Origin: Methanosarcina mazei S-6
Lineage (GTDB): Archaea > Halobacteriota > Methanosarcinia > Methanosarcinales > Methanosarcinaceae
Direction of reading: 5' to 3'
Assembly: GCF_000970205.1 (NCBI RefSeq)
Contig: NZ_CP009512.1
Coordinates: forward strand, 3,100,001-3,164,000
Length of the DNA stretch: 64,000 nucleotides
The notes beneath the pieces were generated by a model. The model saw only the letters and a list, made by a program, of their open reading frames with translations. It searched no databases and was not told the origin of the DNA. Within the stretch, counting starts at the first letter, position 1. Each line of letters opens with the position of its first letter. The translations under genes and the position numbers were made by a program. Of this stretch, positions 1-64,000 are shown piece by piece.

Positions 1-40
1 CTGGTAACTTTTCTGCGGAAGGCTCTGTTTCCGCGGAAAA

Positions 41-117
41 CCCATTTTTAAGGCTTATTCTGTTTTTTAAGGCTTATTCTGTTTTTTAAGGCTTATTCTG
101 TTTTTTAAGGCTTATTC
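41..117. repeat. 19-bp tandem repeat overlapping the 3' end of the DHH gene
   Basis: A T-rich 19-bp unit (core TTTTTTAAGGCTTATTC) occurs in three complete copies at 61-79, 80-98 and 99-117, after a partial copy at about 44-60. The stop codon of the minus-strand DHH gene (112-114) lies inside the last copy, so the repeat has copied the end of the gene outward. On the plus strand the T-runs could help terminate a gene ending left of the window; that is inference. Confidence 0.85.
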
Positions 118-1578
118 TCCGGTACTTTCCACCCCTACCGCGCTGAGGAACCTTTTAACGACTGCTTCGTTAACGAGCCTCAGAAGTGTCTGCCTGTCTT
201 TTGTGGCACTGAAAACTCCGAGAGGTATCTGGGCACCTGCTGCATTTGCATGCCCTCCTGCATCTTCTCCAAAAGCCTGGCGCATAATTTCTCCAAGGTT
301 GACCCTTATATCGGTGCTGCGTCCGGAGATATAGATGCGGTCTTCCGAAACCCCGAAGACAACGGTTGTGGAGATCCCCTCAAGGCTCAGGAGATAATCC
401 GCAGCCTGGGGAAGGGTGTCCCTATCGCGGATGTTACCGACATTTGAGAGAAGGTAACTCCCAAGTACCTGCCGGTTCCGAATAGCTTCCCCGAGTACCT
501 CAAGGGTTTCAATAGCCATCGAAGGCTGCTCGAGCTGGTCCAGTATCCCGTGGTTCGAAAGCGGATAAAGGTAGGAAGCAGCAGAGAGGTCTGCCGGATC
601 TGTTTTCCGCTTAAAGTCCTGAGTATCGGTCCTTATACCATAAAGCAGAGCCGTTGCGAGGGTTTTGGAGATATTGATATTCAACTGCTGCAGGTACTTT
701 GTCATTATGGTGGCTGTCGCCCCGAAGTTGGGCCTGATGTCGATATATTCAGCCTTTATCTCGGTTTCTCCCGGAGGGTGGTGGTCAATTACAATTCCCA
801 CGTAGGAGTTGGGGGGAACCATATTATTAACTCCCGGGATCGAGCAGTCTATCAGGGCAATTTCGTCAAAGTCCTTCAGATCGTGCTCCTCCATCTTGCC
901 GAGATCAATCCCGAGAAGGTTTACGAAAGCCTTGTTCTCCTGATGCCCTATCCTTCCATGGTAGAGAATGCTTGCTTCAACACCGAGGCTTTTTGCAATT
1001 TCCTTTAAGGCAAGCCCGCTGGATATTGCGTCAGGGTCAGGGTTGTCATGGATTACGATGGCAAGTTTTTTATCCCTGATTCCCTTCAGCCACCTGGCAA
1101 GCCTGTTGCCCCTGTGGACTGATTCGGCTCTCTCGAGAGAGCGGGAAAGAGAGCTTGCAACGAGCTTTGAAGGCATAAAGACATAATCCGATCCCAGGTC
1201 TTCCATCTTTTCTTTATTGATGATATCCGAAGCCCTGGAAAAGATCTGGATATCAGGGTTTACCACTTTTTTGAAGTTTTCAATTCCTTTTCTGTTAGCC
1301 TCATTGTTAGAACTCAGGAAGAGTATTGCAACGACGTTTTTAAGATCAATATTATTAACGAGTTCAGGATCAGAGATATCTCCGAGAATGGCTTCAAACC
1401 CTTCTTCCCTGAGAGTCTCAATCTTGGCTTCGTCCTTATCAACAATAATTACAAGCTTATTGCTTTCCCTGAGCTCTTTTGCAAGAGCAAAACCAATGCT
1501 ACCGCTACCCAAAATAAGATACCTGGGTTTAACTGTACTTTTAAGATTGCTATCCGCATCTTTTGAAGAATTAGACAA
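112..1578 (-). CDS. DHH/DHHA1 phosphoesterase with N-terminal TrkA-N-like Rossmann domain
   Basis: A two-part cytosolic protein. The first ~130 residues form a nucleotide-binding Rossmann fold (GSGSIG; acidic VDKD after strand 2), as in TrkA-N/RCK domains. A DHH phosphoesterase domain follows, with HDNPDPDA, LIDCS and IDHHPPG as metal-binding motifs, then a DHHA1 domain ending in GGHANAAGAQ. DHH/DHHA1 proteins hydrolyse phosphodiesters such as c-di-AMP, nanoRNA or pAp; the substrate here cannot be read from sequence. An ATG at 1599 opens the frame but has no ribosome binding site. The sequence GGAGGA sits inside that extension, 6 bases before an in-frame TTG at 1578, which I take as the start (about 488 residues). 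The gene stands alone with a long upstream gap. Function class is confident; the precise role is not known. Confidence 0.9.
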   Translation of the reverse strand: MSNSSKDADSNLKSTVKPRYLILGSGSIGFALAKELRESNKLVIIVDKDEAKIETLREEGFEAILGDISDPELVNNIDLKNVVAILFLSSNNEANRKGIENFKKVVNPDIQIFSRASDIINKEKMEDLGSDYVFMPSKLVASSLSRSLERAESVHRGNRLARWLKGIRDKKLAIVIHDNPDPDAISSGLALKEIAKSLGVEASILYHGRIGHQENKAFVNLLGIDLGKMEEHDLKDFDEIALIDCSIPGVNNMVPPNSYVGIVIDHHPPGETEIKAEYIDIRPNFGATATIMTKYLQQLNINISKTLATALLYGIRTDTQDFKRKTDPADLSAASYLYPLSNHGILDQLEQPSMAIETLEVLGEAIRNRQVLGSYLLSNVGNIRDRDTLPQAADYLLSLEGISTTVVFGVSEDRIYISGRSTDIRVNLGEIMRQAFGEDAGGHANAAGAQIPLGVFSATKDRQTLLRLVNEAVVKRFLSAVGVESTGE

Positions 1579-1835
1579 AAATCGTCCTCCTGCTTTCATG
1601 TAAGTTCAGACACGTGCAAAGGAAAGCAAACATTTGATCAGATTCCTGCCTGCTTACAATTTTTTCACTTTTCTCTTTACGGGATACAAATATAAGAATA
1701 ACGAAAACATTACATTGTTAGACATAAGGCTATTTAAAATTATTTAAGTATCGAATCCGATTCATCAGTCAATTTTATAATTTACATATTCGCTTTCGTT
1801 TTTACAACTCGAGTCTCGAATACTGATGTTTTTTT

Positions 1836-1905
1836 GAGATTTGCGAATAGATTTGCTGAGATTTGCGAATAGATTTGCTAATAGATTTGCTAATAGATTT
1901 GCTGA
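1836..1905. repeat. Imperfect tandem repeat, core AATAGATTTGCT
   Basis: Four to five degenerate copies of a 12-20 bp unit (GAGATTTGCG / AATAGATTTGCT) lie in tandem upstream of the DHH gene. There is no dyad symmetry and no spacer structure, so this is a minisatellite and not a CRISPR. Confidence 0.75.
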
Positions 1906-2066
1906 TATTAGTTATCTAACCTGAGTTATTAGTTGCTTTTACTATACATTTCTTACCCTTGCTAAAGCCTTAAACCTTGCTTAAGCTGCATGTAACTGAG
2001 AAGTTTCCTGAAGAGAACCGATTGTATTGCTGAGCGGCTTTGATTATAAGGCGCTTACAGCATAAG

Positions 2067-2116
2067 AGTTGATCCTTGACAGTTGATCCTTGACAGTTGA
2101 TCCTTGACAGTTGACC
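2067..2116. repeat. 14-bp tandem repeat, three copies
   Basis: The unit AGTTGATCCTTGAC is repeated exactly at 2067-2080, 2081-2094 and 2095-2108 and then breaks off in AGTTGACC. It lies in the gap upstream of nnr. Confidence 0.9.
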
Positions 2117-2393
2117 TTTTTTGCCGGTACACATGCTATATCAGAATACAGCATATCTATAGTAAATAACAGCAGATAAGTTTTCCTCTGTATAAATTAT
2201 TTCAGTATAAAAACGCAGGTAAATAAAGATAGCAAAAGAACTCATAATGGGTGCTGAAGAAACAGGGAAAATACCCTGGAAAATACCGGGAGAAACTGGT
2301 GAGATATTTCAGCTTCCGGGAAAATGAGTCCGGCTAAGAGTCCGGCTAATAATCAGATTATACAAGTTATAAAAAAACCTGCAGGCGAAGGGC

Positions 2394-3896
2394 ATGAAAT
2401 ATATCAGTTCTTTAAGGATGAAGGCGATAGACAGAAACTGTGCATATCTGGGGCTGCTCCCGCTTCAGCTGATGGAAAATGCAGGCGCAGCTGTTGCACG
2501 GAGTGTGAAGGAAAAGCTTGGTAATGGAAAAGTACTGTTTGTGGCAGGAAGGGGAAATAATGGGGGCGATGCTTTTGTTGCTGCCAGGCACCTTGCAGGC
2601 ATCCCAGGATACGCTGTAAGGGTCATACTGCTGGGAAAGGGCAGTGATATAGGAAGTGAGGAAGCTTTTCATAATTTTTCCCTGTTAAGGTTCAGCAGGG
2701 TGAAAACACTCGAAATCAGGGACTCAAACCAGCTCACAGCCTCGGAATGGTTTTCCGAAGCAGATCTGCTTGTAGACGCTGTTTTCGGCACAGGGGTAAA
2801 AGGAAAGATAAAAGAGCCCGAGTCAACTGCAATTGAGCTTATAAATAAGGAAGGAAAAGCCGGAAAAACAGTAATTGCCGTGGATATCCCGTCCGGGCTT
2901 GACCCTGAGGGAGGAGACTTTGATAAAGCGGTATATGCAGACCTTACCGTAACCTTCCACCGGATGAAAGCCGAACTTCTTACAGAGAAGGCAAAAGAAT
3001 ACACAGGTACGATAAAGGTTGAAGAAATCGGAGTCTGCGCAGACGCTGAACATTATGTGGGCCCTGGCGACCTGCAGATGCTCAGAAAGAGAAAATTCGA
3101 TGCACACAAAGGAAATGCCGGAAGGATCCTTATAATAGGGGGAGGTCCCTACTCAGGGGCTCCCGCACTTGCAGCCCTTGCAGCCCTGAAGACAGGTGCA
3201 GACCTTGTAACAGCAGCAGTTCCGGAATCTGTAGCCAGAACAGTGGCGTCTTATTCCCCGGATCTCATTGTCCGAAAACTCTCTTCAAACGTGCTCTGCC
3301 CTGAAGACATGTCCACTCTGCCCGATCTCATAAATTCTCATGACGTGGTCGTAATGGGGATGGGGCTTGGAAGAGCTACGGAAACACTCGAAACTGTCAG
3401 GAAAATTCTGCCCTTTTGCAGGAAAATGGTGCTTGATGCCGATGCCCTTTCAGCCCTGTCAGGTGTCCTCTTTGAGACCCTTGCAGGAAACTGTGAAATA
3501 ATAGTAACTCCACACGGAGGAGAGTTTGCGCTGCTGAGAGGTGTGGAAACCCCTGAAGACCATGACGCCCGCGAAAAAGCTGTGAGGGAGTTTTCCGAGG
3601 AAAAAGGGGTGGTAACGCTCCTGAAGGGGAAGACAGATATTATTTCTGACGGAAAGCAGACCCTTCTGAACAGGACAGGGAACCCGGGCATGACCGTAGG
3701 AGGTACTGGAGACGTACTGGCAGGCATAACAGGGGCTCTTTTTTCAAGAAACCCGGCATTTCTTTCTGCAGCCTGCGCAGCCTTTATCAACGGCTCAGCC
3801 GGAGACCTGGCATTCGAAAAATCAGGAAATGCACTGCTTGCGACCGATGTGCTTGAAAAGATTCCTGAAATAATCAGGGAAGCAGGAATAGGATGA
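2394..3896 (+). CDS. nnr: Bifunctional NAD(P)H-hydrate epimerase / ADP-dependent dehydratase
   Basis: Repairs damaged hydrated NADH and NADPH. The N-terminal ~210 residues are the YjeF_N epimerase domain (LQLMENAGAA, GRGNNGGDAFVAARHL, VDAVFGTGVKG, DIPSGLDPEG). The C-terminal ~275 residues are the ribokinase-like dehydratase domain (GGGPYSGAPALAA, MGMGLGR, LDADAL, TPHGGEFALL, and the catalytic NPGMTVGGTGDVLAG). Both sets of catalytic motifs are intact and the 500-residue length is normal for the fused form. The first ATG (2394) has GAAGGGC directly before it; another Met follows at 2418. The final codons are part of a 21-bp tandem repeat that carries on past the stop. It is transcribed alone or with the small gene that follows. 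Confidence 0.96.
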   Translation: MKYISSLRMKAIDRNCAYLGLLPLQLMENAGAAVARSVKEKLGNGKVLFVAGRGNNGGDAFVAARHLAGIPGYAVRVILLGKGSDIGSEEAFHNFSLLRFSRVKTLEIRDSNQLTASEWFSEADLLVDAVFGTGVKGKIKEPESTAIELINKEGKAGKTVIAVDIPSGLDPEGGDFDKAVYADLTVTFHRMKAELLTEKAKEYTGTIKVEEIGVCADAEHYVGPGDLQMLRKRKFDAHKGNAGRILIIGGGPYSGAPALAALAALKTGADLVTAAVPESVARTVASYSPDLIVRKLSSNVLCPEDMSTLPDLINSHDVVVMGMGLGRATETLETVRKILPFCRKMVLDADALSALSGVLFETLAGNCEIIVTPHGGEFALLRGVETPEDHDAREKAVREFSEEKGVVTLLKGKTDIISDGKQTLLNRTGNPGMTVGGTGDVLAGITGALFSRNPAFLSAACAAFINGSAGDLAFEKSGNALLATDVLEKIPEIIREAGIG

Positions 3897-3941
3897 AAAG
3901 AAGCAGGAATAAGATGAAAAGAAGCAGGAATAAGATGAAAG
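3879..3941 (+). repeat. 21-bp tandem repeat that includes the nnr stop codon
   Basis: Three copies of GAAGCAGGAATAAGATGAAAA (first copy with G for A at one place) lie at 3879-3899, 3900-3920 and 3921-3941. The first copy encodes the last residues and stop of nnr; the others repeat this gene end downstream. It is the same kind of arrangement as at 61-117. Confidence 0.9.
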
Positions 3942-4092
3942 AGTTATACCATAACAACCTGCTCAAAAAAATAGAACTTAATACAGAAACAATGTTCAGA
4001 TAATGCTCAAATACTACTCAAACAATATTCAAAAATAACAGTACAATATTCGATTAATGATCAATCATACACCGGGAGAGAGGGAAATAGAA

Positions 4093-4278
4093 ATGGTAAG
4101 TGATTTTGAGAGAAAAATAGACGTGGAAATCGAAAGGACAAGGATCAGGATCACGGTTTTTCACGGGGAAGACGAAGAAGTTGTGAAGCTTAACCTTGAA
4201 GAAGCCGAAGAACTTGCAGAAAAATTGGGGCAGGCGATTGAGGACTACTCGCAGAGAAAACAAATAAGGATTGACTGA
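4093..4278 (+). CDS. Small charged protein of unknown function (61 residues)
   Basis: A compact acidic/basic protein with regular amphipathic pattern: a strand-like section (KIDVEIERTRIRITVF) followed by a helix rich in Glu and Leu (LNLEEAEELAEKLGQAI). There is no signal peptide, membrane segment or cysteine. I chose the ATG at 4093 because AGAGGGA lies 7-8 bases before it; an in-frame ATG at 4057 would add 12 residues but has no binding site. The fold looks like a small alpha/beta domain. I do not recognise the family. Confidence 0.7.
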   Translation: MVSDFERKIDVEIERTRIRITVFHGEDEEVVKLNLEEAEELAEKLGQAIEDYSQRKQIRID

Positions 4279-4340
4279 ACAGAAAAATTGAAATTGGAAA
4301 TTGCTGTTAAAGAAAGCAGGAAATAATAAAAGAAATTAAG

Positions 4341-4516
4341 AATTGATATGAAATTGAATTGATATGAAATTGAATTGATATGAAATTGAATTGATATGAA
4401 ATTGAATTGATATGAAATTGAATTGATATGAAATTGAATTGATATGAAATTGAATTGATATGAAATTGAATTGATATGAAATTGAATTGATATGAAATTG
4501 AATTGATATGAAATTG
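4341..4516. repeat. 16-bp tandem repeat, eleven exact copies
   Basis: AATTGATATGAAATTG is repeated eleven times without error from 4341 to 4516, between the small protein gene and moaC. The perfect copies suggest recent expansion by strand slippage. The open frame on the minus strand through it is only a by-product of the repeat, because 16 bp is not a multiple of three but lacks stops in that strand. Confidence 0.97.
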
Positions 4517-4560
4517 AAATTACATAGAGTTCCGGACAGTAATAAAAACGCGGTGGTGTC

Positions 4561-5034
4561 GTGGAGAAATCTTTTACTCATATTGAAGCCGGCAGGGCAC
4601 GAATGGTCGATATAAGCGAAAAAAACGATGTTTCAAGACTGGCAAGGGCTGCCGGAGAAATCGTGCTTTCTGCAGAGACGCTGGAGAAAATACGGACAGG
4701 AACCGTTGAAAAAGGAAATGTTTTTGCAACTGCCAGGGTTGCAGCTGTCCTTGCAGTTAAAAAGACCCCCGAAACAATCCCAATGTGCCACCAGATCCCC
4801 ATAACAGGGATAGATGTAGACTTTGAGATAGGGGAAGAAGCGGTTTCTGCTGTGGTCGAGGTCAGGACTGTCGGGAAGACGGGAGTTGAAATGGAGGCTC
4901 TGACAGGTGTCTCTTCTGCTCTGCTAACAGTCTGGGATATGGTAAAATCTGCGGAAAAAGACGAAATCGGCAACTATCCTCACACACTTATAAGAAATAT
5001 CAGGGTGCTTGAGAAGCTAAAGGGTAAAGCTTGA
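4561..5034 (+). CDS. moaC: Cyclic pyranopterin monophosphate synthase MoaC
   Basis: Second step of molybdopterin/tungstopterin cofactor synthesis, converting the MoaA product to cyclic pyranopterin monophosphate; methanogens need the cofactor for formylmethanofuran dehydrogenase. The 157-residue length is normal. Visible motifs are MVDISEK near the N-terminus, KKTPETIPMCHQIP, and the active-site stretch GKTGVEMEALTGVS followed by WDMVKSAEK. The start is GTG at 4561, preceded by GGTGGTGTC. An ATG at 4603 (before VDIS) is the only nearby alternative and would remove conserved residues. It is followed 105 bases later by prs. Confidence 0.97.
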   Translation: MEKSFTHIEAGRARMVDISEKNDVSRLARAAGEIVLSAETLEKIRTGTVEKGNVFATARVAAVLAVKKTPETIPMCHQIPITGIDVDFEIGEEAVSAVVEVRTVGKTGVEMEALTGVSSALLTVWDMVKSAEKDEIGNYPHTLIRNIRVLEKLKGKA

Positions 5035-5139
5035 AAAGATAAAAATGGCATTGAAAAGCTAGAGCCTGAAAAGCAGGGTCCATAAAAATAAGTTTTTTAA
5101 AGGATGGAATATATCAAGACGGCAACTGAGGTATATATC

Positions 5140-5991
5140 TTGAAGATCATAGGTGGACCAGCATCACAGTTACTTGCCAGCCGCACAGCCAGAGCTCTGG
5201 GGACAGAGCCTGTTCTCTGCGAGTTTAACCGCTTCCCTGACGGGGAACTTTATCTTAGGATAGCAGAGGAAATAGAAAACGAAAAAGTTACCCTCATCCA
5301 GAGCACGCCCACTGACTCTGATTTTGTCGCCCTGCTCCAGCTTATCGATGCCTGTGAAGGGGCAGCCGAAATAAATGTTGTGATCCCTTACATGGGCTAT
5401 GCCAGGCAGGACAAGAAATTCAAGTCAGGAGAACCTGTAAGTGCCCGTGCAATTGCCCGCTGTATCAATGCTGACAGGGTTTTTACAATAAATATCCATG
5501 AAAAGAGCGTGCTTGAACACTTCCCTTGCCCCGCAGAAAATCTTGACGCAGCAGCCCTTATCGGCTCATATGTTGCAGGTTTCGGCCTTGAGCGCCCCAT
5601 GCTGGTCGCTCCCGATGAAGGGGCACAGGGGCTTGTGAAGAATGTGGCTTCAGGGCACGGTTTTGACCATGACCACCTTCAGAAGACAAGGCTCAGCGGA
5701 GATACAGTTGTAATCAAAACAAAGAACCTTGATGTAACAGGCAGGCACGTTGTCCTTGTGGACGATATGATTGCAACCGGAGGGACAATGGCTGAGTCGA
5801 TCCGGATGCTTAAAGCCCAGGGAGCAATTGATGTCCACCTTGCCTGCGTACACCCTGTCCTTACAAGAAATGCAGCTTTAAGGCTCTTCAATGCAGGAGT
5901 AAAGGACATTATAGGAACCGACACTCTTGAGAAAGCTGAAAGCAAACTGAGTGTTGCCCCTCTTATTGCAGAAGCCCTTTCCGGGCTCTAA
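5140..5991 (+). CDS. prs: Ribose-phosphate pyrophosphokinase (PRPP synthetase)
   Basis: Makes PRPP from ribose 5-phosphate and ATP for purine, pyrimidine, His and Trp synthesis. The sequence has the ATP-loop region (FPDGELYLRI), PYMGYARQDKKF, the signature DEGAQGL, and the PRPP-binding loop VLVDDMIATGGTM. An ATG at 5104 would add twelve residues, but GAGGT stands 8 bases before an in-frame TTG at 5140. From that TTG the protein reads MKIIGGPASQLLA, the usual archaeal N-terminus, so I choose TTG. At ~284 residues it matches archaeal class enzymes, which are a little shorter than bacterial ones. Confidence 0.96.
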   Translation: MKIIGGPASQLLASRTARALGTEPVLCEFNRFPDGELYLRIAEEIENEKVTLIQSTPTDSDFVALLQLIDACEGAAEINVVIPYMGYARQDKKFKSGEPVSARAIARCINADRVFTINIHEKSVLEHFPCPAENLDAAALIGSYVAGFGLERPMLVAPDEGAQGLVKNVASGHGFDHDHLQKTRLSGDTVVIKTKNLDVTGRHVVLVDDMIATGGTMAESIRMLKAQGAIDVHLACVHPVLTRNAALRLFNAGVKDIIGTDTLEKAESKLSVAPLIAEALSGL

Positions 5992-6051
5992 CTGTTTTGC
6001 TTCACTTCATCACCGTTAACTATTTTTTATATTCTGCATATTCTTATTATC

Positions 6052-6849
6052 ATGACCCTTCCAGAATTTTGCCCACTTGATGAATCCCAGACATGCAAAG
6101 GGCGGGAATGCCACCTCTTCTGCCTGGAATGGAGAACAAGGGAACCCACCTGTCTTATAGGTTATAATACAACAAGTAAGGTCAGGTCTAACAAAGCTGA
6201 TCGTAATAAAGATACATATGCCGCAGATACTTTCCGCAAATTGGGAAGCCAGCCCCAGCCAAGATGGAAGAACGTTTCTGAAAAAGGGGACTGGACACCT
6301 ACCAGAATAGCAGAAAGACCCCCGGAGAGGCCGGCTGAGAGAAGAGAAGACAAATTTTCTCATGTTGCGGATAAAGATTCAAATAAATTATTCTTTGGAT
6401 GCAGGGAAGAAACCAGATGTGTAAAACCCGAAAAGAGCCCGGAAGAAATCCAGGCTGAAAGGTTACAGAAGCAGGCTGCAGGTGAGGCTGAAAAAGCTTC
6501 CCGGAGGCTGGAAGCCAGGCTGAAAAAAGAGCCCCTTGACGAAAGCCCGATTATATACGCAGACCCGAAGCAGAAGGCTCAGGAAAAACAAACAGCCCAG
6601 GAAAAACCAGGGATTCCGGAAAAAACAAGGGTTCAGGAGAAACCAAGGGTTCAGGAGAAAATAATCTCCAGAGATAAACACGCAACAATCTTTGCACCCT
6701 GTGACGGGGAAGAAAAGAAAGATATTTATCCTTCCGGCAGGGAAGAGGAATCCAGAAAAATGGCGGAAAGTAGAGATAAACGTAAAAAATTTGATGAAGT
6801 AATGGATATAGACCTTCCTGACAATTCCAAAGAGGAATTCTGGAGTTAA
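6052..6849 (+). CDS. Cys-rich N-terminal module with long disordered charged tail, unknown function
   Basis: 265 residues. The first ~40 carry five cysteines (FCPLDESQTC, GRECHLFC, TCLIGY), spaced like a small metal-binding knuckle and including a Cys-His pair. The remaining ~220 residues are low-complexity, rich in Glu, Lys, Pro, Arg and Gln, with short internal repeats such as PEKTRVQEKPRVQEK and very few hydrophobic residues, so probably disordered. There is no signal peptide or membrane helix. The codon pattern is that of a real gene (strong third-position bias, no stops over 800 bases). I do not recognise the family; a nucleic-acid or iron-sulphur role for the Cys module is possible but not shown. 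Confidence 0.75.
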   Translation: MTLPEFCPLDESQTCKGRECHLFCLEWRTREPTCLIGYNTTSKVRSNKADRNKDTYAADTFRKLGSQPQPRWKNVSEKGDWTPTRIAERPPERPAERREDKFSHVADKDSNKLFFGCREETRCVKPEKSPEEIQAERLQKQAAGEAEKASRRLEARLKKEPLDESPIIYADPKQKAQEKQTAQEKPGIPEKTRVQEKPRVQEKIISRDKHATIFAPCDGEEKKDIYPSGREEESRKMAESRDKRKKFDEVMDIDLPDNSKEEFWS

Positions 6850-7205
6850 AGAATCCCTCATCTATGGAAAGTATCCTGATTTACTCAAATTAACCTGAAC
6901 GGCAGCAGGCTGAAGTTTCAGAAATCATTTAGAGCTAAAAGAAAAATTCTTTTCGCTTTCTGAGCTTCAGGCAAGCCTGCACAGCCTCCTTAACGACACC
7001 GGAATTTAAGGCCTGATTCCGGTTGTATCTCTTTCCGGGATTTTGCTTCTTAAAGCATGGTCTGAAAGTAAGGGTCAAAAATTTATATAGAAAGAAAAAG
7101 ATAAAAGTCTACAGGAAAAAAAACCCTGCATATTGGAAAGTTCGTTTTCCGTTCATGTTATTCAACTTTATTTTCTATGTTAAAACCAGAAAAGGGACTC
7201 ACTGA
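6850..7205. other. Intergenic region with a hairpin and a TATA promoter
   Basis: There is no gene in about 350 bases. A hairpin with arms CCGGAAT/ATTCCGG (6999-7022, 10-base loop) could end transcription of the upstream gene. A clear TATA box follows at about 7081. Confidence 0.5.
7079..7090 (+). promoter_or_regulatory. Archaeal TATA box upstream of the CDIN1-like gene
   Basis: AAATTTATATAG matches the archaeal TATA consensus TTTATATA and is the only such box in the gap. It would start transcription near 7110, about 95 bases before the gene. Confidence 0.5.
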
Positions 7206-8021
7206 TTGAGAATGGACCGCCAGACATACCAGAAATTATATAGTTCGCTGCATAACTTTAGAGACGTTTTCCGCCTCTCAGAGGAAGATACCATGCCTCC
7301 TGGCATGCTTGCTACCATTCTTAATCAAAAAATAGTGAAAATGACGAGGTTCAAGCACAGAAAAGTCTATTCCAGAGAAAAGGAACTATTTTTGCGGTGG
7401 AAGCAGGGAAGGTCCATTCTTGAACTTGCAGAACACACATTTTTTCCTCCAACCCTCATGGCTTCCTTAATCCTTAAAAACTGTGACCTGTCCCGAAAAA
7501 ATATAAACTGGCTGTTCAAGCACCTGGACTGCATTGAAAACCGCCGCCTGAGAAGAGAAGTCAGAAAAGCTCTTGAAGCAGACTATTTCTTCTCTCCGCG
7601 TGCCCATGAGATGCAGTGCAAAAAGGGCGAAATGGGAGAAGAAATTATCCGCAAATGGCTTGATGACAGGGAAATTTCTTACTGCACCGAAGCTGAAATA
7701 AGGGCTCAGGGAGACGGGAAGACCCCGGATTTTGTCCTTTCCGACCCTATTCCCATAGAGGACCACATGGTCAGGTGGATTGAAAGCAAAGCCCTTTTTG
7801 GGGACGATTTCGAACACAAGCATTACGCAAAGAAACAGTTCAGGGAATACGCCGACATTTTCGGGGAAGGCATGGTAGTTTACTGGTATGGTTACCTCGA
7901 AGACCTCAGTTCCGAAGACGAAGGCTACCTGATAAAAGACCACAGCTTTTTTGGGGAATATAAAGAGCAGACGGATGAACTGTTTAACTACCTGGTTTAC
8001 TGGGAATCCCCGGTAAAATAA
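7206..8021 (+). CDS. CDIN1/C15orf41-like protein: HTH region plus TPD restriction-endonuclease-fold domain
   Basis: Resembles the archaeal relatives of human CDIN1 (C15orf41, the codanin-1-interacting nuclease mutated in congenital dyserythropoietic anaemia type I). The N-terminal ~130 residues are helical, with a section like a helix-turn-helix (LFLRWKQGRSILELAEHTFF). The C-terminal domain has the family hallmark TPD at residues 173-175 followed by an E-x-K at 193-195 (WIESKALFGDD), which together form a PD-(D/E)xK nuclease core, and then KQFREYADIFGEG and WYGY. Length (271 residues) agrees with the family. The start is TTG 7206 (AAAGGGA about 9 bases before) or the ATG two codons on. The gene stands alone. 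Assignment rests on motif recognition; nuclease activity is inferred. Confidence 0.8.
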   Translation: MRMDRQTYQKLYSSLHNFRDVFRLSEEDTMPPGMLATILNQKIVKMTRFKHRKVYSREKELFLRWKQGRSILELAEHTFFPPTLMASLILKNCDLSRKNINWLFKHLDCIENRRLRREVRKALEADYFFSPRAHEMQCKKGEMGEEIIRKWLDDREISYCTEAEIRAQGDGKTPDFVLSDPIPIEDHMVRWIESKALFGDDFEHKHYAKKQFREYADIFGEGMVVYWYGYLEDLSSEDEGYLIKDHSFFGEYKEQTDELFNYLVYWESPVK

Positions 8022-8090
8022 GCCGGGTTACAGGCCAGAATGAAATAGACCGGTAAATGAACTGAATAAACCGGGAAATATCTGGCTTTA

Positions 8091-8146
8091 ATTTCAACTT
8101 TAAAATTTCAACTTTAAAATTTCAACTTTAAAATTTCAACTTTAAA
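8091..8146. repeat. 14-bp tandem repeat, four copies
   Basis: ATTTCAACTTTAAA starts at 8091, 8105, 8119 and 8133 with no mismatch over the core. Confidence 0.9.
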
Positions 8147-8205
8147 CTTAGATACGCAATCACCAATAGAAATCCTTGCTGAAACAGATCCAGTTTTACA
8201 TAACA

Positions 8206-8305
8206 GGTTCTAATTTTACCTGAAATTCTCTAATTATACCTGATATGTTCTAATTTTACCTGACATGTTCTAATTTTACCTGACATGTTCTAATTTTACC
8301 TGTCA
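8206..8305. repeat. 20-bp tandem repeat, five copies
   Basis: Five consecutive 20-base units with core TTCTAATTTTACCTG. The third and fourth are identical, the first, second and fifth carry one to several changes. There are no spacers, so it is not a CRISPR. Confidence 0.9.
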
Positions 8306-8440
8306 TGTTTCAGTTCATTTCCCTTTTGAGTCTTCCAGTACTATTTTTATCGCCACATTATCAGAGGCGTCAGGACCTTATTATATTAACGCAAAAAATA
8401 TAATTATCCGAGATATAACTGGAGATACCGGGGGTCAAAT

Positions 8441-9439
8441 ATGTTAAAAATAGGATACAAAATTGGAGCTGAGCAGTTTTTACCGTCAGAGATGCTTGAG
8501 CAGGCGATTGTAGCCGAGAAAAACGGGTTTGAAAGCATAGATGTGAGTGACCATTTCCATCCCTGGAGCGAAGAAGGACAGGCATGTTTTTCCTGGAGCT
8601 GGCTTGGAGCCGCAGCTGCAAGGACAGAGACCATTGAACTGGGACCCGGAGTTACATGCCCTATTCTGCGCTATAACCCGGCAATTATTGCCCAGGCAGC
8701 AGCAACTGTCTCTTCTCTGGCTGGAGGCAGGACCTACCTTGGAGTCGGGACCGGGGAAGCGCTCAATGAATATCCGGTAACCTTCGAATGGCCGGCTTTT
8801 AGAGAGCGCCAGGCAATGATGATAGAAGCCGTACAGCTTATCCGCAGCCTGTGGACAGGAGAAAAAGTAGATTTTCAAGGGTGCTATTATCGGACAAAGC
8901 AGGCTAAACTTTATACCCTGCCCAAAAATGAGATTCCTATTTACATTTCTTCCCTTGTTCCGGAAAGCGCCTATCTTGCCGGGTATTATGGAGACGGCCT
9001 CATTACCGTAGGAGGGTCTCTTGAGATACCGGAATATGAAAGGATGCTCTCTGAGGTCAGAAGAGGGGCTACTGATGCAGGCAGAGATTTTGAGAAGATG
9101 CCAAAAGCCGTGGAGCTTTTTGTGGAGTATACAGATGATACCGAAAAAGTGGTTGAAAGCTTTAAAAAATACTGGGCAGGGGCTATGATCCCGGCCCTTT
9201 TCCTGAATAAAATCTATACTCCTGCGATGTCTGCCCAAAACGGCAAGGTAGTTGGCAGGGATACTATTCAAAAATCAGTCTGTATTTCGGGAGACCCTGA
9301 AAAGCACATAGAATATGTAAAGCAGTACATCGATGCAGGTTTCACACATTTTTATTTCCATTCTGCAGCCGGGGACCAGATAGACTTTCTTGAAAGGTAC
9401 GGAAAAGACGTTTTACCTGCTTTAAAGAAGATGGGATGA
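8441..9439 (+). CDS. F420-dependent LLM-class oxidoreductase (glucose-6-phosphate dehydrogenase-like family)
   Basis: 332-residue bacterial-luciferase-like TIM barrel that uses coenzyme F420. The N-terminal section IGYKIGAEQF, the SDHFHPW motif, the GPGVTCPILRYNPA loop (a cofactor-binding region in this family), GGRTYLGVGTGEALNE and the later VEYTDD region resemble F420-dependent G6P dehydrogenases and archaeal secondary-alcohol dehydrogenase Adf. The substrate cannot be told: methanogens have no G6P pathway role for it, so an alcohol or other hydride donor is as likely. The ATG start has GGGGGTC 5 bases before it. It is monocistronic and converges with rad50 across a terminator hairpin. Confidence 0.9.
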   Translation: MLKIGYKIGAEQFLPSEMLEQAIVAEKNGFESIDVSDHFHPWSEEGQACFSWSWLGAAAARTETIELGPGVTCPILRYNPAIIAQAAATVSSLAGGRTYLGVGTGEALNEYPVTFEWPAFRERQAMMIEAVQLIRSLWTGEKVDFQGCYYRTKQAKLYTLPKNEIPIYISSLVPESAYLAGYYGDGLITVGGSLEIPEYERMLSEVRRGATDAGRDFEKMPKAVELFVEYTDDTEKVVESFKKYWAGAMIPALFLNKIYTPAMSAQNGKVVGRDTIQKSVCISGDPEKHIEYVKQYIDAGFTHFYFHSAAGDQIDFLERYGKDVLPALKKMG

Positions 9440-9468
9440 ATTTCCCATCAGGTTTTATTTTTTTACAT

Positions 9469-9488
9469 ATTACAAAGTTTTTTGTAAT
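9469..9488. terminator. Bidirectional hairpin between convergent genes
   Basis: Perfect 8-bp arms ATTACAAA/TTTGTAAT with a GTTT loop, followed on the plus strand by T-rich sequence and preceded by TTTTTTT. It lies between the convergent oxidoreductase gene and rad50. Confidence 0.6.
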
Positions 9489-9498
9489 TTCCGGCTTT

Positions 9499-9577
9499 TA
9501 CCTGTCTTTTTTACCTGTCTCTTTTGCCTGTCTTTTTGCCTGTCTTTTTGCCTGACTTTTTTGCCTGTCTTTTTAAT
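9499..9577. repeat. T-rich 11-13 bp tandem repeat
   Basis: Six to seven imperfect copies of a unit like TGCCTGTCTTTT lie downstream of both the oxidoreductase gene and rad50. The T-runs could contribute to plus-strand termination. Confidence 0.7.
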
Positions 9578-9645
9578 CTGTCCACTTTACAGGTCCTGTT
9601 TTTATTTACTTTCCATTTCTGGAAAAAGGGATTTTAAAGTTTATT

Positions 9646-12600
9646 TCAGATCTTTGTAATCGATGACATATTGGTAAGAGGGTCTTTTTCAACCTGGAAG
9701 ACATGGTCAGCAGAATCTATAAGGGACTCGTCGTGGGAAACCACTATGATCTGCCCCACTCCGATGCTGCGCATCATGTCTATGAGTTTCAAAAGCTGCC
9801 TGACATGCCCGCGGTCAAGGAAAACTGTGGGCTCGTCAAGGATCATCGGAGGAAGCCCGTCAGGCCTGTCCCCACCAAAACCGAGAGCAAGAAGCCTGTA
9901 AATGGCACAGCGCAGGACAAGGTTGAAGATTGCACGCTCTCCGCCGCTCAAAAGTTTGGGCTCAAGAGGGGTCCCGTCTTTTCGGTAAACCGTCAGGTTG
10001 TATTCGGGGTCAAGCTCGATATGTGAATAAGCATTATTCGTATACATGAAGCTGAACATTTCATTCAGGAGAATTGAAAGGGCTCCTATGTTCCTTGCCC
10101 GCATATCAGCCCGGACGCGCATATAGGTGTTTTCAAGCTCATCAGCATTATTGTATACGGCTTCAAGATAGAGCCTTTTGTTTTCAAGAGCCTTCAGTTC
10201 TTCTTTGAGTTCCTTTAAACGCTTCAAGCTGTTTTCTATCATGCCGATTTCTTTTAGAAGAGTATCCTTTTCGGCAGTTATTTCCCGGATTTTCTCCGTC
10301 ATATTTACATGCGCTTCTTCAAACAGGACGAGTTTCTGCTGGAGTTCTTCAAGCCTGTTTCCTTCCAGTTTTCTTTCCAGCTGCCTTATCCTGTCACTGC
10401 GTTCCACAATCTCGCGGTCAAAGAAACCTATCTTTTCTGCGAGGTTCCCAATACCAGCCTCAAACTCGGATATTTTATGCTTTATATTTTGCATGCGGAG
10501 CAGGTTAGCCTGAAGTTTTTTTGCCTCCCCAAGAAGCCGTGCACTTTCGATGTGGGCTTTTTTTGCCTCTTCTTCATTTTTGCGCGCAGTTTCCAGGGTA
10601 AGTTCAAGAGCTTCGAGTTTTTCTTTCGACTGAGTTTCTTTTTCCGCAAATGCCTTTAACTTTTCATTTAGTTCTCCAAGCCTCTGCCCGTAATTTTCTA
10701 TCAGCGCAAGAGATGTACGGATTTTGCCGTTCAGGGATTCGATTTCAGAAGCGTTTTCAGCCAGCTTTCTTTCAAAAACTTTTGCCTCCCTGAGGGCTTT
10801 TTCACTTTCAAGATGGACTTTTTGAGCAGCTTTTTCCTGCTCCCGCAAAGCTTTGATATCCAGAAGGAGCTTACTTCCAGCGGCTTCAAGTTCCTGCTTC
10901 CGCTTACCAGAGCTTTCGAGTTTCAAAGAATCTTCTTCTATCCGGGTTCTGTGGGTATCTATCAGTTTTTCTGAAGCTTTTGCCTTTTCAAGGAGCTTTT
11001 CAATCTCGATATCATAATCATATGCCTGTTTTTCCAGCTTCTTTGCTTCCTTAAGCCGGTTGAGCTTTTTCTCAAGTTCAGCCCTCTGCAGCTTTATGTC
11101 AGCAAGTTCCAGAGAAAGCTTTTCTTTTTTCTCTTCGCACTCTTCTGCCGTGCATGCAATTCCTGACCCTTTCAACTCCTGCCCGCAGGTAGGGCACTTC
11201 CCTTCGGCAAGCAGTTCCCGGTTTTTACGGAGGGTATTTTCAATTTCCCTTAAAGTAACCTCAAGCTCCTTTTCTTTTCCATGAAGACGGTTTTTGTTTT
11301 CCAGCAGAAGCTCGTTAAAATCCTCAAGGTTTTCAAGCTGCTCCTCTGTGAAACCAAGAGCCTTCAGCCCTGCAAAAACTTCAGATTTCTGCTCCTGAAA
11401 ATCCAGCACTGCTTTTGAGTTATCCCTGATTTCCTTTTCAAGCGCCTCAATCTCCGATTTCCCTTTACTGACCGCAACCCTGCAGCTTTGCATTTCAGAA
11501 TCAAGCTCACGAAGGCTTGCATCCCCGGATTCTTTTTCCTTAAGAGCAAAGCCAAGTTTTGTCGATACTTCATTTTTCCGGTCTCTGAGAAGGCTTTCCT
11601 TTTCTTCGAGTTCCTTTATGACTGAAGCAATTTCACCAGCAGCTCCAAAACCTGCTTTTTCCCTCAGCCGCTTATTTTCCTCTTCGAGCTGCTTTATATT
11701 TGCCCTGTACCCTTCAATTTCTTTATTTGCAGCTCCGATACTGGTTCTGCATTCAACGAGAACACGCTCAGTCTCAACTTTATCTTTTTCAAGCTCACGC
11801 AATGCCTGTACGCCTGTTTCTTCTTCTTTCAGGAGGAGGGCAAGTTCTTTTGATCCGGAATTTACTTTTTCCCTGGCAGAAGATTCCGACTTTTCCTGCT
11901 GCAAAAGCAGGGCTTCAATTTCAAGGTCTCCAAAACCACATTCTTCCCTCATGCCAGAGTTTTCTTCGCCGAGTTCAAGCAGAACACGCCTTTGCACCTG
12001 TACTTCTTCAGAAAAAGTTTCTTTTTCTTTAAAACAGGCAGCCTTATCTTCCTGAGATTTACGGATAGCCTGCTTCAAAACCTCAATTTCCTGCAGGCGT
12101 TCCCTGTATTCGGCAATCCTGAGGTCAAGTTCTCCTTTACGTGCAGCTGCAAATTCTTTCTTTTTATTAAGCTCTTCGAGAATAGCATCAGTTTCTTTTA
12201 CTTTCTGCCTGAGCCTGTTAACAGCTGCAACCGGCTCGGTGCTTTCGATTCCCTCGATTTCGGCTTTCACTCCCAGAAAGCTGTTTTTTGCATCCCTCTC
12301 AAGCCTTCTTACAGCAGTCTTTGCATACCCTGCCCTTTCGCGGTACTCCTCGAGTTTTCCAAGCTGCAGCAGGTCGTCAATCATTCGCTGCCTGTCCCTT
12401 GGCTTTGCATTGATAAGGACGTCAATCTCCCCCTGCCGGATATATGCGCAGTTCCTGTATGCCTCTTCATCCATGTTCAGGAGGGCACAGACTTCTTCAT
12501 AGGTACGGGTTGCCTGGTCAACGATATTTTCTCCGTCAGCAAACAGCACACATCTTGAGTTCGAAGCATTTTCACTTTTTAAAGAATACCTGAAAGCCTG

Positions 12601-12858
12601 CTCAATGAGGTACTCCCTGCCGAGGTGTTCAAATCCAAGATGAATCTTTGCACTTTCCGCCCCTTTGAAGATCATATCAGCAAGCACAAAGTCTTTTGAA
12701 AGGATTTTGCTCCCGAAAAGCCCCATGAAGCAGGCTTCGAGCAGGCTTGATTTCCCACTTCCGTTTACCCCGGAAATTACAGTTACTCCGTCTTCGAAGG
12801 TGAAGTCCAGCTTTTTATAGCTCCGAATATTTTCTATGTACAGGTTTTTCAGCTTCAC
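9646..12858 (-). CDS. rad50: DNA double-strand break repair ATPase Rad50
   Basis: Partner of Mre11 in end-processing of DNA breaks. 1070 residues: Walker A GVNGSGKSS at residues 30-38, two long coiled-coil arms, and the zinc hook CPTC (C555, C558) at the centre. The C-terminal half-ATPase has the signature LSGGERAIFNLVLRCA, Walker B MILDEPTVFLD and the switch His in VVSHDES. All functional elements are intact and length is typical for Methanosarcina. Its start ATG overlaps the 3' end of mre11 by 4 bases, so the two are translationally coupled. The 3' end faces an unrelated convergent gene. Confidence 0.98.
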   Translation of the reverse strand: MKLKNLYIENIRSYKKLDFTFEDGVTVISGVNGSGKSSLLEACFMGLFGSKILSKDFVLADMIFKGAESAKIHLGFEHLGREYLIEQAFRYSLKSENASNSRCVLFADGENIVDQATRTYEEVCALLNMDEEAYRNCAYIRQGEIDVLINAKPRDRQRMIDDLLQLGKLEEYRERAGYAKTAVRRLERDAKNSFLGVKAEIEGIESTEPVAAVNRLRQKVKETDAILEELNKKKEFAAARKGELDLRIAEYRERLQEIEVLKQAIRKSQEDKAACFKEKETFSEEVQVQRRVLLELGEENSGMREECGFGDLEIEALLLQQEKSESSAREKVNSGSKELALLLKEEETGVQALRELEKDKVETERVLVECRTSIGAANKEIEGYRANIKQLEEENKRLREKAGFGAAGEIASVIKELEEKESLLRDRKNEVSTKLGFALKEKESGDASLRELDSEMQSCRVAVSKGKSEIEALEKEIRDNSKAVLDFQEQKSEVFAGLKALGFTEEQLENLEDFNELLLENKNRLHGKEKELEVTLREIENTLRKNRELLAEGKCPTCGQELKGSGIACTAEECEEKKEKLSLELADIKLQRAELEKKLNRLKEAKKLEKQAYDYDIEIEKLLEKAKASEKLIDTHRTRIEEDSLKLESSGKRKQELEAAGSKLLLDIKALREQEKAAQKVHLESEKALREAKVFERKLAENASEIESLNGKIRTSLALIENYGQRLGELNEKLKAFAEKETQSKEKLEALELTLETARKNEEEAKKAHIESARLLGEAKKLQANLLRMQNIKHKISEFEAGIGNLAEKIGFFDREIVERSDRIRQLERKLEGNRLEELQQKLVLFEEAHVNMTEKIREITAEKDTLLKEIGMIENSLKRLKELKEELKALENKRLYLEAVYNNADELENTYMRVRADMRARNIGALSILLNEMFSFMYTNNAYSHIELDPEYNLTVYRKDGTPLEPKLLSGGERAIFNLVLRCAIYRLLALGFGGDRPDGLPPMILDEPTVFLDRGHVRQLLKLIDMMRSIGVGQIIVVSHDESLIDSADHVFQVEKDPLTNMSSITKI

Positions 12859-14735
12859 AGGTAATCACCAAGGTTATACTGTCTGGGAACGGCAGATTTT
12901 TCTTTTCCTTTCCTATGGCTCTGCTTTACAGTTTTTGTGGCTTTATCCGGAACCCCAACAGGCTTTTCTTCAGAAAGCTTTCCGTCAACAGGCTTTTCGT
13001 CTGCATCTGCTTCAGAATTTTCCTTCAAAATTTCAGGCGACGGAATGCTTTCAGGCGGAGAAATAGCTGAGAAACCAGCCTGGGAGTTATCTGAGAAACT
13101 AACCGGTGAACTGGATTGGGGAGCAGTAATGACTCCGGAATCAGGAGTTACTTTAGAAATTTCATCTTCTGCAGCTGTTTCCACAGAACCGGCAATTGAA
13201 CCGGCGGTTTCAGGCGATTCGGGGACTACATCATGTTTTTCAAAAATCTTATTGAGAGATTCGTTGAGAGATTCAGACCTTTGAATTCTCACAGGAACCC
13301 TCAGGGTTTCGGATTTCGCTGCTACTGCTGCCGTAAACTCAATTACTCCCGCAGGCTTGGGATTTTCAATTTCTTCAGCTGCACCTGGCGGTTTAAGTTC
13401 TTCAGGCTCTTTGATTATGGCAGAGCTGGAAGGACTGGAAGGACTAACAGTACTGACAGAGTCGATCGGGCTGACAGAACCGGAAGACTCGATTGAGCTG
13501 ACAGAACCGGAAGACTCGATTGAGCTGACAGAGCTGGAGGGATCGACCGGACTGACATGACTGACAGGGATTTTTATCATGAAATCCGGGTCTTTGAAAT
13601 CTATTGCCTCAATCAACCCGAGAAGCCGGTTCTCGGTCTCTTCATCAACCCTTGACCTGGGCACATCCGGGCTCCGGATAACCTCATCGACTATCAGACC
13701 GCCGTCGTTCAGGCTCATCCTGCGGAGCTCTTCGGCAACAGCCCTGTCAGGGTCATGAAATGCAACTTTAATAACTTCTTCCGGAATCCCGTCTTTTATC
13801 CTTGCATCTTTGACCTTTGCCACAAGAGCTCCTTTGCTCAGGAGGTATTCTTCGATTTCACTGAAGGAGAGGACCGAACCCGAGTCTCCTGAAACATCCA
13901 GAAATACTACGGATTCAGGAATCTCTTCGAGATGCTCGTTTACAGCAGAAAAAATCTGTTCGAAGGGCTTTTCTTCCCCGTCAACTTTTGCAGTAATGAA
14001 AAGGAAATTTCGGGTAGGGATCGTCCTTCTACTGATTTCCAGCCCTTCCCCGGAAAGAGTGATAATGCTGTAAGAACGGGGCTCTTTTTCAGATGCGCTG
14101 TTGCGTTCCGTGCTCCCCGAGTATGTGACCCATGACTCCCCCACCTTTATTTTCTCATATTCATGGTAGTCACCGAGGAGAACTGCATCAGCCTTAAAAG
14201 GAAGATTTTCTATCACCTCAGCACAGTCCCAGTCCGGAAACGGGGAAGGCTGCATGATCTGGTGCATTACAAGCAGCTTCCTGCAATTTTCAGGCAGAGA
14301 CTCCGGAATTTCAAATCCAGAATAATCGAAAAGAGGAATTTTTGATTTCGGGACACTGTCAATCCCATAGATTGCTACATCCCCGACCATCTTCGGGGCT
14401 TTCCCGAGCCTCCCCGCAAGCCCCATTTCCTCAAAGAGGTCAAGCCACTGGGTACTTTGCTTGCTCTCGTGGTTCCCGACAATTCCGAAAAAAGGTATGT
14501 TTGCGACCTTTAACCGGGAAAGGACGTTCATAGTCTCAAGGAGGTCTTCAAGGGTCGGGTTCCGTGAATCAAAAAGATCCCCCGCATGCACGACAGCATC
14601 AACCTGCATGTCAACCGCATCCTTTATGACCGTCTCAAAAGCCTTAAAAAAGTCCTGCCTACGTACCTCGCTGTGGTACTGCCGGTATCCCAGGTGCGTG
14701 TCTGCTGTGTGGAGTATCCTTATTTCCCGGTCCAT
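12855..14735 (-). CDS. mre11: Mre11 nuclease with an unusually long low-complexity C-terminus
   Basis: Manganese-dependent 3'-5' exonuclease/endonuclease acting with Rad50. The five phosphodiesterase motifs are present: ADTHLGYRQY, VHAGDLFDSRNP, GIVGNHES, MHQ and GDYHEYE. The catalytic and capping domains fill about the first 400 residues; many archaeal homologues end near there. Here ~225 further residues are rich in Ser, Pro, Val, Glu and Ala, including DNA-level repeats that encode SSIESSGSV, and the protein ends in a basic patch and RQYNLGDYL. The tail may be a flexible linker to a terminal motif; that is inference. It is first gene of the mre11-rad50 operon. Confidence 0.97.
   Translation of the reverse strand: MDREIRILHTADTHLGYRQYHSEVRRQDFFKAFETVIKDAVDMQVDAVVHAGDLFDSRNPTLEDLLETMNVLSRLKVANIPFFGIVGNHESKQSTQWLDLFEEMGLAGRLGKAPKMVGDVAIYGIDSVPKSKIPLFDYSGFEIPESLPENCRKLLVMHQIMQPSPFPDWDCAEVIENLPFKADAVLLGDYHEYEKIKVGESWVTYSGSTERNSASEKEPRSYSIITLSGEGLEISRRTIPTRNFLFITAKVDGEEKPFEQIFSAVNEHLEEIPESVVFLDVSGDSGSVLSFSEIEEYLLSKGALVAKVKDARIKDGIPEEVIKVAFHDPDRAVAEELRRMSLNDGGLIVDEVIRSPDVPRSRVDEETENRLLGLIEAIDFKDPDFMIKIPVSHVSPVDPSSSVSSIESSGSVSSIESSGSVSPIDSVSTVSPSSPSSSAIIKEPEELKPPGAAEEIENPKPAGVIEFTAAVAAKSETLRVPVRIQRSESLNESLNKIFEKHDVVPESPETAGSIAGSVETAAEDEISKVTPDSGVITAPQSSSPVSFSDNSQAGFSAISPPESIPSPEILKENSEADADEKPVDGKLSEEKPVGVPDKATKTVKQSHRKGKEKSAVPRQYNLGDYL
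13440..13560 (-). repeat. 27-bp in-frame repeats inside mre11
   Basis: Two to four imperfect copies of a 27-base unit (plus-strand core ATTGAGCTGACAGAACCGGA) encode repeated Ser-Ile-Glu-Ser-Ser-Gly-Ser-Val. The period is a multiple of three, so expansion keeps the reading frame. Confidence 0.8.
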
Positions 14736-14939
14736 GGTATCAGTCTCTAGTTTTTACGGTATAGGGATTTGTATATTAGTATTTAACTGATTTCCATAGA
14801 AGCAATCCGCAGCTGAACAAGGAAAAATTCACATTATGAAGGATGAAATCTTGCACCTCGCATAAACATGAAAAACTCAAAGATATTAAGCAACCCAATT
14901 TGGAGGAAACGTGGATTTTTGTAGTTATTTTAGAACTTT

Positions 14940-15623
14940 TCATATTACCTGTTCCAGAAGTTGTCCATTCTCTTTCAACCATGATTTTGCCTTATCCATT
15001 GTTGGAGATTGTGCGCGGACAATATTCCAAAATCTGGGAGTATGGTTAGGCTCAATAAAATGAGCAAGTTCATGAATGATAACATAATCAATAACAAACA
15101 TTGGTGCCTTTATCAACCGCCAGTTGAAGTTAACATTGTTCTTCACGGTACATGACCCCCAACGATAGCGGTTATCAACTATCTTGACCTCGGCAAAGTT
15201 GACACCAAGCTCACGAGCGTGTTTCTTGACTCGCGGGACAATTTTTTCTTTGGCTTTGCCTATATACCACTCTCGCAAGGTTTCTTCTCGCTTTTCCCCC
15301 TGAGTAGCCGGAATAAGGAATCGCTGGGAGAACTTAATCTCGGATAAGCCCATTTTAACCAACTCTATACGGTATTGACGACCTAAATAAAGTGCGGATT
15401 CGCCACTAACCAGTTCTTTTCCCGGTGGATGAGGAAGATCCTGATATTTTTGTGGATGGTTAATTTTTTCGTATATCCACTGACGTTTTGAATCCACTAC
15501 CTGCTGTATTTTTTCGTCAGATACTCCTTCCGGTGCATGCACCACTATACTTCGGTCCCTTTCTACGGTGATGTTTAATTTTTTTCGCTTGGATGATCTT
15601 TTAATTGTATAGACCAAATCCAT
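14940..15623 (-). CDS. YgjP/SprT-like zinc metallopeptidase at the end of the restriction operon
   Basis: 227 residues of the YgjP/DUF45 (WLM-related) metallopeptidase family. The zinc motif HELAHFIEPNH (HExxH with a further His) is intact, followed by the typical TPRFW. The preceding region has DNRYRWGSCTVKNNVNFNWRL, also a family hallmark. It starts 6 bases after the hsdR stop, so it is the last gene of the hsdM-hsdS-PHP ATPase-hsdR operon. Members of this family often sit beside hsdR in bacteria, but their role in restriction is not known; cleavage of a DNA-bound protein, as with SprT/Spartan, is a guess. No signal peptide. Confidence 0.88.
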   Translation of the reverse strand: MDLVYTIKRSSKRKKLNITVERDRSIVVHAPEGVSDEKIQQVVDSKRQWIYEKINHPQKYQDLPHPPGKELVSGESALYLGRQYRIELVKMGLSEIKFSQRFLIPATQGEKREETLREWYIGKAKEKIVPRVKKHARELGVNFAEVKIVDNRYRWGSCTVKNNVNFNWRLIKAPMFVIDYVIIHELAHFIEPNHTPRFWNIVRAQSPTMDKAKSWLKENGQLLEQVI

Positions 15624-15629
15624 TGAAAA

Positions 15630-18600
15630 TTACTCCGCATAGAGAATGATGTCATTGTTTTTCTCAGCTATTTCCATGATCCGGCTTATGAGTTGAGCAC
15701 GGTTTTTTACGAGAACGGGCATATTTGCAAATTCCGATGCAAGAAGTATACTCTGAATCTCTGCTTTCAACTTGTTGCGTGCAGGAATACTTTCCCAAAA
15801 TCCGGTGAGTTTCAATTCACGCTCTACGACTAAAAAGATCTGCTGCGTCAGATTGACAAGCGAAGAGATTTCGTCCTCACTAAGATTTTTCTCTCCAAAG
15901 ACTTCGTGTTTAAACATTCGGAACAGCGGCATTTGCTTCTTCCTATGAAGCCCATAAGTAGGCTCTTTACTGGCATTGATGATACGCACCCTTAATTCTT
16001 CCAGTTCCTCGTAAATCCTCTCCCAGTTGTCATGGAATTCTCTAAAAATATTCGCCAATGCTTCTGCAAAAGAAGCTTGAAGGTCCGGGTCGTCATCCAG
16101 TTCGACATCAAGATAGTGGCGAATTGCGTGTTCAACCTCTGCTGCCTTTGTTTTGGTACGGGTACGTTTGCCTGCTTGTTTTAGAAAATCCTCATCGAGG
16201 ATGGAAATTGGCTTGACTTTCACTGCAATGCCTTTTGACTCAAGATAAACATCGGTAATAGCACGTAGTTTCGGAGGGATGCCTTTCATACTCAAGCGTC
16301 CATCACGGAAGTGTTCACCTGCCAGCCCATAGATCTCAGTGAGAGCCTTATAATCGTCAATGTACTCAAGGGCTTGTCGGGCAGGGAATATAAGGTTTAA
16401 GCATTTGGTCAGCTTTTTGAACGCTAGCATGAACTCGAAACGCAAGTCTTCATCATAGAAAAGATCGAAGAATGCATCATAATCAGTTAGATCTGTAAGG
16501 CCGTATTTTTTGAGCAAATCCATGATAGCTGCATGACTTGCAATGAGTTCGCGCAGTTCGTCCTCTGGGAAACTGAGGGTATCTATCACTTCTTTTTGTT
16601 CACGCTCATCGTAGTTTTCCAGGGCTTTTTTCAGGTGATGACCGATGCCTACATAATCAACCACAAAACCTTTTTCCTTGGTCACGCCAGCCACTCGGTT
16701 TACACGAGCTATAGCCTGAAGGAGATTGTGTGCGAAGATTACTTTATCAAGATACATAACCTGCTCTACAGGAGCATCAAAACCTGTCAGCAGCATATTA
16801 TTGACGATGAGGATGCCCATATCGCCAGTAATTCCTTCTTCTTCACTCCCAAAGGCCATCTTGAAGCTCTTGATGCTGGTTTCGTGTTTTGAATTGTCAG
16901 AATAGGCCTTAAGTTCTGGTGAATCGTTATTATTGCCGGAAATGATGACATCTGTTTTCAGCTTCTTTAGCTGGCTAAGATCAAGCTTCTTAGGGTTCTC
17001 CTTTTCTAAACAGGTAATTTCATCAGCCAATGAAGCATCGATGAATTTCTTATAACGCACTGCCGCCTCACGGGAAGTGGCTACTATCTGGGCTTTGTAT
17101 CCATTGGAGAACACATGCGTCAGGTAGTGTTCGATCATATCTTTGGCCTTAGCCTCGATAGTTGGCTCAGCTTCCAGATAAGCGTCTCGAGAGCCATAGC
17201 CCAGAATTTGAAGACGTTGCTTGAGGTTATATTCGCTGAACACATCTTCAAACGCTTTGTCCATTTCATCCCTGTCGGTGACTTCGGCATTGTGAGTGCG
17301 ACCTTCGTAGATGATCTCCAGAGTAACGCCGTCCTCGATGGATTGGCGCATTGTGTATTTGTCTATGTAATCGCCAAAGACCCGCTCGGTCTTGTCGATG
17401 GGCGTGCCGGTGTACCCAATACGAGAAGCGTTGGGAACGCCCTTGTCAAGGTTTGCTCCCAGAGTCTTATACTGAGAACGGTGCGCCTCATCGATCATTA
17501 CCAGAATATTCGGGCTAGGATTAAGCTCAGGGAAGACCTCTTTCAGATCAGCTTCGCGGAACTTGTGGATCATAGCCATAACCAGATCCGATGAGTCCGA
17601 ATGCAGGAGTTCTTTCAAGCTTTTCCCATCTGGTTTTTTCTTGGGATTTATAAATTCGGCTGCCTTGACCGTAAAACCGATGCTCTGACTTGTTTCCGAA
17701 AGTTGTTGTTCCAGCTGGGTTCTATCGGTAACAAAAACTACCTTCCAGTGGGAAAGCTGGGGATGCTGGTACATTTCACGCACCATGAACATCATTGTAA
17801 GAGATTTTCCTGAACCCTGTGTGTGCCAGATAATCCCGCTTCTTTCTCGAGGGCTCTGACCTTCTAAAAGGCGCTTGACAGCCAGTTTGACGGCGCGGAA
17901 TTGCTGGTAGCGGCCCACGATCTTGATTGTCTCGCCTTTATCATTGACAGAGAATAGAGTGAAAGTACGGATGAGATCCAGCAGGTTATTGCGGTCAAGC
18001 ATTCCGGCGACCAGACGCTGCTGATCATTGGGACCGCTGCTGCCATGCTCCAGCTCGTCAACAGTACGAGGATAGGGGTCAGCCCAGCGGAAGAATTGAT
18101 TTTCGTTATGGGTAGTAATAGTACCGAACTTAGCCTCCTGGCGGCAGGTGACGATAACGATCTGATTGTAATAAAAGAGAGGGGAGCTGCCTTCTCCCTT
18201 GAAACCGCGCTGTTCACTGTAACGCAGTATCTGGTCAATAGCTTCGGGAATAGCATCTTTGACCTTAGGTGATTTGCACTCGATAACCACTACCGGCAGA
18301 CCATTAAGGAACAGTACGATATCCGGAAAGATATGGTGCTCGGTACCGAGGATACGCACCTTGAACTGGCAAACGGCAATAAAGCGGTTGTTATCCCGAT
18401 GCTTAAAATCCACAAAACGTACTGTTGGGCTTTTTTCACCTGTTTGGCGGTTCTCACTGACACTGGTGTTTTCCAGCAACAGGGAAAAGACGTGGCGGTT
18501 GTTTTTGATCAGGTCGGTTCCAGGAAAGCTTGCAGTAAGTTGCTTAATTACTTCCTCTACCTGATCATCTTCCAGCCAAGGATTTATGATCTTGATCTGC

Positions 18601-18782
18601 TCACGCAAAATCGGAAGCATCACCACCTCGGTAAAGCTCTGCCTGTAGCTGTCACTGGGATGCTGTTTATTATCGAGATCAATAATTTCCCAATCCAGGC
18701 TATGAAGTTGATTGAGAAAAGGTTTTTCGACGTGGTTGCGTTCGTCGAGTTTTATGTGAGGAGGTGTTTTGTCTTGGATCAT
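15630..18782 (-). CDS. hsdR: Type I restriction enzyme R (motor and nuclease) subunit
   Basis: 1050 residues. The N-terminal nuclease domain has the PD-(D/E)xK core (FPDIVLFLNGLPVVVIECKSP, ECK near residue 165). A superfamily 2 translocase follows: Walker A HTQGSGKSLTM (~319), DEAH box MIDEAHRSQ (~429), GYTGTPIDK, and motif VI LQAIARVNRV. The C-terminal part is the helical region that contacts the methylase core. All key residues are intact, so the enzyme looks active. It starts 71 bases after the PHP-ATPase gene and is followed 6 bases later by the metallopeptidase. It cuts DNA lacking modification at the HsdS target after ATP-driven translocation. Confidence 0.97.
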   Translation of the reverse strand: MIQDKTPPHIKLDERNHVEKPFLNQLHSLDWEIIDLDNKQHPSDSYRQSFTEVVMLPILREQIKIINPWLEDDQVEEVIKQLTASFPGTDLIKNNRHVFSLLLENTSVSENRQTGEKSPTVRFVDFKHRDNNRFIAVCQFKVRILGTEHHIFPDIVLFLNGLPVVVIECKSPKVKDAIPEAIDQILRYSEQRGFKGEGSSPLFYYNQIVIVTCRQEAKFGTITTHNENQFFRWADPYPRTVDELEHGSSGPNDQQRLVAGMLDRNNLLDLIRTFTLFSVNDKGETIKIVGRYQQFRAVKLAVKRLLEGQSPRERSGIIWHTQGSGKSLTMMFMVREMYQHPQLSHWKVVFVTDRTQLEQQLSETSQSIGFTVKAAEFINPKKKPDGKSLKELLHSDSSDLVMAMIHKFREADLKEVFPELNPSPNILVMIDEAHRSQYKTLGANLDKGVPNASRIGYTGTPIDKTERVFGDYIDKYTMRQSIEDGVTLEIIYEGRTHNAEVTDRDEMDKAFEDVFSEYNLKQRLQILGYGSRDAYLEAEPTIEAKAKDMIEHYLTHVFSNGYKAQIVATSREAAVRYKKFIDASLADEITCLEKENPKKLDLSQLKKLKTDVIISGNNNDSPELKAYSDNSKHETSIKSFKMAFGSEEEGITGDMGILIVNNMLLTGFDAPVEQVMYLDKVIFAHNLLQAIARVNRVAGVTKEKGFVVDYVGIGHHLKKALENYDEREQKEVIDTLSFPEDELRELIASHAAIMDLLKKYGLTDLTDYDAFFDLFYDEDLRFEFMLAFKKLTKCLNLIFPARQALEYIDDYKALTEIYGLAGEHFRDGRLSMKGIPPKLRAITDVYLESKGIAVKVKPISILDEDFLKQAGKRTRTKTKAAEVEHAIRHYLDVELDDDPDLQASFAEALANIFREFHDNWERIYEELEELRVRIINASKEPTYGLHRKKQMPLFRMFKHEVFGEKNLSEDEISSLVNLTQQIFLVVERELKLTGFWESIPARNKLKAEIQSILLASEFANMPVLVKNRAQLISRIMEIAEKNNDIILYAE

Positions 18783-18853
18783 GATTTCTCATCTTTTCTC
18801 TGTCCTAAACTTCTTTATTAGAGAGATGAATATTTTTATTGATAACAAATGTA

Positions 18854-21800
18854 TTATTTAGAAAGAGCATATCGATTTTCTCTCACCTTGAAAGCGGGTT
18901 CTCCCCCTTCCAGAAGAAGACAAACCGCTTCACGCACCCCAAGGTTACTAGCCTTCCCAATGTGTTCCAGAGAACCAGGATTGTACTTTATAGTGGGGTA
19001 TGACTGCGAATTTGACCTTTCTGCAGTGGCTATTATAACCTGCTCAGCATCAGTAGCGACTACTAAATTTGGGTTGTGTGTCACCAATATAATTTGACGG
19101 CGTTTTTTTGCTTTCCGTATATATGGCACCAGCTGGTCATATACCGATGAGTTGTCGAGGTTACCTTCTGGTTGGTCAATTATTAGGGGGCGAGTATCAT
19201 CCTCGTCCATCAGGAGATAGAGAACCAGCAATGCAATGCCTCGTGTGCCAGGAGATAGGTATTCGAGTTCTGTTTCATTGTATCGAATCTTATAGTTGAG
19301 CGAAATATGGTCAGTGGAATACATCCAATCATAAAGCTCAACGAGTGATGTTTTTAGAGATGCAAATTTTTCTAAAAATGATTCAGCATCGAACAATTTT
19401 ACAAACTTTTCAAACTGAGCCCTGATCTCTTCTATTTCACCTTTTTTCCATGCTGGAACTAGAGATGATTCCACAAATCTTTCGATCTCCAACTTCTTCT
19501 CATCCACGCCTGCATGACGTCTATCAAAGAATCTCCCTACATTTTCAAGCCATGCCCGGAAGTCGATCTGATAACCTACAAAAATCTCGAATTTCTTATC
19601 CATTCCAAGGTCTTCAATCGCGTGCTGAATGGGTATATATAGGTCACGAAGACCTGCCTCGTCATCTTTGAGTGCTGAAAAAAATTCAAGGTAAATTTCC
19701 AATAGTTGGCTTTGCTTCTTAGAAAGAAGCTTTTTGACTCGGGTATCCAAGTTCTTTATTTCCATTTCAAGGCGCTCAACAGTTCCCTTCCGCTCCGAAA
19801 TTTGCTTTTGAAGGTCAAGGAGTCTCTTTCGCCGTTCCTCATCTTTTGAAACTTTTTCCTTTAACTCGGTTATCGATTTTGTTACAGCAAGTATAGTCTT
19901 GGAATTTGTGCCATCATTCTTGCTCTCTGTATCTTCAGGCTCGCTCCCCTTTAGCTTAGTAATATCCGAGTCAATAGTTTGAAGTTTACTGTTAAGAGAC
20001 AAATCGACTGTTCCATCCCATATCGGTGGCATCCTTTTAATCAGATCTTCTTCTATCCCCACTTCCCTAAGTTTTCCTTGGATTTCTTTTACTTCCGATT
20101 CCACTTTACTCTTCAATAAACCATACGTTTGTTTCACATCCTCAATTTCCCTTCTGAGGCGTGTTTTTGTGGCAATATTCTTTTCAATACCTGCAAGCAG
20201 GTTTTGCTGTTCTTGAAGCTGTTCAAACATCTCTTGATCTATAAACTGCGTTGCATCTGGAAGTTGTTTATTAAGATCTTCAATTTGCTTCTCCACTTCT
20301 TTCTTGGAATCCACTTTTGATTGACGTTGACTGATAGTCTGATACAGACGTTCAATCTCTTTATTAAGTGTTGCAATCTCTCCCCTAAATTTTTCCCTCC
20401 TCATACTCGAAGCAGCTTCTCGCGCTTTACGCAGTTCACTAAAAGATGAATAGCCTTCCTTCTGAATTTCATTTAAACGGGTAAAGACTACATCCTCGAT
20501 AGCTTTTTGAAGCTCGTGTCCTTCATAATCTGATGAACAAAGTCTCTCCACAAAATCTTGAGAGAGGTAACGAACCAGTGGAAGCGATACAAGATGCGGT
20601 TTATCTACTAGAATAGCTGATGTAGTACTCCCATTTCCCCATTTTAATTGGACTTTTACGTCGGATAGATGTGGTCGCCCCTTAGTAATAAAAGACGACT
20701 GTGATTTTTTATCCCATGGAACACCCGCAGCAAAAGCGGCAAGTTCAGCAATTGCAGTTTTCCCTGCCCCTTTCTCACCAATTACCGCCACAAGACCAGC
20801 GTTTAGCTCAACATTCTTTTGAGTGAACCAGTTTTTTGTATTGGAAAAGCTGATACGACGAATTAATTGACTCTTGTCTGTTGGCTGTGGTGGAACAGCC
20901 CCAATGTGAACCCGATCTTCAGGCTCCCAGAGGATTTGTCGTAGTCCTTGGAATGTAGGGTCACTTTTAATCCAGCAAAAACGTTCATTATCTGGTTGAA
21001 ATAGCTTTTCTATCTCATGGGCATCAGAACCGTGTATACAAGGCTTAAGAGACCCATACTGACTAATGATATCTTCAGCTGTGACTTCAGACTTCTTGCC
21101 AAGGTAATGTTCTCTATCTCTCGGATTGCCGGAAAAAACGAAGTCGCACAAACAAAGCATCTCATCTCGAATAGCAGCAAAACCATCCAATGGGAGTCCA
21201 CTTATTCCGTCTTTTCCATTTGCAATTCCGATCAAGCAATTGCTGCGCAGCCATGCCTCTTCTTCCAACCATTTTTTTAGGTCGGTACGGTCTGGTTTGA
21301 ATTGTTCAATTCCAAAGCGATAAGCATGATCATCGTTTTCGAAATCACTTTTCTGTTTACGAGCAAATTCAATCAATTCATTGCGACTGCATCCATATCT
21401 TTCGCCTTTATAAATAAATTTTAGATTTTTGAGTGACCGTTTAATTTTAGCAATATGGTCTGGGTCTGATGGATCTATTAGCAGGTGCAAATTTAATGCT
21501 TTGCCATCCCTTGTTTGAGGCATAATCCTAAATTCAACGTTTGGTATCAGAAGATGAACGTTTTTAAGCCGGCCATCTTTTTTTGCTATTACAAGTTTTT
21601 CATAGCCATCAATAGACATGTAATCCGTTACGCCGATTACCGCTATTCCTGATCTTTCTGAAGCAGATTCTAAGGCATTGACGTACTCATCCCACTCCAT
21701 GCCAGAAAAGGCATTTCCCATCCGGCTGCATGGAGTATGAACATGAAGATCCCAGAGACGCCATTGAGAACCTTTGGGATATTTTGATTTAAGGAATGAA

Positions 21801-21880
21801 ATGGACTTTTCGGTGCCAACTATAGAGCGTTCATCCATTGTTGACAGGGTGCTCTGATATTCTTTGCCTTGACTCATCAT
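18854..21880 (-). CDS. PHP phosphoesterase fused to an SMC/RecN-like ATPase (TrlF-like), inside the hsd operon
   Basis: 1008 residues. An N-terminal PHP domain carries metal ligands in DLHVHTPCSRMG (HVH at 46-48), GVTDYMS and CIHGSDAHE (near 287). An ABC-type ATPase follows: Walker A GEKGAGKT (~367), a long coiled coil (about 500-720), signature LSPGTRGIALLVLYLLM, Walker B IIDQPEGNLDN (~901) and ILVTHNPNLVV. Both active sites look complete. The layout matches the TrlF-type AAA-like ATPases placed near defence genes and broadly recalls the RloC/PrrC nuclease-ATPases associated with type I systems, but the nuclease part differs. Its start overlaps the hsdS end by 4 bases (ATGA), so it is co-translated with the modification genes. 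A guard or second-line nuclease role is inference. Confidence 0.88.
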   Translation of the reverse strand: MMSQGKEYQSTLSTMDERSIVGTEKSISFLKSKYPKGSQWRLWDLHVHTPCSRMGNAFSGMEWDEYVNALESASERSGIAVIGVTDYMSIDGYEKLVIAKKDGRLKNVHLLIPNVEFRIMPQTRDGKALNLHLLIDPSDPDHIAKIKRSLKNLKFIYKGERYGCSRNELIEFARKQKSDFENDDHAYRFGIEQFKPDRTDLKKWLEEEAWLRSNCLIGIANGKDGISGLPLDGFAAIRDEMLCLCDFVFSGNPRDREHYLGKKSEVTAEDIISQYGSLKPCIHGSDAHEIEKLFQPDNERFCWIKSDPTFQGLRQILWEPEDRVHIGAVPPQPTDKSQLIRRISFSNTKNWFTQKNVELNAGLVAVIGEKGAGKTAIAELAAFAAGVPWDKKSQSSFITKGRPHLSDVKVQLKWGNGSTTSAILVDKPHLVSLPLVRYLSQDFVERLCSSDYEGHELQKAIEDVVFTRLNEIQKEGYSSFSELRKAREAASSMRREKFRGEIATLNKEIERLYQTISQRQSKVDSKKEVEKQIEDLNKQLPDATQFIDQEMFEQLQEQQNLLAGIEKNIATKTRLRREIEDVKQTYGLLKSKVESEVKEIQGKLREVGIEEDLIKRMPPIWDGTVDLSLNSKLQTIDSDITKLKGSEPEDTESKNDGTNSKTILAVTKSITELKEKVSKDEERRKRLLDLQKQISERKGTVERLEMEIKNLDTRVKKLLSKKQSQLLEIYLEFFSALKDDEAGLRDLYIPIQHAIEDLGMDKKFEIFVGYQIDFRAWLENVGRFFDRRHAGVDEKKLEIERFVESSLVPAWKKGEIEEIRAQFEKFVKLFDAESFLEKFASLKTSLVELYDWMYSTDHISLNYKIRYNETELEYLSPGTRGIALLVLYLLMDEDDTRPLIIDQPEGNLDNSSVYDQLVPYIRKAKKRRQIILVTHNPNLVVATDAEQVIIATAERSNSQSYPTIKYNPGSLEHIGKASNLGVREAVCLLLEGGEPAFKVRENRYALSK

Positions 21881-23136
21881 ACATCTGCAACCTCCGTCTG
21901 ATTAAAAAGAGCAGTGACGCGCGTCTTACCCGTGAGCAGGTCTTGCATGAGAGCTGTTTTAAGTGAGAAGAGTTTTTGAAGAGTTCTTGTAAGATCTTCG
22001 AGGACTGAACTTTGCAATATTAATATACGTTCAATTTTTTCCTGCTCACTAATATCCGGTACCTTAACCAATAGAGTACGCATTTCCCCGACATTGAAGT
22101 GTTGCTGTGCCAATCCTCCTTGACCTTCTAAAACTTGCCTTTTCCCATTGTCGGAATTAACCCATATAGAAAGAAAATTAGACCTAATTACTTCATTTTT
22201 CGGTCTCGATATTACGAGATCAACGCAATTACTTCCATCTAGCTCTCTAGGTATTACACTGGTTGTCCCTGGGTAACCTGTTCTTACTGTAACCAAATCT
22301 CCTTCTCTAAGACGACTCTTTGATAACATTTCGTTATCTGTTTTGGATATAAAAACAAGGTCATCACAAAAAATTGTGTTTTCTCTTACGTTTGCAGACC
22401 TCAAAACTGGTATACCTTCCGGACGATAATACTGTGCAGGACGAATAACTATACCAACAACAATTTCTCGGCAAAGTGCTGCACATGGCTTTACCTCCCA
22501 TTCCACTGGAATCCTCCCCAATGGAGAATCTTTGAATTCGTGAGTTTCTTCGGAGCGGAGGTTGCCATGCTCATCTATTCCGCGGGTGAGGAGATCCTGC
22601 ATCAGGCCGGTCTTGATTCGCTGCTTCTTGGCAATCAACGCCTCGGTCTGTTCAATCGCTTGATCCACCTTCGAGAGGATCTCGGCGATTTTAGTTTGTT
22701 CAAATTTGGAAATGGGAAACGGAGCTCTGAACCTGTCTAGTTCCTTCCTCGTAATATGTTGCATTGTGGAACCATGAGATGCTTTTGTCAGTTCAGGTAG
22801 ATAGAACTCAATGAATAACTTAAGGAAAACTCTATCAACACCTTCTTTTTCAATAACTTTGAAAAGGTGTTGATTGAGTGCTGCACGACCATGTTGCCAG
22901 ATCCTAAGGAATAGCGATGCACTCCACGAAAAGATTAAATCACCGTTTTCAATGATGTTTTTTTGAGGAATTTTGCCTGAAGAGTAGTCTATAAGTTCGT
23001 TGGGATTCTTCAGTTGTTCGATCCGGATAATAGGTAATCCATCCTCCCCCCAATCATCTGGTTTGAATGAATAGCCATTTATATATTCGGCAAGTTCGCT
23101 AAGCTTTTTCTCACTCCACCCCTCTATGACCTTCAT
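21877..23136 (-). CDS. hsdS: Type I restriction specificity subunit HsdS
   Basis: 419 residues with the usual two target-recognition domains, each followed by a conserved helix: first [21 protein letters not shown]...LPIIRIEQL, then [14 protein letters not shown]...[10 protein letters not shown]. The two spacer helices share [19 protein letters not shown]-like and [14 protein letters not shown] sequences, followed by [12 protein letters not shown] / [12 protein letters not shown] repeats. It determines the bipartite DNA target. It overlaps hsdM and the PHP-ATPase gene by 4 bases at each end. The target sequence cannot be predicted here. Confidence 0.97.
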
Positions 23137-25805
23137 TTCAAATACCCCATCCCTTTCAGGAACCCATCTAGAGTATTCAAGGTTTCATTGCGTTTATTTT
23201 CCAGATCGCTACTAGAATCCGCGTATTTGTCCCAGAGGTTTTCGACCACCTGAACCAGCCCGCGCTTTTCGGCGTTGAGGTAGCGGTTCAGTTCGTTATT
23301 TATCAGATCATAGAGCTTTTTCAGAATTAACTGCTGGGCTTCCTCTTCAGTTAGCTGGCCTCCAATGGCGACAAGAGTACTATCGGTTTTGGTGAGGCGC
23401 GCTTGAAGGACAGATTTGTCCTTATTCAAGGCAGTGATTTTCTTCTTATCGTCCTTGTTTTTCGGATCGAGCTCAACCAGTTGATCATTTACCTGCCGGA
23501 TCATCTCACGGCTTTCAGCCTTGAATCCGTCGCCACCGAGGCGTTTAATCTGGAGTTTGAGTTCCAGTTCGTCGGTTTTGCTTTTCAGAGCAGCCCTGCT
23601 ATCTTTTATGCGTTTTTCTATGTCCTTGATGGTATTTTCCTGGTCCTGAAGGTTTTTCAGTTCTTTGCGAGCGGAGTCACCAGGGCTGCCTTTGAGATCG
23701 TCAATCAGTTCCTTGAGGGCTTTTTTAATGACGGCAGCAGTAACTGTCTCTTCTTCATTCGGTTCATAGGCTGCCACTTCCTGCGCGGCTTCTACTGCTT
23801 CAGTAAGTTCGCTCTGTGCCTCGCTTATCTGAGCTTCCAGTGTTTCAATCTTCTCGGACTCAGCCTGGAAGAATTCAGCAATCAGGTAATCATCCGGAAT
23901 CAGGCTGTGATGCCAGCCGGTAGAGATAATGGTTTTGAGGTCGTAGCGGATCTGCTGCCACCAGTTTACAAATACACCGGCGCTCTGGAACTCGTCGAGC
24001 ACACCAAGGGGGATCAGTTTTTCTTTAAGCGTTTTCAGCAGCTCAGAACGGACTTCAGGCATCTTCTTTCCATTGTGAAGCTGGGAAAAATCATCGCGAG
24101 CTACTGTCCACCAGGCTTCCAGCTCATCATGATGAATTGTAAGAGTCTTCTGGAGAGTAGGATTTGCTTCCAGAGTTGCCTTGATTTTCGGTTTTGTATC
24201 TATCTCCTTACGGAAGGCGAGATAACCGGAGCGTTCGGGACGGAACATAGTTTCATGATCGACTCCGAAGCGAGCAAAGTCGGGAGCAAGGGCTGCAACT
24301 TCGGCTTCGGGGATACCGCCAATCAGGTGTGCCTGCACATCCTCAGGTTCAGGTTCTGGTGTGTTGTCCACATAGCGGCGAATGTTAAGGTTATAATCGT
24401 TCTCAACAATCTCTGCTTTACTGATTAAACGTGAATATTTGGGAATTCCACGTTTGTTGGTGAAAACAAAATCAATCTTTTCGATGTCCTCAGGGCGTAG
24501 TTTGTTCTGGGCCTTACCTTCGGCATATTCGCGATCGGCATTGATGAATAGAATCTTATCCTTAATCGAATCAGGCTTATTTTTGTTGGCAACGATGACA
24601 CAGGCAGGGATGCCCGTACCATAAAAGAGACCTGGCGGCAGACCAATGACGGCTTCTATCACATCGTCATTGATAAAAATCTCACGGATCAGTTTCTCCT
24701 TACCTCCGCGAAACAGCACGCCGTGAGGCATGATTGTTGCCATGTGACCATCAGGTTTGAGGCTGGCGAGCATATGCTGCACAAACATCAGGTCTGCCTT
24801 CTTTCCTGTCTCAGGACAAAACTCTCGGAAGCGACTGGCGAATTTCATGCTGGCACGGCTGTAGTTCTGTGAAAAGGGGGGATTAGCCAGCACACGGTCA
24901 AACTTGCGGATCTGACCGTGATCCAGAATCATTGGATCCTCCAGCGTATCCCCGTTCTCGATGGTAAAACGGGTGATATTGTGGAGAATCATATTCATGT
25001 TACAGATCGACCAGACAGTGCCGTTTGATTCCTGACCATAAAGAGCTAGATCGTTTGGATCTTGTCCTTGCTCCTCAACGTACTGATGGGACTGAATCAA
25101 GAAACCACCAGAACCGGCAGTCGGATCGTAGATCTCATTGCCTGCCTCCGGCTTGGTGATCTGAACCAAAAGACGCACCACTTCAACAGGGGTGTAAAAT
25201 TCGCCGCCTTTTTTACCTGCACTGTCGGCAAAATACTTGATCAGATATTCATAAGCCGCACCCAGCAAGTCAGGAAACTCGAAATTTTCGTTGACCAGCA
25301 CGAAATGGGGCTGGTTGAAATGATCCAGCAGATCTTTCCATTTCTGGTCAGGAATTTTGGTCTTACCTTTAACTGCATTAAAGTCAATATTGTTTTTTAG
25401 AACTCCTGCGAGAGAATCATTTTCCTCTTCGATAGCAGCAATAGCTTTGTTAAGCATATTACCAATATCATGCTTTAGGTCCTTGAGAGCAGGAACTCGT
25501 TCACCATTTTCATCAATCCATGACTCGTGCCAGCGAGCGCGAACAGGCACGAAGAAGGTCTCGCCGTAAGATGTTTTTTCTTCCTTTAGTTCATTGAGCA
25601 GTTCTGGCTTATCTCTTAGATGTGCATAATCTTTCTTGCACAGTTTATCACGTTTGTAGTCAAACTCATCTGATAGACGCTTGAGAAAAAGCATTCCAAA
25701 AATAAATTCCTTATACTCGGAGGCATCCATCTTGCCACGCAGAATGTCAGCGGCTTTGAAAAGGAAGTTTTCGAGTTGAGGAAGTGTAATTTTTTCAGTG
25801 GTCAA
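23133..25805 (-). CDS. hsdM: Type I modification methylase HsdM, long form
   Basis: Adenine-N6 DNA methyltransferase. An N-terminal helical HsdM_N domain is followed by the SAM motif [11 protein letters not shown] (~226) and the catalytic NPPF in [10 protein letters not shown] (~306). At 890 residues it is much longer than the common ~500-residue form. The added C-terminal ~380 residues contain charged coiled coils ([34 protein letters not shown]). Such long HsdM proteins occur in other archaea and bacteria. The start is TTG at 25805 with GAGGA 7 bases before it. It is the first gene of the operon. Confidence 0.96.
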
Positions 25806-26288
25806 GAATTATTCCTCGGAAATTATAAATTATTACAATGGTAAAATCAGGGGGATTTTCCTTACAGAGAATTAAAAGATTCCCGTGCCCCTTATATCTA
25901 AGTTATAGCAAATTTGTAAGTCACTCGAAATGACTTTTTGAGAATTCGTGAATTTTACTTTGCAACACTATATTAATTTCCCTTTAAATTTGTTTTGTTA
26001 TTTTTTTGAAAGCCTATTGTATAGATCTTTGCTGTAGACTCCGCTTGAACAGGCAATTAAATAATATGTGCAGCATAAATTATCAGATACACACTTTTAA
26101 AAGTAAATACTTCAATTAATTAATACTATAGTCCTAGAAAGTATCGATATGGATAGAAAAATTCAATCTAACCTATTAAATCACAGAGAAAAAAGTTGGG
26201 GAACTATGAATAATAAAAGGAAAAAATCTTCATCCATACTAGAAAAATCAAGTATCAAATCTCAACAATTTCGATTTTAGGTGAATAA
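25806..26288. other. AT-rich divergent promoter region
   Basis: 480 bases between hsdM (minus) and the CPBP protease gene (plus). A 43-codon frame at 26149-26280 ends just before the CPBP start and overlaps its ribosome binding site (AGGTGA), but has no good start signal of its own. No flanking repeats or integrase were found that would mark a border of the restriction island. Confidence 0.5.
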
Positions 26289-27119
26289 ATGATCCCCAGC
26301 TACAGGTACAAACCCGGAGTCTATTTTACTGCGACTTTTATTATAACCTATACTCTCTGGTTTGCAGGGGCATATTTAAGTTTTCAGGATGATAGCGGGC
26401 TGTATATGTTATTAATGATACCTGGACTGATGGCGCCTTTTCTTGTTTCACTGTTTATGATATTTACGTCCAAAAATTCGGATTTAAAAAAGGATTTTAT
26501 TAATCGGCTTATTAATCTCAGGTTAATAAGGCCAAAAGTGCTGCTGGCATTTTTTATAATAATGCCACTCACTGTTCTGGTATCTATTTTTCTTTCTCTT
26601 CCATTTGGTGGATCGACTTCTCAATTCCAATTTGCTGAAGGTTACTCATTTTCATCAGGGTTTGTCCCTGCGTTTCTTACTCTTCTCCTGGCTGCAACTT
26701 TTGAAGAGCTTGGATGGAGAGGATATGCCTTTGATAGTCTGCAAAGCAGGTACACTTTCTTTATGGCATCTCTTATTTTCGGCATACTCTGGTCACTCTG
26801 GCACTTCCCACTTATCTTTGTCAAGGACATGTATCAGTATGAGATTTTCCACGAAAACATCTGGTATGCAGTGAATTTTTTTGTCGGCGTCATCCCTATG
26901 GGAGTGGTTATCAGCTGGATCTGTATAAAAAACGGAAAAAGTGTTCTGGCAGCAATTCTCATTCACGTTTCCATCAATTTCTTGCAGGAAGCTCTGCAAA
27001 TGACCCAATTTGCAAAGTGCATTGAAACTGTGGTTATTACTATCGTTGCTGCCATTATTCTTGCATCAGATAAAGAGATGTTTTTTTCGAAAGAACATCT
27101 TGATGCTGAGAGGATCTGA
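26289..27119 (+). CDS. CPBP-family intramembrane metalloprotease
   Basis: 276-residue polytopic membrane protein with about eight hydrophobic segments. The CPBP/Rce1-like motifs are present: EELGWRGYAF (motif 1 with the EE and R), then LWSLWHFPLIF (motif 2 His) and IHVSINF (motif 4 His), all in or next to membrane helices. Family members cleave prenylated or small membrane proteins, or act as bacteriocin-immunity proteins. No partner gene nearby points to the substrate. AGGTGA precedes the ATG by 5 bases. Confidence 0.93.
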   Translation: MIPSYRYKPGVYFTATFIITYTLWFAGAYLSFQDDSGLYMLLMIPGLMAPFLVSLFMIFTSKNSDLKKDFINRLINLRLIRPKVLLAFFIIMPLTVLVSIFLSLPFGGSTSQFQFAEGYSFSSGFVPAFLTLLLAATFEELGWRGYAFDSLQSRYTFFMASLIFGILWSLWHFPLIFVKDMYQYEIFHENIWYAVNFFVGVIPMGVVISWICIKNGKSVLAAILIHVSINFLQEALQMTQFAKCIETVVITIVAAIILASDKEMFFSKEHLDAERI

Positions 27120-27176
27120 ATGACAAATAATTCAAAAGAACTCGAAAACTCTTTCCCTTCTCTCTATCCCAAAATC

Positions 27177-27335
27177 TTAATGTGCCTTAAAAATTTTATC
27201 ACTTTCATTTTTTCGCTGCTTACCCTGTTCTCTTTTATACATATCAAAACCGGAACATTTCGGACAGGAAAGCAGGTGAACCGAGACTCCTTTTTCACTA
27301 CTGAAAGACCTTCCACAATATGGGCATTCTGCCAT
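27177..27335 (-). CDS. Small C2HC-type zinc-finger protein (52 residues)
   Basis: A short gene on the minus strand reading MAECPYCGRSFSSEKG and VHLLSCPKCSGFDMYKRE, ending in a lysine-rich tail. The spacing C-x2-C-x12-H-x3-C, followed by another C-x2-C (SCPKC), is a compact zinc-binding module that is unlikely by chance. Start ATG 27333-27335; stop 27177-27179. The AT-rich 25 bases before the ATG lack a ribosome binding site, so it may be leaderless. It lies between the CPBP gene and rubrerythrin, opposite to both. Many such small zinc-finger proteins exist in archaea, mostly of unknown role. The overlapping plus-strand frame at 27120-27344 is its shadow. Confidence 0.65.
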   Translation of the reverse strand: MAECPYCGRSFSSEKGVSVHLLSCPKCSGFDMYKREQGKQRKNESDKIFKAH

Positions 27336-27831
27336 ATTTTATAATTATGATTTTTATCATTATTAACTTTTCCACACATTTACTTTGTTGTGTAAAAACA
27401 AAAATGACTCAAAACTTCACCCACTTTGTTTCTATAGAAAATAGAAAGTAACAGAAATCGAAGACAGAATAACTAAATGCAATTTTACTTCCTAAATTAT
27501 TTCCGGAATAATTTTTGGTGTTATTTCCTGAATTATTTCCTGTGTAATTCCTGCCTCTAATTCAGATTATCGCTGTCCGGAATAGCGCACCTTCAGAGAA
27601 ATTTCTTCTGAGCCCTGTCCGAACCAAAAACACTTTTATTCTCCAAACCCTAATAAACAGCAAATTCGGGCTTACACGGTTGAACTGAAAAGCAATAACA
27701 TGGCTTACTGTTAAATAATAGATAAGTGGCAGGAATCTCACTTTTTGTTGGCAGCGTAATTTGTTGGCAGCGCAATTGCGTAAGTCCTGAAAATATAGAG
27801 CTTTGAATTTTGTTGAAAAGGGGTTTTTTAA
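27336..27831. other. Intergenic region upstream of rubrerythrin
   Basis: About 500 bases with no gene found. There are imperfect repeats of an ATTATTTCC-type unit at 27490-27545 and a 16-bp direct repeat (TTTGTTGGCAGCGYAAT) at about 27744-27775. A likely TATA element AAAATATAG lies near 27790, with AAAGGGG shortly before the rubrerythrin ATG. Confidence 0.5.
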
Positions 27832-28380
27832 ATGAAAAAGATGACAGAACAGCATCTGATCAATGCATTTGGTGGGGAAAGCCAGGCACACATGAGATAT
27901 TTGCATTTTGCAAACCAGGCAGAGAAAGAAAAATTCACAAATGTAGCTCGCTTATTCCGAGCAATCTCACATGCCGAATACGTACATGCAGGCGACCACT
28001 ACAGGGCACTGAAACATCTCAACGGAGGCTTTGTCGCGAACAGCATGGGAGCTTTCGGGCCTGGAGATACCCTGAAAAACCTTCAACTTGCAATCGACGG
28101 CGAAACCTTTGAAATTGAAGAAATGTATCCGGTGTATATAGAAGTAGCAAAATTCCAGGGAGAAAAACTCGCACAGAGAAGTTTTGAGTGGTCTTACGCT
28201 ACTGAAAAACTGCATAAACAGCTTTTTGAAAAAGCTTTCGATGCGGTTAATGCGGGAAAGGATGTCAAACTCGGGCCTGTCCAGATCTGCGAGGTATGCG
28301 GATACACTCTCGAAGGGGAAGCTCCTGATAGATGCCCCGTGTGCGGTGCAGTAAAAGAAAAGTTTACTGCGTTTGAATAA
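27832..28380 (+). CDS. rbr: Rubrerythrin
   Basis: Non-haem di-iron peroxidase of anaerobes that removes hydrogen peroxide. The N-terminal ferritin-like four-helix bundle carries the iron ligands in GGESQAHMRY and SHAEYVHAGDHY, and a second E-x2-Y/H set further on. The C-terminal rubredoxin-like domain binds one iron through CEVCGY and CPVCGA. 182 residues, normal length. AAAGGGG lies before the ATG. It is monocistronic, ending at a hairpin with T-run. A linked redox partner is not seen in this window. Confidence 0.97.
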   Translation: MKKMTEQHLINAFGGESQAHMRYLHFANQAEKEKFTNVARLFRAISHAEYVHAGDHYRALKHLNGGFVANSMGAFGPGDTLKNLQLAIDGETFEIEEMYPVYIEVAKFQGEKLAQRSFEWSYATEKLHKQLFEKAFDAVNAGKDVKLGPVQICEVCGYTLEGEAPDRCPVCGAVKEKFTAFE

Positions 28381-28418
28381 GAATTCCTTCATAGTTTTTT
28401 CAGGCAGGCTCGTCGGTC

Positions 28419-28442
28419 AAAGGGCTAAACAATCCCTTTTTT
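28419..28442 (+). terminator. Hairpin with T-run after rubrerythrin
   Basis: AAAGGG/CCCTTT arms with a 9-base loop are followed by further T's. An outer pair CGTC/GACG may lengthen the stem. Confidence 0.6.
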
Positions 28443-28526
28443 CCGAAAGACGAACCTATCTTAACTTAAAAATTACTTTTTTGGTCCTGACTTTTAAAAC
28501 GGATTAAGGGATAGCTAAATAAATCC

Positions 28527-28551
28527 TTCCGCAAGCATTTTACCTGCGGAA
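28527..28551 (-). terminator. Hairpin spanning the stop codon of the distal sarcinarray gene
   Basis: Arms TTCCGCA/TGCGGAA with an 11-base loop. The hairpin contains the last codons and stop of the gene at 28540-29145 and is followed by a modest T-rich stretch on the minus strand. Confidence 0.4.
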
Positions 28552-29145
28552 CAGGGCAAAAACCAGTACTAGAATTGAAATTGCGCCGGCAAGTGTAAAG
28601 GCTGGAGTGGATGCTGATGTGGGTGAGGATTCTGTTTCTGAAATTGGCCGCTCTTCAGAAGTGGGAATTTTGCCTTCGTAATGTTCGTTGGAGATTGTAC
28701 AGTAAGCAGCTGTAAATTCCCCTTTTACCAATATTTCCCCACCAGCACCTAACTCATTTACTTGATAAACGAAGTCAAGAGGCATGCTCCCACCTGCCCA
28801 TTTTTCAGTTGGTTTTACAGTCCATTCAAAAACTTCCGTCGAATTTTCTTCCATAATTGTTCTATAGTATTCTTCCATTTTTAGGGTAGGTCCATCTATT
28901 ATTACAAAGTTGTCCTTTCCAAGTTCGCTTAGTTTAACAGCAACATAGCACTTTTGATTCACAGTAAAGTCGAACCTAACCTTAAAAGGTTCTCCTATTT
29001 TCAAAACTGGCTTCGCAATTTCTTTTCCTGGCAGAATTTTGTCATTGTAGTAGACATCTATCGAACCATATTGGCTACTTGCAGAAGCTGTTCCAATCAA
29101 GAAGAGAAATATAATTCCCAAAGTAACAAAGCTTACATTCTTCAT
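28540..29145 (-). CDS. Sarcinarray-family surface protein, copy 2
   Basis: 201 residues: N-terminal signal peptide (LGIIFLFLIGTASA), a ~140-residue extracellular domain (KPVLKIGEPFKVRFDF; EWTVKPTEKWAGGSMPLDFVYQ), a Ser/Thr/Pro/Glu stalk, and a C-terminal tripartite tail (TPAF, hydrophobic helix, FRR). The tail resembles the PGF-CTERM archaeosortase signal with PAF in place of PGF. This layout matches the sarcinarray (MAST) family of Methanosarcina as I recall it. It is a paralogue of the gene at 30033-30641 and overlaps the upstream module by 4 bases. Role: cell-surface component, partner unknown. Confidence 0.82.
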   Translation of the reverse strand: MKNVSFVTLGIIFLFLIGTASASSQYGSIDVYYNDKILPGKEIAKPVLKIGEPFKVRFDFTVNQKCYVAVKLSELGKDNFVIIDGPTLKMEEYYRTIMEENSTEVFEWTVKPTEKWAGGSMPLDFVYQVNELGAGGEILVKGEFTAAYCTISNEHYEGKIPTSEERPISETESSPTSASTPAFTLAGAISILVLVFALFRR

Positions 29146-29957
29146 GAATTTACCCCAATTTCAAATATCAAATCATCATAACTGACTGATTTTTCTGTGC
29201 TATCGCCCAGTTTATCCCCAACACCTTTAGGTCCTGTTCCAACAATTGTTGAAGCATATCCATTAAACTGAAATTTTATAGGGGTATTCTCTCCAATTGC
29301 TATAGAAGACCCGTCCTCGTTTTCTTTAAATGGATGATACACACTTTCTTCTTGTCTCACATACCGTTGTCCTTTATGTCCAAAGTAAGGCTTTGGAATC
29401 ACCTCATTGTCATTATCAATAACAGTAAAAGTCTGATACTTCCCCACAATCTCATACGTCCAGACATTCACCGTAAAAATCCAGTGCGGAGGCATTACCG
29501 GAAGTCCGCAGGGAACAGCTGCCATCGTCCTGTCCAGCCTTTTTGTTACCCTTTCAGCTACCTCTCCCGAATATTTGTCTACAGTCTCATCTGCAAGGTT
29601 TTTTAGCTCATTGTCAATTTTTCCAAAAAGGATGTCAAGAGTTTCACCTTTGCTAACTGTTACTGCACAAATTCCGTTTGCAACACCCATTCTAACATCT
29701 GTATCGACCCTGTTAAGAACAGCTTCGAGTTCATCAGAACCAACCGGAGGATTTGAATTCCGAAGTTCTGTTTTTATGATAGCAGCAAGCTCGGCTGCAA
29801 GCTGGTCTGTTGTGGATTTTTCGATTAACTCTTCATCTGAGAGGCTGTTAAGATAACCGGTTGTGACTGCACGAATGCGGTCTTTTTTGATCCACCCGGA
29901 AACAACTGGATTTGAGCTTACTTCACCGGTGACTTCTTCAATAATCTGAAGCCTCAT
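29142..29957 (-). CDS. Stand-alone duplicate of the C-terminal module of the 1388-residue surface protein
   Basis: 271 residues matching the last ~270 residues of the protein encoded at 30644-34810, beginning at the equivalent of an internal Met (MRLQIIEEV against MRIQIIEEV). The core from SDELEAVLNRVD to IPKPYFGHKGQ is almost identical, while both ends differ more. It has no signal peptide and no membrane segment, unlike the full-length protein, so it may be a released or secondarily recruited module, or a decaying copy kept open. AGGG lies 8 bases before the ATG. It is followed directly by a sarcinarray gene, copying the order of the parent pair. Confidence 0.8.
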   Translation of the reverse strand: MRLQIIEEVTGEVSSNPVVSGWIKKDRIRAVTTGYLNSLSDEELIEKSTTDQLAAELAAIIKTELRNSNPPVGSDELEAVLNRVDTDVRMGVANGICAVTVSKGETLDILFGKIDNELKNLADETVDKYSGEVAERVTKRLDRTMAAVPCGLPVMPPHWIFTVNVWTYEIVGKYQTFTVIDNDNEVIPKPYFGHKGQRYVRQEESVYHPFKENEDGSSIAIGENTPIKFQFNGYASTIVGTGPKGVGDKLGDSTEKSVSYDDLIFEIGVNS

Positions 29958-29996
29958 TAAACAGCCCTGAAGATTTTATAGGTGAAAAAAAGGTTT

Positions 29997-30020
29997 GGAG
30001 ACATCTAAAAATAGATCTCC
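29997..30020 (-). terminator. Hairpin plus T-run between the two surface modules
   Basis: Arms GGAGA/TCTCC with inner CTA/TAG pairing. On the minus strand it is followed by a run of seven T's. It lies after the first sarcinarray gene and before the duplicated module, and may reduce read-through into the second unit. Confidence 0.5.
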
Positions 30021-30032
30021 AACTCGAGGTTT

Positions 30033-30641
30033 TCATCTGCGGAAAATAGCAAAAGCCAGTACTAGAATTGAAATTGTGCCTGCAAGTGTAAAGGCTGGAG
30101 TGGGCGATGATGTGGGTAAGGATTCGGTTTCTGAAACTGATGATTCTTCAGAAGTGGGAATTTTGCCTTCATAATGTTCGTTGGAAATGTATGGATACGC
30201 TATGGTAAATGAACCATGAACAAGTGAATTTTTTGTTTCAAAATCATCAATTTGATAAACAAGATCAATTGGCAAAGATCCTCCCTTCCATTTATCAGTA
30301 GGTTTAACTGTCCACTCATAAGTGATAGTAGAATTTTTTTCTATTATATCAGCTCTATATACATCCATTTTAGGAGTTGAACCATTAAGAATTACAAAAT
30401 AACCTTTTTCTATTTCACTTAATTTTATAGACATTTCGCATTTTTTATAGATTGCAAAATCAATTTTAACATCAAAAGGTTCTCCGATCTTTAAAACTGG
30501 TTTTGGAACTTCCGTAGTGTTTAGCAATTTACCGTTAAAATACAGGTTATACTCATAAACATCTCCATAAGGATTATATGCGGATGCTGTACTTGTAAAT
30601 AAAATTAAAATTGCCCCTATTATTGCTATTTTCCTTCTCAT
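30033..30641 (-). CDS. Sarcinarray-family surface protein, copy 1
   Basis: 202 residues with the same build as the protein at 28540-29145: signal peptide (IIGAILILFTSTASA), KPVLKIGEPFDVKIDF, a WTVKPTDKWKGGSLPIDLVYQ section, a shared YISNEHYEGKIPTSEE stretch, stalk, and a TPAF...FRR tail. It starts 2 bases after the stop of the large surface protein gene, so the two are cotranscribed. The close resemblance of signal tails and the YEGKIPTSEE block shows a common origin by tandem duplication. Confidence 0.82.
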   Translation of the reverse strand: MRRKIAIIGAILILFTSTASAYNPYGDVYEYNLYFNGKLLNTTEVPKPVLKIGEPFDVKIDFAIYKKCEMSIKLSEIEKGYFVILNGSTPKMDVYRADIIEKNSTITYEWTVKPTDKWKGGSLPIDLVYQIDDFETKNSLVHGSFTIAYPYISNEHYEGKIPTSEESSVSETESLPTSSPTPAFTLAGTISILVLAFAIFRR

Positions 30642-30643
30642 AA

Positions 30644-33600
30644 TTATCCTCCAAACTCTGTCAAAAGATCATCGTACATTACTGATTTTTCAATCCCATC
30701 TCCAGTTTTATCTCCAACTCCTTTTGGTCCAGGTCCAACTATCGTGGCAGAATATCCTGTTAAATGAAATGTTATTGGTTTGTTATTTCCTAACCATATG
30801 CTGCTTCCATAAGTATCAATTTTAGATGGATGTCTTATATGATCTTCTTTCCTCACATATTTCTGACCTTTATGCCCAAAATAAGGCTTCGGAATCACTT
30901 CGTTATCGTTGTCAATAATAGTAAACACTTCATACTCTCCAATTAATTCATACGTCCAGACATTCACCGTAAAAATCCAGTGCGGCGGCATTACCGGAAG
31001 TCCGCAGGGAACAGCTGCCATCGTCCTGTCCAGTCTTTTTGTTACTCTTTCAGCTATCTCTCCCGAATATTTGTCTACAGTCTCATCTGCAAGATTTTTC
31101 AGCTCATTGTCAATTTTTCCAAAAAGGATGTCAAGAGTTTCACCTTTGCTAACTGTTACTGCACAGATCCCGTTTGCAACACCCATTCTAACATCTGTAT
31201 CGACCCTGTTCAGGACAGCTTCGAGTTCATCAGAACCAACAGATGGACGTGCGTTCTGAATTTCTGTTTTTATGATAGCAGCAAGTTCAGTTGTGAGCTG
31301 GTCTGTTGTGGATTTTTCGATTAAGTCTTCATCAGAAAGACTGGTAAGATAACCAGTTGTAATTGTCCTGACATGATTCTCTGTGATCCATCCGGAAATA
31401 ATAGGATTTGAACTTACCTCGGAGACCACCTCTTCGATAATCTGAATTCTCATTTCCCGGACATAAATTAGATTCAGTTTATAAACTTCCGTATTAAGGG
31501 GAGCCATATTCAAAGAGACTCCCTGCTCGCTCAGGTTTTGCTCCAGCAGGTCAACTTCCTTATTCAGCGTGTAAATGTTCTGGCTGATCTGGTGCGACAT
31601 TTCTGTTTTTACATATTCGCCACTTGAAGAAATGGCATCTGCTATTTCTTCAGAGATATTGGTTGTAAAAATACAGGTGTTGCGAACACCCAGAGGATAA
31701 GTGATCCTCCCCCTTGCATCTGTCAATTCATATTCTCCCCTGAGATCGAAGTCAGGATCGTGGTAGAGGTAGTTAGGCTTCTGGTCAACAATGACGGTCA
31801 GGTTTTCAGTCCAGTTGTATTTGCTTTCGGGCTGGCCTGTGACTGTCATCGTGGAGATGATGCCCATTTTCTGCCCAAGGGCAGAGGCAGCCCGTTCCAT
31901 TGCCGGGTTATCGAAAAGAGTCATTGGACCTGAGGTTACGCTGTCAAAAGCACCGGTGCTGAGGCCTTTTTCCTCGAGGGCGTCAAGGATGTAAGAGTTC
32001 AGGCTGGAGTCCAGTTTTTTGTTCTTCTGCTCGATATCTTTGAGCAGCCTGTTATAGGCTTCGTTTCTGGCAATGTAACGGGCAGAGTCACTGGAAGTGT
32101 ATATTTTTCCGGCTGAAGTGAGATGCTGTTTTTTATTTACATAGGTTTCCCGGCTTGATTTGAGATCACGAATCAATCTTTCGGCAGTCTTAACCTGAAG
32201 GTCTGTCGGATCCTGACCGGGAGATTCCAGAAGAGAATAATTGAATGTGGGGTTGTCCCTTTCAATGGCATCGAGCATTTCCAGCACTTCTTCAGCCATA
32301 ACCCTGTGAAGCCAGGGTGGAATATCACAGACGACCCCCCGTTTTGAAAGATAGTTTCCATCAGGGTAAGCCCAGTATGTGCTCTCAATTGCTCTGAGGT
32401 CCACATAAGCAGCACGATATTTGTCTGCTGCGTCTGAACAGCAGGGATCAAATCTTTCTGCACCGGCTGTATAAAGAGTTGTGTTTCTGTATTCTCTTTC
32501 TATCGGGTCAGTGTAGGTTGATATGCCTGAATAGATGCCTGTGGGTGGACGCTGGTGATAGACTACTGTCAGGTTTTCTGATTCGGTCTCATAGTGTAAA
32601 AGGGACTCAAAATCTATTTTGCTTACCGTTTCGAATTTCGAAGCACTTTCTGTAACCGAATGTGTTTCTATGGAAGTGGTGCCATCTGCATTATGGTTTA
32701 CAGTGTGCCAGGAATATGTGTAGGCATAATCGTAATCAATTTTCCAGGTTGTTCTGATATTATAATAAATATCATAACGGACTCCCCAATCAAATGTATG
32801 GTCTTCCCCGCTGAGATAGCCGTCATCCGTCCTGCGCTCGGCAACAAGCCTGTCATTAGCCCTGTATTCGTAATGGGGTACAACCCTGACATTGGTTATA
32901 TCCACGGAATTCAATCTAACGGAGGCATCCGTAATATACCAGCTTTTCAGCTTTCCTCTGGGAGGATTGATATCAGGATATATGGTGTTAAAATAGTAAT
33001 TCGCAACATGATGATTCCACGAGTAAGATTGGATACGCGACCCTGAATGTGTTCCGGAAGCGAAATAATCAGCATTCCAGTTAACAGTGTGCCCGCTGTA
33101 TGAAACCGAATCACGGTCAAAGTCCACTGTGATTGTTGAAGCCAGAGGGGAAGGAGAATTGAAGCCGTCCCTCAGGATCTGACCCTGGACCGGAGCCGTG
33201 TAAACGCTGTTTGTAACGGTGTGGATAAGGTCAGGGTTTTCCTCCGTCCATACATGGTCATTGAAGACCCAGCCATCGAGAACTCCCTGTGTATAGTCCG
33301 AAGCTGAAACTTCTATTTCCGAGTATTCGGAAAGATTATCATAGGAGGTGTTTGCTTCCACAAGAGATTCTTCAATGCCTTCCTCCACATCCAGGGAAAA
33401 AGACCTGTTTTCTGCAAGAGAAGAATACGCTGTAGTAAGGTTCACGCCTTTATCCTTTTCATAGGGAGACGCAGAGCTATTCGAGTCGGTTGAATTACCC
33501 AATGTTGAATTCATCAAGCCCGAACCTGCTTTTAAGCTGCCGGAATCGCAGACGTCTTCATACAGGACCTTACCGTTGTAATAGGTGGTATATGTAAGAG

Positions 33601-34810
33601 CCAGAGGGTCAACCGAGTCAAAGACTTTTTTCTGAGTATATAGCGTCGCTCCGTTGACCGAACTTGCAAGGGCAGGATTGGTAAGGATATTCAGCGGCCC
33701 GTTTGCATAATGCTGCCAGGGACCATAGATAAAAGTCCTGAGGTTTGTCGCCCCCAGAACGAGATTTGAAGTAGAGTCCAGGCTTGAAGATGTTTTGAGT
33801 GAAAGTTCGTATTCCTTTACAAGTTCTTCAAGCAGGGGTTCTCTTGAAGTGATGAGAGTGGAGAGGTTCATACTCATGTTATATGTCTCTCCGGACTCGA
33901 GGTCAACAAGAGTGTAATTCAAAACAGGAATTTCGAATATATAGTAAATCGTGTAATTTTTGTCAGAGGGGAAAATTTCCCGCTGCAAAGTCCCGTTTAC
34001 TTTTCTTATCTTTATCTGCTCGGGTTCTATATCTGGTTCGACATTAATAGCGTATCCCATGAATGTGTGGCTGTTGCCCTGATAGTTTGCCGAAAGCAGC
34101 CGGTTGAAAGATTCTGTCGTGATGTCCTTTATGGGGCCTGCTTCAATCTGGAACCAGTCGGAAGCTTTTAGTTCATCCCCATAATAGAGTTCAATGGATG
34201 CATAGCCGGCTTTTGAATTCTCCGGGACTTCCACGTATTCATAAAAGGAAACTTTTTGAAGAAAGCCGGTAGCCTGCCCGTAATTCACTCGTGTGAGTTG
34301 CTGTCCTGCAGAGTCATTTACGACAAGGACAACATCCCTGTTTTTCCACAGGGACTCGACTCTTCCCCAGACATCTGAGGGCAGATTTATGGAAATTTGA
34401 AGAGTGTCTCCTTTCTCAAGATTCTGGTTTTGCGGAGTTGCCATGAAGTTATCTTCAGAGAACCTCTCGACAGGAGATCCTTCGGGAAGAATTACAGGAT
34501 GTTCTCCCTGCCATTCCAGGGCTTCCATGCCTGCGTAGTTAAGGCAGCGAGAGATGTCAGATGCGGCAAGGTTGATAGCCTCCTGTCTTGGATCACTTTT
34601 CTCTGTAGTATATATTGTTTCGGCAACCTCGCTGTCCATCTTCAGGAGATAGACAGAGGTAAAGGTTGCAATAAGAACAATGAAAATTCCTATTACAGCG
34701 TAAGGAATATAGGCGCTGGTATCCTGAAAAAGCCAGGAACATTTAGAAAAAGAATAGTTGAGAGATCGTTTCCCGGCTATATTTCTCACCCCAAAAACAG
34801 AAGATTGCAA
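30644..34810 (-). CDS. Large membrane-anchored surface protein of unknown function
   Basis: 1388 residues. One membrane helix near the N-terminus (YIPYAVIGIFIVLIATFTSVYLL) is followed by a very long extracellular part with many Tyr, Ser, Thr and N-x-S/T sites, and helical stretches near 900-1000. The N-terminal hydrophobic anchor followed by ETIYTTEKSDPRQEAINLAASDISRCLNYAG recalls pilin-like archaeal proteins encoded with type IV filament or secretion genes, but no such genes are nearby. The start is uncertain: TTG at 34810 or GTG at 34789; no ATG fits. It is the first gene of a minus-strand operon with a sarcinarray protein. I do not know its function. Confidence 0.85.
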   Translation of the reverse strand: MQSSVFGVRNIAGKRSLNYSFSKCSWLFQDTSAYIPYAVIGIFIVLIATFTSVYLLKMDSEVAETIYTTEKSDPRQEAINLAASDISRCLNYAGMEALEWQGEHPVILPEGSPVERFSEDNFMATPQNQNLEKGDTLQISINLPSDVWGRVESLWKNRDVVLVVNDSAGQQLTRVNYGQATGFLQKVSFYEYVEVPENSKAGYASIELYYGDELKASDWFQIEAGPIKDITTESFNRLLSANYQGNSHTFMGYAINVEPDIEPEQIKIRKVNGTLQREIFPSDKNYTIYYIFEIPVLNYTLVDLESGETYNMSMNLSTLITSREPLLEELVKEYELSLKTSSSLDSTSNLVLGATNLRTFIYGPWQHYANGPLNILTNPALASSVNGATLYTQKKVFDSVDPLALTYTTYYNGKVLYEDVCDSGSLKAGSGLMNSTLGNSTDSNSSASPYEKDKGVNLTTAYSSLAENRSFSLDVEEGIEESLVEANTSYDNLSEYSEIEVSASDYTQGVLDGWVFNDHVWTEENPDLIHTVTNSVYTAPVQGQILRDGFNSPSPLASTITVDFDRDSVSYSGHTVNWNADYFASGTHSGSRIQSYSWNHHVANYYFNTIYPDINPPRGKLKSWYITDASVRLNSVDITNVRVVPHYEYRANDRLVAERRTDDGYLSGEDHTFDWGVRYDIYYNIRTTWKIDYDYAYTYSWHTVNHNADGTTSIETHSVTESASKFETVSKIDFESLLHYETESENLTVVYHQRPPTGIYSGISTYTDPIEREYRNTTLYTAGAERFDPCCSDAADKYRAAYVDLRAIESTYWAYPDGNYLSKRGVVCDIPPWLHRVMAEEVLEMLDAIERDNPTFNYSLLESPGQDPTDLQVKTAERLIRDLKSSRETYVNKKQHLTSAGKIYTSSDSARYIARNEAYNRLLKDIEQKNKKLDSSLNSYILDALEEKGLSTGAFDSVTSGPMTLFDNPAMERAASALGQKMGIISTMTVTGQPESKYNWTENLTVIVDQKPNYLYHDPDFDLRGEYELTDARGRITYPLGVRNTCIFTTNISEEIADAISSSGEYVKTEMSHQISQNIYTLNKEVDLLEQNLSEQGVSLNMAPLNTEVYKLNLIYVREMRIQIIEEVVSEVSSNPIISGWITENHVRTITTGYLTSLSDEDLIEKSTTDQLTTELAAIIKTEIQNARPSVGSDELEAVLNRVDTDVRMGVANGICAVTVSKGETLDILFGKIDNELKNLADETVDKYSGEIAERVTKRLDRTMAAVPCGLPVMPPHWIFTVNVWTYELIGEYEVFTIIDNDNEVIPKPYFGHKGQKYVRKEDHIRHPSKIDTYGSSIWLGNNKPITFHLTGYSATIVGPGPKGVGDKTGDGIEKSVMYDDLLTEFGG

Positions 34811-34985
34811 AGAATCTTAAAATGTTTGTGAAAAATAGTAGAGAGTTGTATGCATAAATAGTTTACTTTATATTGGAAAGATTTATAAAAAAAGTAAAAA
34901 ATGTACCCAATACACACTATTAAAATATTTATTTTTTTGCTTTAAACCGACAATCAGAACTATAGAACTTCCAAATACATGCTGT

Positions 34986-35543
34986 ATGGAATCTACAATA
35001 ACTATAGAGAACGTGGTAGCATCTACCAGGTTGGCAGAAGATTTCGACCTTGAAAAAATGATGGAGTCTGGGTTGGAAGGCGCAGAATATAACAAAGTGA
35101 AGTTCCCTGGTCTCGTCTACAGAATTAATAACCCCAAAGCTGCCTTTCTAATTTTCACCTCTGGAAAAGTGGTATGCACAGGATCAAAGAGCATCGGGAA
35201 CGCTCATGCGGCCATAATCAATCTGGCTAACACGCTCAAATCCATATGTTGCGAGAAAATAGATCTCGAACCTGATGTTCGTGTTCAGAACATTGTAGCT
35301 AGTGCTGATTTAAAAACAAACCTTAACCTGAACACCATTGCTATAGCTTTTGGTCTGGAGAATGTCGAATACGAGCCAGAGGTATTTCCGGGGCTTATTT
35401 ATAGGGTCGAGGCTCCCAAGGTAGTAGTGCTTGTGTTCAGCTCTGGCAAGCTGGTAATCACAGGTGGAAAATGTCCGGAGGATTGTGAAGAGGGTCTGCG
35501 GATCGTCAAGACAGAGTTCGACAACTTAGGACTTCTTTATTAA
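34986..35543 (+). CDS. tbp: TATA-box-binding protein TBP
   Basis: Basal transcription factor that bends promoter DNA and recruits TFB and RNA polymerase. 185 residues made of two direct ~90-residue repeats: [18 protein letters not shown]...[29 protein letters not shown] and [16 protein letters not shown]...[29 protein letters not shown]. Methanosarcina species encode more than one TBP; which paralogue this is cannot be told without comparison. The Lys-Cys-rich details ([14 protein letters not shown]) may help. The promoter region upstream is very AT-rich. Confidence 0.97.
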
Positions 35544-35625
35544 ATATATCCTCAAAGTCTCGTAAACTCGTAACGGATGCCACATGCAAAATTGGGAATT
35601 ACATAAGAGAATAAGAGGAAAAAAC

Positions 35626-35883
35626 ATGCATATTACCAGCAAGACAGAAACAGAAGATACAATATTTGAATTTACACTTTCTCTCTCTGGCTCACCTAAA
35701 AGCTCATTCAACCAGACCCTGGTATACATTTTAAGAGGAAAAGACGGCTTAGACTTTGCAGAAATAGAGATATCCCAGATAATAACAAGAACAGGCAACT
35801 TTAATGAAAAAAAGATATCACAATGGTACATTGAAGAGCCAGGAAATAAAAAGCCTGGTGAAAATATAGTAAACAACAAATAA
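35626..35883 (+). CDS. Small protein of unknown function (85 residues)
   Basis: Starts at the ATG at 35626, which has AGAGGA 6 bases before it; an in-frame ATG at 35584 lacks such a site. The sequence (ITSKTETEDTIFEFTLSLSGSP; LVYILRGKDGLDFAEIEIS) suggests a mostly beta-sheet cytosolic domain with a charged disordered C-terminal end. It lies 80 bases after tbp on the same strand. No known family recognised. Confidence 0.6.
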   Translation: MHITSKTETEDTIFEFTLSLSGSPKSSFNQTLVYILRGKDGLDFAEIEISQIITRTGNFNEKKISQWYIEEPGNKKPGENIVNNK

Positions 35884-36073
35884 CTGAAATTATTAAGAAT
35901 ATGAACCAGATTATTGAAAATGAGCGAAATATAAAATGAGGCTATTCCTAAACTCAAAATTTGATTTTTGAATCTCGTATTTGGAACAGTCAATAGAATA
36001 TCTAATCATGGGAAATGATCTTGAAAACTTCTGATAATTTTGAATAAAACAGGTTTTGGGATAGTCTCCATAT

Positions 36074-37381
36074 TTAGCTGACAAGTTTTCCAAGGAAGTA
36101 ACCGGGCTTTGCACCCGTAATTTTCACTTCAGCATATTCGCCGGGTCTGAGATCTGAGCCGCTAATCACAACCGGACGGTAAGAGTCCGTACGCGTGAGA
36201 ACATCTCCGATCTCTGTGTATTTTGAGACAAAAACTCTGCCTTTCCAGCCAATCATTTCATTTTTGGATTCAATCTTTATCTGCTCACAGACTTTGTGAA
36301 GTTGGTGAGAGCGTTTTACTGAAATTCTGGAGTCCAGATTCCTGAACGAAAATGCCTTTGTATGCGGGCGGGGTGAATATCTGGAAATATTGATCTTTTC
36401 GGGACGGTATTTTTTTACCCACTCTATGGTTTCTTCAAAATCCTCATCGGTTTCATCACAGAAGCCGACAATTATGTCGGTAAAGAGGGAAAGGTCTTCA
36501 AAGTGGGCACGGAATTTCGTAATAATTTCATCCACGGAATCCATTTTATGCAGGCGGTTCATTTTTTTCAGGACCGAATGCGAGGCAGACTGAATCGGGA
36601 GGTGAAGAAGTTTGAAAATCTTATCCGAATCAAAGGCATCCACCAGATCGTCCAGAATAGGGAGGACAGAGAAGGGGTTCATCATGCCAACCCTTACCTT
36701 AAAATCACCCGGAATTTCTGAGATCGCACGCAGGAGTTCAGGGAGTTTGACGCCCGTATCCATGCCGTACTGGCTGTCGTCCTGAGACGTGAGCCATATC
36801 TCCCTGCAGCCGTCTGCAACTGCAGAGCGGATGTCTTCTATTATTTCTTCAGGGGGAAAAGAGAGGAGTTTACCCCTTGCATGCTTTACTATACAATAAG
36901 AGCAGGCGAAATTACAGCCCTGGGAGATCTGGCAGATATGGATGTTCGGATTTGAGCGCTCGCGAGGGACATTCAGGAAACCCTGAGGCTCGGAGGTCCG
37001 GATTTCCAGACGTTCTCCTCCGGGGATTCCAGTCTTTTTTCTCTGTTCGATTGTGGAAAGAAGGTCCCCCAGGCGGGAAACCGCATTCACGCCAAGAATA
37101 TGGGCTTCAGGGTTTGCATGGAGGATATCTTCAAGCTGGACTTCGGGCATGCAGCCTGAAACAATCACCTGTACGCCTTTCTCGCCCATGCTGCGTATTT
37201 TATAGAGAATTTTCTGTTCTGTTGTGTATTTCACCGTGCAGGAGTTGCAGATATAGACCTCTGCCTGCCCCGCATTTTCAGGGCTCAATAATTCATGCCC
37301 GAGCTTCCCAATGCTCGCTTTCATTATCTCGGCTGATGCCTGACTTGCAGAACAGCCAAAACTCTCAAGATAAACCTTCAT
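36074..37381 (-). CDS. tRNA N6-threonylcarbamoyladenosine methylthiotransferase (e-MtaB/CDKAL1 type)
   Basis: Radical-SAM enzyme that converts t6A to ms2t6A at tRNA position 37. 435 residues: UPF0004 domain with three cluster-binding Cys (SFGCSAS, CNSCTVK, SGCMPEVQ), radical-SAM domain with CNFACSYC (C-x3-C-x2-C), and a C-terminal TRAM RNA-binding domain (FVSKYTEIGDVLTR ... YAEVKITGAKPGYFLG). Members with this N-terminal CSASQA sequence are the archaeal/eukaryotic e-MtaB group, not bacterial MiaB. Monocistronic, followed upstream by a 68-bp repeat block. t6A itself depends on KEOPS, one subunit of which is encoded nearby at 40170-40700. Confidence 0.95.
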   Translation of the reverse strand: MKVYLESFGCSASQASAEIMKASIGKLGHELLSPENAGQAEVYICNSCTVKYTTEQKILYKIRSMGEKGVQVIVSGCMPEVQLEDILHANPEAHILGVNAVSRLGDLLSTIEQRKKTGIPGGERLEIRTSEPQGFLNVPRERSNPNIHICQISQGCNFACSYCIVKHARGKLLSFPPEEIIEDIRSAVADGCREIWLTSQDDSQYGMDTGVKLPELLRAISEIPGDFKVRVGMMNPFSVLPILDDLVDAFDSDKIFKLLHLPIQSASHSVLKKMNRLHKMDSVDEIITKFRAHFEDLSLFTDIIVGFCDETDEDFEETIEWVKKYRPEKINISRYSPRPHTKAFSFRNLDSRISVKRSHQLHKVCEQIKIESKNEMIGWKGRVFVSKYTEIGDVLTRTDSYRPVVISGSDLRPGEYAEVKITGAKPGYFLGKLVS

Positions 37382-37439
37382 ATTCTGCCTTCACATTTTG
37401 AACTGATGTTTTAACTTAACATTTAGTTGATACCGGGAC

Positions 37440-37795
37440 AGCACTTTAATTAACAGCTGATATGAAATTAACAATTAGCCCGAACTTAATAACTGACTGA
37501 GATTAACAATTACTAGAAATTAATAACTGACTGAAATTAACAATTAACCTGAAATTGATGATTATTTAATTTAGCAATTAACCTGAACTTAATAACTGAC
37601 TGAAATTAACAATTACTAGAAATTGATGATTATTTAATTTAGCAATTAACCTGAACTTAATAACTGACTGAAATTAACAATTAACCTGAAATTGATGATT
37701 ATTTAATTTAGCAATTAACCTGAACTTAATAACTGACTGAGATTAACAATTAACCTGAAATTGATGATTATTTAATTTAGCAATTAACCTGAAAG
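37440..37795. repeat. 68-69 bp higher-order tandem repeat
   Basis: Four copies of a 68-69 bp unit begin at 37561, 37629, 37698 and 37767 (start ATTATTTAATTTAGC); degenerate shorter versions precede them from 37440. Each unit contains sub-repeats of TTAACAATTA / AATTAACCTGAA. It fills the gap between the MTTase gene and glpX. No conserved dyad and no unique spacers, so not a CRISPR. Confidence 0.9.
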
Positions 37796-37972
37796 TTAAT
37801 ATTATACCATTTGATTGATCGACTTTTTCAGTTTGCCCTGATATTTATCTGATATTTATAATTAATGCCCATAATTCAGATTTTCCGGAAAAGTCCAGAA
37901 GGATTGGCTTCTACAGGTATTTGCTTCTACAGGTCGTTTTTCAAAAAAGATAAAAATGAAGGTAAAAAAGGA

Positions 37973-39061
37973 TTAGAGGTAGAGAGGAGTCTCCTGCTTA
38001 TCCTTTATGTAAATACTATCCGTGAACCTGACAGCTCCGGACGCGCCCATCGAAATTGTATGCACTCTGGCATCTCCCCCGCCAAAAAGACGTGTTTCAC
38101 GCAGGAAATGACCGGGGGTTACGGCTGTTGAGGAAAAAATTACATCTTTTCCCGGAACAAGTCTTTCTGTATCGAGGACATCATTGAGTTTCTCAAGTGT
38201 GATCCCCATCTTTTCGAGCCTGGGCATTTTTTCCTCAATTTCTTCCTGGATCTTTTCCTTGGATTTTCCGTTTGCAACAGATGGCAGGACAAGCCTTGCA
38301 AGGATCTTTCCTCCCAGAATCTTAATTGCGGCAGCTGTCAGGACAGCTTCTCCCGAGCCGCCAGCTCCCATAACCATATGGATGCCTGAGCCACGGATAG
38401 CAGTTGCAACACCTGGCATAAGGTCTCCGTCAGTAACCAGCCTTACACGGGCTCCGGCTTCGCGTATTTCGGTTATCTTCTGGGCATGCCTGGGACGGTC
38501 AAGGATCACGACCACGAGTTCTTCAACATTTCTCCCGAGGGCTTTTGCAACAATTTCGAGGTTTTGCCTGACAGGAGCGTCCAGATCTATCCTTTCGTCG
38601 GGGTGCTCCTTTTCATAACGAACCACATCGGGTCCGACAACAATCTTGTCCATGTAAATGTCAGGTCCGTGGAAGATCCCTCCCCTTTCGGCCATAGCCA
38701 TGACTGCAACCGAACCCGGACAGCCGTCGGCACAGAGGTTTGTGCCTTCCAGCGGGTCGACTGCGATATCAACTTCAAGGTCTCCAACTCCTGTCCCGAC
38801 CTCTTCCCCTATATAAAGCATGGGGGCTTCGTCCCTCTCTCCTTCCCCTATCTTTATTATGCCCTGCATGTCAAGTTTGTTGAGCATTCTTCTCATGGAG
38901 GCAACTGCTACCTGGTCGGCAAAGTGCTTGTCCCCACGTCCCATCTGATAGGCTGCGGCAATTGCAGCAGCTTCGGTTACATGAATGAGCCTTGGCAGTA
39001 ACTTGTATTCAATTGGTCCGGCGCACTCAAACATCTTTTCTACTGTCTTTGGATGAGGCAT
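37973..39061 (-). CDS. glpX: Fructose-1,6-bisphosphatase class II GlpX
   Basis: Gluconeogenic phosphatase. 362 residues. Family motifs visible: IKIGEGERDEAPMLYIGEEVG (metal-binding), AVDPLEGTNLCADG (the D-P-L-E-G-T signature), and GAGGSGEAVLTAAAIK. The N-terminal section (LPRLIHVTEAAAIAA) is typical. Start ATG with no close alternative. The gene lies opposite to the amidotransferase gene; the shared 275-base gap has TATA-like boxes for both directions. Confidence 0.96.
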   Translation of the reverse strand: MPHPKTVEKMFECAGPIEYKLLPRLIHVTEAAAIAAAYQMGRGDKHFADQVAVASMRRMLNKLDMQGIIKIGEGERDEAPMLYIGEEVGTGVGDLEVDIAVDPLEGTNLCADGCPGSVAVMAMAERGGIFHGPDIYMDKIVVGPDVVRYEKEHPDERIDLDAPVRQNLEIVAKALGRNVEELVVVILDRPRHAQKITEIREAGARVRLVTDGDLMPGVATAIRGSGIHMVMGAGGSGEAVLTAAAIKILGGKILARLVLPSVANGKSKEKIQEEIEEKMPRLEKMGITLEKLNDVLDTERLVPGKDVIFSSTAVTPGHFLRETRLFGGGDARVHTISMGASGAVRFTDSIYIKDKQETPLYL

Positions 39062-39225
39062 TATAATCCACTCTTATTTACTGCTTCCTGATAATATGCT
39101 GATAATAATAACTCTTTTCTGGCTATTCCCTGTTCGTTAGTGTGATCTGTTAACACAATAGTATATTAATATCTATTGGAAGAGTTCGGATAAAGGGATT
39201 TCATTGAATTTGTTGTTCCGGTAAA

Positions 39226-39236
39226 GTTTATATAAA
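39226..39236 (+). promoter_or_regulatory. TATA box for the amidotransferase gene
   Basis: GTTTATATAAA is a near-perfect archaeal TATA element on the plus strand in the divergent gap. It would give a leader of about 75 bases before the gene at 39337. Confidence 0.5.
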
Positions 39237-39336
39237 AATGTCTTTGATTACCGGGAAAACCTGATTTTGAAAAAATAAAACAGTACTGAAATCGAAACTA
39301 AAGTGAAACTGAAATCGAACCCAAAGTGAAAACCCC

Positions 39337-40059
39337 ATGAAAATCCACTGCCTCCAGCACCTGAAAAACGAGACCCTTGGAAACATAGGAACCTGGGTGA
39401 CTCTGAAAGGGCACAGCCTTACAAAAACCCTGCCTTGTGAAAAATCTGCTTTTCCTGATCCCGCAGAATTTGATATGCTTCTGATAATGGGCGGCACTAT
39501 GAGTGTTTATCAGGAGAAAGAGTACACCTGGCTGAAACCTGAAAAAGAGTTTGTAAAAAAAGTAATAGGCATGGGTAAACCTGTACTGGGAAGCTGTTTC
39601 GGGGCACAGTTGATTGCAGATGTTCTGGGAGGAAAAGTTACCAGAAACCGGTTCAAGGAGATAGGCTGGCACAGGGTAAAAGCTGTTGCAGAGGAAAATT
39701 CGAATAATGAAGGAAAAATAATCTCAGGGCTTCCTGCAGGCTTATTTCCCGAGTTTACCGCATTTATGTGGCATGGTGACACTTTCGAAATCCCAGAAGG
39801 TGCGGTAAGGCTTTTCAAAAGCGAAGCCTGCCAGAACCAGGGTTTCATTTATGGGGATAATGTCCTCGGGCTGCAGTTCCACCCTGAAACCGACAGGCAG
39901 TGGATATGTAACCTGATAGAAGATTCGGGACATGAGCTTGTTGAAGGAGAATATATCCAGCCGGGAGAAGAAATGCTCAAAAACGAGCACTTTCTTGAAG
40001 GCTCCCGGAAAATTGCTTTTTCCCTCATGGACTGGTTTGAGAAAAAATGTGGAAATTGA
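39337..40059 (+). CDS. Class I glutamine amidotransferase-like protein
   Basis: 240 residues of the GMP-synthase-like GATase1 family. The nucleophile elbow GSCFGAQLIA (Cys) and the GLQFHPETD (His/Glu) complete the triad, and the N-terminal LLIMGGTMSVYQE and MWHGDTFEIPEGA belong to the YLR126C/YvdA-type stand-alone group. There is no synthase partner next to it, so the acceptor is unknown. Could hydrolyse a glutamyl compound instead of donating ammonia. Confidence 0.9.
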   Translation: MKIHCLQHLKNETLGNIGTWVTLKGHSLTKTLPCEKSAFPDPAEFDMLLIMGGTMSVYQEKEYTWLKPEKEFVKKVIGMGKPVLGSCFGAQLIADVLGGKVTRNRFKEIGWHRVKAVAEENSNNEGKIISGLPAGLFPEFTAFMWHGDTFEIPEGAVRLFKSEACQNQGFIYGDNVLGLQFHPETDRQWICNLIEDSGHELVEGEYIQPGEEMLKNEHFLEGSRKIAFSLMDWFEKKCGN

Positions 40060-40169
40060 ATTGAAAGTGGATAGCCACAAGTAAAAATCTTTAAACCTTC
40101 AGGCAGGAGCGGATATTAATTGCTCCGTCCTTAGATAAATTCCCACGGTTCCTTTTTAAATAATACCTT

Positions 40170-40700
40170 TCATTTTACGAAATTTGCAAGCGCAACTCTC
40201 TCGATTACAAGTTCAGGGATATGTTCTTCCCCTGAAGCTTTTATTTCTTCATCTGTAATCCCGAAGAGAGAAAGGATTCCTTTTCGCTTTGAACTGGAAT
40301 AGGCTAGAAGTTCGGAACATGGTTTTTCTTCGATAAGCTTCCTGAGTTCTGCCAAAGCAATAAGCAGACCATCTATTTTTCCAAGCAGCACAAAAACCGC
40401 ATTGTTTTCTCCTTCATGGAGCCCTATGGAAAAACTCCTTTCAATCTGCCTTTCTCCGGCTGCGTAGCGCATGATCTCGACTCCAGGGTCTTTTGCCACG
40501 TTCTTTCCTGATGCTACAGCCCTGAGAGCCTTCCCAACTGCAAAATGAAGATGCTTTTCACCCGCAAGCAGGTCAGCGTTAAGGCCCTGAATGGTTACTC
40601 TGTTATCCGAAGCGATAGTGTTTATTTTACCTAGAAAAGCTGAAAGGTCTGAGATATTGACCTCTCCGCAAATAACCTCAATTTCCCTTTGCATTTCCAT
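40170..40700 (-). CDS. cgi121: KEOPS complex subunit Cgi121
   Basis: Subunit of the KEOPS complex that makes the universal t6A37 modification together with Kae1, Bud32 and Pcc1. 176 residues. Conserved features: IQGLNADLLAGEKHLHFAVGKALRA in the N-terminal half, and KDPGVEIMRYAAGERQIERSFSIG with VFVLLG after it, as in archaeal Cgi121 and the TPRKB family. Start ATG (40700) or the third codon. Monocistronic here; other KEOPS genes are not in this window. Confidence 0.9.
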   Translation of the reverse strand: MEMQREIEVICGEVNISDLSAFLGKINTIASDNRVTIQGLNADLLAGEKHLHFAVGKALRAVASGKNVAKDPGVEIMRYAAGERQIERSFSIGLHEGENNAVFVLLGKIDGLLIALAELRKLIEEKPCSELLAYSSSKRKGILSLFGITDEEIKASGEEHIPELVIERVALANFVK

Positions 40701-40838
40701 ATCCCTGCCATATCCCGGGCTTTACAATAAGGATTTCGGTTGATGAAAGTTTATGAAAAAGCGGGTGTAGTAATCAACCTGATATAAAAGTTTTTATTCT
40801 TCAAATGTGTAGAGTGAGTAGTTAATAAATTTAATAAA

Positions 40839-43466
40839 GTGCTCACATATTTATTGCAAAAGTTCAAAAGATATTTTGCACTTGGAAAGTTCAGAGAATT
40901 TAGTTTATCTGTTTCCGGGAGGGTGTTAAATATTCAAAAGAGAAAAGTCAAATCAGAGTTCTGTTTCTGTTCGTCTATCCCGGCAAATGGCCTCGCTGCA
41001 GTTTACAAGTATCCGGAAGAAAAGATGGAACTTACAGCAGCATATATTAAAGCAGGCCTTGAACAGAACGAGCGCTGCATCTGGCTTGTTCCGGACCTCC
41101 AGAGTGCAGAAAAAGCGAAAAATTTACTTTCGAACTCTGATCTGGATATCGAAAACCGTATAGAGAAATCCAGGCTTAAGATAATTCCCCTGAAGGAGAA
41201 AGATGACCCTTCCGTCAAACAGCCAGAGACCTCAAGGATCTATTTTGACTGGAAAGCAGGGAACCCGCAGAAAGAGATAATCAAATTCATTCACGCAGGA
41301 AACTGGAGATATCTGCGCATTAACCTTGAAGTTGGAGCCTTTGGAAAGTCAATAACAACTTCCCTTAAGGAGCTGAGGTGCGTCCTTGCTGAGAATATGC
41401 CTGAAAAGAAAATCAGGCCACTCTTTATGATAAAAGAGGAAGATCTTTCCGCGGAAGAGGTTTTCAACCTTATAGAAGCCGGAGAAAAACTTGTAATTAA
41501 AAGAGAAGGTAAGTGGAAGTTTCTTAAAATAAAACAAGAAAGCCCGGACAAAAAATTTAAGACATTGATTGAGAATTCAGGTGACTCAATTCTTATACAC
41601 GATATGAATGGAAAAGTTCTCGAAGCAAACCATGTAGCCTGTGAAACCTTTGGATATACTCGCAGTAAAATGATCGGAAAACACATAAAAGATCTAAGGA
41701 CCAGCATCCACCTTATAGAGTTCGGGCAGCAGATAGAAAAACTGAAGCAAACAGGATATTTTACTTTTGAAATGGATTCACTGCGGAGAGACGGCACGGT
41801 TATTCCTCAAGAAGTCAATAACAGGTTGATTGAATACGACGGGGAAACTGCCGTACTATCCATAGGCAGAGATATCAGCAAACGCAGACAGACAGAAAAA
41901 GCCCTGAGAGATTCCGAAAGAAAATACCGCATGCTTTTTGAAGAATTCCCCGGGGGAATAGCCCAGTTCGACAAGTACGGGACTATCATCGTATGCAACG
42001 AAAATTTTGTAAATTTTACGGGCAGTGGTGAGAACGAAAAACTCATTTTCAATTTGCTGAACCCTCCGGAAGAAAAGAAACAGGAGGAAAAAGGCTTCAC
42101 CTGTATCCCCGAAGTTCCCATCCATTGCGACATAAAATATATTTCCAGCCTTGAGGACGAAATTATACCCGGTGAGATAACCTATAAGCCTCTGATTTCG
42201 GAAAATTCCAGATTTAACGGCGGCATTATTCTTGTGGAGGATCTGACCGAAGTAAAAAGGTTGGAAGCAGTCAGGCTTCAGCAAACAGAGACCCTCAGAA
42301 AGCTTGTTGGTTCAATTCCTGTACCTGCATTCTGTAAGGACAGAAACGGGGTATATATTGCCTGCAATAAGGGTTTTGAAAACCTTCTGCGGGTGCAAAA
42401 ACAGGATATTATCGGAAAGCACATCTACGATTTCATCCCCCATAAAATTGCTGAAAATTACCATGCAATGGATATAGGACTTGTAAAACACAAAAGAAAC
42501 CATGTATATGAGACCTCTTTGAAATTTCCTGACGGCTCAGTACACCAGGTGATGCTCAATAAATTCATATTCAGCGGCGTGACAGAAGAAGACTCGGTTC
42601 TCCTGGGGATTATGATTGACATAACAGAACGAAAGCAGGCTGAAGAGAGAATGCTTCAGGCGAAAATGGTTGCTGAAGCCGCAAACCGGGCGAAAACCAC
42701 CTTCATTGTCAATATGAGCCATGAGCTGAGAACTCCTCTGAACGCAGTTATAGGGTTCTCTGATCTCCTTTTAAGTGAAACTGTCGGTCCTCTTAATGAG
42801 AAACAGAAAAGGTACACCGAAAATATTTCAAAGAGCGGGAACCACCTTCTCGACGTAATCAATGACGTGCTGGACATCTCAAAGCTTGAGCTGGGAAATA
42901 TTGAGCTCTACTACGAAACAGTGGACGTTGCAGGGATAATTGAAGAAGTCCAGAGGGTGCTCTCTCCCCTTTCAGCTGATAAAAACATCATAATAGAATC
43001 TTATATCGAGCAGGACCTGAAAACTGTAATTGCCGACAGAGTAAAACTAAAACAGATCCTTTACAATATTTTGAACAATGCCATAAAGTTCTCATCAGAA
43101 AACGGGAAAGTAAACATTTATGCAGAACCCAGAGAAGACATGATTGAGATCAGCGTAGAGGACGAAGGCATTGGCATTCAGGAATCCGATTACGAAAAAG
43201 TCTTCCAGCCATTCGTGCAGATTGATGAGTCCATATCCAGAAAACATGGAGGTGTTGGACTCGGGCTTGCACTCGTCAAAAGGTTCGTAGAGCTCCACGG
43301 AGGAAAGGTGTGGGTTAAAGCCAGCCCGGGTGGAGGAAGTATATTCACATTCAGGATCCCAAAAAATCCCCAGAACAAAATTAGGGAATACATGAGTCCT
43401 GTACAAATACCGTATAATCTTGAAATTGAAAGAGAAAAAGAGAAAATTAAGGAAGAAGCAAACTAA
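40839..43466 (+). CDS. Cytosolic MEDS/PAS sensor histidine kinase
   Basis: 875 residues without membrane segments: MEDS domain at about 40-230 (a methanogen/methylotroph sensory domain related to DcmR; FCSSIPANGLAAVYKY, RCIWLVPD), then three PAS domains (~235-350, ~360-475, ~485-600), HisKA with the phosphoacceptor H628 in MSHELRTPLNA, and a HATPase domain (NILNNAIKFS, DEGIGIQ, GGVGLGLALV). The ligand is unknown; MEDS-PAS kinases are thought to sense one-carbon or redox signals. No response regulator lies beside it. Start is GTG at 40839 with a TATA element GATATAAAAG near 40781. Confidence 0.93.
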   Translation: MLTYLLQKFKRYFALGKFREFSLSVSGRVLNIQKRKVKSEFCFCSSIPANGLAAVYKYPEEKMELTAAYIKAGLEQNERCIWLVPDLQSAEKAKNLLSNSDLDIENRIEKSRLKIIPLKEKDDPSVKQPETSRIYFDWKAGNPQKEIIKFIHAGNWRYLRINLEVGAFGKSITTSLKELRCVLAENMPEKKIRPLFMIKEEDLSAEEVFNLIEAGEKLVIKREGKWKFLKIKQESPDKKFKTLIENSGDSILIHDMNGKVLEANHVACETFGYTRSKMIGKHIKDLRTSIHLIEFGQQIEKLKQTGYFTFEMDSLRRDGTVIPQEVNNRLIEYDGETAVLSIGRDISKRRQTEKALRDSERKYRMLFEEFPGGIAQFDKYGTIIVCNENFVNFTGSGENEKLIFNLLNPPEEKKQEEKGFTCIPEVPIHCDIKYISSLEDEIIPGEITYKPLISENSRFNGGIILVEDLTEVKRLEAVRLQQTETLRKLVGSIPVPAFCKDRNGVYIACNKGFENLLRVQKQDIIGKHIYDFIPHKIAENYHAMDIGLVKHKRNHVYETSLKFPDGSVHQVMLNKFIFSGVTEEDSVLLGIMIDITERKQAEERMLQAKMVAEAANRAKTTFIVNMSHELRTPLNAVIGFSDLLLSETVGPLNEKQKRYTENISKSGNHLLDVINDVLDISKLELGNIELYYETVDVAGIIEEVQRVLSPLSADKNIIIESYIEQDLKTVIADRVKLKQILYNILNNAIKFSSENGKVNIYAEPREDMIEISVEDEGIGIQESDYEKVFQPFVQIDESISRKHGGVGLGLALVKRFVELHGGKVWVKASPGGGSIFTFRIPKNPQNKIREYMSPVQIPYNLEIEREKEKIKEEAN

Positions 43467-44069
43467 ACTTAATTCAGTAAATGAATGTAAAGAGAAAAAT
43501 GAATGATGAATGTAAAGAGAAAAATGAATGCGGTAAGGAAAAAATGAAGTAATAGATAATAAAAAACAGAATAAGGGAAAAAAGAAAGATCAGATAAATA
43601 AAAGAGAATAAATAAAGAAAGGAATGGTTAGATAACAAAAGAAAATGAATAGAAAATTAAAATAGAGTAGAAAAAGAAAATAAAAAAGAAAGCCGAAGCT
43701 TTCAGAAGAAGCCCTCAATTATCAAACATTTGAGAACAACCTCAACCACAACTAACCCAAATGCTACCACTAAAAAAAGAATGAAAAGGTTGAGGATGAT
43801 CTGGCCGACTTTCATCCTGACGGACGCCAGTTCATACATCTTGATTCCCATTTATAAATATGGAAAGGACGCTATATAACCATTTGGAAATTTTTCAATA
43901 CTTACACAAATACTTGCACCTGAAAAAGGGGGTTAAATAAGAGGTTTTCAGGTCTCAACCTGTTTAGCAATTATTTTTCTCTGATTTCAACTGCTGATAG
44001 GTTCTTTTTTAGATAGGTTCTTTTTTGATAGGTTCTTTTTTCTTATCACCTGATTCTCTTCCATCACCG
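43467..44069. other. Intergenic region after the sensor kinase
   Basis: Purine-rich sequence with near-repeats of AAAGAGAAAAATGAATG at 43475-43530 and a GATAGGTTCTTTTTT repeat (three copies) at about 43995-44040. It holds one small minus-strand gene (43702-43851), listed separately. Confidence 0.6.
43702..43851 (-). CDS. Small single-span membrane protein (49 residues)
   Basis: A short open frame: 17 residues with basic and polar character (MGIKMYELASVRMKVG), one hydrophobic span (IILNLFILFLVVAFGLVVVE) and a short hydrophobic end. A TATA element (TTATATAG) lies 22-28 bases before the ATG, which fits a leaderless transcript. No ribosome binding site. The positive-outside pattern is not clear. 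I do not recognise it; it lies 218 bases after vhxC-distal end and could be regulated apart from the hydrogenase genes. Confidence 0.5.
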   Translation of the reverse strand: MGIKMYELASVRMKVGQIILNLFILFLVVAFGLVVVEVVLKCLIIEGFF

Positions 44070-44882
44070 TCACTGCTCTTCCAGTAATCGTTTCTGGTCA
44101 GCAAGCGTTCCTACCTGGTCTTTTTCTTCAATCACTTTGACAAAATGCCTGTCTGATAGATCTTCATTTCCTGACCAGAAAATTGCCTTATGGTATTTCC
44201 ATGCATCAGGGTCAAGCTCAAGGATTCCTACATGAATTATAAGTTCAAGGACAAACCAGTAAGCTGCCAGAAGATGCAGATAACGGATTAATGCCAGACC
44301 GTCCATATTAATCATAGACGCGAAGAACCAGGATATTGAAAGTATCCATTCTGGGACTGGAATCCCAAACGGAGACCAGGTAAGGCTATAAAGAACTATT
44401 CCCGTAAGTGCTACCAGGACAATTGCCGTGCTTTCAAAAATAAGCAAAAGCTTCATCCCGGGGTGGAGTTTGGTGACATAATGTCCTTTCCGCTCGTCAT
44501 AGACTGTAAATGCCGGATACTCACCCTTCCCGAAAAAGTTCTTTATTATATCAAGGAGACGTTCTGCGTCATCTTTTCCGAATAAATAAGATTCTTTGAA
44601 ATGATATAGGCGGTCTCCAATACTGCAGTGCTCTTCTTTGCAGGAAAATATATTGTAAGGGACAAGAAGCCAGTTTGCGACAAGGAAAAAAGGCACTGCA
44701 ATCATATGCAGAGCCCTTGCTGATTCAAAAGACATGAAACCCCATCCGGTATAAATTTTGAATCCCGTAATTAACAGGACAAACATGGAGATAAGGTGGA
44801 CCAGATGGGTAACCCTTTCAAGCCAGGTATAGCGTTCAACAACCAGTCTTCTGGAAGCGGGCTTTTCAGCAGACCGTACCAT
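44070..44882 (-). CDS. vhxC: Cytochrome b subunit of the second hydrogenase (VhxC)
   Basis: 270 residues with at least four membrane helices of the Ni,Fe-hydrogenase I cytochrome b family. Histidines that can bind haem lie in [31 protein letters not shown] and IIHVGILE. It would pass electrons from the small subunit to methanophenazine. It differs from VhtC at 50630 by many replacements but has the same ladder of conserved blocks ([33 protein letters not shown]). Last gene of vhxGAC; no D protease follows here. Confidence 0.95.
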   Translation of the reverse strand: MVRSAEKPASRRLVVERYTWLERVTHLVHLISMFVLLITGFKIYTGWGFMSFESARALHMIAVPFFLVANWLLVPYNIFSCKEEHCSIGDRLYHFKESYLFGKDDAERLLDIIKNFFGKGEYPAFTVYDERKGHYVTKLHPGMKLLLIFESTAIVLVALTGIVLYSLTWSPFGIPVPEWILSISWFFASMINMDGLALIRYLHLLAAYWFVLELIIHVGILELDPDAWKYHKAIFWSGNEDLSDRHFVKVIEEKDQVGTLADQKRLLEEQ

Positions 44883-44896
44883 ATTTTCATCCCCCT

Positions 44897-46687
44897 TTAA
44901 ACCACCCTGATTATGCGATCCGGATTCTTTTCAGTTTTATCAATTGTATGAATAGCACATGCAAGGCAGGGATCATAAGAGCGGGCAGTATGCAGGATTC
45001 CAAGAGGATTTGAATAGTCTACCCCAAGCGCATTTTCAGCAGCCGAGATTTTAGTGCCTATAAGAGCCTGCTCAACAGGGCTTGGAATTCCCTGAGCATT
45101 TCTCGGGGCGAGGTTCCAGGTGCTTGGAACTACAGCCTGGTACAGAGTTGTCATTGAATTAGAGCCGGAAGCCACCCAGTGCCCGAGAGCGCCACGCGGG
45201 GCTTCCCACAGGCCCATGCCTTCTGAGTTTCTTGCCATGGAAAGTTCCGTGTGTACTGCTACCTTTGCATTTGGCGTAAGGTCCTCTACAATCCACTTCA
45301 TGATTTCAGGAATCAATAAGAGGATTTCATGCATCCTTGCAAGCATACGTGTATAGTTGTTCACAGGGGAGTACCCATTTTCTTCAAAAGCATTTGCCAG
45401 TCCCGTAATAAGAGGCTCTTCCATGATCAGAAGACGGGAAATTGGGCCGACCTCACAGGGAATGCCATCATAATGGGGCGCTTTTATCCAGGAATAGCGG
45501 CTTTCAGAACCCCGTGTGTAATCAATTTCATCAGGATTGTCCTCAGGAACTGTAAGCCCATTCCAGGGAGGGCGATCCGCCTCCTCATCAATGTAAAAGG
45601 CATGAGTAATATTCTCAGAAATTTTCGTGTGGTCGAATTTTTCAGGCTGCAAATTCCCGTCCATATAACCTGAAGGAATTACTCTGTCCTCTGCAGGGCT
45701 TGTCGGGTCATAACCATCTCCCTGCTCTGGCTTGAAAAAAACGCCATAGGAAAGAAAACCAATTGTATTGGGGTCCTCATAACCCCCTGAACGGTCTAAT
45801 TTCAAACTAACTGGCAGCCCGAGAAGTGTTTCTCCAACAAGCTCCGAACCAAAGGCTGCAAAAAGAGGGGCATCTCCCCACCCGGTAGAGTGCGAAAAAT
45901 CATTGTTTGTAAGGGAATTGTCCACAAGCTCCTGAAGGTGTTCGACGACAAAATTGACAGCTCTCTCAGGAGAAGAAGCCCTGTAAGTGTTTTCTAACCA
46001 TGTCTCCAGAGGAACCCCAAGAGTGAATGATTCTATGAACTTTAAGGTCTGTGAGAGATATACCCCAAGCTGCTGAATATCTGCAACTGTCGGGGAATAA
46101 ACCACGCCTCCGACGTGCTGTAAAACAGAATGGGGCATTTTTCCTGCAACAAGAGAAATGCCCTCATGAAGGCGGCGGAACTCTCTTAAAGCACCAAGAT
46201 AAGAAGAGCCAGCAGGGTAGTGGGTACCGTTAGAGTGATTTATCAGAGGCATAAAACGCCCGGATAACTCGTCCCATACTGCATTTCCAGTATCTCCATA
46301 CTGTGTAAGAATATCATGGTAAGCCGGATTTGCAAGATCCGGGCCAAAGAGTACATAAACATGCGCTGCATGGCTTGCTATAAAATTCATCCCCTGGTGA
46401 ATATTCCTCATAACAAGGGCGTCTTTAGGCACCTGGTCCGCAACTCCAAAAAGTTCATCCAGGGCATTGGAAGCAGCTATACTGTGGCATACAGGACAGA
46501 CGCCACATATCCTCATTGTCATTAGTGCTGCATCTCTTGGGTCATGATTCTGGAGGAACCTTTCAAATCCCCTGAAGACAGTGCCGTTGCTCTGGGCATC
46601 AGTGATCACACCATTTCCATCGACTTCAGTATTAATCCTGTAATGCCCTTCAATTCTTGAAAGGGGGTCTACTGTGACCTGCACCAT
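44897..46687 (-). CDS. vhxA: [NiFe] hydrogenase large subunit of the second hydrogenase (VhxA)
   Basis: 596 residues. Both nickel-binding cysteine pairs are present: RICGVCP near the N-terminus and DPCLACAIH near the C-terminus, followed by a 16-residue tail beyond the His as in proteins processed by a maturation protease. The N-terminal LSRIEGHYRI and the late [10 protein letters not shown] (conserved Arg) are also intact. So the catalytic centre itself looks able to be built. The start overlaps the vhxG stop (TAATG). Compared with VhtA there are many differences, so this is a separate isozyme. Confidence 0.95.
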   Translation of the reverse strand: MVQVTVDPLSRIEGHYRINTEVDGNGVITDAQSNGTVFRGFERFLQNHDPRDAALMTMRICGVCPVCHSIAASNALDELFGVADQVPKDALVMRNIHQGMNFIASHAAHVYVLFGPDLANPAYHDILTQYGDTGNAVWDELSGRFMPLINHSNGTHYPAGSSYLGALREFRRLHEGISLVAGKMPHSVLQHVGGVVYSPTVADIQQLGVYLSQTLKFIESFTLGVPLETWLENTYRASSPERAVNFVVEHLQELVDNSLTNNDFSHSTGWGDAPLFAAFGSELVGETLLGLPVSLKLDRSGGYEDPNTIGFLSYGVFFKPEQGDGYDPTSPAEDRVIPSGYMDGNLQPEKFDHTKISENITHAFYIDEEADRPPWNGLTVPEDNPDEIDYTRGSESRYSWIKAPHYDGIPCEVGPISRLLIMEEPLITGLANAFEENGYSPVNNYTRMLARMHEILLLIPEIMKWIVEDLTPNAKVAVHTELSMARNSEGMGLWEAPRGALGHWVASGSNSMTTLYQAVVPSTWNLAPRNAQGIPSPVEQALIGTKISAAENALGVDYSNPLGILHTARSYDPCLACAIHTIDKTEKNPDRIIRVV

Positions 46688-47898
46688 TATTCTCTGCCCC
46701 CTGTCTCCTCAGGAACATTCTCCCCGGAAGTGCCTTCTTTCTCCTCTGGCTTTTTGAAAACCGTCCTTCTTAAGACATGAGCGCCTGCAGCAAGGAGTCC
46801 AGCTCCTATTGCAACGCCTGCTATGGTATCGAGATTGGTACCAACAATCCCGGCATCTTCAATCTCGACAAAAAAAGGCCTGGTGCTATCCGGAAAACCG
46901 GGCTGTACACAGCCTATGCATGGTGAGCCTGCCTGCGGGCAGAAGGTAAGGTGGCCGTTCCAGTGGCGTGTGGCGCAATCAGCATGAGAATAGGGACCTT
47001 TGCATCCCAGTTTCCAGAGACATTTTGGCCCTCCCACGGTTGTTTCGAACTCTCCACGGTCATAGTATCCGCGGCGGGGACAGTTATCGTGAACTGTATG
47101 GTCAGGAGGAAAGAAGACCTTCGGACGGTGCCACCTGTCCAGCACTTCAGGCAAATCATCAGGTACCCTGATTTTTCCAAGGGCTATTGCCCCTATGGTC
47201 AAAAATACCCAGTCAGGATGTGCAGGACAACCGTTGATATTGATTACAGGAGTATCTATCCCGAGAAGGTCCACAATCCCTTTTGATGGATCTTGCAGAG
47301 TAAAAGCGATTCCCCGGTGGTCCAGAAGGGCATCTATTTCACTTTCAGCGGCATTTACTCCACTATGTGTTGCACACTGCCCGATTGCAACGATTACCGA
47401 GGCATTTCTTGCAGCTTTCCCGTAAATTTCTTTGTAAGGTACCCCCCCAATCATCATGTATTTTCCGGTTCCATCCGGCCCGTTTGCAACTGCTCCCTCC
47501 GAAATAAGAATATAGCCTCTTTCGTGCTCAAGAATTTCCTCAAGAAGGATTTCAGAATTAAGCTCGGATGTGTTTGCAAGTTCTCCGTCAACAAAAATCC
47601 CCTGCTGCATCATCAAAACTTCCTGAAACATCAAATTGAGGTTAAAAAGCTGTAAAAATTCCACGATATCAGGATTTTCTCCGTCCAGCATGGATATTGT
47701 ACAGCCTGAATCCATCACTCCATGAAGCCATACCACTTTGGTTTCCGGCAGCTCGGCAAGGGCTTTTGCCATGTCATTTTTATATGTTTGTAAAAAAAGA
47801 GAAGCTCCCAGTACACCTACGGCTTTTATAAATGTTCGGCGGTCCATTTTCATGAAATCAAGATTTCTGAACTTTTCAAGTACAGAGTCTTCAACCAT
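46687..47898 (-). CDS. vhxG: [NiFe] hydrogenase small subunit VhxG with Asp in the proximal-cluster motif
   Basis: 403 residues. Twin-arginine signal MDRRTFIKAVGVLGASLF, then the electron-transfer domain. The distal and medial cluster motifs (CPRRGYYD, CLWKLGC, ADC, PCIGC) are intact, as are IGQC and NGCPAHP of the proximal cluster. The first proximal ligand is not Cys: VhtG has ECTGC (C67, C70) where VhxG has MDSGC, with D63 and C66. FrhG of the F420-reducing hydrogenase is known to use an Asp at its proximal cluster, so function is possible. C-terminal membrane-like helix (VAIGAGLLAAGAHVL). GGGGGAG precedes the ATG. First gene of vhxGAC. Confidence 0.95.
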   Translation of the reverse strand: MVEDSVLEKFRNLDFMKMDRRTFIKAVGVLGASLFLQTYKNDMAKALAELPETKVVWLHGVMDSGCTISMLDGENPDIVEFLQLFNLNLMFQEVLMMQQGIFVDGELANTSELNSEILLEEILEHERGYILISEGAVANGPDGTGKYMMIGGVPYKEIYGKAARNASVIVAIGQCATHSGVNAAESEIDALLDHRGIAFTLQDPSKGIVDLLGIDTPVININGCPAHPDWVFLTIGAIALGKIRVPDDLPEVLDRWHRPKVFFPPDHTVHDNCPRRGYYDRGEFETTVGGPKCLWKLGCKGPYSHADCATRHWNGHLTFCPQAGSPCIGCVQPGFPDSTRPFFVEIEDAGIVGTNLDTIAGVAIGAGLLAAGAHVLRRTVFKKPEEKEGTSGENVPEETGGRE

Positions 47899-48281
47899 TA
47901 TACTCCCCCAATAATAAAAATTATTTTTTAAATAGAATATAATAAAACATAGGTCCTATTATATTAAAAGACTATTACGGCTTTGGAGAACCTTCTAAAC
48001 TCTAACAAATAAAAATGACCAGAATATATTTTTAAGGACCATTCAGGAAATAGTTAAGAATATTAAAATAGTTCAGTTTTTTAAAACATACTAAAATAGT
48101 CAGGTTACATTAAAAATAAATATACATTTAAAAGAAATATAGTTTTTCTAAAGATTTATATATTTAAATAACCAGTTTATATATTGAAATTTTAATTTTG
48201 TATTTGCGGCACATCATATAAAAAACGGAACGCGCTGCAGAGTATATGGACTAGAATTATGAAGAATGTGGGGGATAGAAA
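47899..48281. other. Divergent promoter region between vhxG and the PG-binding-domain gene
   Basis: AT-rich. An odd palindrome ATAGGTCCTAT lies at 47949-47959 about 50 bases before vhxG. TATA-like stretches (ATTTATATATTT near 48155, TTTATATATT near 48177) would serve the plus-strand gene. Confidence 0.4.
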
Positions 48282-49217
48282 ATGACTATCGGGGATGGTC
48301 ACGATTTAAAATCATCTAGATTCGCAGGTGATGAGGTTTTAGAGGCCTGTTTAGATAAAGAAAGGGTCCTGCGCAGAGGAGATAGCGGCCCGGCGGTAAA
48401 GAAAATACAGGAAGCTCTCATATTTCTGGAGATCCCTGTACCCGGTGCCGGAGCTAATGGGATATTTGGGGACGAAACTGAACTGGCTGTCAGAAGCTAC
48501 CAGGAAGCTAGAGGACTCAAGGTTGATGGGGTAATAGGTTCAGAGACAATAGGAAGTCTGGATGAAGAATTCCCCGGTGTGGTGGAAAAGACTCCGGTTT
48601 CATCGGCTACGGAGCCATACGTGTCTGAAGTTCCAACTCCCCTGAAACCCAGGCCTCCTGTTAAACCGCCAAGGGCGTCTCCGGTTGAACCGGTAAAGGC
48701 ACCTGAAGTCCCGCCAGTAAAGGCACCTCGAGCTCCAAAGGTGGGAGTACCTCCATTAAAAATAAAAATACCCCAGCCTCCGGGAGTGCCAACAGTTGAA
48801 CCTCCGATTATGACGACACAGGCAGTTCCGCTTGAACAAACACCAGACCGTGTGACCAGGCCTATAACTCCGCCTGTAACCCGGCTACCTCATACGGTTG
48901 ATAGTCGGGGGCGCAAATTCCATGCTGCAGGAACATGGAAAGGCGATAAATCTTCTTTTGGAGCTGAGGCTGGAAAATCAATACGTCTTGAGGTAAAGAA
49001 CCTGAAATCCAAAGAGTCAAACGTCATAATAAAAACAAACATGGGAGAAGTAAAAGAATCCGTGCTTTTACCTGGCAAACTTGTAGACTTCGAATTTGTT
49101 GAAATAGATAAAGAGCCTTTTATATGGAGATTTTACATTGAGACAGATAGTAAAGATTCTCTAATCGAGTGGAAACTCTACAGCAACTGGGTTCCAGGAG
49201 ATTCTGATAATCCCTGA
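48282..49217 (+). CDS. Peptidoglycan-binding-like (PG_binding_1) domain protein with Pro-rich linker
   Basis: 311 residues. After a short N-terminal extension, a ~65-residue PG_binding_1 domain (LRRGDSGPAVKKIQEAL, GIFGDETELAVRSYQ, GLKVDGVIGSETI) is followed by a long linker of Pro/Lys/Val repeats (PPVKAPRAPKVGVPP) and a C-terminal beta-rich domain (AAGTWKGDKSSFGAEAG...VIIKTNMGE). There is no signal peptide or membrane helix. Methanosarcina has no peptidoglycan, so the domain must bind something else or the protein acts inside the cell. GGGGGAT lies 5 bases before the ATG. Neighbours are hydrogenase genes, but no functional link is shown. Confidence 0.85.
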   Translation: MTIGDGHDLKSSRFAGDEVLEACLDKERVLRRGDSGPAVKKIQEALIFLEIPVPGAGANGIFGDETELAVRSYQEARGLKVDGVIGSETIGSLDEEFPGVVEKTPVSSATEPYVSEVPTPLKPRPPVKPPRASPVEPVKAPEVPPVKAPRAPKVGVPPLKIKIPQPPGVPTVEPPIMTTQAVPLEQTPDRVTRPITPPVTRLPHTVDSRGRKFHAAGTWKGDKSSFGAEAGKSIRLEVKNLKSKESNVIIKTNMGEVKESVLLPGKLVDFEFVEIDKEPFIWRFYIETDSKDSLIEWKLYSNWVPGDSDNP

Positions 49218-49245
49218 AAGGTAGAAAAAACCCTTTCCTTTTTTA
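49216..49245 (+). terminator. Hairpin and T-run after the PG-binding-domain gene
   Basis: GAAAGG/CCTTTC arms around a 10-base loop, followed by CTTTTTT. It overlaps the last bases of the convergent SRPBCC gene. Confidence 0.65.
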
Positions 49246-49764
49246 CTTTTCCTTTTCAGAACGTTCTTTAAGCGCCCGGTTCATCTCTTCAAAACTGTTC
49301 CTGGTAACTGCAAGTATTGAGGTAAAAAAAGGAACCAGTAACCCGTTAAATTTCTCGTGCTGAATAAAAAGAACCTGATTTTCATTCAGAGGCTCAATGA
49401 TAAAGCAGTGTTCGCCGTCAAATATCCCGGGGACATAAAGATGCCCTGACCAGCGTAATTCCTTTTCAGGCTTCACAGCAAGAACGTCCGGGTGAAGCGT
49501 CATCCTGCGATTGCCCAGATGCATTTGAGCTGAAATCCTGTTGCCCGGTTTGACAACCCCGTCGATCTTACGAATAAATGGATTCCACTGCTGATATGCC
49601 TCAAAATCAATAAGTACCTCCCATACCCTGGAAGCCGGTGCGTTAATAGCAATTTCGGTATGGATTTCTTTCCGGATAATTGATCTGTTCAGACCAAGAA
49701 TTATATAAAGAACAGATGCAAGAAAGAAAGCTCTAAATATCCTGCGAAGATCCAGATATGGAAT
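49243..49764 (-). CDS. SRPBCC/START-like protein lacking a usual start codon
   Basis: The open frame runs well past the only ATGs (49524 and 49503, inside the domain). Read back, it encodes a membrane-like helix (FRAFFLASVLYIILGL), then a classic SRPBCC start: HTEIAINAPASRVWEVLIDF followed by YQQWNPFIRKIDG, and the rest (LHPDVLAVKPEKELRW; HYVPGIFDGEH-like) to the end. AGAAAGGGG lies upstream with no ATG, GTG or TTG in frame. The well-spaced codon is ATT at 49764, giving 173 residues. Either ATT is used, the start is mutated, or there is a sequencing error. SRPBCC proteins bind hydrophobic ligands or act as cyclases; role here unknown. Confidence 0.75.
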   Translation of the reverse strand: MPYLDLRRIFRAFFLASVLYIILGLNRSIIRKEIHTEIAINAPASRVWEVLIDFEAYQQWNPFIRKIDGVVKPGNRISAQMHLGNRRMTLHPDVLAVKPEKELRWSGHLYVPGIFDGEHCFIIEPLNENQVLFIQHEKFNGLLVPFFTSILAVTRNSFEEMNRALKERSEKEK

Positions 49765-49930
49765 CTTTACACCCCTTTCTAGTTATACCTTCTATTTATA
49801 CATAAATTCCATGCATTCTATTTAAGAGAACTTCTTTTAAGGATACGATTACGGACAACAAGGTAAATCTGAAGTATCAATTAAAAAGAGGATAAATGCA
49901 AAGTACAGAAAGGAAAAGTAAAATAAATCA

Positions 49931-50010
49931 AAAAAATTAAAGACAGATCAGAAAAATTAAAGACAGACCAGAAAAATTAAAGACAAAACGGAAAAATTAA
50001 AGATAAAACA
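49931..50010. repeat. 20-bp tandem repeat, four copies
   Basis: GAAAAATTAAAGACAGATCA and close variants start near 49931, 49951, 49971 and 49991. They lie between the SRPBCC and vhtD genes. Confidence 0.85.
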
Positions 50011-50025
50011 GAAAGAAATAAAAAA

Positions 50026-50511
50026 TTAAAGTGAGGATGAGACCTCTTTTCTGATAAGCCTTATAGCCTTATCAACGCCTTTAAACACATCCGGGCTTAT
50101 TTCCCTGGTAATTTCAGTGGCTCTGGATCCGATTTCAATTCCTATTACCACAATTTCCGGCAGAGTCTGAACCTGCTCCCCAATCATCAATACATCTGTA
50201 ATGGTCAGATCATGTACTGAGATCAGAGGGAGAAATTCGGCGTTTTTTAGCAGATCCCTGCCTTCAATGCGGTGTACGGAACCCGCAGGGCTGCCCGCCA
50301 GAATTGCGTCCACTATGATGACCTTTCTGGCACCATCGAGAAGATTTAGCAGATCAAGCCCGCAGACTCCTGCATCTTCGATGTCAAGACCTTCAAGCTC
50401 TTTAAACTCTTCTTTTTTAAGGATCTCGATAACTTTCAGACCAACGCCGTCATTTCCCATAATAGGGCTTCCGAAACCCAGGATACGGATAGGAGAATGC
50501 AATATAGTCAT
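50026..50511 (-). CDS. vhtD: Hydrogenase maturation protease VhtD (HyaD/HycI family)
   Basis: Endopeptidase that cuts the C-terminal tail of the [NiFe] large subunit after nickel insertion. Motifs: ILGFGSPIMGNDGVGLKV at the N-terminus (conserved Asp in GNDGVG), VDAILAGSPAGSVHRIEG (second metal-binding Asp) and SVHDLTITDVLMIG (His). I choose the ATG at 50511 (GGTGA just before it); an ATG at 50553 adds 14 unconserved residues. Fourth gene of vhtGACD, 76 bases after vhtC. VhxA also has a C-terminal tail, so this protease may serve both enzymes. Confidence 0.94.
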   Translation of the reverse strand: MTILHSPIRILGFGSPIMGNDGVGLKVIEILKKEEFKELEGLDIEDAGVCGLDLLNLLDGARKVIIVDAILAGSPAGSVHRIEGRDLLKNAEFLPLISVHDLTITDVLMIGEQVQTLPEIVVIGIEIGSRATEITREISPDVFKGVDKAIRLIRKEVSSSL

Positions 50512-50629
50512 ACTCTCACCATTACGAAACTGAATATATGTATTTTTATTCATTTTGATATGTTTGGATGTCTATACCGCATTTTCCTGTATCCGCACAT
50601 TTTCCGGGATTTCATGAATATTTCATGAA

Positions 50630-51442
50630 TTATTCTTTTACTTCCGAGGGTTTATCGGACGGGTCCCGCCATAGTTCCCTGTCAGGCAGGTGATTTGGAT
50701 TGTTTCTTGCAACCTCTACAAAGTGCCTGTCTGAGAGGTCTTCTTTTCCTGACCAGAATATGGCTTTGTAGTACTTCCAGACACGAGGATCAAACTCGAG
50801 AATTCCCACATGAACCACCAGTTCAAAGATAAACCAGTATGTCATCAGCAGGTGAAGAACCCTCAGGAACCCTACAGGAGTCATTCCGAATGTGGGTGCG
50901 ATCATGCCAGATATTGAAATGATCCACTGTGCTACCGGAAGACCAAAGAGTGACCAGTCAAGCTTGTACAGGACGATTCCTGACACCGTAATTAAGAAGA
51001 GTGCTAATCCTTCGAGTGGAATCAGGATCTTCATTAAGGGGTGAAGTTTGGTCTTGTAGTGGCCAGTCTTTTCATCATAGACAGTGAATGCAGGGTATTC
51101 GCCTTTCCCAAAGAAGTTTTTAATTATGCCTACCAGGCGAGCTAAATCTTTAGGACCAAAGATGTAATGGTCTACGAAATGCGATATTTTTCCCATTAAC
51201 CCGTGCCCTTCGGAAAAGATATTGTATGGTATAAGTATCCAGTTTACTGCAAGCAGGAACGGGACCGCAATCATGTGCAGTGTACGTGCTGTATGGAAGC
51301 TCATAAACTCCCATCCAGCGTATATCTTTAACCCGGTGATGATGAGCACTATCATCGCGATAGCATGTACCGTATGAGCTATCCTGTCCGTTATGGTATA
51401 GCGCTCAACAACCATCGTTTTCGGGTTGTTGTTAGATTTCAT
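50630..51442 (-). CDS. vhtC: Cytochrome b subunit VhtC of the methanophenazine hydrogenase
   Basis: 270-residue b-type cytochrome with membrane helices bearing haem-ligand His residues ([40 protein letters not shown]). Carries electrons from VhtG to methanophenazine in the membrane. The [21 protein letters not shown] and [10 protein letters not shown] blocks are shared with VhxC. It lies 25 bases after vhtA. Confidence 0.97.
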
Positions 51443-51467
51443 CGTGGGTCATCTCCCTGTACTGTAC

Positions 51468-53246
<1,779 letters not shown>

Positions 53247-53250
53247 TCAC

Positions 53251-54411
53251 TCACTCTCCTTTTCCCATTCTCCTTACTGCATGCACACCTGCAGCAACTG
53301 CGGCTGCCCCTACAGCTACCTTTGCTACTGTGTCAATATTTGCCCCTACAATTCCCTTGTCTTCCGCTTCAACATACAGAGGCCTTGACGCATCCGGAAA
53401 ACCCGGGTCTACACAGTTAATGCACGGTCCTCCTGCCTGTGTACACATGCTTACCGATCCGTTCCATCTTCTAATTCCACAGTCTGCATGTGCATACGGA
53501 GCTTTGCATCCCAGTTTCCAGAGGCACTTTTCTCCTCCTACTTCTTCGTCAAACTCTCCTCTGTCATAGTACCCGCGGCGTGGGCAGTTTTCATGCACTG
53601 TGTGGTCCGGCGGGAAGAACAGCTTCGGCCTTCCGTATTGGTCCAGAGCTGCTGGCAGGTCGTCCGGTATCTTTATTTTTCCAAGTATTACCGCACCCAG
53701 TGTCAGGAGTATCCAGTCAGGGTGAGCAGGGCAGCCCGGTATGTTAATTACCGGCTTGTCAATTCCAAGTTCCTTGAGCATGCCTTTTGATGCATCGGTC
53801 TTTTTGAAAGCAACTCCTCTGTAGTCTGTCTCCTTTTCAATATCGCTGTCTGCAGAGGTAATTCCTCCCCAGCATGCACATGCACCGACTGCAACTATTG
53901 CATTTGCGTTCTCTGCAGCCTCTCCTAGTGTCTCCTTGAACGTTTTGTTCCCTATAACCAGGTATCTTCCTGATCCGTCCGGACCGTTGGGGATTGATCC
54001 CTCAACGACCAGGATGTAATTTCCTTCTTTGTAAAGGTCTTCAAGTAAAATCTCTGAGTTAAGCTCTGAGGTGTTTACAAGCTCACCATCATTCCATATT
54101 CCCTGCTGCATACAGAGCGTCTCATGGTAAGCAAGGTTTACATTGAGTTTTGTCAGAGCCTGTGCAACATCAGGATTGCCTCCGTTTAAAAGAGATTCTG
54201 AACATCCGGTGCATTCTGAACCGTGTATCCAGATCAGTTTTGTCTCTGCAAACTCAAGCGCATTTACAATCTCTGTTTGATAGGTGCCAAGAAATGCAGT
54301 TGCACCCAGAGCGCTTACCGCCTTCATGAAGGTGCGGCGGTCCATTTTTAAGAAATCCATACTCTCAAGTGTACGGGTAAGGTTTTTCATTCCAGTACTC
54401 ATCTCTACCAC
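53251..54411 (-). CDS. vhtG: [NiFe] hydrogenase small subunit VhtG
   Basis: 386 residues, twin-arginine signal MDRRTFMKAVSALGATAF. Proximal [4Fe-4S] ligands ECTGC (C67, C70), VGAC and PGCPAHP; distal and medial clusters through HTVHENCPRRGYYD, CLWKLGC, ADC, CTQAGGPCINC. C-terminal hydrophobic anchor (VAVGAAAVAAGVHAV). GTG at 54411 gives MVEMSTG, matching MVED of VhxG; an ATG at 54402 is the alternative. First gene of the vhtGACD operon, with a TATA box and a perfect palindrome before it. Confidence 0.98.
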   Translation of the reverse strand: MVEMSTGMKNLTRTLESMDFLKMDRRTFMKAVSALGATAFLGTYQTEIVNALEFAETKLIWIHGSECTGCSESLLNGGNPDVAQALTKLNVNLAYHETLCMQQGIWNDGELVNTSELNSEILLEDLYKEGNYILVVEGSIPNGPDGSGRYLVIGNKTFKETLGEAAENANAIVAVGACACWGGITSADSDIEKETDYRGVAFKKTDASKGMLKELGIDKPVINIPGCPAHPDWILLTLGAVILGKIKIPDDLPAALDQYGRPKLFFPPDHTVHENCPRRGYYDRGEFDEEVGGEKCLWKLGCKAPYAHADCGIRRWNGSVSMCTQAGGPCINCVDPGFPDASRPLYVEAEDKGIVGANIDTVAKVAVGAAAVAAGVHAVRRMGKGE

Positions 54412-54448
54412 ATCTTGATTTTACCCAAAATATATGTCGAAAGGGGCT

Positions 54449-54479
54449 TTAGATTAATCTAACTGTAACTATATAAATG
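54449..54479 (-). promoter_or_regulatory. vhtG promoter: TATA box and 14-bp palindrome
   Basis: On the minus strand a TATA box TTTATATAG (complement of 54468-54479) lies about 60 bases before vhtG. TTAGATTAATCTAA (54449-54462), a perfect 14-bp palindrome, falls just where transcription should begin. A dimeric regulator bound there would block or modulate initiation; that is inference. Confidence 0.45.
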
Positions 54480-55639
54480 CATATATAAATATACTGATAA
54501 TGTTTTGAATGAGGGAATAGTATTTAAGGATTTTTACACAAGTAGGTTAATATATTAATCAAGAGATAGAATATATTAAATAAACATAAATATATATAAA
54601 TATATCGAAAATGAGAATACGTGTTGAGATACCTTACTAATCAGCAAAATAAATTTTAGTAAAATTGATTGACTATAAAAACAAAAGCAAAAATTAAAAT
54701 CTGTCACTGCAGAAATTCACACTCTAAAATGGCAAACTAAATATGAAAAAATAGCCAAAATATAGATAATTTTATAATTAAAAGCACAAAAAAAATTCAA
54801 AAATAATAAATTATTTTTTACGACTTTGTGAATTGATGTTTGAATTATAAATAAACCAGAGTATAGAGCCATAATTAAAAATATATTCAAATCCTGGTTT
54901 TTATCGGGTAATTTAAAACCTGCCCCTCCTGAAAGTCCTGATAAAGTCCCTGAAAAAATGTCAGAAAAGGTTAGAAACTCAGATAAAAAAGAATTTTAAA
55001 TCTAAAAACAATCAGGAAGTAACATAAAAAGAAAGTTACTAATCACAGACAAGAAAACAAAAATCATCTTAAAAACAGTGAAATACAGCTTAAAATAATG
55101 ATTTATAGCTTTATATAGACAAAAAGATGGTAGAGAAAGGATTAATATAAGTTATAAAGTAAAGATAAGGAAACAAAAAGGATATAAAATAGAACTATAT
55201 TATCAGCTGAAATAAAATTTCTGGAATATGTACTTTTACAAAACACCGGATTAATAACCGAATTAATAAATCCAGAAACAATCATCCTGATTAAATATGC
55301 CAGACCAATTCTCGCTTATTAACCAGTTTTCGTTAGATATTAGCATTACAATACTTATCTTTTTTACAAATATGAAATAAATTCTTAAAGATATAAAACA
55401 GACCAGAACTTAATTCTATAAATATTAAATCAGACATCAGTTAAATACAAATTAAAATATCAATTACCATATTGATAAAATAAACCTTAAGCATAAGTCG
55501 AATACTATTAATAGAGCGGAAAAGATCAAATAGCTAGAGATTGCACAAAATCAATTCTCTTAAATGATTTTTTTATAAAAACCTCTAAAATATCGAATTT
55601 TGAAAAATGAAATTTGGAAAAGAAAACGGTAGATATAAT
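54480..55639. other. 1.2-kb AT-rich gap between vhtG and hypC
   Basis: The longest gap without a gene in the window. It is strongly AT-rich with many short open stretches but no frame with both a start signal and protein-like composition. A frame through 54840-55000 has Pro/Glu-rich codons near its end but no start. It could hold an untranslated leader or small RNA; nothing specific can be seen. Confidence 0.6.
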
Positions 55640-55900
55640 ATGTGTATAGCAATTCCTGGTAAAATGACGGCTATTGTGGATGAAAACACAGCAACTATTG
55701 ACATGGGCGGGATCTGCAGAGATGTAAATATGGCACTTATGGGAGGTGCCGAGGAATCCATGATTGGAAAGCATTTCCTCGTCCATGTTGGATATGCGAT
55801 ATCTGAGATTTCGGAAGAGGAAAGTGAAGAAACCATGCGCCTTCTCAAGATTATGGCCGGTCTCGAAGAAATTGACTCCTTTGAAAACGAATCTCAGTGA
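55640..55900 (+). CDS. hypC: Hydrogenase maturation chaperone HypC
   Basis: Small chaperone that carries the Fe(CN)2CO group with HypD to the large subunit. 86 residues starting MCIAIPGKM: the essential Cys must be residue 2, so the start is the ATG at 55640, not the ATG 33 bases upstream. The conserved IDMGGICRDVNMALM and FLVHVGYAISEI follow. Next gene, hypB, is on the same strand 280 bases later after a repeat block; other hyp genes are not in the window. Confidence 0.97.
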   Translation: MCIAIPGKMTAIVDENTATIDMGGICRDVNMALMGGAEESMIGKHFLVHVGYAISEISEEESEETMRLLKIMAGLEEIDSFENESQ

Positions 55901-56031
55901 AAGTTGATACTGGCAAAAGGAAAGTACATCCTTTTCAAATCACTCTCAAAAGATATTCACTAAAAATCTCAAGCGTCCACAACGGATCTCACTCAAAAAT
56001 ACTTATATGAATAGCCTTTAGCTTCTCAAAG

Positions 56032-56140
56032 TTAATTCAATTTAATTTAAGTTAATTTAATTTAAGTTAATTTAATTTAATTTAAGTTAATTTAATTTAA
56101 GTTAATTCAATTTAATTTAAGTTAATTCATTTAAGTTAAT
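56032..56140. repeat. Tandem repeat of TTAATTTAAG-type units
   Basis: About ten near-copies of a 10-15 bp unit built from TTAATTTAAG and TTAATTCAATTTAA lie between hypC and hypB. Very AT-rich; no dyad-spacer layout. Confidence 0.85.
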
Positions 56141-56189
56141 AATAAATATCGAATTCCGATCAAGATAATAAGCAACCCTGGTGATGTTT

Positions 56190-56867
56190 ATGTTAATGCA
56201 TGTAATCCATATGGGACATGATGTTTACAAGGCAAATGACAAAATTGCCGAAAAGAACAGGAAAACTCTTGACAAACACGGTGTCTTCTCAGTAAATGTT
56301 ATGGGAGCAATAGGTTCAGGAAAGACCACTTTGATTGAAGAGGCTATCAGGCACCTTAAGGATAAATACAGAATAGCCGTTGTTGCAGGCGATGTTATTG
56401 CAGAGATGGACGCTTCCCGTTTTAGAAAGCTGGATGTTCCGACAATCCCTGTAAATACCGGAAAAGAGTGCCACCTGGATGCGAAGCTTGTAGAAAAGGC
56501 TCTGGGTGAGATAGACCTTGATAACACGGATCTCCTGATTATTGAGAATGTAGGCAACCTGATCTGCCCTGTGGACTTCAAGCTGGGAGAACACCTGCGG
56601 GTTGTGGTTGTGAGCGTCACGGAAGGAGACGACATTATCCTCAAGCACCCCATGATTTTCAAGACTTCAGAGCTTGCTGTCATAAACAAGGTTGATATTG
56701 CACATGCAGTTGATGTTGATTCCGAAAAGATGAGGGACGACATCCTTTCCTTAAACCCTGAAGTGCCGGTGATCCTTACATCGAAACACGACTGGGAAAG
56801 CCTTGAAACATGGATAGGTTTCATCGAGCTCGGACTCACCAGAGCAAAGGAAGCTCAGAAAAAGTAA
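56190..56867 (+). CDS. hypB: Hydrogenase/urease nickel incorporation GTPase HypB
   Basis: GTP-dependent nickel insertase for [NiFe] hydrogenase. About 225 residues: P-loop GAIGSGKTTLIEEA, metal site at GKECHLDAKLV (Cys-His), switch ENVGNLICPVDF, and G4 motif NKVDIA. It lacks the N-terminal His-rich nickel-storage region that some bacterial HypB proteins have. The frame opens with GTG 56181 and ATGs at 56184, 56190 and 56196; GGTGA is best spaced for 56190 or 56196. It lies 280 bases after hypC on the same strand. Confidence 0.96.
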   Translation: MLMHVIHMGHDVYKANDKIAEKNRKTLDKHGVFSVNVMGAIGSGKTTLIEEAIRHLKDKYRIAVVAGDVIAEMDASRFRKLDVPTIPVNTGKECHLDAKLVEKALGEIDLDNTDLLIIENVGNLICPVDFKLGEHLRVVVVSVTEGDDIILKHPMIFKTSELAVINKVDIAHAVDVDSEKMRDDILSLNPEVPVILTSKHDWESLETWIGFIELGLTRAKEAQKK

Positions 56868-57339
56868 GGCAGATGAAAGACAAGTAAAATGAAGAGCCTG
56901 GAATAGGTCAAGCCTGGAATAAGTTAAATCAAGAATAGACCATTTATCTGTTCTCTTCCTTTTCTTCTTCCCTGGACAGGCCTCCCTCATTCGAGCATTG
57001 GAGGAAAGACCCTGTAAAGAGATTAGACCTGTACGGGTAAAAGATATTTTCGTGATTTAACTCTTTTTAGCCCCTTAAGAAAAGTCCGCTCCGTACCTTC
57101 CAAATCATATCTTCCAGATTAGTCTTTTTTGAGTTTAGCTTATACTCTTTATGAATTAGGCCTCTTGAGCGAGCGGAGAAAGCGAAAAGGACACTATCCT
57201 CCTGGGAAGAACCTCGAGGAGTGAAAAGGACACCATCATCACGAGAAAGAGCACGAGCAACATAAATTAATTAAGGCAGTGATGGGAAATAAGTATACAA
57301 TTAAAAGTCATATGCTGATCGATAGTAAGGAGCCACAGC
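56868..57339. other. Intergenic region after hypB
   Basis: No gene seen. A direct repeat GAAAAGGACACYATC occurs twice (about 57186 and 57218). AAGGAG at 57327 is the ribosome binding site of the next gene. Confidence 0.5.
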
Positions 57340-57687
57340 GTGAAACTGGACCCTATTGTGGAAGAAGAACTCTTGCGCTCAATACCGGTATATTTTGTTT
57401 CTTTTTTAGCCATTGGAGCATTGAATTATACAGGCTATATCTCAATAGATGGCCTTGCGGCTTTCTTCCTGGCTTTTGTGCTAACAGCAATACATTTTGT
57501 GCTCATGCTAAGGTACAGGAAAAAGGAATATCTGACAGACCCTTCAATCAGTTCAATAATAGACCACATGCTCAAGCGAGAAAAGCCTGAAAAAAAGAAT
57601 GCAGAATATACAGAAGTAGGGACAAACTTCCGCCCTGTTCTGATAATACTTGTTATCACATATCTCATTTATCGTTATGCAGCCTGA
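57340..57687 (+). CDS. Small three-span membrane protein of unknown function
   Basis: 115 residues. Three hydrophobic spans: SIPVYFVSFLAIGAL, GLAAFFLAFVLTAIHFVLML and VLIILVITYLIYRY; a charged loop between spans 2 and 3 (RYRKKEYLTDPS...KREKPEKKN). Start GTG at 57340 with AAGGAG 7 bases before it. Not recognised; it precedes a gamma carbonic anhydrase gene by 139 bases on the same strand. Confidence 0.75.
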   Translation: MKLDPIVEEELLRSIPVYFVSFLAIGALNYTGYISIDGLAAFFLAFVLTAIHFVLMLRYRKKEYLTDPSISSIIDHMLKREKPEKKNAEYTEVGTNFRPVLIILVITYLIYRYAA

Positions 57688-57826
57688 ATCAGGAGCTATT
57701 TTTGAAGCATGCAGAAATAAGTGGGGAAAACAATGTGTAGCAGAAGCTAAAATTAAGAAATAACATAAACAATACGCATAAAGAAACGATAAAGAAAAGA
57801 TAAAGCTTGAGAAGTGGAGGATAAAG

Positions 57827-58372
57827 ATGATAATGAGATTTAAAGGGATGAGTCCCAGAATTGCTGAGACGGCTTTCGTTGCGGATTCTGCGGACATAAT
57901 AGGAGATGTTGAGGTAGGGAGCCATTCAAGCATATGGTTTAATGCAGTAATCAGGGGAGACCAGAACAAAATAGAGATCGGCAACAGGACAAGCATCCAG
58001 GACGGCGTTATTATCCATGCAGACCCTGAAAATGGGGTTCAGGTTGGGGACAACGTGTCTGTAGGGCACGGGGCTGTTCTGCACGGGTGTAAAATAGAGG
58101 AGAATGTAATAATAGGCATGAATTCGACTGTGCTGAACGGGGCAGAGATAGGGAAAAACTCAATTGTCGGTGCAAACGCGCTTGTGCCCCAGGGGAAGAA
58201 GTTCCCGCCTAACAGCCTTATTATTGGGGTCCCGGGTGCGGTAAAAAGGGAAACGAACGAGGAAGATATTGAGGCTATACAGGAAAATGCTGAAGAGTAT
58301 GTTGAGATGGCAGAAGAGTATAGAGAAGAGATAAAGAGATATGCTTTCACAAAATCAAGTTCAATGACCTGA
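57827..58372 (+). CDS. Gamma-class carbonic anhydrase-like protein (CamH type)
   Basis: 181 residues, left-handed beta-helix of hexapeptide repeats (IGDVEVGSHSSIWFNAVIRGD, IGNRTSIQDGVIIHADPE, VGDNVSVGHGAVLHGC). Three His (HADPE, GHG, LHGC) are placed as the metal ligands of gamma carbonic anhydrases. There is no signal peptide and no acidic loop as in secreted Cam, so this is the CamH subclass, with activity expected but weaker or unknown. GGAGG lies 6 bases before the ATG. C-terminal helix is acidic. Confidence 0.92.
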   Translation: MIMRFKGMSPRIAETAFVADSADIIGDVEVGSHSSIWFNAVIRGDQNKIEIGNRTSIQDGVIIHADPENGVQVGDNVSVGHGAVLHGCKIEENVIIGMNSTVLNGAEIGKNSIVGANALVPQGKKFPPNSLIIGVPGAVKRETNEEDIEAIQENAEEYVEMAEEYREEIKRYAFTKSSSMT

Positions 58373-58975
58373 ATCGTAGCCGATTGCCTGAATTCTGGTA
58401 GCACCATTCCGGGTGAGAAGCAACACGAAATATATATCTGATGCATAATCTTGGTATTCAAATCTGGCAAGCATCTAACTGACATGGACTTGATCTGAAC
58501 ATATTTCGTAACAATTCAGAGTATAGTTATACTCTCACTTTCATTTTTTATAAAAAATGAGGTTTTGCTATTATCCACCAAATTCCTTTATTTTCAATAA
58601 TATTCAATAGAAATAAGTCTTTTACAAAAAAAATTATCTAAAGCCAGTTAAAATCAATTTAACACAATTTTATGTAAATAAATTCCATTAAAGAGGTTAT
58701 TAATCTTGTGATATTGGAAAACCCCCAGTTTAAATTATCAATACATAATTAATATGTATAGTTTTATGCAATTTGCTATAGCAAATCATACCAAATATGA
58801 TTTTTCTAAAAATACATATTGCTATTTAAGTTCTCTTCATGGGTTCAGTATTCAATACCATTTAATGTCAATATTTTTAAGGTATTTGATGTATTTTTTG
58901 ACAAAATAAATGATTATGTGCCATTTTTCTTCTTTTAGAGAATTTTTATCAATTTTGGCAAAACCTCAAATACTT
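58373..58975. other. AT-rich intergenic region
   Basis: 600 bases between the carbonic anhydrase gene and a convergent membrane-protein gene. No open frame, structured element or repeat recognised. Confidence 0.5.
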
Positions 58976-59428
58976 TCAATCTAATCCGTTTAGAAATATG
59001 CTTATCCAAAATATCGCAAGAACTACTGCAATGATAAGAGAATCAAACTGCTCTTTTGATGCATAATACCCTTCTAGTCCGCCAATAATTGCCAAACTTC
59101 CAAAATAAGTAAAAATGTCGAGAATCCGCTCTGTTTCAGGAACATTTCCAGCAATAAATGAATTTAGATGTAATTCGTAGAACAAACATAATATTGGTAC
59201 CGTTCCAACTATAACAGATCCTATTCGATCTTTTGTCTGCAATCCGTAAAAGATAGGGGCTAGTGGGTATACAAATATACTGATCAGTACCATAAGAACT
59301 TCAAAAAGTTCCGGTAATATGTGAAAAATATCAAAAATAAACACCGATAGTGCAAAGATGTGAATCAATGCAGATACAAGTAATGGTACAATTACTGATC
59401 GAATCACTTTTATCTTCATTTTTTCCAT
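58976..59428 (-). CDS. Four-span membrane protein of unknown function
   Basis: 150 residues with hydrophobic spans IVPLLVSALIHIFALSVFIF, LFEVLMVLISIFVYPLAPIF, VIVGTVPILCLFYEL and SLIIAVVLAIFWISIFL plus a short lumen-type loop. No conserved catalytic motif seen. Starts with MEKMKIK, a typical positive-inside beginning. Not recognised; isolated. Confidence 0.65.
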   Translation of the reverse strand: MEKMKIKVIRSVIVPLLVSALIHIFALSVFIFDIFHILPELFEVLMVLISIFVYPLAPIFYGLQTKDRIGSVIVGTVPILCLFYELHLNSFIAGNVPETERILDIFTYFGSLAIIGGLEGYYASKEQFDSLIIAVVLAIFWISIFLNGLD

Positions 59429-60245
59429 AATAACATAACCATTGCAGTCAAAATCAACAAGCAGGTTAATTTTTACTCATGATTTTCTAACTTATAAAGA
59501 CGTGTACTAAGAGAACAAACATTTTGAATTATACATCTCATCACAAAGTTGCCCCGAATAAAATTTTTGAGAAAGTATTACTGATATTTTTCATTGAATT
59601 TTTTCAATTTTTTTACTAACCAAATGAGCTATTAGAAGTATAGCGAAAAGATTAATTATTTTTTGACATTTTAGATGTACTCCTACATTTAGGCAAATGC
59701 TAACATTATTAAAATAATTACTGTTTTAGGCACTCAATTTTAGTTTCTAATGAGTTCCAAGATTTGAAAGAAAAACGAAGTCAGGACAAACAAGAGAGAA
59801 AACAAGAAAAAACATATAAACTTTTGAGATATAGAAAAAAGTCCAGATGCGAGGGAAGCGATTCGAACGCACGAACTCCTACGAGACCAGGCTCTCAACC
59901 CTGAGCCTTTGAACTGGCTTGAGCAACCCTTTACTTATAACGTTATCAGTCCTCTTTTAATGCCTCATTATGACCCTATAAATCTCCTGTTATTACTTCA
60001 CTCATAATTTAGAATGACTATTAATGAATAACCGAGTTTCTGACAATTATTTCTACTATGATTATTTAAACGGATCAGAATTCATTGATTTAAAACATAT
60101 ATAGAAACATACATATCGCATAAATTAACCAATTAGCACAAAAACTCAACTATTTTAAACTATGGATTAAGTATCCGAATATTAATTACAAAAATATTAT
60201 ATTAAATTAGATATCCAGGTGTTACATAGAGAGGCGAGGAAATAA
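59429..60245. other. Intergenic region holding a degenerate tRNA-Leu copy
   Basis: About 800 bases, AT-rich; apart from the tRNA-Leu relic at 59848-59933 nothing was found. The 35 bases left of the relic resemble those left of the intact tRNA at 62354. Confidence 0.55.
59848..59933 (-). pseudogene. Degenerate tRNA-Leu(GAG) copy
   Basis: It aligns along its length with the intact tRNA-Leu genes at 62354 and 62533 and keeps the GAG anticodon and the TTCGAAT T-loop. It breaks the acceptor stem at three of seven pairs (5' TAAAGGG against CCCTCGC), has a mismatch and a wobble in the anticodon stem, and shows changes in the T-stem. The flanking AGATATAGAAAAAAGTC is shared with the intact gene, so a piece of the locus was copied. 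Probably not functional. Confidence 0.8.
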
Positions 60246-61706
60246 ATGAAAAAAGAAAATAAAACATATTCCCTACTTTTGGCTTCAACTATTATTCTCT
60301 TATTTTTAATTCTTTTTTCATTTATAGAACCGGTATCCTCTTTACAAAGTGGCTCGTCTGCTGAATATGCATATGTTCCAAATGAGAAAACCAATGATGT
60401 TTCGGTAATTAACACAACAACTAATAAGGTAATCTCCACTGTGCCTGTAGGGAATAATCCTGTAGGAGTTGCAGTCAATCATGATGGAACAAGGGTATAT
60501 GTAACAAACTATGGCAATGACAATGATCTTGGATACACTTTCTCTATTATCAACACAGGTACCGACGAGGTTACAACAAGGCTTGTAGACGAAGGCAAAG
60601 GAATCAAACCTTTTGGAGTTGCGATAGCTAAAGATGAAACGCTATATGTTTCAAGCTATGTGACCGAAAAGGTTTACGCAATTAACCCTATAAACAATAC
60701 TATTTTCGAGATCGATGTAGGACCTAAACCTTTTGGAGTTGCAATCACACCTGATGGAAAATGGGTGTACGTGGCAAATAGTGGCAATAATACTGTCTCC
60801 GTAATCGATACGACTGCAAACAATGTTATAGACACTGTGAAGGTAGGAACCAGCCCTTATGGAGTTGCGGTTTCACCGGATGGGAAAAAAGTATATGTAA
60901 CTAACCAAGGTAGCGACAATATCTCTGTAATCGATACAGTTACAAACAATGTTACAGCCACTGTGAAAGTAGTAAAATATCCCGCCGGTGTTGCAGTTAC
61001 TCCTGATGGAACAAAGGTATACGTGGCAAACCATTGCAAATACGTTGGCACTGTCTCTGTAATTAATACAACCATAAATATGGTCACCGAAAATATAATT
61101 GTAGATGAGAATCCCTGTGGAGTTTCGATCGCACAAGATGGAAAGTGGGTGTATGTAACAACTGCAGGTAGCGAAAACGATTCTGGCAGTGTCTCTGTAA
61201 TTAACACCACAACTAACACTGTTCTCCCCAGCAGAGTGTTTGTAGGAAATCGTCCTTCTGGTATAGGCCAGTTTATAGGTTCTTTTCAAGAATCCAGAGT
61301 AGAAACCACAACTTCCATATCTTCTTCATTCGATCAATATCTAATTCAATCTTTAATTGGAAAACCTATAACGCTTATAGCTAAAGTAAATACAACATCG
61401 CAAGGAACAAAACACCCTTCAGGCAAAATTATTTTCATGGAAGGATCAACCCCTATAGAAAATGGAATTAAAGACTTAACAGATGGACAGGCAACTTTGG
61501 ATACTTCGTCTCTTCCATTTGGTTCGCACATTATAAGAGCAAGGTATACAGGTGATACAGATATTAGACCCAGTACATCACCTCCTTTCCAGTTAACGAT
61601 CGGCTCCAATGCATTTTGGCCACAAATCTTTTCTGGTAGTATTCTTGCATTATTCGGAGGTATTGTTACAATATTTGTAGCAGCAATAACGAAAAAATAT
61701 CTGTGA
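60246..61706 (+). CDS. YVTN beta-propeller surface protein
   Basis: 486 residues. Signal peptide (LLLASTIILLFLILFSFIEP), seven or so ~40-residue YVTN propeller repeats (VGNNPVGVAVNHDGTRVYVTN; KVGTSPYGVAVSPDGKKVYVTN), then a ~90-residue Ig-like Big/bacterial-Ig domain (TSQGTKHPSGKIIFMEGSTP; RARYTGDTDIRPS), and a C-terminal hydrophobic span followed by KKYL. Methanosarcina S-layer-related proteins with such propellers are common. GAGG lies before the ATG. Monocistronic. It probably sits on the outer surface, held by the C-terminal membrane span. Confidence 0.92.
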   Translation: MKKENKTYSLLLASTIILLFLILFSFIEPVSSLQSGSSAEYAYVPNEKTNDVSVINTTTNKVISTVPVGNNPVGVAVNHDGTRVYVTNYGNDNDLGYTFSIINTGTDEVTTRLVDEGKGIKPFGVAIAKDETLYVSSYVTEKVYAINPINNTIFEIDVGPKPFGVAITPDGKWVYVANSGNNTVSVIDTTANNVIDTVKVGTSPYGVAVSPDGKKVYVTNQGSDNISVIDTVTNNVTATVKVVKYPAGVAVTPDGTKVYVANHCKYVGTVSVINTTINMVTENIIVDENPCGVSIAQDGKWVYVTTAGSENDSGSVSVINTTTNTVLPSRVFVGNRPSGIGQFIGSFQESRVETTTSISSSFDQYLIQSLIGKPITLIAKVNTTSQGTKHPSGKIIFMEGSTPIENGIKDLTDGQATLDTSSLPFGSHIIRARYTGDTDIRPSTSPPFQLTIGSNAFWPQIFSGSILALFGGIVTIFVAAITKKYL

Positions 61707-62353
61707 TTGAAATTTCTGTACTATTCAAAATACTAGAAGCTTTTTACCTGCTTTCGGCAGATTGACATTAAAAATAAAAATATTTTTCACGGTGCCGTTT
61801 TAGCAAATTAACTACTATAGATCAGGTTAAAAGCTGTTAACGTGTGGATAAATTCCACAACAAATATAAATACTGAAAAATACTGAACAAATTTTCATTG
61901 AAATTTAGTATGATAAATTGTTAATTTTCATATGTAAAATTGTTAATTTTCATATGTAAACCTATAAACTATAGGTAATTATGGAACATAATTTCAAAAT
62001 CGCAATCAAATAAAATACCAAAATTAAATATTGGTATGCCTAAAGAAGATTTTAGTGTAACAGCAAACTCAGTCTGAAAAACCTTGTAATTTAACTTTGA
62101 ACTCAAAGGCAAATGAATCACATGCTGAGCTCATCTCAAAACCAATTTTATTCTCAAATAATGAAAGTTTCAGAATTATAGCTCATGATTCGAAAATCGA
62201 TTGAGTATCATGAGTTCGAGATTTTGAGGAGCAATTTTGAGTTTTAGGATCAACTCGTTATTAAATCGAAACAAAAGGATTGGCAGTAATTTTTCTGTAA
62301 AATTACAAGAAAAAATAACATAAACTTCTGATAGATATAGAAAAAAGTCTGGA
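61707..62353. other. Intergenic region with a 22-bp duplication and a hairpin
   Basis: No gene. AAATTGTTAATTTTCATATGTA is duplicated exactly at 61915-61936 and 61937-61958 (unit given in part). CTCATGAT/ATCATGAG arms form a hairpin at 62182-62214 with an inner TCGAAAATCGA. Its role is unknown. Confidence 0.55.
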
Positions 62354-62438
62354 TGCGAGGGATGGGATTCGAACCCACGAATTCCTACGAAACTAGGCCC
62401 TCAACCTAGCGCCTTTGACCTGGCTGGGCAACCCTCGC
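62354..62438 (-). tRNA. tRNA-Leu (anticodon GAG)
   Basis: 85-nt class II tRNA on the minus strand: acceptor GCGAGGG/CCCTCGC with discriminator A, anticodon stem CTAGG/CCTAG with loop TTGAGGG (anticodon GAG), a long variable arm, and T-arm GTGGG TTCGAAT CCCAT. CCA is not encoded. It lies 94 bases after a second copy on the same strand and is likely cotranscribed with it. Confidence 0.96.
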
Positions 62439-62532
62439 ATTTCGATTAAGCAAATGAATTGGCTTTAATGATTTTAAAAATTTTTTTATTAAAATACATT
62501 GATTTTAAGTTAAACAGAATTAAGAAATCTGG

Positions 62533-62617
62533 TGCGAGGGATGGGATTCGAACCCACGAACTCCTACAAGACTAGGCCCTCAACCTAGCGCCTTTGACCT
62601 GGCTGGGCAACCCTCGC
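62533..62617 (-). tRNA. tRNA-Leu (anticodon GAG), second copy
   Basis: The same structure as the tRNA at 62354, differing at two positions in the variable arm region. Both decode CUC/CUU. The promoter at about 62681 would transcribe this copy first. Confidence 0.96.
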
Positions 62618-62639
62618 ATCGTGTTTTCCTGTGAATTAT

Positions 62640-62654
62640 GGCGCGCCTTGCGCC
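62640..62654 (-). terminator. GC-rich hairpin between rpoD and the tRNA-Leu genes
   Basis: GGCGC/GCGCC arms with 5-base loop. It lies 205 bases downstream of rpoD and upstream of the tRNAs, so it could be a terminator or part of the tRNA leader. No T-run. Confidence 0.25.
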
Positions 62655-62680
62655 CTGCACTTCCTCACAATATCATGGAT

Positions 62681-62690
62681 AATATATAAA
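62681..62690 (-). promoter_or_regulatory. TATA box for the tRNA-Leu pair
   Basis: TTTATATATT on the minus strand, about 65 bases before the first tRNA; transcription would start near 62660 and give a ~40-nt leader removed by RNase P. Confidence 0.6.
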
Positions 62691-62858
62691 CGTTTCGAGT
62701 CATGAGTGGCGCTGACAATAATTGCCGAAAGATCCTGCAATAAAAGAAATGGTCTCGGAAGTAATCATGTAAAGAAAATCCTCTGTGCAGAGAGTTTTCC
62801 GGAACCAGAAAATAGGCTCCGAAAAAATCGGTTTGAACTCTCTGGTTTAACCAGGGGT

Positions 62859-63659
62859 TCAGAGCTGGTCCAGAATTGCCAGAAGTTCCTCGGCTTTACC
62901 TTTAATGACGTTTGCGGCATTAATGGTAAGGTCTTTAGCAGTATATGAACCATCGGACTCCATGGTAAAAACAAAAGCGTTTTCGTAGAAGTCCACTTTT
63001 ATAGCGTTAATGTCACATACCTGTTCACAGAGCCTGCAGAGGGAACATTTTATAAGGTCGTCCTCAGCAATCCTTGCTCCTGCTTCTTCAACCCGGATAA
63101 TGCCTTTAGGGCATTCTGCCGCACAGTGTCCGCAGGCATCGCAGTTCTCAATGGTTATAACAGGTACGTTCTTGTAGCCACAGGCAACGCCTGCCTGCCA
63201 TTTTACGCTGTCTCTGCCGTAGCCCATATGGGCAATAGCCTCGAGCACGAGCTTCTGTCCCTTTTTCAGCTCAACAATCGGGATATTAGGATCTGCCGGC
63301 TGGATCTTGGGATCAGAAGAGATAAGGTCACGCGAATAAACGGTACCAGGACCTTCTGCACTGAGGGTTAAGGAGACCTCGCAGGCAGGGCAGCCTTCTC
63401 CTCCGCAGACCTCACACTCAGCCTGAGGCATATACGTCTCTATATCCGTTACAAGCGGGATTAAGGAGAGACGGAGAGCCAGCTGTTCATCATAGAGCAC
63501 GGAGGTATTGTCGTAAAGGTTTACATACTCGATTGCAAGAGTGGGTACATCGGCGATCATGGCACGCCGTACGCCGTTAGCAAAAGCCATGCTTACCCGG
63601 GACAGCACAAACTTTGCAGATCTGTCCGATAACTCCAGAATGTCTACTTCCATCGTCAT
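62859..63659 (-). CDS. rpoD: DNA-directed RNA polymerase subunit D with ferredoxin-like domain
   Basis: Archaeal counterpart of alpha/Rpb3. 266 residues. The alpha-like domains (KFVLSRVSMAFANGVRRAMIADVPTLAIEYV; LRLSLIPL) surround a Cys-rich insert with CEVCGGEGCPACE, then two [4Fe-4S] motifs CDACGHCAAECPKG and CSLCRLCEQVCD. Methanosarcina RpoD is known to bind two [4Fe-4S] clusters, which are needed for stable RpoD-RpoL assembly. Start ATG at 63659 or 63653, the latter better placed after AAGGT. It follows rps11 on the minus strand with a 72-base gap, the usual order. Confidence 0.97.
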   Translation of the reverse strand: MTMEVDILELSDRSAKFVLSRVSMAFANGVRRAMIADVPTLAIEYVNLYDNTSVLYDEQLALRLSLIPLVTDIETYMPQAECEVCGGEGCPACEVSLTLSAEGPGTVYSRDLISSDPKIQPADPNIPIVELKKGQKLVLEAIAHMGYGRDSVKWQAGVACGYKNVPVITIENCDACGHCAAECPKGIIRVEEAGARIAEDDLIKCSLCRLCEQVCDINAIKVDFYENAFVFTMESDGSYTAKDLTINAANVIKGKAEELLAILDQL

Positions 63660-63731
63660 ATACCTTAATTCCCCTGAATTTTGAACACATTAAAAAAAGA
63701 GAATTTTGAAGAATTCTCTGAACAATTTTTA

Positions 63732-64000
<269 letters not shown>

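Follow-up and report, generated by a model that had tools for sequence, protein, structure and literature searches.

A TrlF-family PHP-ATPase gene occupies a probable defence-module slot in a type I restriction operon of Methanosarcina mazei

Introduction

Type I restriction operons that carry an additional defence module as cargo are already known. In the RRDM island of enteropathogenic Escherichia coli, the genes are arranged as rptR-hsdM-hsdS-darTG2-hsdR-M48, and its authors raised the possibility that the hsdS-hsdR site is a hotspot at which defence systems recombine (PMC12255303). A second point of comparison is Ppl, a PHP single-strand 3′–5′ exonuclease that is gated by NTPs and becomes active when nucleotides are depleted and 3′ ends are present (PMC12904381).

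Here we analyzed a 64,000-nucleotide stretch (hereafter, the window) of the 4.14 Mb single-contig genome of the archaeon Methanosarcina mazei S-6 (GCF_000970205.1, NZ_CP009512.1:3100001-3164000). An earlier note on this DNA had described an operon of hsdM, hsdS, a PHP-ATPase gene, hsdR and a YgjP-like metallopeptidase gene, and had read it as a single system in which the ATPase could act as a guard analogous to PrrC and RloC. We compared this locus with the systems above and with related loci in other archaeal and bacterial genomes.

Results

An acquired type I operon with the RRDM gene order

The coordinates of all five genes were confirmed, and the genes were found closely packed on the minus strand (Table 1). 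hsdM and hsdS overlap by 4 bp, as do hsdS and trlF, while gaps of 71 bp and 6 bp separate trlF from hsdR and hsdR from the YgjP gene, respectively; this spacing makes a single operon with one transcript likely. The type I restriction–modification (R-M) set of HsdM, HsdS and HsdR was complete, including the catalytic motifs NPPF308 in HsdM and PD...ECK, GSGKS and DEAH in HsdR, and the peptidase carried HELAH at residues 184-188. In the window, an insert of ~11.4 kb separates mre11 from a divergent CAAX-protease gene; in seven other genomes of the genus, these two genes lie ~0.4 kb apart and the island is absent. We regard the type I operon as horizontally acquired at this mre11/CAAX-protease site.

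Table 1. Features of the type I restriction locus, in window coordinates.
Feature	Coordinates	Strand	Description and evidence
Acquired island	14825..26243	.	~11.4 kb; flanked by mre11 and a divergent CAAX-protease gene
YgjP-like/SprT-like zinc metallopeptidase gene	14940..15623	-	227 aa; PF01863 201 bits; HELAH; constant partner of hsdR
hsdR	15630..18782	-	Type I restriction translocase/nuclease subunit, 1050 aa; TIGR00348 488 bits (over cut-off), HSDR_N, SWI2_SNF2
Exchange slot	18783..21910	-	From the hsdS 3′ repeat to the hsdR start codon; TrlF here, GajA and GajB at the orthologous site L174
trlF (cargo)	18854..21880	-	1008 aa; predicted PHP nuclease-like domain (~36-330) and Rad50/SMC-like ATPase with coiled coil (~337-1008); NF045780 641 bits, AlphaFold model, fold matches
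hsdS	21877..23136	-	Specificity subunit, 419 aa; PF01420 (Methylase_S); two conserved repeats with LMQDLLT at residues 177 and 395 (motif scan)
hsdS 3′ conserved region	21911..21966	-	Upstream edge of the cargo slot; homology to relatives stops here with any cargo
hsdS central conserved region	22487..22718	-	Common to relatives with other recognition domains; blastn homology islands in L174, L176, L177 and L214-L217
hsdM	23133..25805	-	Type I N6-adenine methyltransferase subunit, 890 aa, TTG start; TIGR00497 over cut-off, PF02384 346 bits, PADLOC MTase_I 950 bits

The RRDM island, with the DarG and M48 accessions given in PMC12255303, was located in another E. coli strain, and its M48 peptidase proved to be YgjP-like (PF01863, 208 bits). 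Both loci share the order hsdM-hsdS-defence cargo-hsdR-YgjP/M48 on one strand, with the peptidase gene directly following hsdR, and the shared proteins are homologous (HsdM 34%, HsdR 27% and YgjP 30% identical), whereas the cargo is DarTG2 in RRDM and TrlF in the window, whose host is an archaeon. As for regulation, no minus-strand ORF longer than 27 aa that could correspond to RptR was found from hsdM to position 26300, and no TAGCTA palindromes were present upstream of hsdM within 25806-26290. Because both the RptR gene and its sites were missing from these intervals, RptR-type regulation was ruled out, and the window operon shares with RRDM the architecture alone.

Exchange of cargo between hsdS and hsdR

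The closest relative of the operon was found in a genome of the same genus (G175, 79% complete). At this locus, L174, HsdR, YgjP and HsdM are 98%, 98% and 94% identical to those of the window, and the mre11/rad50 flank is as in the window, which places both operons at the same chromosomal site on that side. Its hsdS-hsdR interval, however, contained no TrlF but GajA (609 bits) and GajB (729 bits), which together constitute Gabija, and the hsdS recognition domains also differed. DNA homology between the two loci extended from 26275 to 23115, was limited within hsdS to 22718-22487 and 21966-21911, and was then absent until 18782, where it restarted exactly at the hsdR ATG and continued at 96% identity to 14926. 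Roughly the same edges in hsdS and hsdR were obtained against L176, L177, L214, L216 and L217, which include archaeal and bacterial loci, irrespective of the cargo. Because the closest HsdR relatives (98, 83, 82 and 77% identity) carried Gabija, RhuM or KwaB/PDC-S13 instead of TrlF, or had nothing at that position, we regard TrlF as a replaceable cargo.

We then surveyed the hsdS-hsdR intervals of 30 loci, which were measured by script except for L218 and L229, which were read by eye. Intervals longer than 300 bp were found in 16 of the 30; cargo genes were visible in 14 of these, and the other two (L225 and L228) contained no convincing gene. The occupants included RhuM/PDC-S05 (L175), KwaB (KwaB-like) with PDC-S13 (L176), an OLD-like ATPase (L180 and L218), toxin-antitoxin genes (L186), a DarT fragment with a reverse transcriptase (L188), DRT1a (L214, 1114 bits), Lamassu LmuAB with AbiEii (L216), PIN-TPR with Fic (L217), GmrSD (L220 and L221), and YecA on a Klebsiella plasmid (L239). 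The slot was empty in L177, L181, L183, L187, L215, L223, L226 and L227. These results show that the hsdS-hsdR junction is an exchange slot at which cargo is exchangeable, and that the constant part of the architecture is hsdM-hsdS-hsdR-YgjP. The two conserved regions of hsdS are repeats of one another, and could plausibly serve as a recombination handle.

A fixed five-gene system was ruled out by this survey, since TrlF is replaced in near-identical operons. The single dedicated system proposed earlier was likewise not supported, given the other cargo or empty slots of the nearest HsdR relatives and the location of most TrlF genes away from type I genes.

Constant pairing of HsdR with a YgjP-like peptidase

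In all 34 fetched loci, hsdR and the YgjP gene were adjacent with no intervening gene, while the S-R junction was opened in about half of these loci and the M-S junction in eight. Among plasmid records, YgjP adjoined HsdR for nearly all of the best HsdR matches, sometimes in convergent orientation, as in Geobacillus. This constant pairing indicates that YgjP is a component of such restriction operons as a class, and that it is not tied to TrlF. It also suggests a role for YgjP in the control or clearance of HsdR, a proposal drawn from the pairing itself. Our literature search for YgjP or COG1451 together with restriction returned nothing useful.

Another way to read the pairing is that YgjP acts at the level of DNA as a Spartan/SprT-like protease, clearing DNA-stuck proteins, for instance phage end proteins or HsdR that has stalled, instead of regulating HsdR levels. 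SprT/Spartan proteases act on DNA–protein crosslinks, and YgjP relatives that adjoin HsdR weakly matched the SprT-like family PF10263. No DNA-binding domain was seen in the 227-aa protein, however, and since the pairing is specific to HsdR, HsdR itself as the substrate fits equally well or better. We therefore hold the protease reading to be a tentative possibility, and prefer control or clearance of HsdR.

The cargo is a TrlF-family protein with predicted PHP and Rad50-like parts

The earlier note had named TrlF, RloC and PrrC for comparison with the 1008-aa ATPase, and TrlF was the family it joined: the TrlF model NF045780 matched residues 36-1004, i.e. essentially the full length, at 641 bits against a cut-off of 350, and every conserved residue of the family was present. 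The ATPase motifs (Walker A G368-K374, signature S876-x-G878, Walker B D902-Q-P-E905 and H935) were invariant or nearly so across 66 aligned sequences, and the PHP ligands H46, H48, D86, E116, H132, D286 and H288 were conserved in at least 65 of the 66. Loss of PHP or Walker residues in relatives was thus not observed. The statement that the metal sites and ATPase motifs are intact held for these seven ligands and for the ATPase motifs, but not for the histidine of the usual PHP 'TDH' motif, which is replaced by Tyr87, as in 65 of the 66 sequences.

Pfam did not detect a PHP domain in the window TrlF; the assignment is based on the ligand motifs together with the TrlF model and the fold prediction. 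In the AlphaFold model (pLDDT 87.5, confident), the ATPase part matched Rad50, MukB, JetC and SMC, and the N-terminus matched the PHP domain of RNase AM most closely (TMt 0.55) and also that of Pol III. The protein is therefore predicted to join an N-terminal PHP nuclease fold to a Rad50/SMC-like ATPase. In a sequence search of the PDB, the matches were limited to ATPases of the SMC/Rad50 type and the like, with no structure of a TrlF relative among them.

The likeness to the anticodon nucleases PrrC and RloC turned out to be positional: in both cases an ATPase-linked effector gene is embedded in a type I locus, but the window TrlF has a predicted PHP domain instead of an anticodon nuclease. 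It showed no match to PF13166 (AAA_13) and no CxxC motif, the RloC zinc hook, anywhere in the protein, and no PrrC/RloC-type structure was among the best fold matches of the model. On these grounds, TrlF as a relative of PrrC or RloC was ruled out.

Ppl, a PHP exonuclease joined to an NTPase, offers by analogy what may be the best lead to the mechanism of TrlF. The two share domain order and distant sequence similarity, but the window TrlF scored 114.5 bits with the Ppl model, far under its cut-off of 1000; because the relationship is so distant, the mechanism of the putative TrlF nuclease may differ from that of Ppl. The tyrosine at position 87, in place of a usual PHP ligand, is a point against a Ppl-like mechanism.

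TrlF outside and inside type I loci

We surveyed 104 TrlF loci from Methanosarcinia and bacterial genome contigs, counting as neighbours genes on the same strand within 150 bp. By this measure, hsdS or hsdR was a close neighbour at eight loci (L039, L064, L065, L067, L097, L112, L123 and L129). TrlF was frequently a lone gene and commonly plasmid-borne; most members examined lie away from type I genes, unlike the window TrlF. The order TrlF-hsdR-YgjP is not unique to one genome, as it recurs in a contig of a Deltaproteobacteria MAG (L067; HsdR 78% identical). At the end of another contig of that bin lies an HsdM 81% identical to that of the window; a binning error is possible in this MAG.

On the TrlF tree, the window protein formed a clade with L064, L065, L066 and L067 (support 100), in which four of the five members are in type I operons, more than would be expected for random cargo. 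At least two different restriction families are represented, the restriction genes of L064 and L065 being only distantly related to those of the window (24-38%). The second TrlF of the window's genome (L034) is also in a type I locus, of the EcoEI type; the EcoEI-type HsdR of L034 and L039 was recognised via Pfam. At L064, a fragment of AAA_13 (PrrC/RloC-type) adjoins TrlF in the same operon.

These placements bear on the idea of a dedicated guard. On that view, the window TrlF clade would be adapted to type I enzymes and stay inactive for as long as these function, the PHP nuclease firing when a phage anti-restriction protein blocks them. PrrC and PARIS fire in response to just such a block. 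Because four of five clade members are in type I operons, a guard role for this clade is possible, and the type I location of both TrlF copies in the genome and the AAA_13 fragment at L064 point the same way. Against it, near-identical operons fill the same slot with mechanistically unrelated systems, most TrlF genes are away from type I genes, type I embedding requires at least seven changes on the TrlF tree, and TrlF has no PrrC/RloC domain. We therefore consider a dedicated guard unlikely. Distinctly unlikely is the wider proposal that the clade represents a type I guard of a new class: a PHP-Rad50-like nuclease, made as a single chain, that is mobile among unrelated type I operons and fires on blocked restriction. 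In this proposal, the hsdS-hsdR slot would favour effectors that serve as a back-up (Gabija, PrrC-type ATPases and TrlF).

A further possibility is that restriction and cargo would work in series, HsdR breaking phage DNA and TrlF, as a Ppl-like end-sensing exonuclease, degrading the ends. Ppl requires 3′ ends, and Gabija, an occupant of the slot in other operons, likewise works at the ends of phage genomes (PMC12904381); the ATPase part of TrlF resembles Rad50, an end-binding enzyme. The nuclease activity of TrlF is, however, a prediction from the model, the GmrSD, KwaB-like, AbiEii and RhuM cargos follow no end-processing logic, and in many operons the slot is empty, so that we find this arrangement improbable.

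Discussion

We consider it probable that the locus is an acquired type I R-M operon of the form hsdM-hsdS-cargo-hsdR-YgjP, in which the hsdS-hsdR junction is a slot for defence modules, filled here by a PHP-Rad50-like ATPase of the TrlF family. This reading draws on the gene order, on the unbroken pairing of HsdR with YgjP, on the cargo swap and its breakpoints at an orthologous site, and on the recurrence of the slot in archaea and bacteria. The cargo-bearing type I architecture was known; the archaeal member, the TrlF cargo and the unusually clean cargo swap are new. For TrlF as a defence gene, our literature search found only the Photorhabdus temperature-restriction operon, and an earlier listing of TrlF as embedded cargo is possible. 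Among the escape mutants of the Photorhabdus operon, a trlF mutation was not seen.

Under the slot reading, the HsdMSR operon would restrict unmethylated phage DNA, and TrlF would be co-expressed as a second layer that is mechanistically separate from restriction. TrlF may work much as Ppl does, its PHP domain cleaving nucleic acid once DNA ends or a depletion of nucleotides are sensed by the ATPase. YgjP would control or clear HsdR, the role that ClpXP has in restriction alleviation in E. coli. Recombination would take hold at the conserved repeats of hsdS and at the conserved 5′ end of hsdR, allowing recognition domains and cargo to be swapped.

An architecture so far known from one characterised E. 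coli island is thereby provided with a clean natural comparison, TrlF against Gabija in two near-identical operons at one chromosomal site. The swap fixes one edge of exchange at the 3′ repeat of hsdS and the other at the start codon of hsdR, and allows the constant HsdR and YgjP to be told apart from the passengers. YgjP, which has received little study, emerges as the constant companion of a large class of HsdR that probably extends to many conjugative Klebsiella plasmids, and TrlF becomes a defence candidate with an explicit proposed mechanism.

TrlF genes of Methanosarcinia

Both TrlF genes of the M. mazei S-6 genome, the copy in the window and the second one (L034), are housed in type I loci. 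Adjacent to the second copy are hsdS, hsdM and a gene for a Schlafen AlbA_2 protein, and an EcoEI-type hsdR follows within a few kb.

In Methanosarcinia, short TrlF genes overlap by 13–22 bp with a downstream gene encoding ~385–390 aa (L038, L040, L042, L044, L046, L054, L055, L057 and L058). Among close TrlF neighbours, SLFN_AlbA_2 was present in 11 of 71. Such pairing may represent a recurrent two-gene TrlF system.

Coordinates of the features discussed
Feature	Sequence	Position
Second TrlF (L034)	G000:C1 (M. mazei S-6)	3718306-3721080
C-terminal part of AAA_13 (PrrC/RloC-type) ATPase	L064	13157-14269
MmRce1-family CAAX protease gene	window	26289-27119
Tandem paralogous secreted or surface proteins	window	28540-34810

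Island surroundings and YgjP on plasmids

Across the genus, mre11 and the CAAX protease gene form a divergent pair; the same-genus genome G175 lacks the protease gene at this site, and its restriction island borders the next conserved stretch. The tandem set comprises a 271-aa gene, a 1388-aa gene and a 201/202-aa pair, with near-identical C-terminal segments.

YgjP-like genes are common on conjugative Klebsiella plasmids (355 Klebsiella plasmid records). The plasmid examined, L239, carries hsdM-hsdS-YecA-hsdR-YgjP, adjoined by DUF262 genes and Hhe.

TrlF and AAA_13 in one operon

The closest TrlF relative (60%) is found in L064, where the AAA_13 fragment adjoins TrlF and is followed by DUF3800 and then hsdM. 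This arrangement suggests that two guard-like cargos, TrlF and an AAA_13 ATPase, came together in a single operon.

Follow-up and report, generated by a model that had tools for sequence, protein, structure and literature searches.

The methanophenazine-reducing [NiFe]-hydrogenases of Methanosarcina, VhtGACD and VhoGAC, share with Vhx a three-subunit architecture, a Tat small subunit and a cytochrome b, as well as the ligands of the nickel site and of the medial and distal clusters. In group 1 hydrogenases, the proximal cluster acts as the electron acceptor of the NiFe site. VhtG forms the sister clade of VhxG in the small-subunit tree, with an identity of about 59%. However, vhtD is present in vht while no D gene occurs in vhxGAC, and most modern vhxG genes, unlike vht, have a weak start codon.

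Vhx has so far been dismissed as lacking any capacity for activity. As cited in the available part of PMC13224831, activity was undetectable in a M. barkeri strain carrying fre and vhx alone, and the same excerpt describes all known active-site residues as present in Vhx of M. acetivorans. The usual reason given for the inactivity is the missing vhxD, and vhx was significantly regulated under acetate stress (both from an excerpt of PMC6913021). No mention of a ligand swap in VhxG was found in the accessible portions of the literature on the Methanosarcina vhx hydrogenase, and earlier notice of it may exist.

Results

The window analyzed here, a 64,000-nucleotide stretch of the Methanosarcina mazei S-6 genome, carries one vhx and one vht operon (Table 1). 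A second vht-like operon, presumably vho, is located at 2.97 Mb of the 4.14-Mb genome and has the motif ECTGC. VhxG scored 69.6 bits against PF01058 and 100.4 bits against PF14720 (cut-offs of 27). With TIGR00391 (hydA) it reached 158.6, under the cut-off of 179.5, which VhtG passed with 203.3. The Pfam match of VhxC (26.5 bits) fell under its cut-off of 30.1; residues H26, H29, H59, H140, H203 and H217 of this subunit were invariant in all 55 rows. No vhxD protease gene was present in the vhxGAC operons examined. The sole hydrogenase protease gene beside vhx was vhtD, at a distance of 196-5296 bases upstream of vhxG in the loci measured.

Table 1 Features of the vhx and vht loci, in positions of the window
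Feature	Position	Strand	Basis or remark
vhxGAC operon	47898 to 44070	-	
vhxG, [NiFe]-hydrogenase small subunit, 403 codons	46687..47898	-	Tat motif DRRTF, PF01058 and PF14720
vhxG start codon, ATG in the window	47896..47898	-	
vhxG codons M62-D63-S64 (ATG GAT TCA), in place of E-C-T	47707..47715	-	codon reading
D63 codon GAT, at the first proximal-cluster Cys position	47710-47712	-	
C66 codon TGT, second Cys of CxxC, kept	47701..47703	-	
C175, kept proximal-cluster ligand (IGQC)	47374..47376	-	position computed
C224, kept proximal-cluster ligand (NGCP)	47227..47229	-	position computed
vhxA, large subunit; Ni-binding pairs C61/C64 and C574/C577; C-terminus DPCxxCxxH	44897..46687	-	
vhxC, b-type cytochrome subunit	44070..44882	-	invariant His; Pfam score below cut-off
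Upstream element of vhxG	47925..47975	-	alignment of vhx loci
vhtGACD operon, four-Cys paralogue serving as internal control	54411 to 50026	-	
vhtG, with ECTGC at the site of VhxG MDSGC	53251-54411	-	

The proximal motif of VhxG is M-D63-S-G-C66, against E-C67-T-G-C70 in VhtG. The initial annotation had described an Asp for a proximal Cys in VhxG, with the other cluster ligands and the nickel-binding Cys pairs of VhxA kept. Direct reading of the codons (GAT for D63, TGT for C66) confirmed the substitution, the ten other Cys positions held Cys in all 64 full-length rows, and both VhxA pairs were present. By homology with known small subunits, we take C66, C175 and C224 to be proximal ligands, H270, C273, C293 and C299 to be distal ligands, and C308, C320, C327 and C330 to be medial ligands. 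Three of the four proximal Cys are retained in Asp-type VhxG, and H270 was invariant in a 46-row alignment. The motifs RICGVC and DPCxACxxH were present in all 30 full-length VhxA proteins, and the APRG motif was also kept. The Vhx alignments contained no potential replacement Cys that was fixed in the Asp type and absent elsewhere. Extra Cys residues of VhxA were considered as substitute ligands and rejected; C67 was found in 10 of the 17 rows of the Asp type and C411 throughout Vhx, so that neither tracks the Asp. An AlphaFold2 model of VhxG based on 46 sequences had a mean pLDDT of 59.5, with block 61-70 at 55, and at such low values no geometry of Asp63 was read from it.

The distribution of the motif was examined in 70 small subunits from 41 loci, with one genome per species and with incomplete assemblies among them (G015, G018, G020, G024, G026 and others). 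VhxG-type or Vht-type small subunits were identified in 29 of 30 Methanosarcina genomes and in 62 of 111 genomes of the family; three Methanosarcina genomes carried vht without vhx, and one carried neither. The Vhx-type proteins were located in one clade of 32 in the small-subunit tree (support 100/100), comprising 23 modern and nine basal proteins, the latter from Methanosarcina (four) and other genera (five). Their motifs were MDSGC (18 proteins), ECTGC (13, including that of G034, which the search pattern missed and which was read by eye) and GCTGC (one). In the alignment of position 63, which the initial annotation had proposed, only D (18) and C (14) occurred among the 32 proteins. The Asp of VhxG is thus not universal and represents one of two lineage states. 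The Asp-type set consists of 17 G-numbered genomes and Methanosarcina sp. UBA293. Its named records include M. spelaei (L009), and M. barkeri probably belongs to it, as judged from clade position. Cys-type Vhx was found in an M. acetivorans-like genome and its kin, and the Asp type in others. The published statement on active-site residues, as far as the excerpt of PMC13224831 goes, fits the M. acetivorans-like G001 (ECTGC) but would not be valid for Asp-type Vhx. At the same position, VhtG had Cys in 31 of 33 rows and Ser in two (G015 and G018), and a further census of small subunits, drawn almost entirely from other genera of the family, gave Cys at the first position in all 30 readable sequences out of 33.

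The motif MDSGC was identical in all 18 Asp-type proteins, across which 227 of the 403 VhxG columns were invariant. When these proteins were compared with four Cys-type Vhx, nine basal Vhx and 33 VhtG (a VhtG set that contained neither the vho copy of G000 nor the second copy of G024, nor the small subunits of a third type found in G021, G036 and G037), only columns 62, 63, 64 and 81 (F81, 17 of 18) divided the Asp type from the rest; the single such column in VhxA was 170 (16 of 17). With M62-D63-S64 making up three of the four dividing columns and the motif present in 18 of 18, the Asp swap is more than chance. Asp was encoded by GAT in 14 genes and GAC in four, and Ser64 by TCA (1), TCG (6), AGC (1) or AGT (10), that is, seven TCN and 11 AGY codons; the residues at the motif are held while their codons shift synonymously.

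Codon models (MGK+F3X4, IQ-TREE) gave omega values for the Asp type of 0.111 for vhxG (18 rows), 0.128 for vhxA (17 rows, G014 being cut by a contig end) and 0.185 for vhxC (15 rows, without G014 and G020, which end at contig ends, and the frameshifted G002). The values for vht in the same species were 0.149 (vhtG, 17 rows), 0.167 (vhtA, 17 rows) and 0.217 (vhtC, 16 rows), and since those of vhx lie below them, Asp-type vhx is at least as constrained as vht. Four Cys-type rows, excluding the damaged G026, gave 0.134, 0.128 and 0.200 for the G, A and C genes. Fifteen of the 18 Asp-type operons were whole, two were cut by contig ends and one had a vhxC frameshift (G002). The Cys-type G026, the 65th small-subunit row, has lost C175 through an internal deletion in vhxG and has a split vhxA. 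Both damaged loci, G026 and G002, come from assemblies that are incomplete (60% and 87%), and none of the vhxG genes listed contains an internal stop. Decay elsewhere in vhxGAC, which had been proposed as a sign against a functional site, is rejected on the basis of synonymous codon variation, an omega of 0.11, whole operons and a conserved upstream element. The earlier inference of an enzyme that is not simply dead therefore stands as regards a conserved, non-decaying site, and has to be narrowed in that the Asp is restricted to 18 of 32 proteins and the FrhG Asp occupies a different position.

The start column of the 23 modern vhxG genes contained ACG in 18, ATG in four (G000, G006, G007 and G026) and GTG in one (G028). 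Six of the nine basal genes had ATG; G034 differed, and G021 and G035 were outside the reading. In the ten codons of LLEKFKNLDF, which separate the start column from the Tat motif, there were 2, 1 and 20 minority bases at codon positions 1, 2 and 3 (21 rows), and this third-position bias indicates a stretch translated in frame. No ATG, GTG or TTG was present upstream of the start column before a stop in G001 and G004. An ACG start would be the simplest reading, with initiation at Met18 (MDRRTF) as a possible alternative. Upstream of vhxG, the element ATAGTC-TTTAATATA ... TTATAT ... TATATAAAA aligned in all 23 modern vhx loci, including G027, where an insertion parts it from the ribosome-binding site; the sequence farther upstream did not align among these loci. 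This result disagrees with the description of Pvhx as not conserved (Guss 2009, as cited in the accessible part of PMC13224831).

The motif could have originated by five in-register substitutions or by gain of one codon and loss of another, with an equal loop length either way. A path from GTG GAG TGT to ATG GAT AGT by gain and loss would need one change per codon. A motif-masked tree required three state changes and did not place all 18 Asp types together, but a single Asp clade was not rejected (p-AU 0.077). In a DNA tree of the RpoB region from 27 genomes (three of the 30 had no RpoB match), one main clade had 14 members with vhx, every one of them Asp type, and G000 and G007 in the other clade were Asp type as well; two changes of state suffice for the pattern. 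G004 grouped with G025 and G027 by both RpoB and VhtG, whereas its VhxG fell in the group holding G017, G028 and G006, a sign of vhx moving between species. One Asp origin followed by exchange is preferred, though not proven. Gene conversion from vht as the source of the Cys types was tentatively rejected, as no match was found in G019 (codons judged by eye). An EchC orthologue was present in 15 of 17 Asp-type and two of nine Cys-type Methanosarcina genomes (Fisher p 0.0016); because this comparison includes just two independent contrasts, it was not counted as evidence.

Discussion

We give about an even chance to the reading that Asp-type Vhx is a maintained methanophenazine-type [NiFe]-hydrogenase variant with an altered proximal cluster, made in small amounts. 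Eighteen species have the swap in common and selection appears to maintain the genes, so that the protein probably represents a functioning variant and not a broken enzyme. Purifying selection on vhx, however, is a sign of use and not of hydrogenase activity, and the absence of vhxD, the ACG start in 18 of 23 genes, the TIGR00391 score below cut-off and the tree that does not group all Asp types count against this reading. Because C66, C175 and C224 remain and the Asp type has no fixed new Cys of its own, the choices are an Asp-bound [4Fe-4S] cluster, a [3Fe-4S] cluster, a Ser64-bound cluster or an empty site. An Asp-bound or interconverting [4Fe-4S]/[3Fe-4S] cluster appears likeliest, given the invariance of the Asp and the Asp precedents at the neighbouring ligand. 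Asp63 would bind iron and complete a 3Cys-1Asp [4Fe-4S] cluster with site-differentiated, perhaps labile iron; if it does not hold iron, the cluster would be [3Fe-4S]. Electrons would pass from the NiFe site through the altered proximal, the medial and the distal cluster to the VhxC haem and methanophenazine. Judging from general hydrogenase chemistry, a shifted, higher proximal potential could bias the enzyme, for example towards H2 uptake. Dosage is presumably low, and the ACG start and the missing vhxD may help explain the absent Vhx activity in M. barkeri. A more specific proposal, which we regard as unlikely, is that Vhx represents a hydrogenase class with a first-position Asp (D-x-x-C), held at low dosage by a long-conserved ACG start and a conserved promoter and acting at the outer side of the Methanosarcina membrane, either in high-potential scavenging of trace H2 or in H2 sensing.

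Vhx may instead be kept for a task other than H2 turnover, as a low-abundance sensor, as an assembly partner or as a module for electron transfer whose proximal cluster is impaired or missing, the first ligand having been lost as fast catalysis was no longer needed and the rest being held by other constraints. Low omega alongside the lack of detectable activity cited for M. barkeri in the excerpt of PMC13224831, an ACG start suggestive of low dosage and the want of an own protease gene are consistent with such a task, but a non-catalytic role needs none of the retained nickel Cys pairs, APRG, DPCxxCxxH tail, medial and distal ligands and VhxC His residues, and we consider it possible but doubtful. 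The same absence of activity, the damage in G026 (vhxG deletion and split vhxA) and G002 (vhxC frameshift), and the Methanosarcina genomes without vhx could point to an early or slow pseudogene in which ligand loss was the disabling mutation. This reading is largely contradicted by omega values of 0.11-0.19 and by the number of whole Asp-type operons, the damaged loci coming from incomplete assemblies and one of them, G026, being Cys type; it is the most improbable of those weighed.

Two further explanations concern the Asp itself. The loop may be re-registered by codon gain and loss, with Asp63 not binding and the cluster being a plain three-Cys [3Fe-4S] or having Ser64 as ligand. In its favour, the motif is encoded by ATG GAT AGT or synonyms (AGT in 10 of 18), each codon one base from GTG GAG TGT of G026, the in-register route would take five changes, and two VhtG (G015 and G018) carry Ser at this Cys position. 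Nevertheless, the loop has kept its length and the D-x-x-C motif its spacing, and Asp is no less invariant than Ser, which leaves re-registration decidedly unlikely. The swap could also be neutral in the same working enzyme, with a near-normal cluster and no adaptive meaning. The two Ser-bearing VhtG suggest a replaceable ligand and only two state changes are needed on the RpoB tree, but at a neutral site one would expect variation over 18 species, and M and S are fixed alongside the Asp; we hold neutrality to be very unlikely.

Asp-type Vhx combines constraint as strong as that of Vht with a discrete ligand swap at the cluster receiving NiFe electrons. The natural Cys and Asp forms of Vhx offer a ready-made experiment on how the proximal cluster is ligated, and Vhx merits re-examination under adequate expression and maturation.

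Comparison with known systems

The Huc small subunit of M. smegmatis, as far as its accessible description goes, provides a precedent for an all-[3Fe-4S] relay that raises potentials, although Huc belongs to a different family and is oxygen-insensitive. HofK, the small subunit of the actinobacterial-type hydrogenase of Cupriavidus necator (5aa5), is a sequence relative of VhxG, but its enzyme has another subunit set and comes from an aerobic bacterium. The Asp of its proximal motif is, we assume, the cluster ligand in the 5aa5 structure. In HofK (G-C-D-G-D) the second Asp is aligned at the second Cys, whereas the Asp of VhxG is at the first. FrhG of M. marburgensis (3zfs/4ci0/4omf), like VhxG, has one proximal Asp for Cys; the available part of PMC3591093 describes Asp60 as standing for one conserved proximal Cys. 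The parallel drawn with FrhG in the initial annotation holds to this extent. It fails as to position, because in the 3zfs_B alignment the Asp lies at the second Cys of the pair (S-G-C-T-G-D), and FrhG of the window's own genome, like that of 6qgr/6qii, has C-T-G-C. FrhG of M. marburgensis combines C-T-G-D with a ferredoxin-type C-terminal domain, in contrast to D-S-G-C in VhxG. Since the Asp is second in both M. marburgensis FrhG and HofK, the D-x-x-C of VhxG places it at another ligand position than in either of these two precedents.

Start codon and upstream region of vhxG

The start-codon column of the modern vhxG genes, which encode 23 of the 32 Vhx-type small subunits in the tree, was occupied by ACG in 18 genes, by ATG in four and by GTG in the remaining one. 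The codons that follow this column were kept in frame, with 20 minority bases at third positions versus 3 elsewhere. An ACG start conserved over a long time would be unusual in archaea, and a full-text literature search for "ACG start codon" together with archaea found nothing relevant. In genome G027 (locus L009), an insertion of ~70 bases was located between the upstream element and the ribosome-binding site.

Features identified around vhx and vht and in compared genomes (G, genome; L, locus)
Feature	Position	Strand	Remarks
vhxG start-codon column	window 47896-47898	minus	orthologues in L001-L009, L044-L060
Conserved element ATAGTC-TTTAATATA ... TATATAAAA	window 47925-47975		upstream of vhxG, 23 loci
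VhtG with ESTGC	L075:2503-3666; L077:5148-6308		G015; G018
Third small and large subunit pair	L059:1322-4443; L070:1067-4092; L071:11014-14036		motif ECTGC
PF01058 protein	G000:C1 about 305001-305327		L083; window's own genome
351-residue protein labelled "hydrogenase expression protein HypE"	L112:9963-11018		C. necator pHG1 record

Likely exchange of and apparent damage to vhx genes

Exchange of vhx is likely in the case of G004 (L048): its vhxG clustered with those of G017, G028 and G006, whereas RpoB and VhtG placed this genome with G025 and G027. In G026 (L060), as read from an assembly that is 60% complete, vhxG lacked residues about 142-191 through an internal deletion and vhxA was broken into two frames. 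The vhxC of G002 (L004) consisted of two overlapping frames instead of one, reflecting either a frameshift or an assembly error.

Other hydrogenase-like proteins

In the VhtG of G015 and G018, Ser replaced the first proximal ligand, at the same place as the swap in VhxG. The Ser codons differed (TCC and AGC), vhx was absent, and this protein was the only VhtG found in either genome; the relative G016 carried Cys at this position. The third subunit pair, neither Vht nor Vhx, adjoined vht in G021, G036 and G037. The PF01058 protein had ISNLGNP, GDDACDGG and IPGNPPSP in place of the usual cluster cysteines and adjoined a large-subunit-like gene; it is a hydrogenase or complex I relative that seems to have no such cluster. 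From its sequence, length and place, the "HypE"-labelled protein appears to be HofK, a hydrogenase small subunit of Cupriavidus necator.
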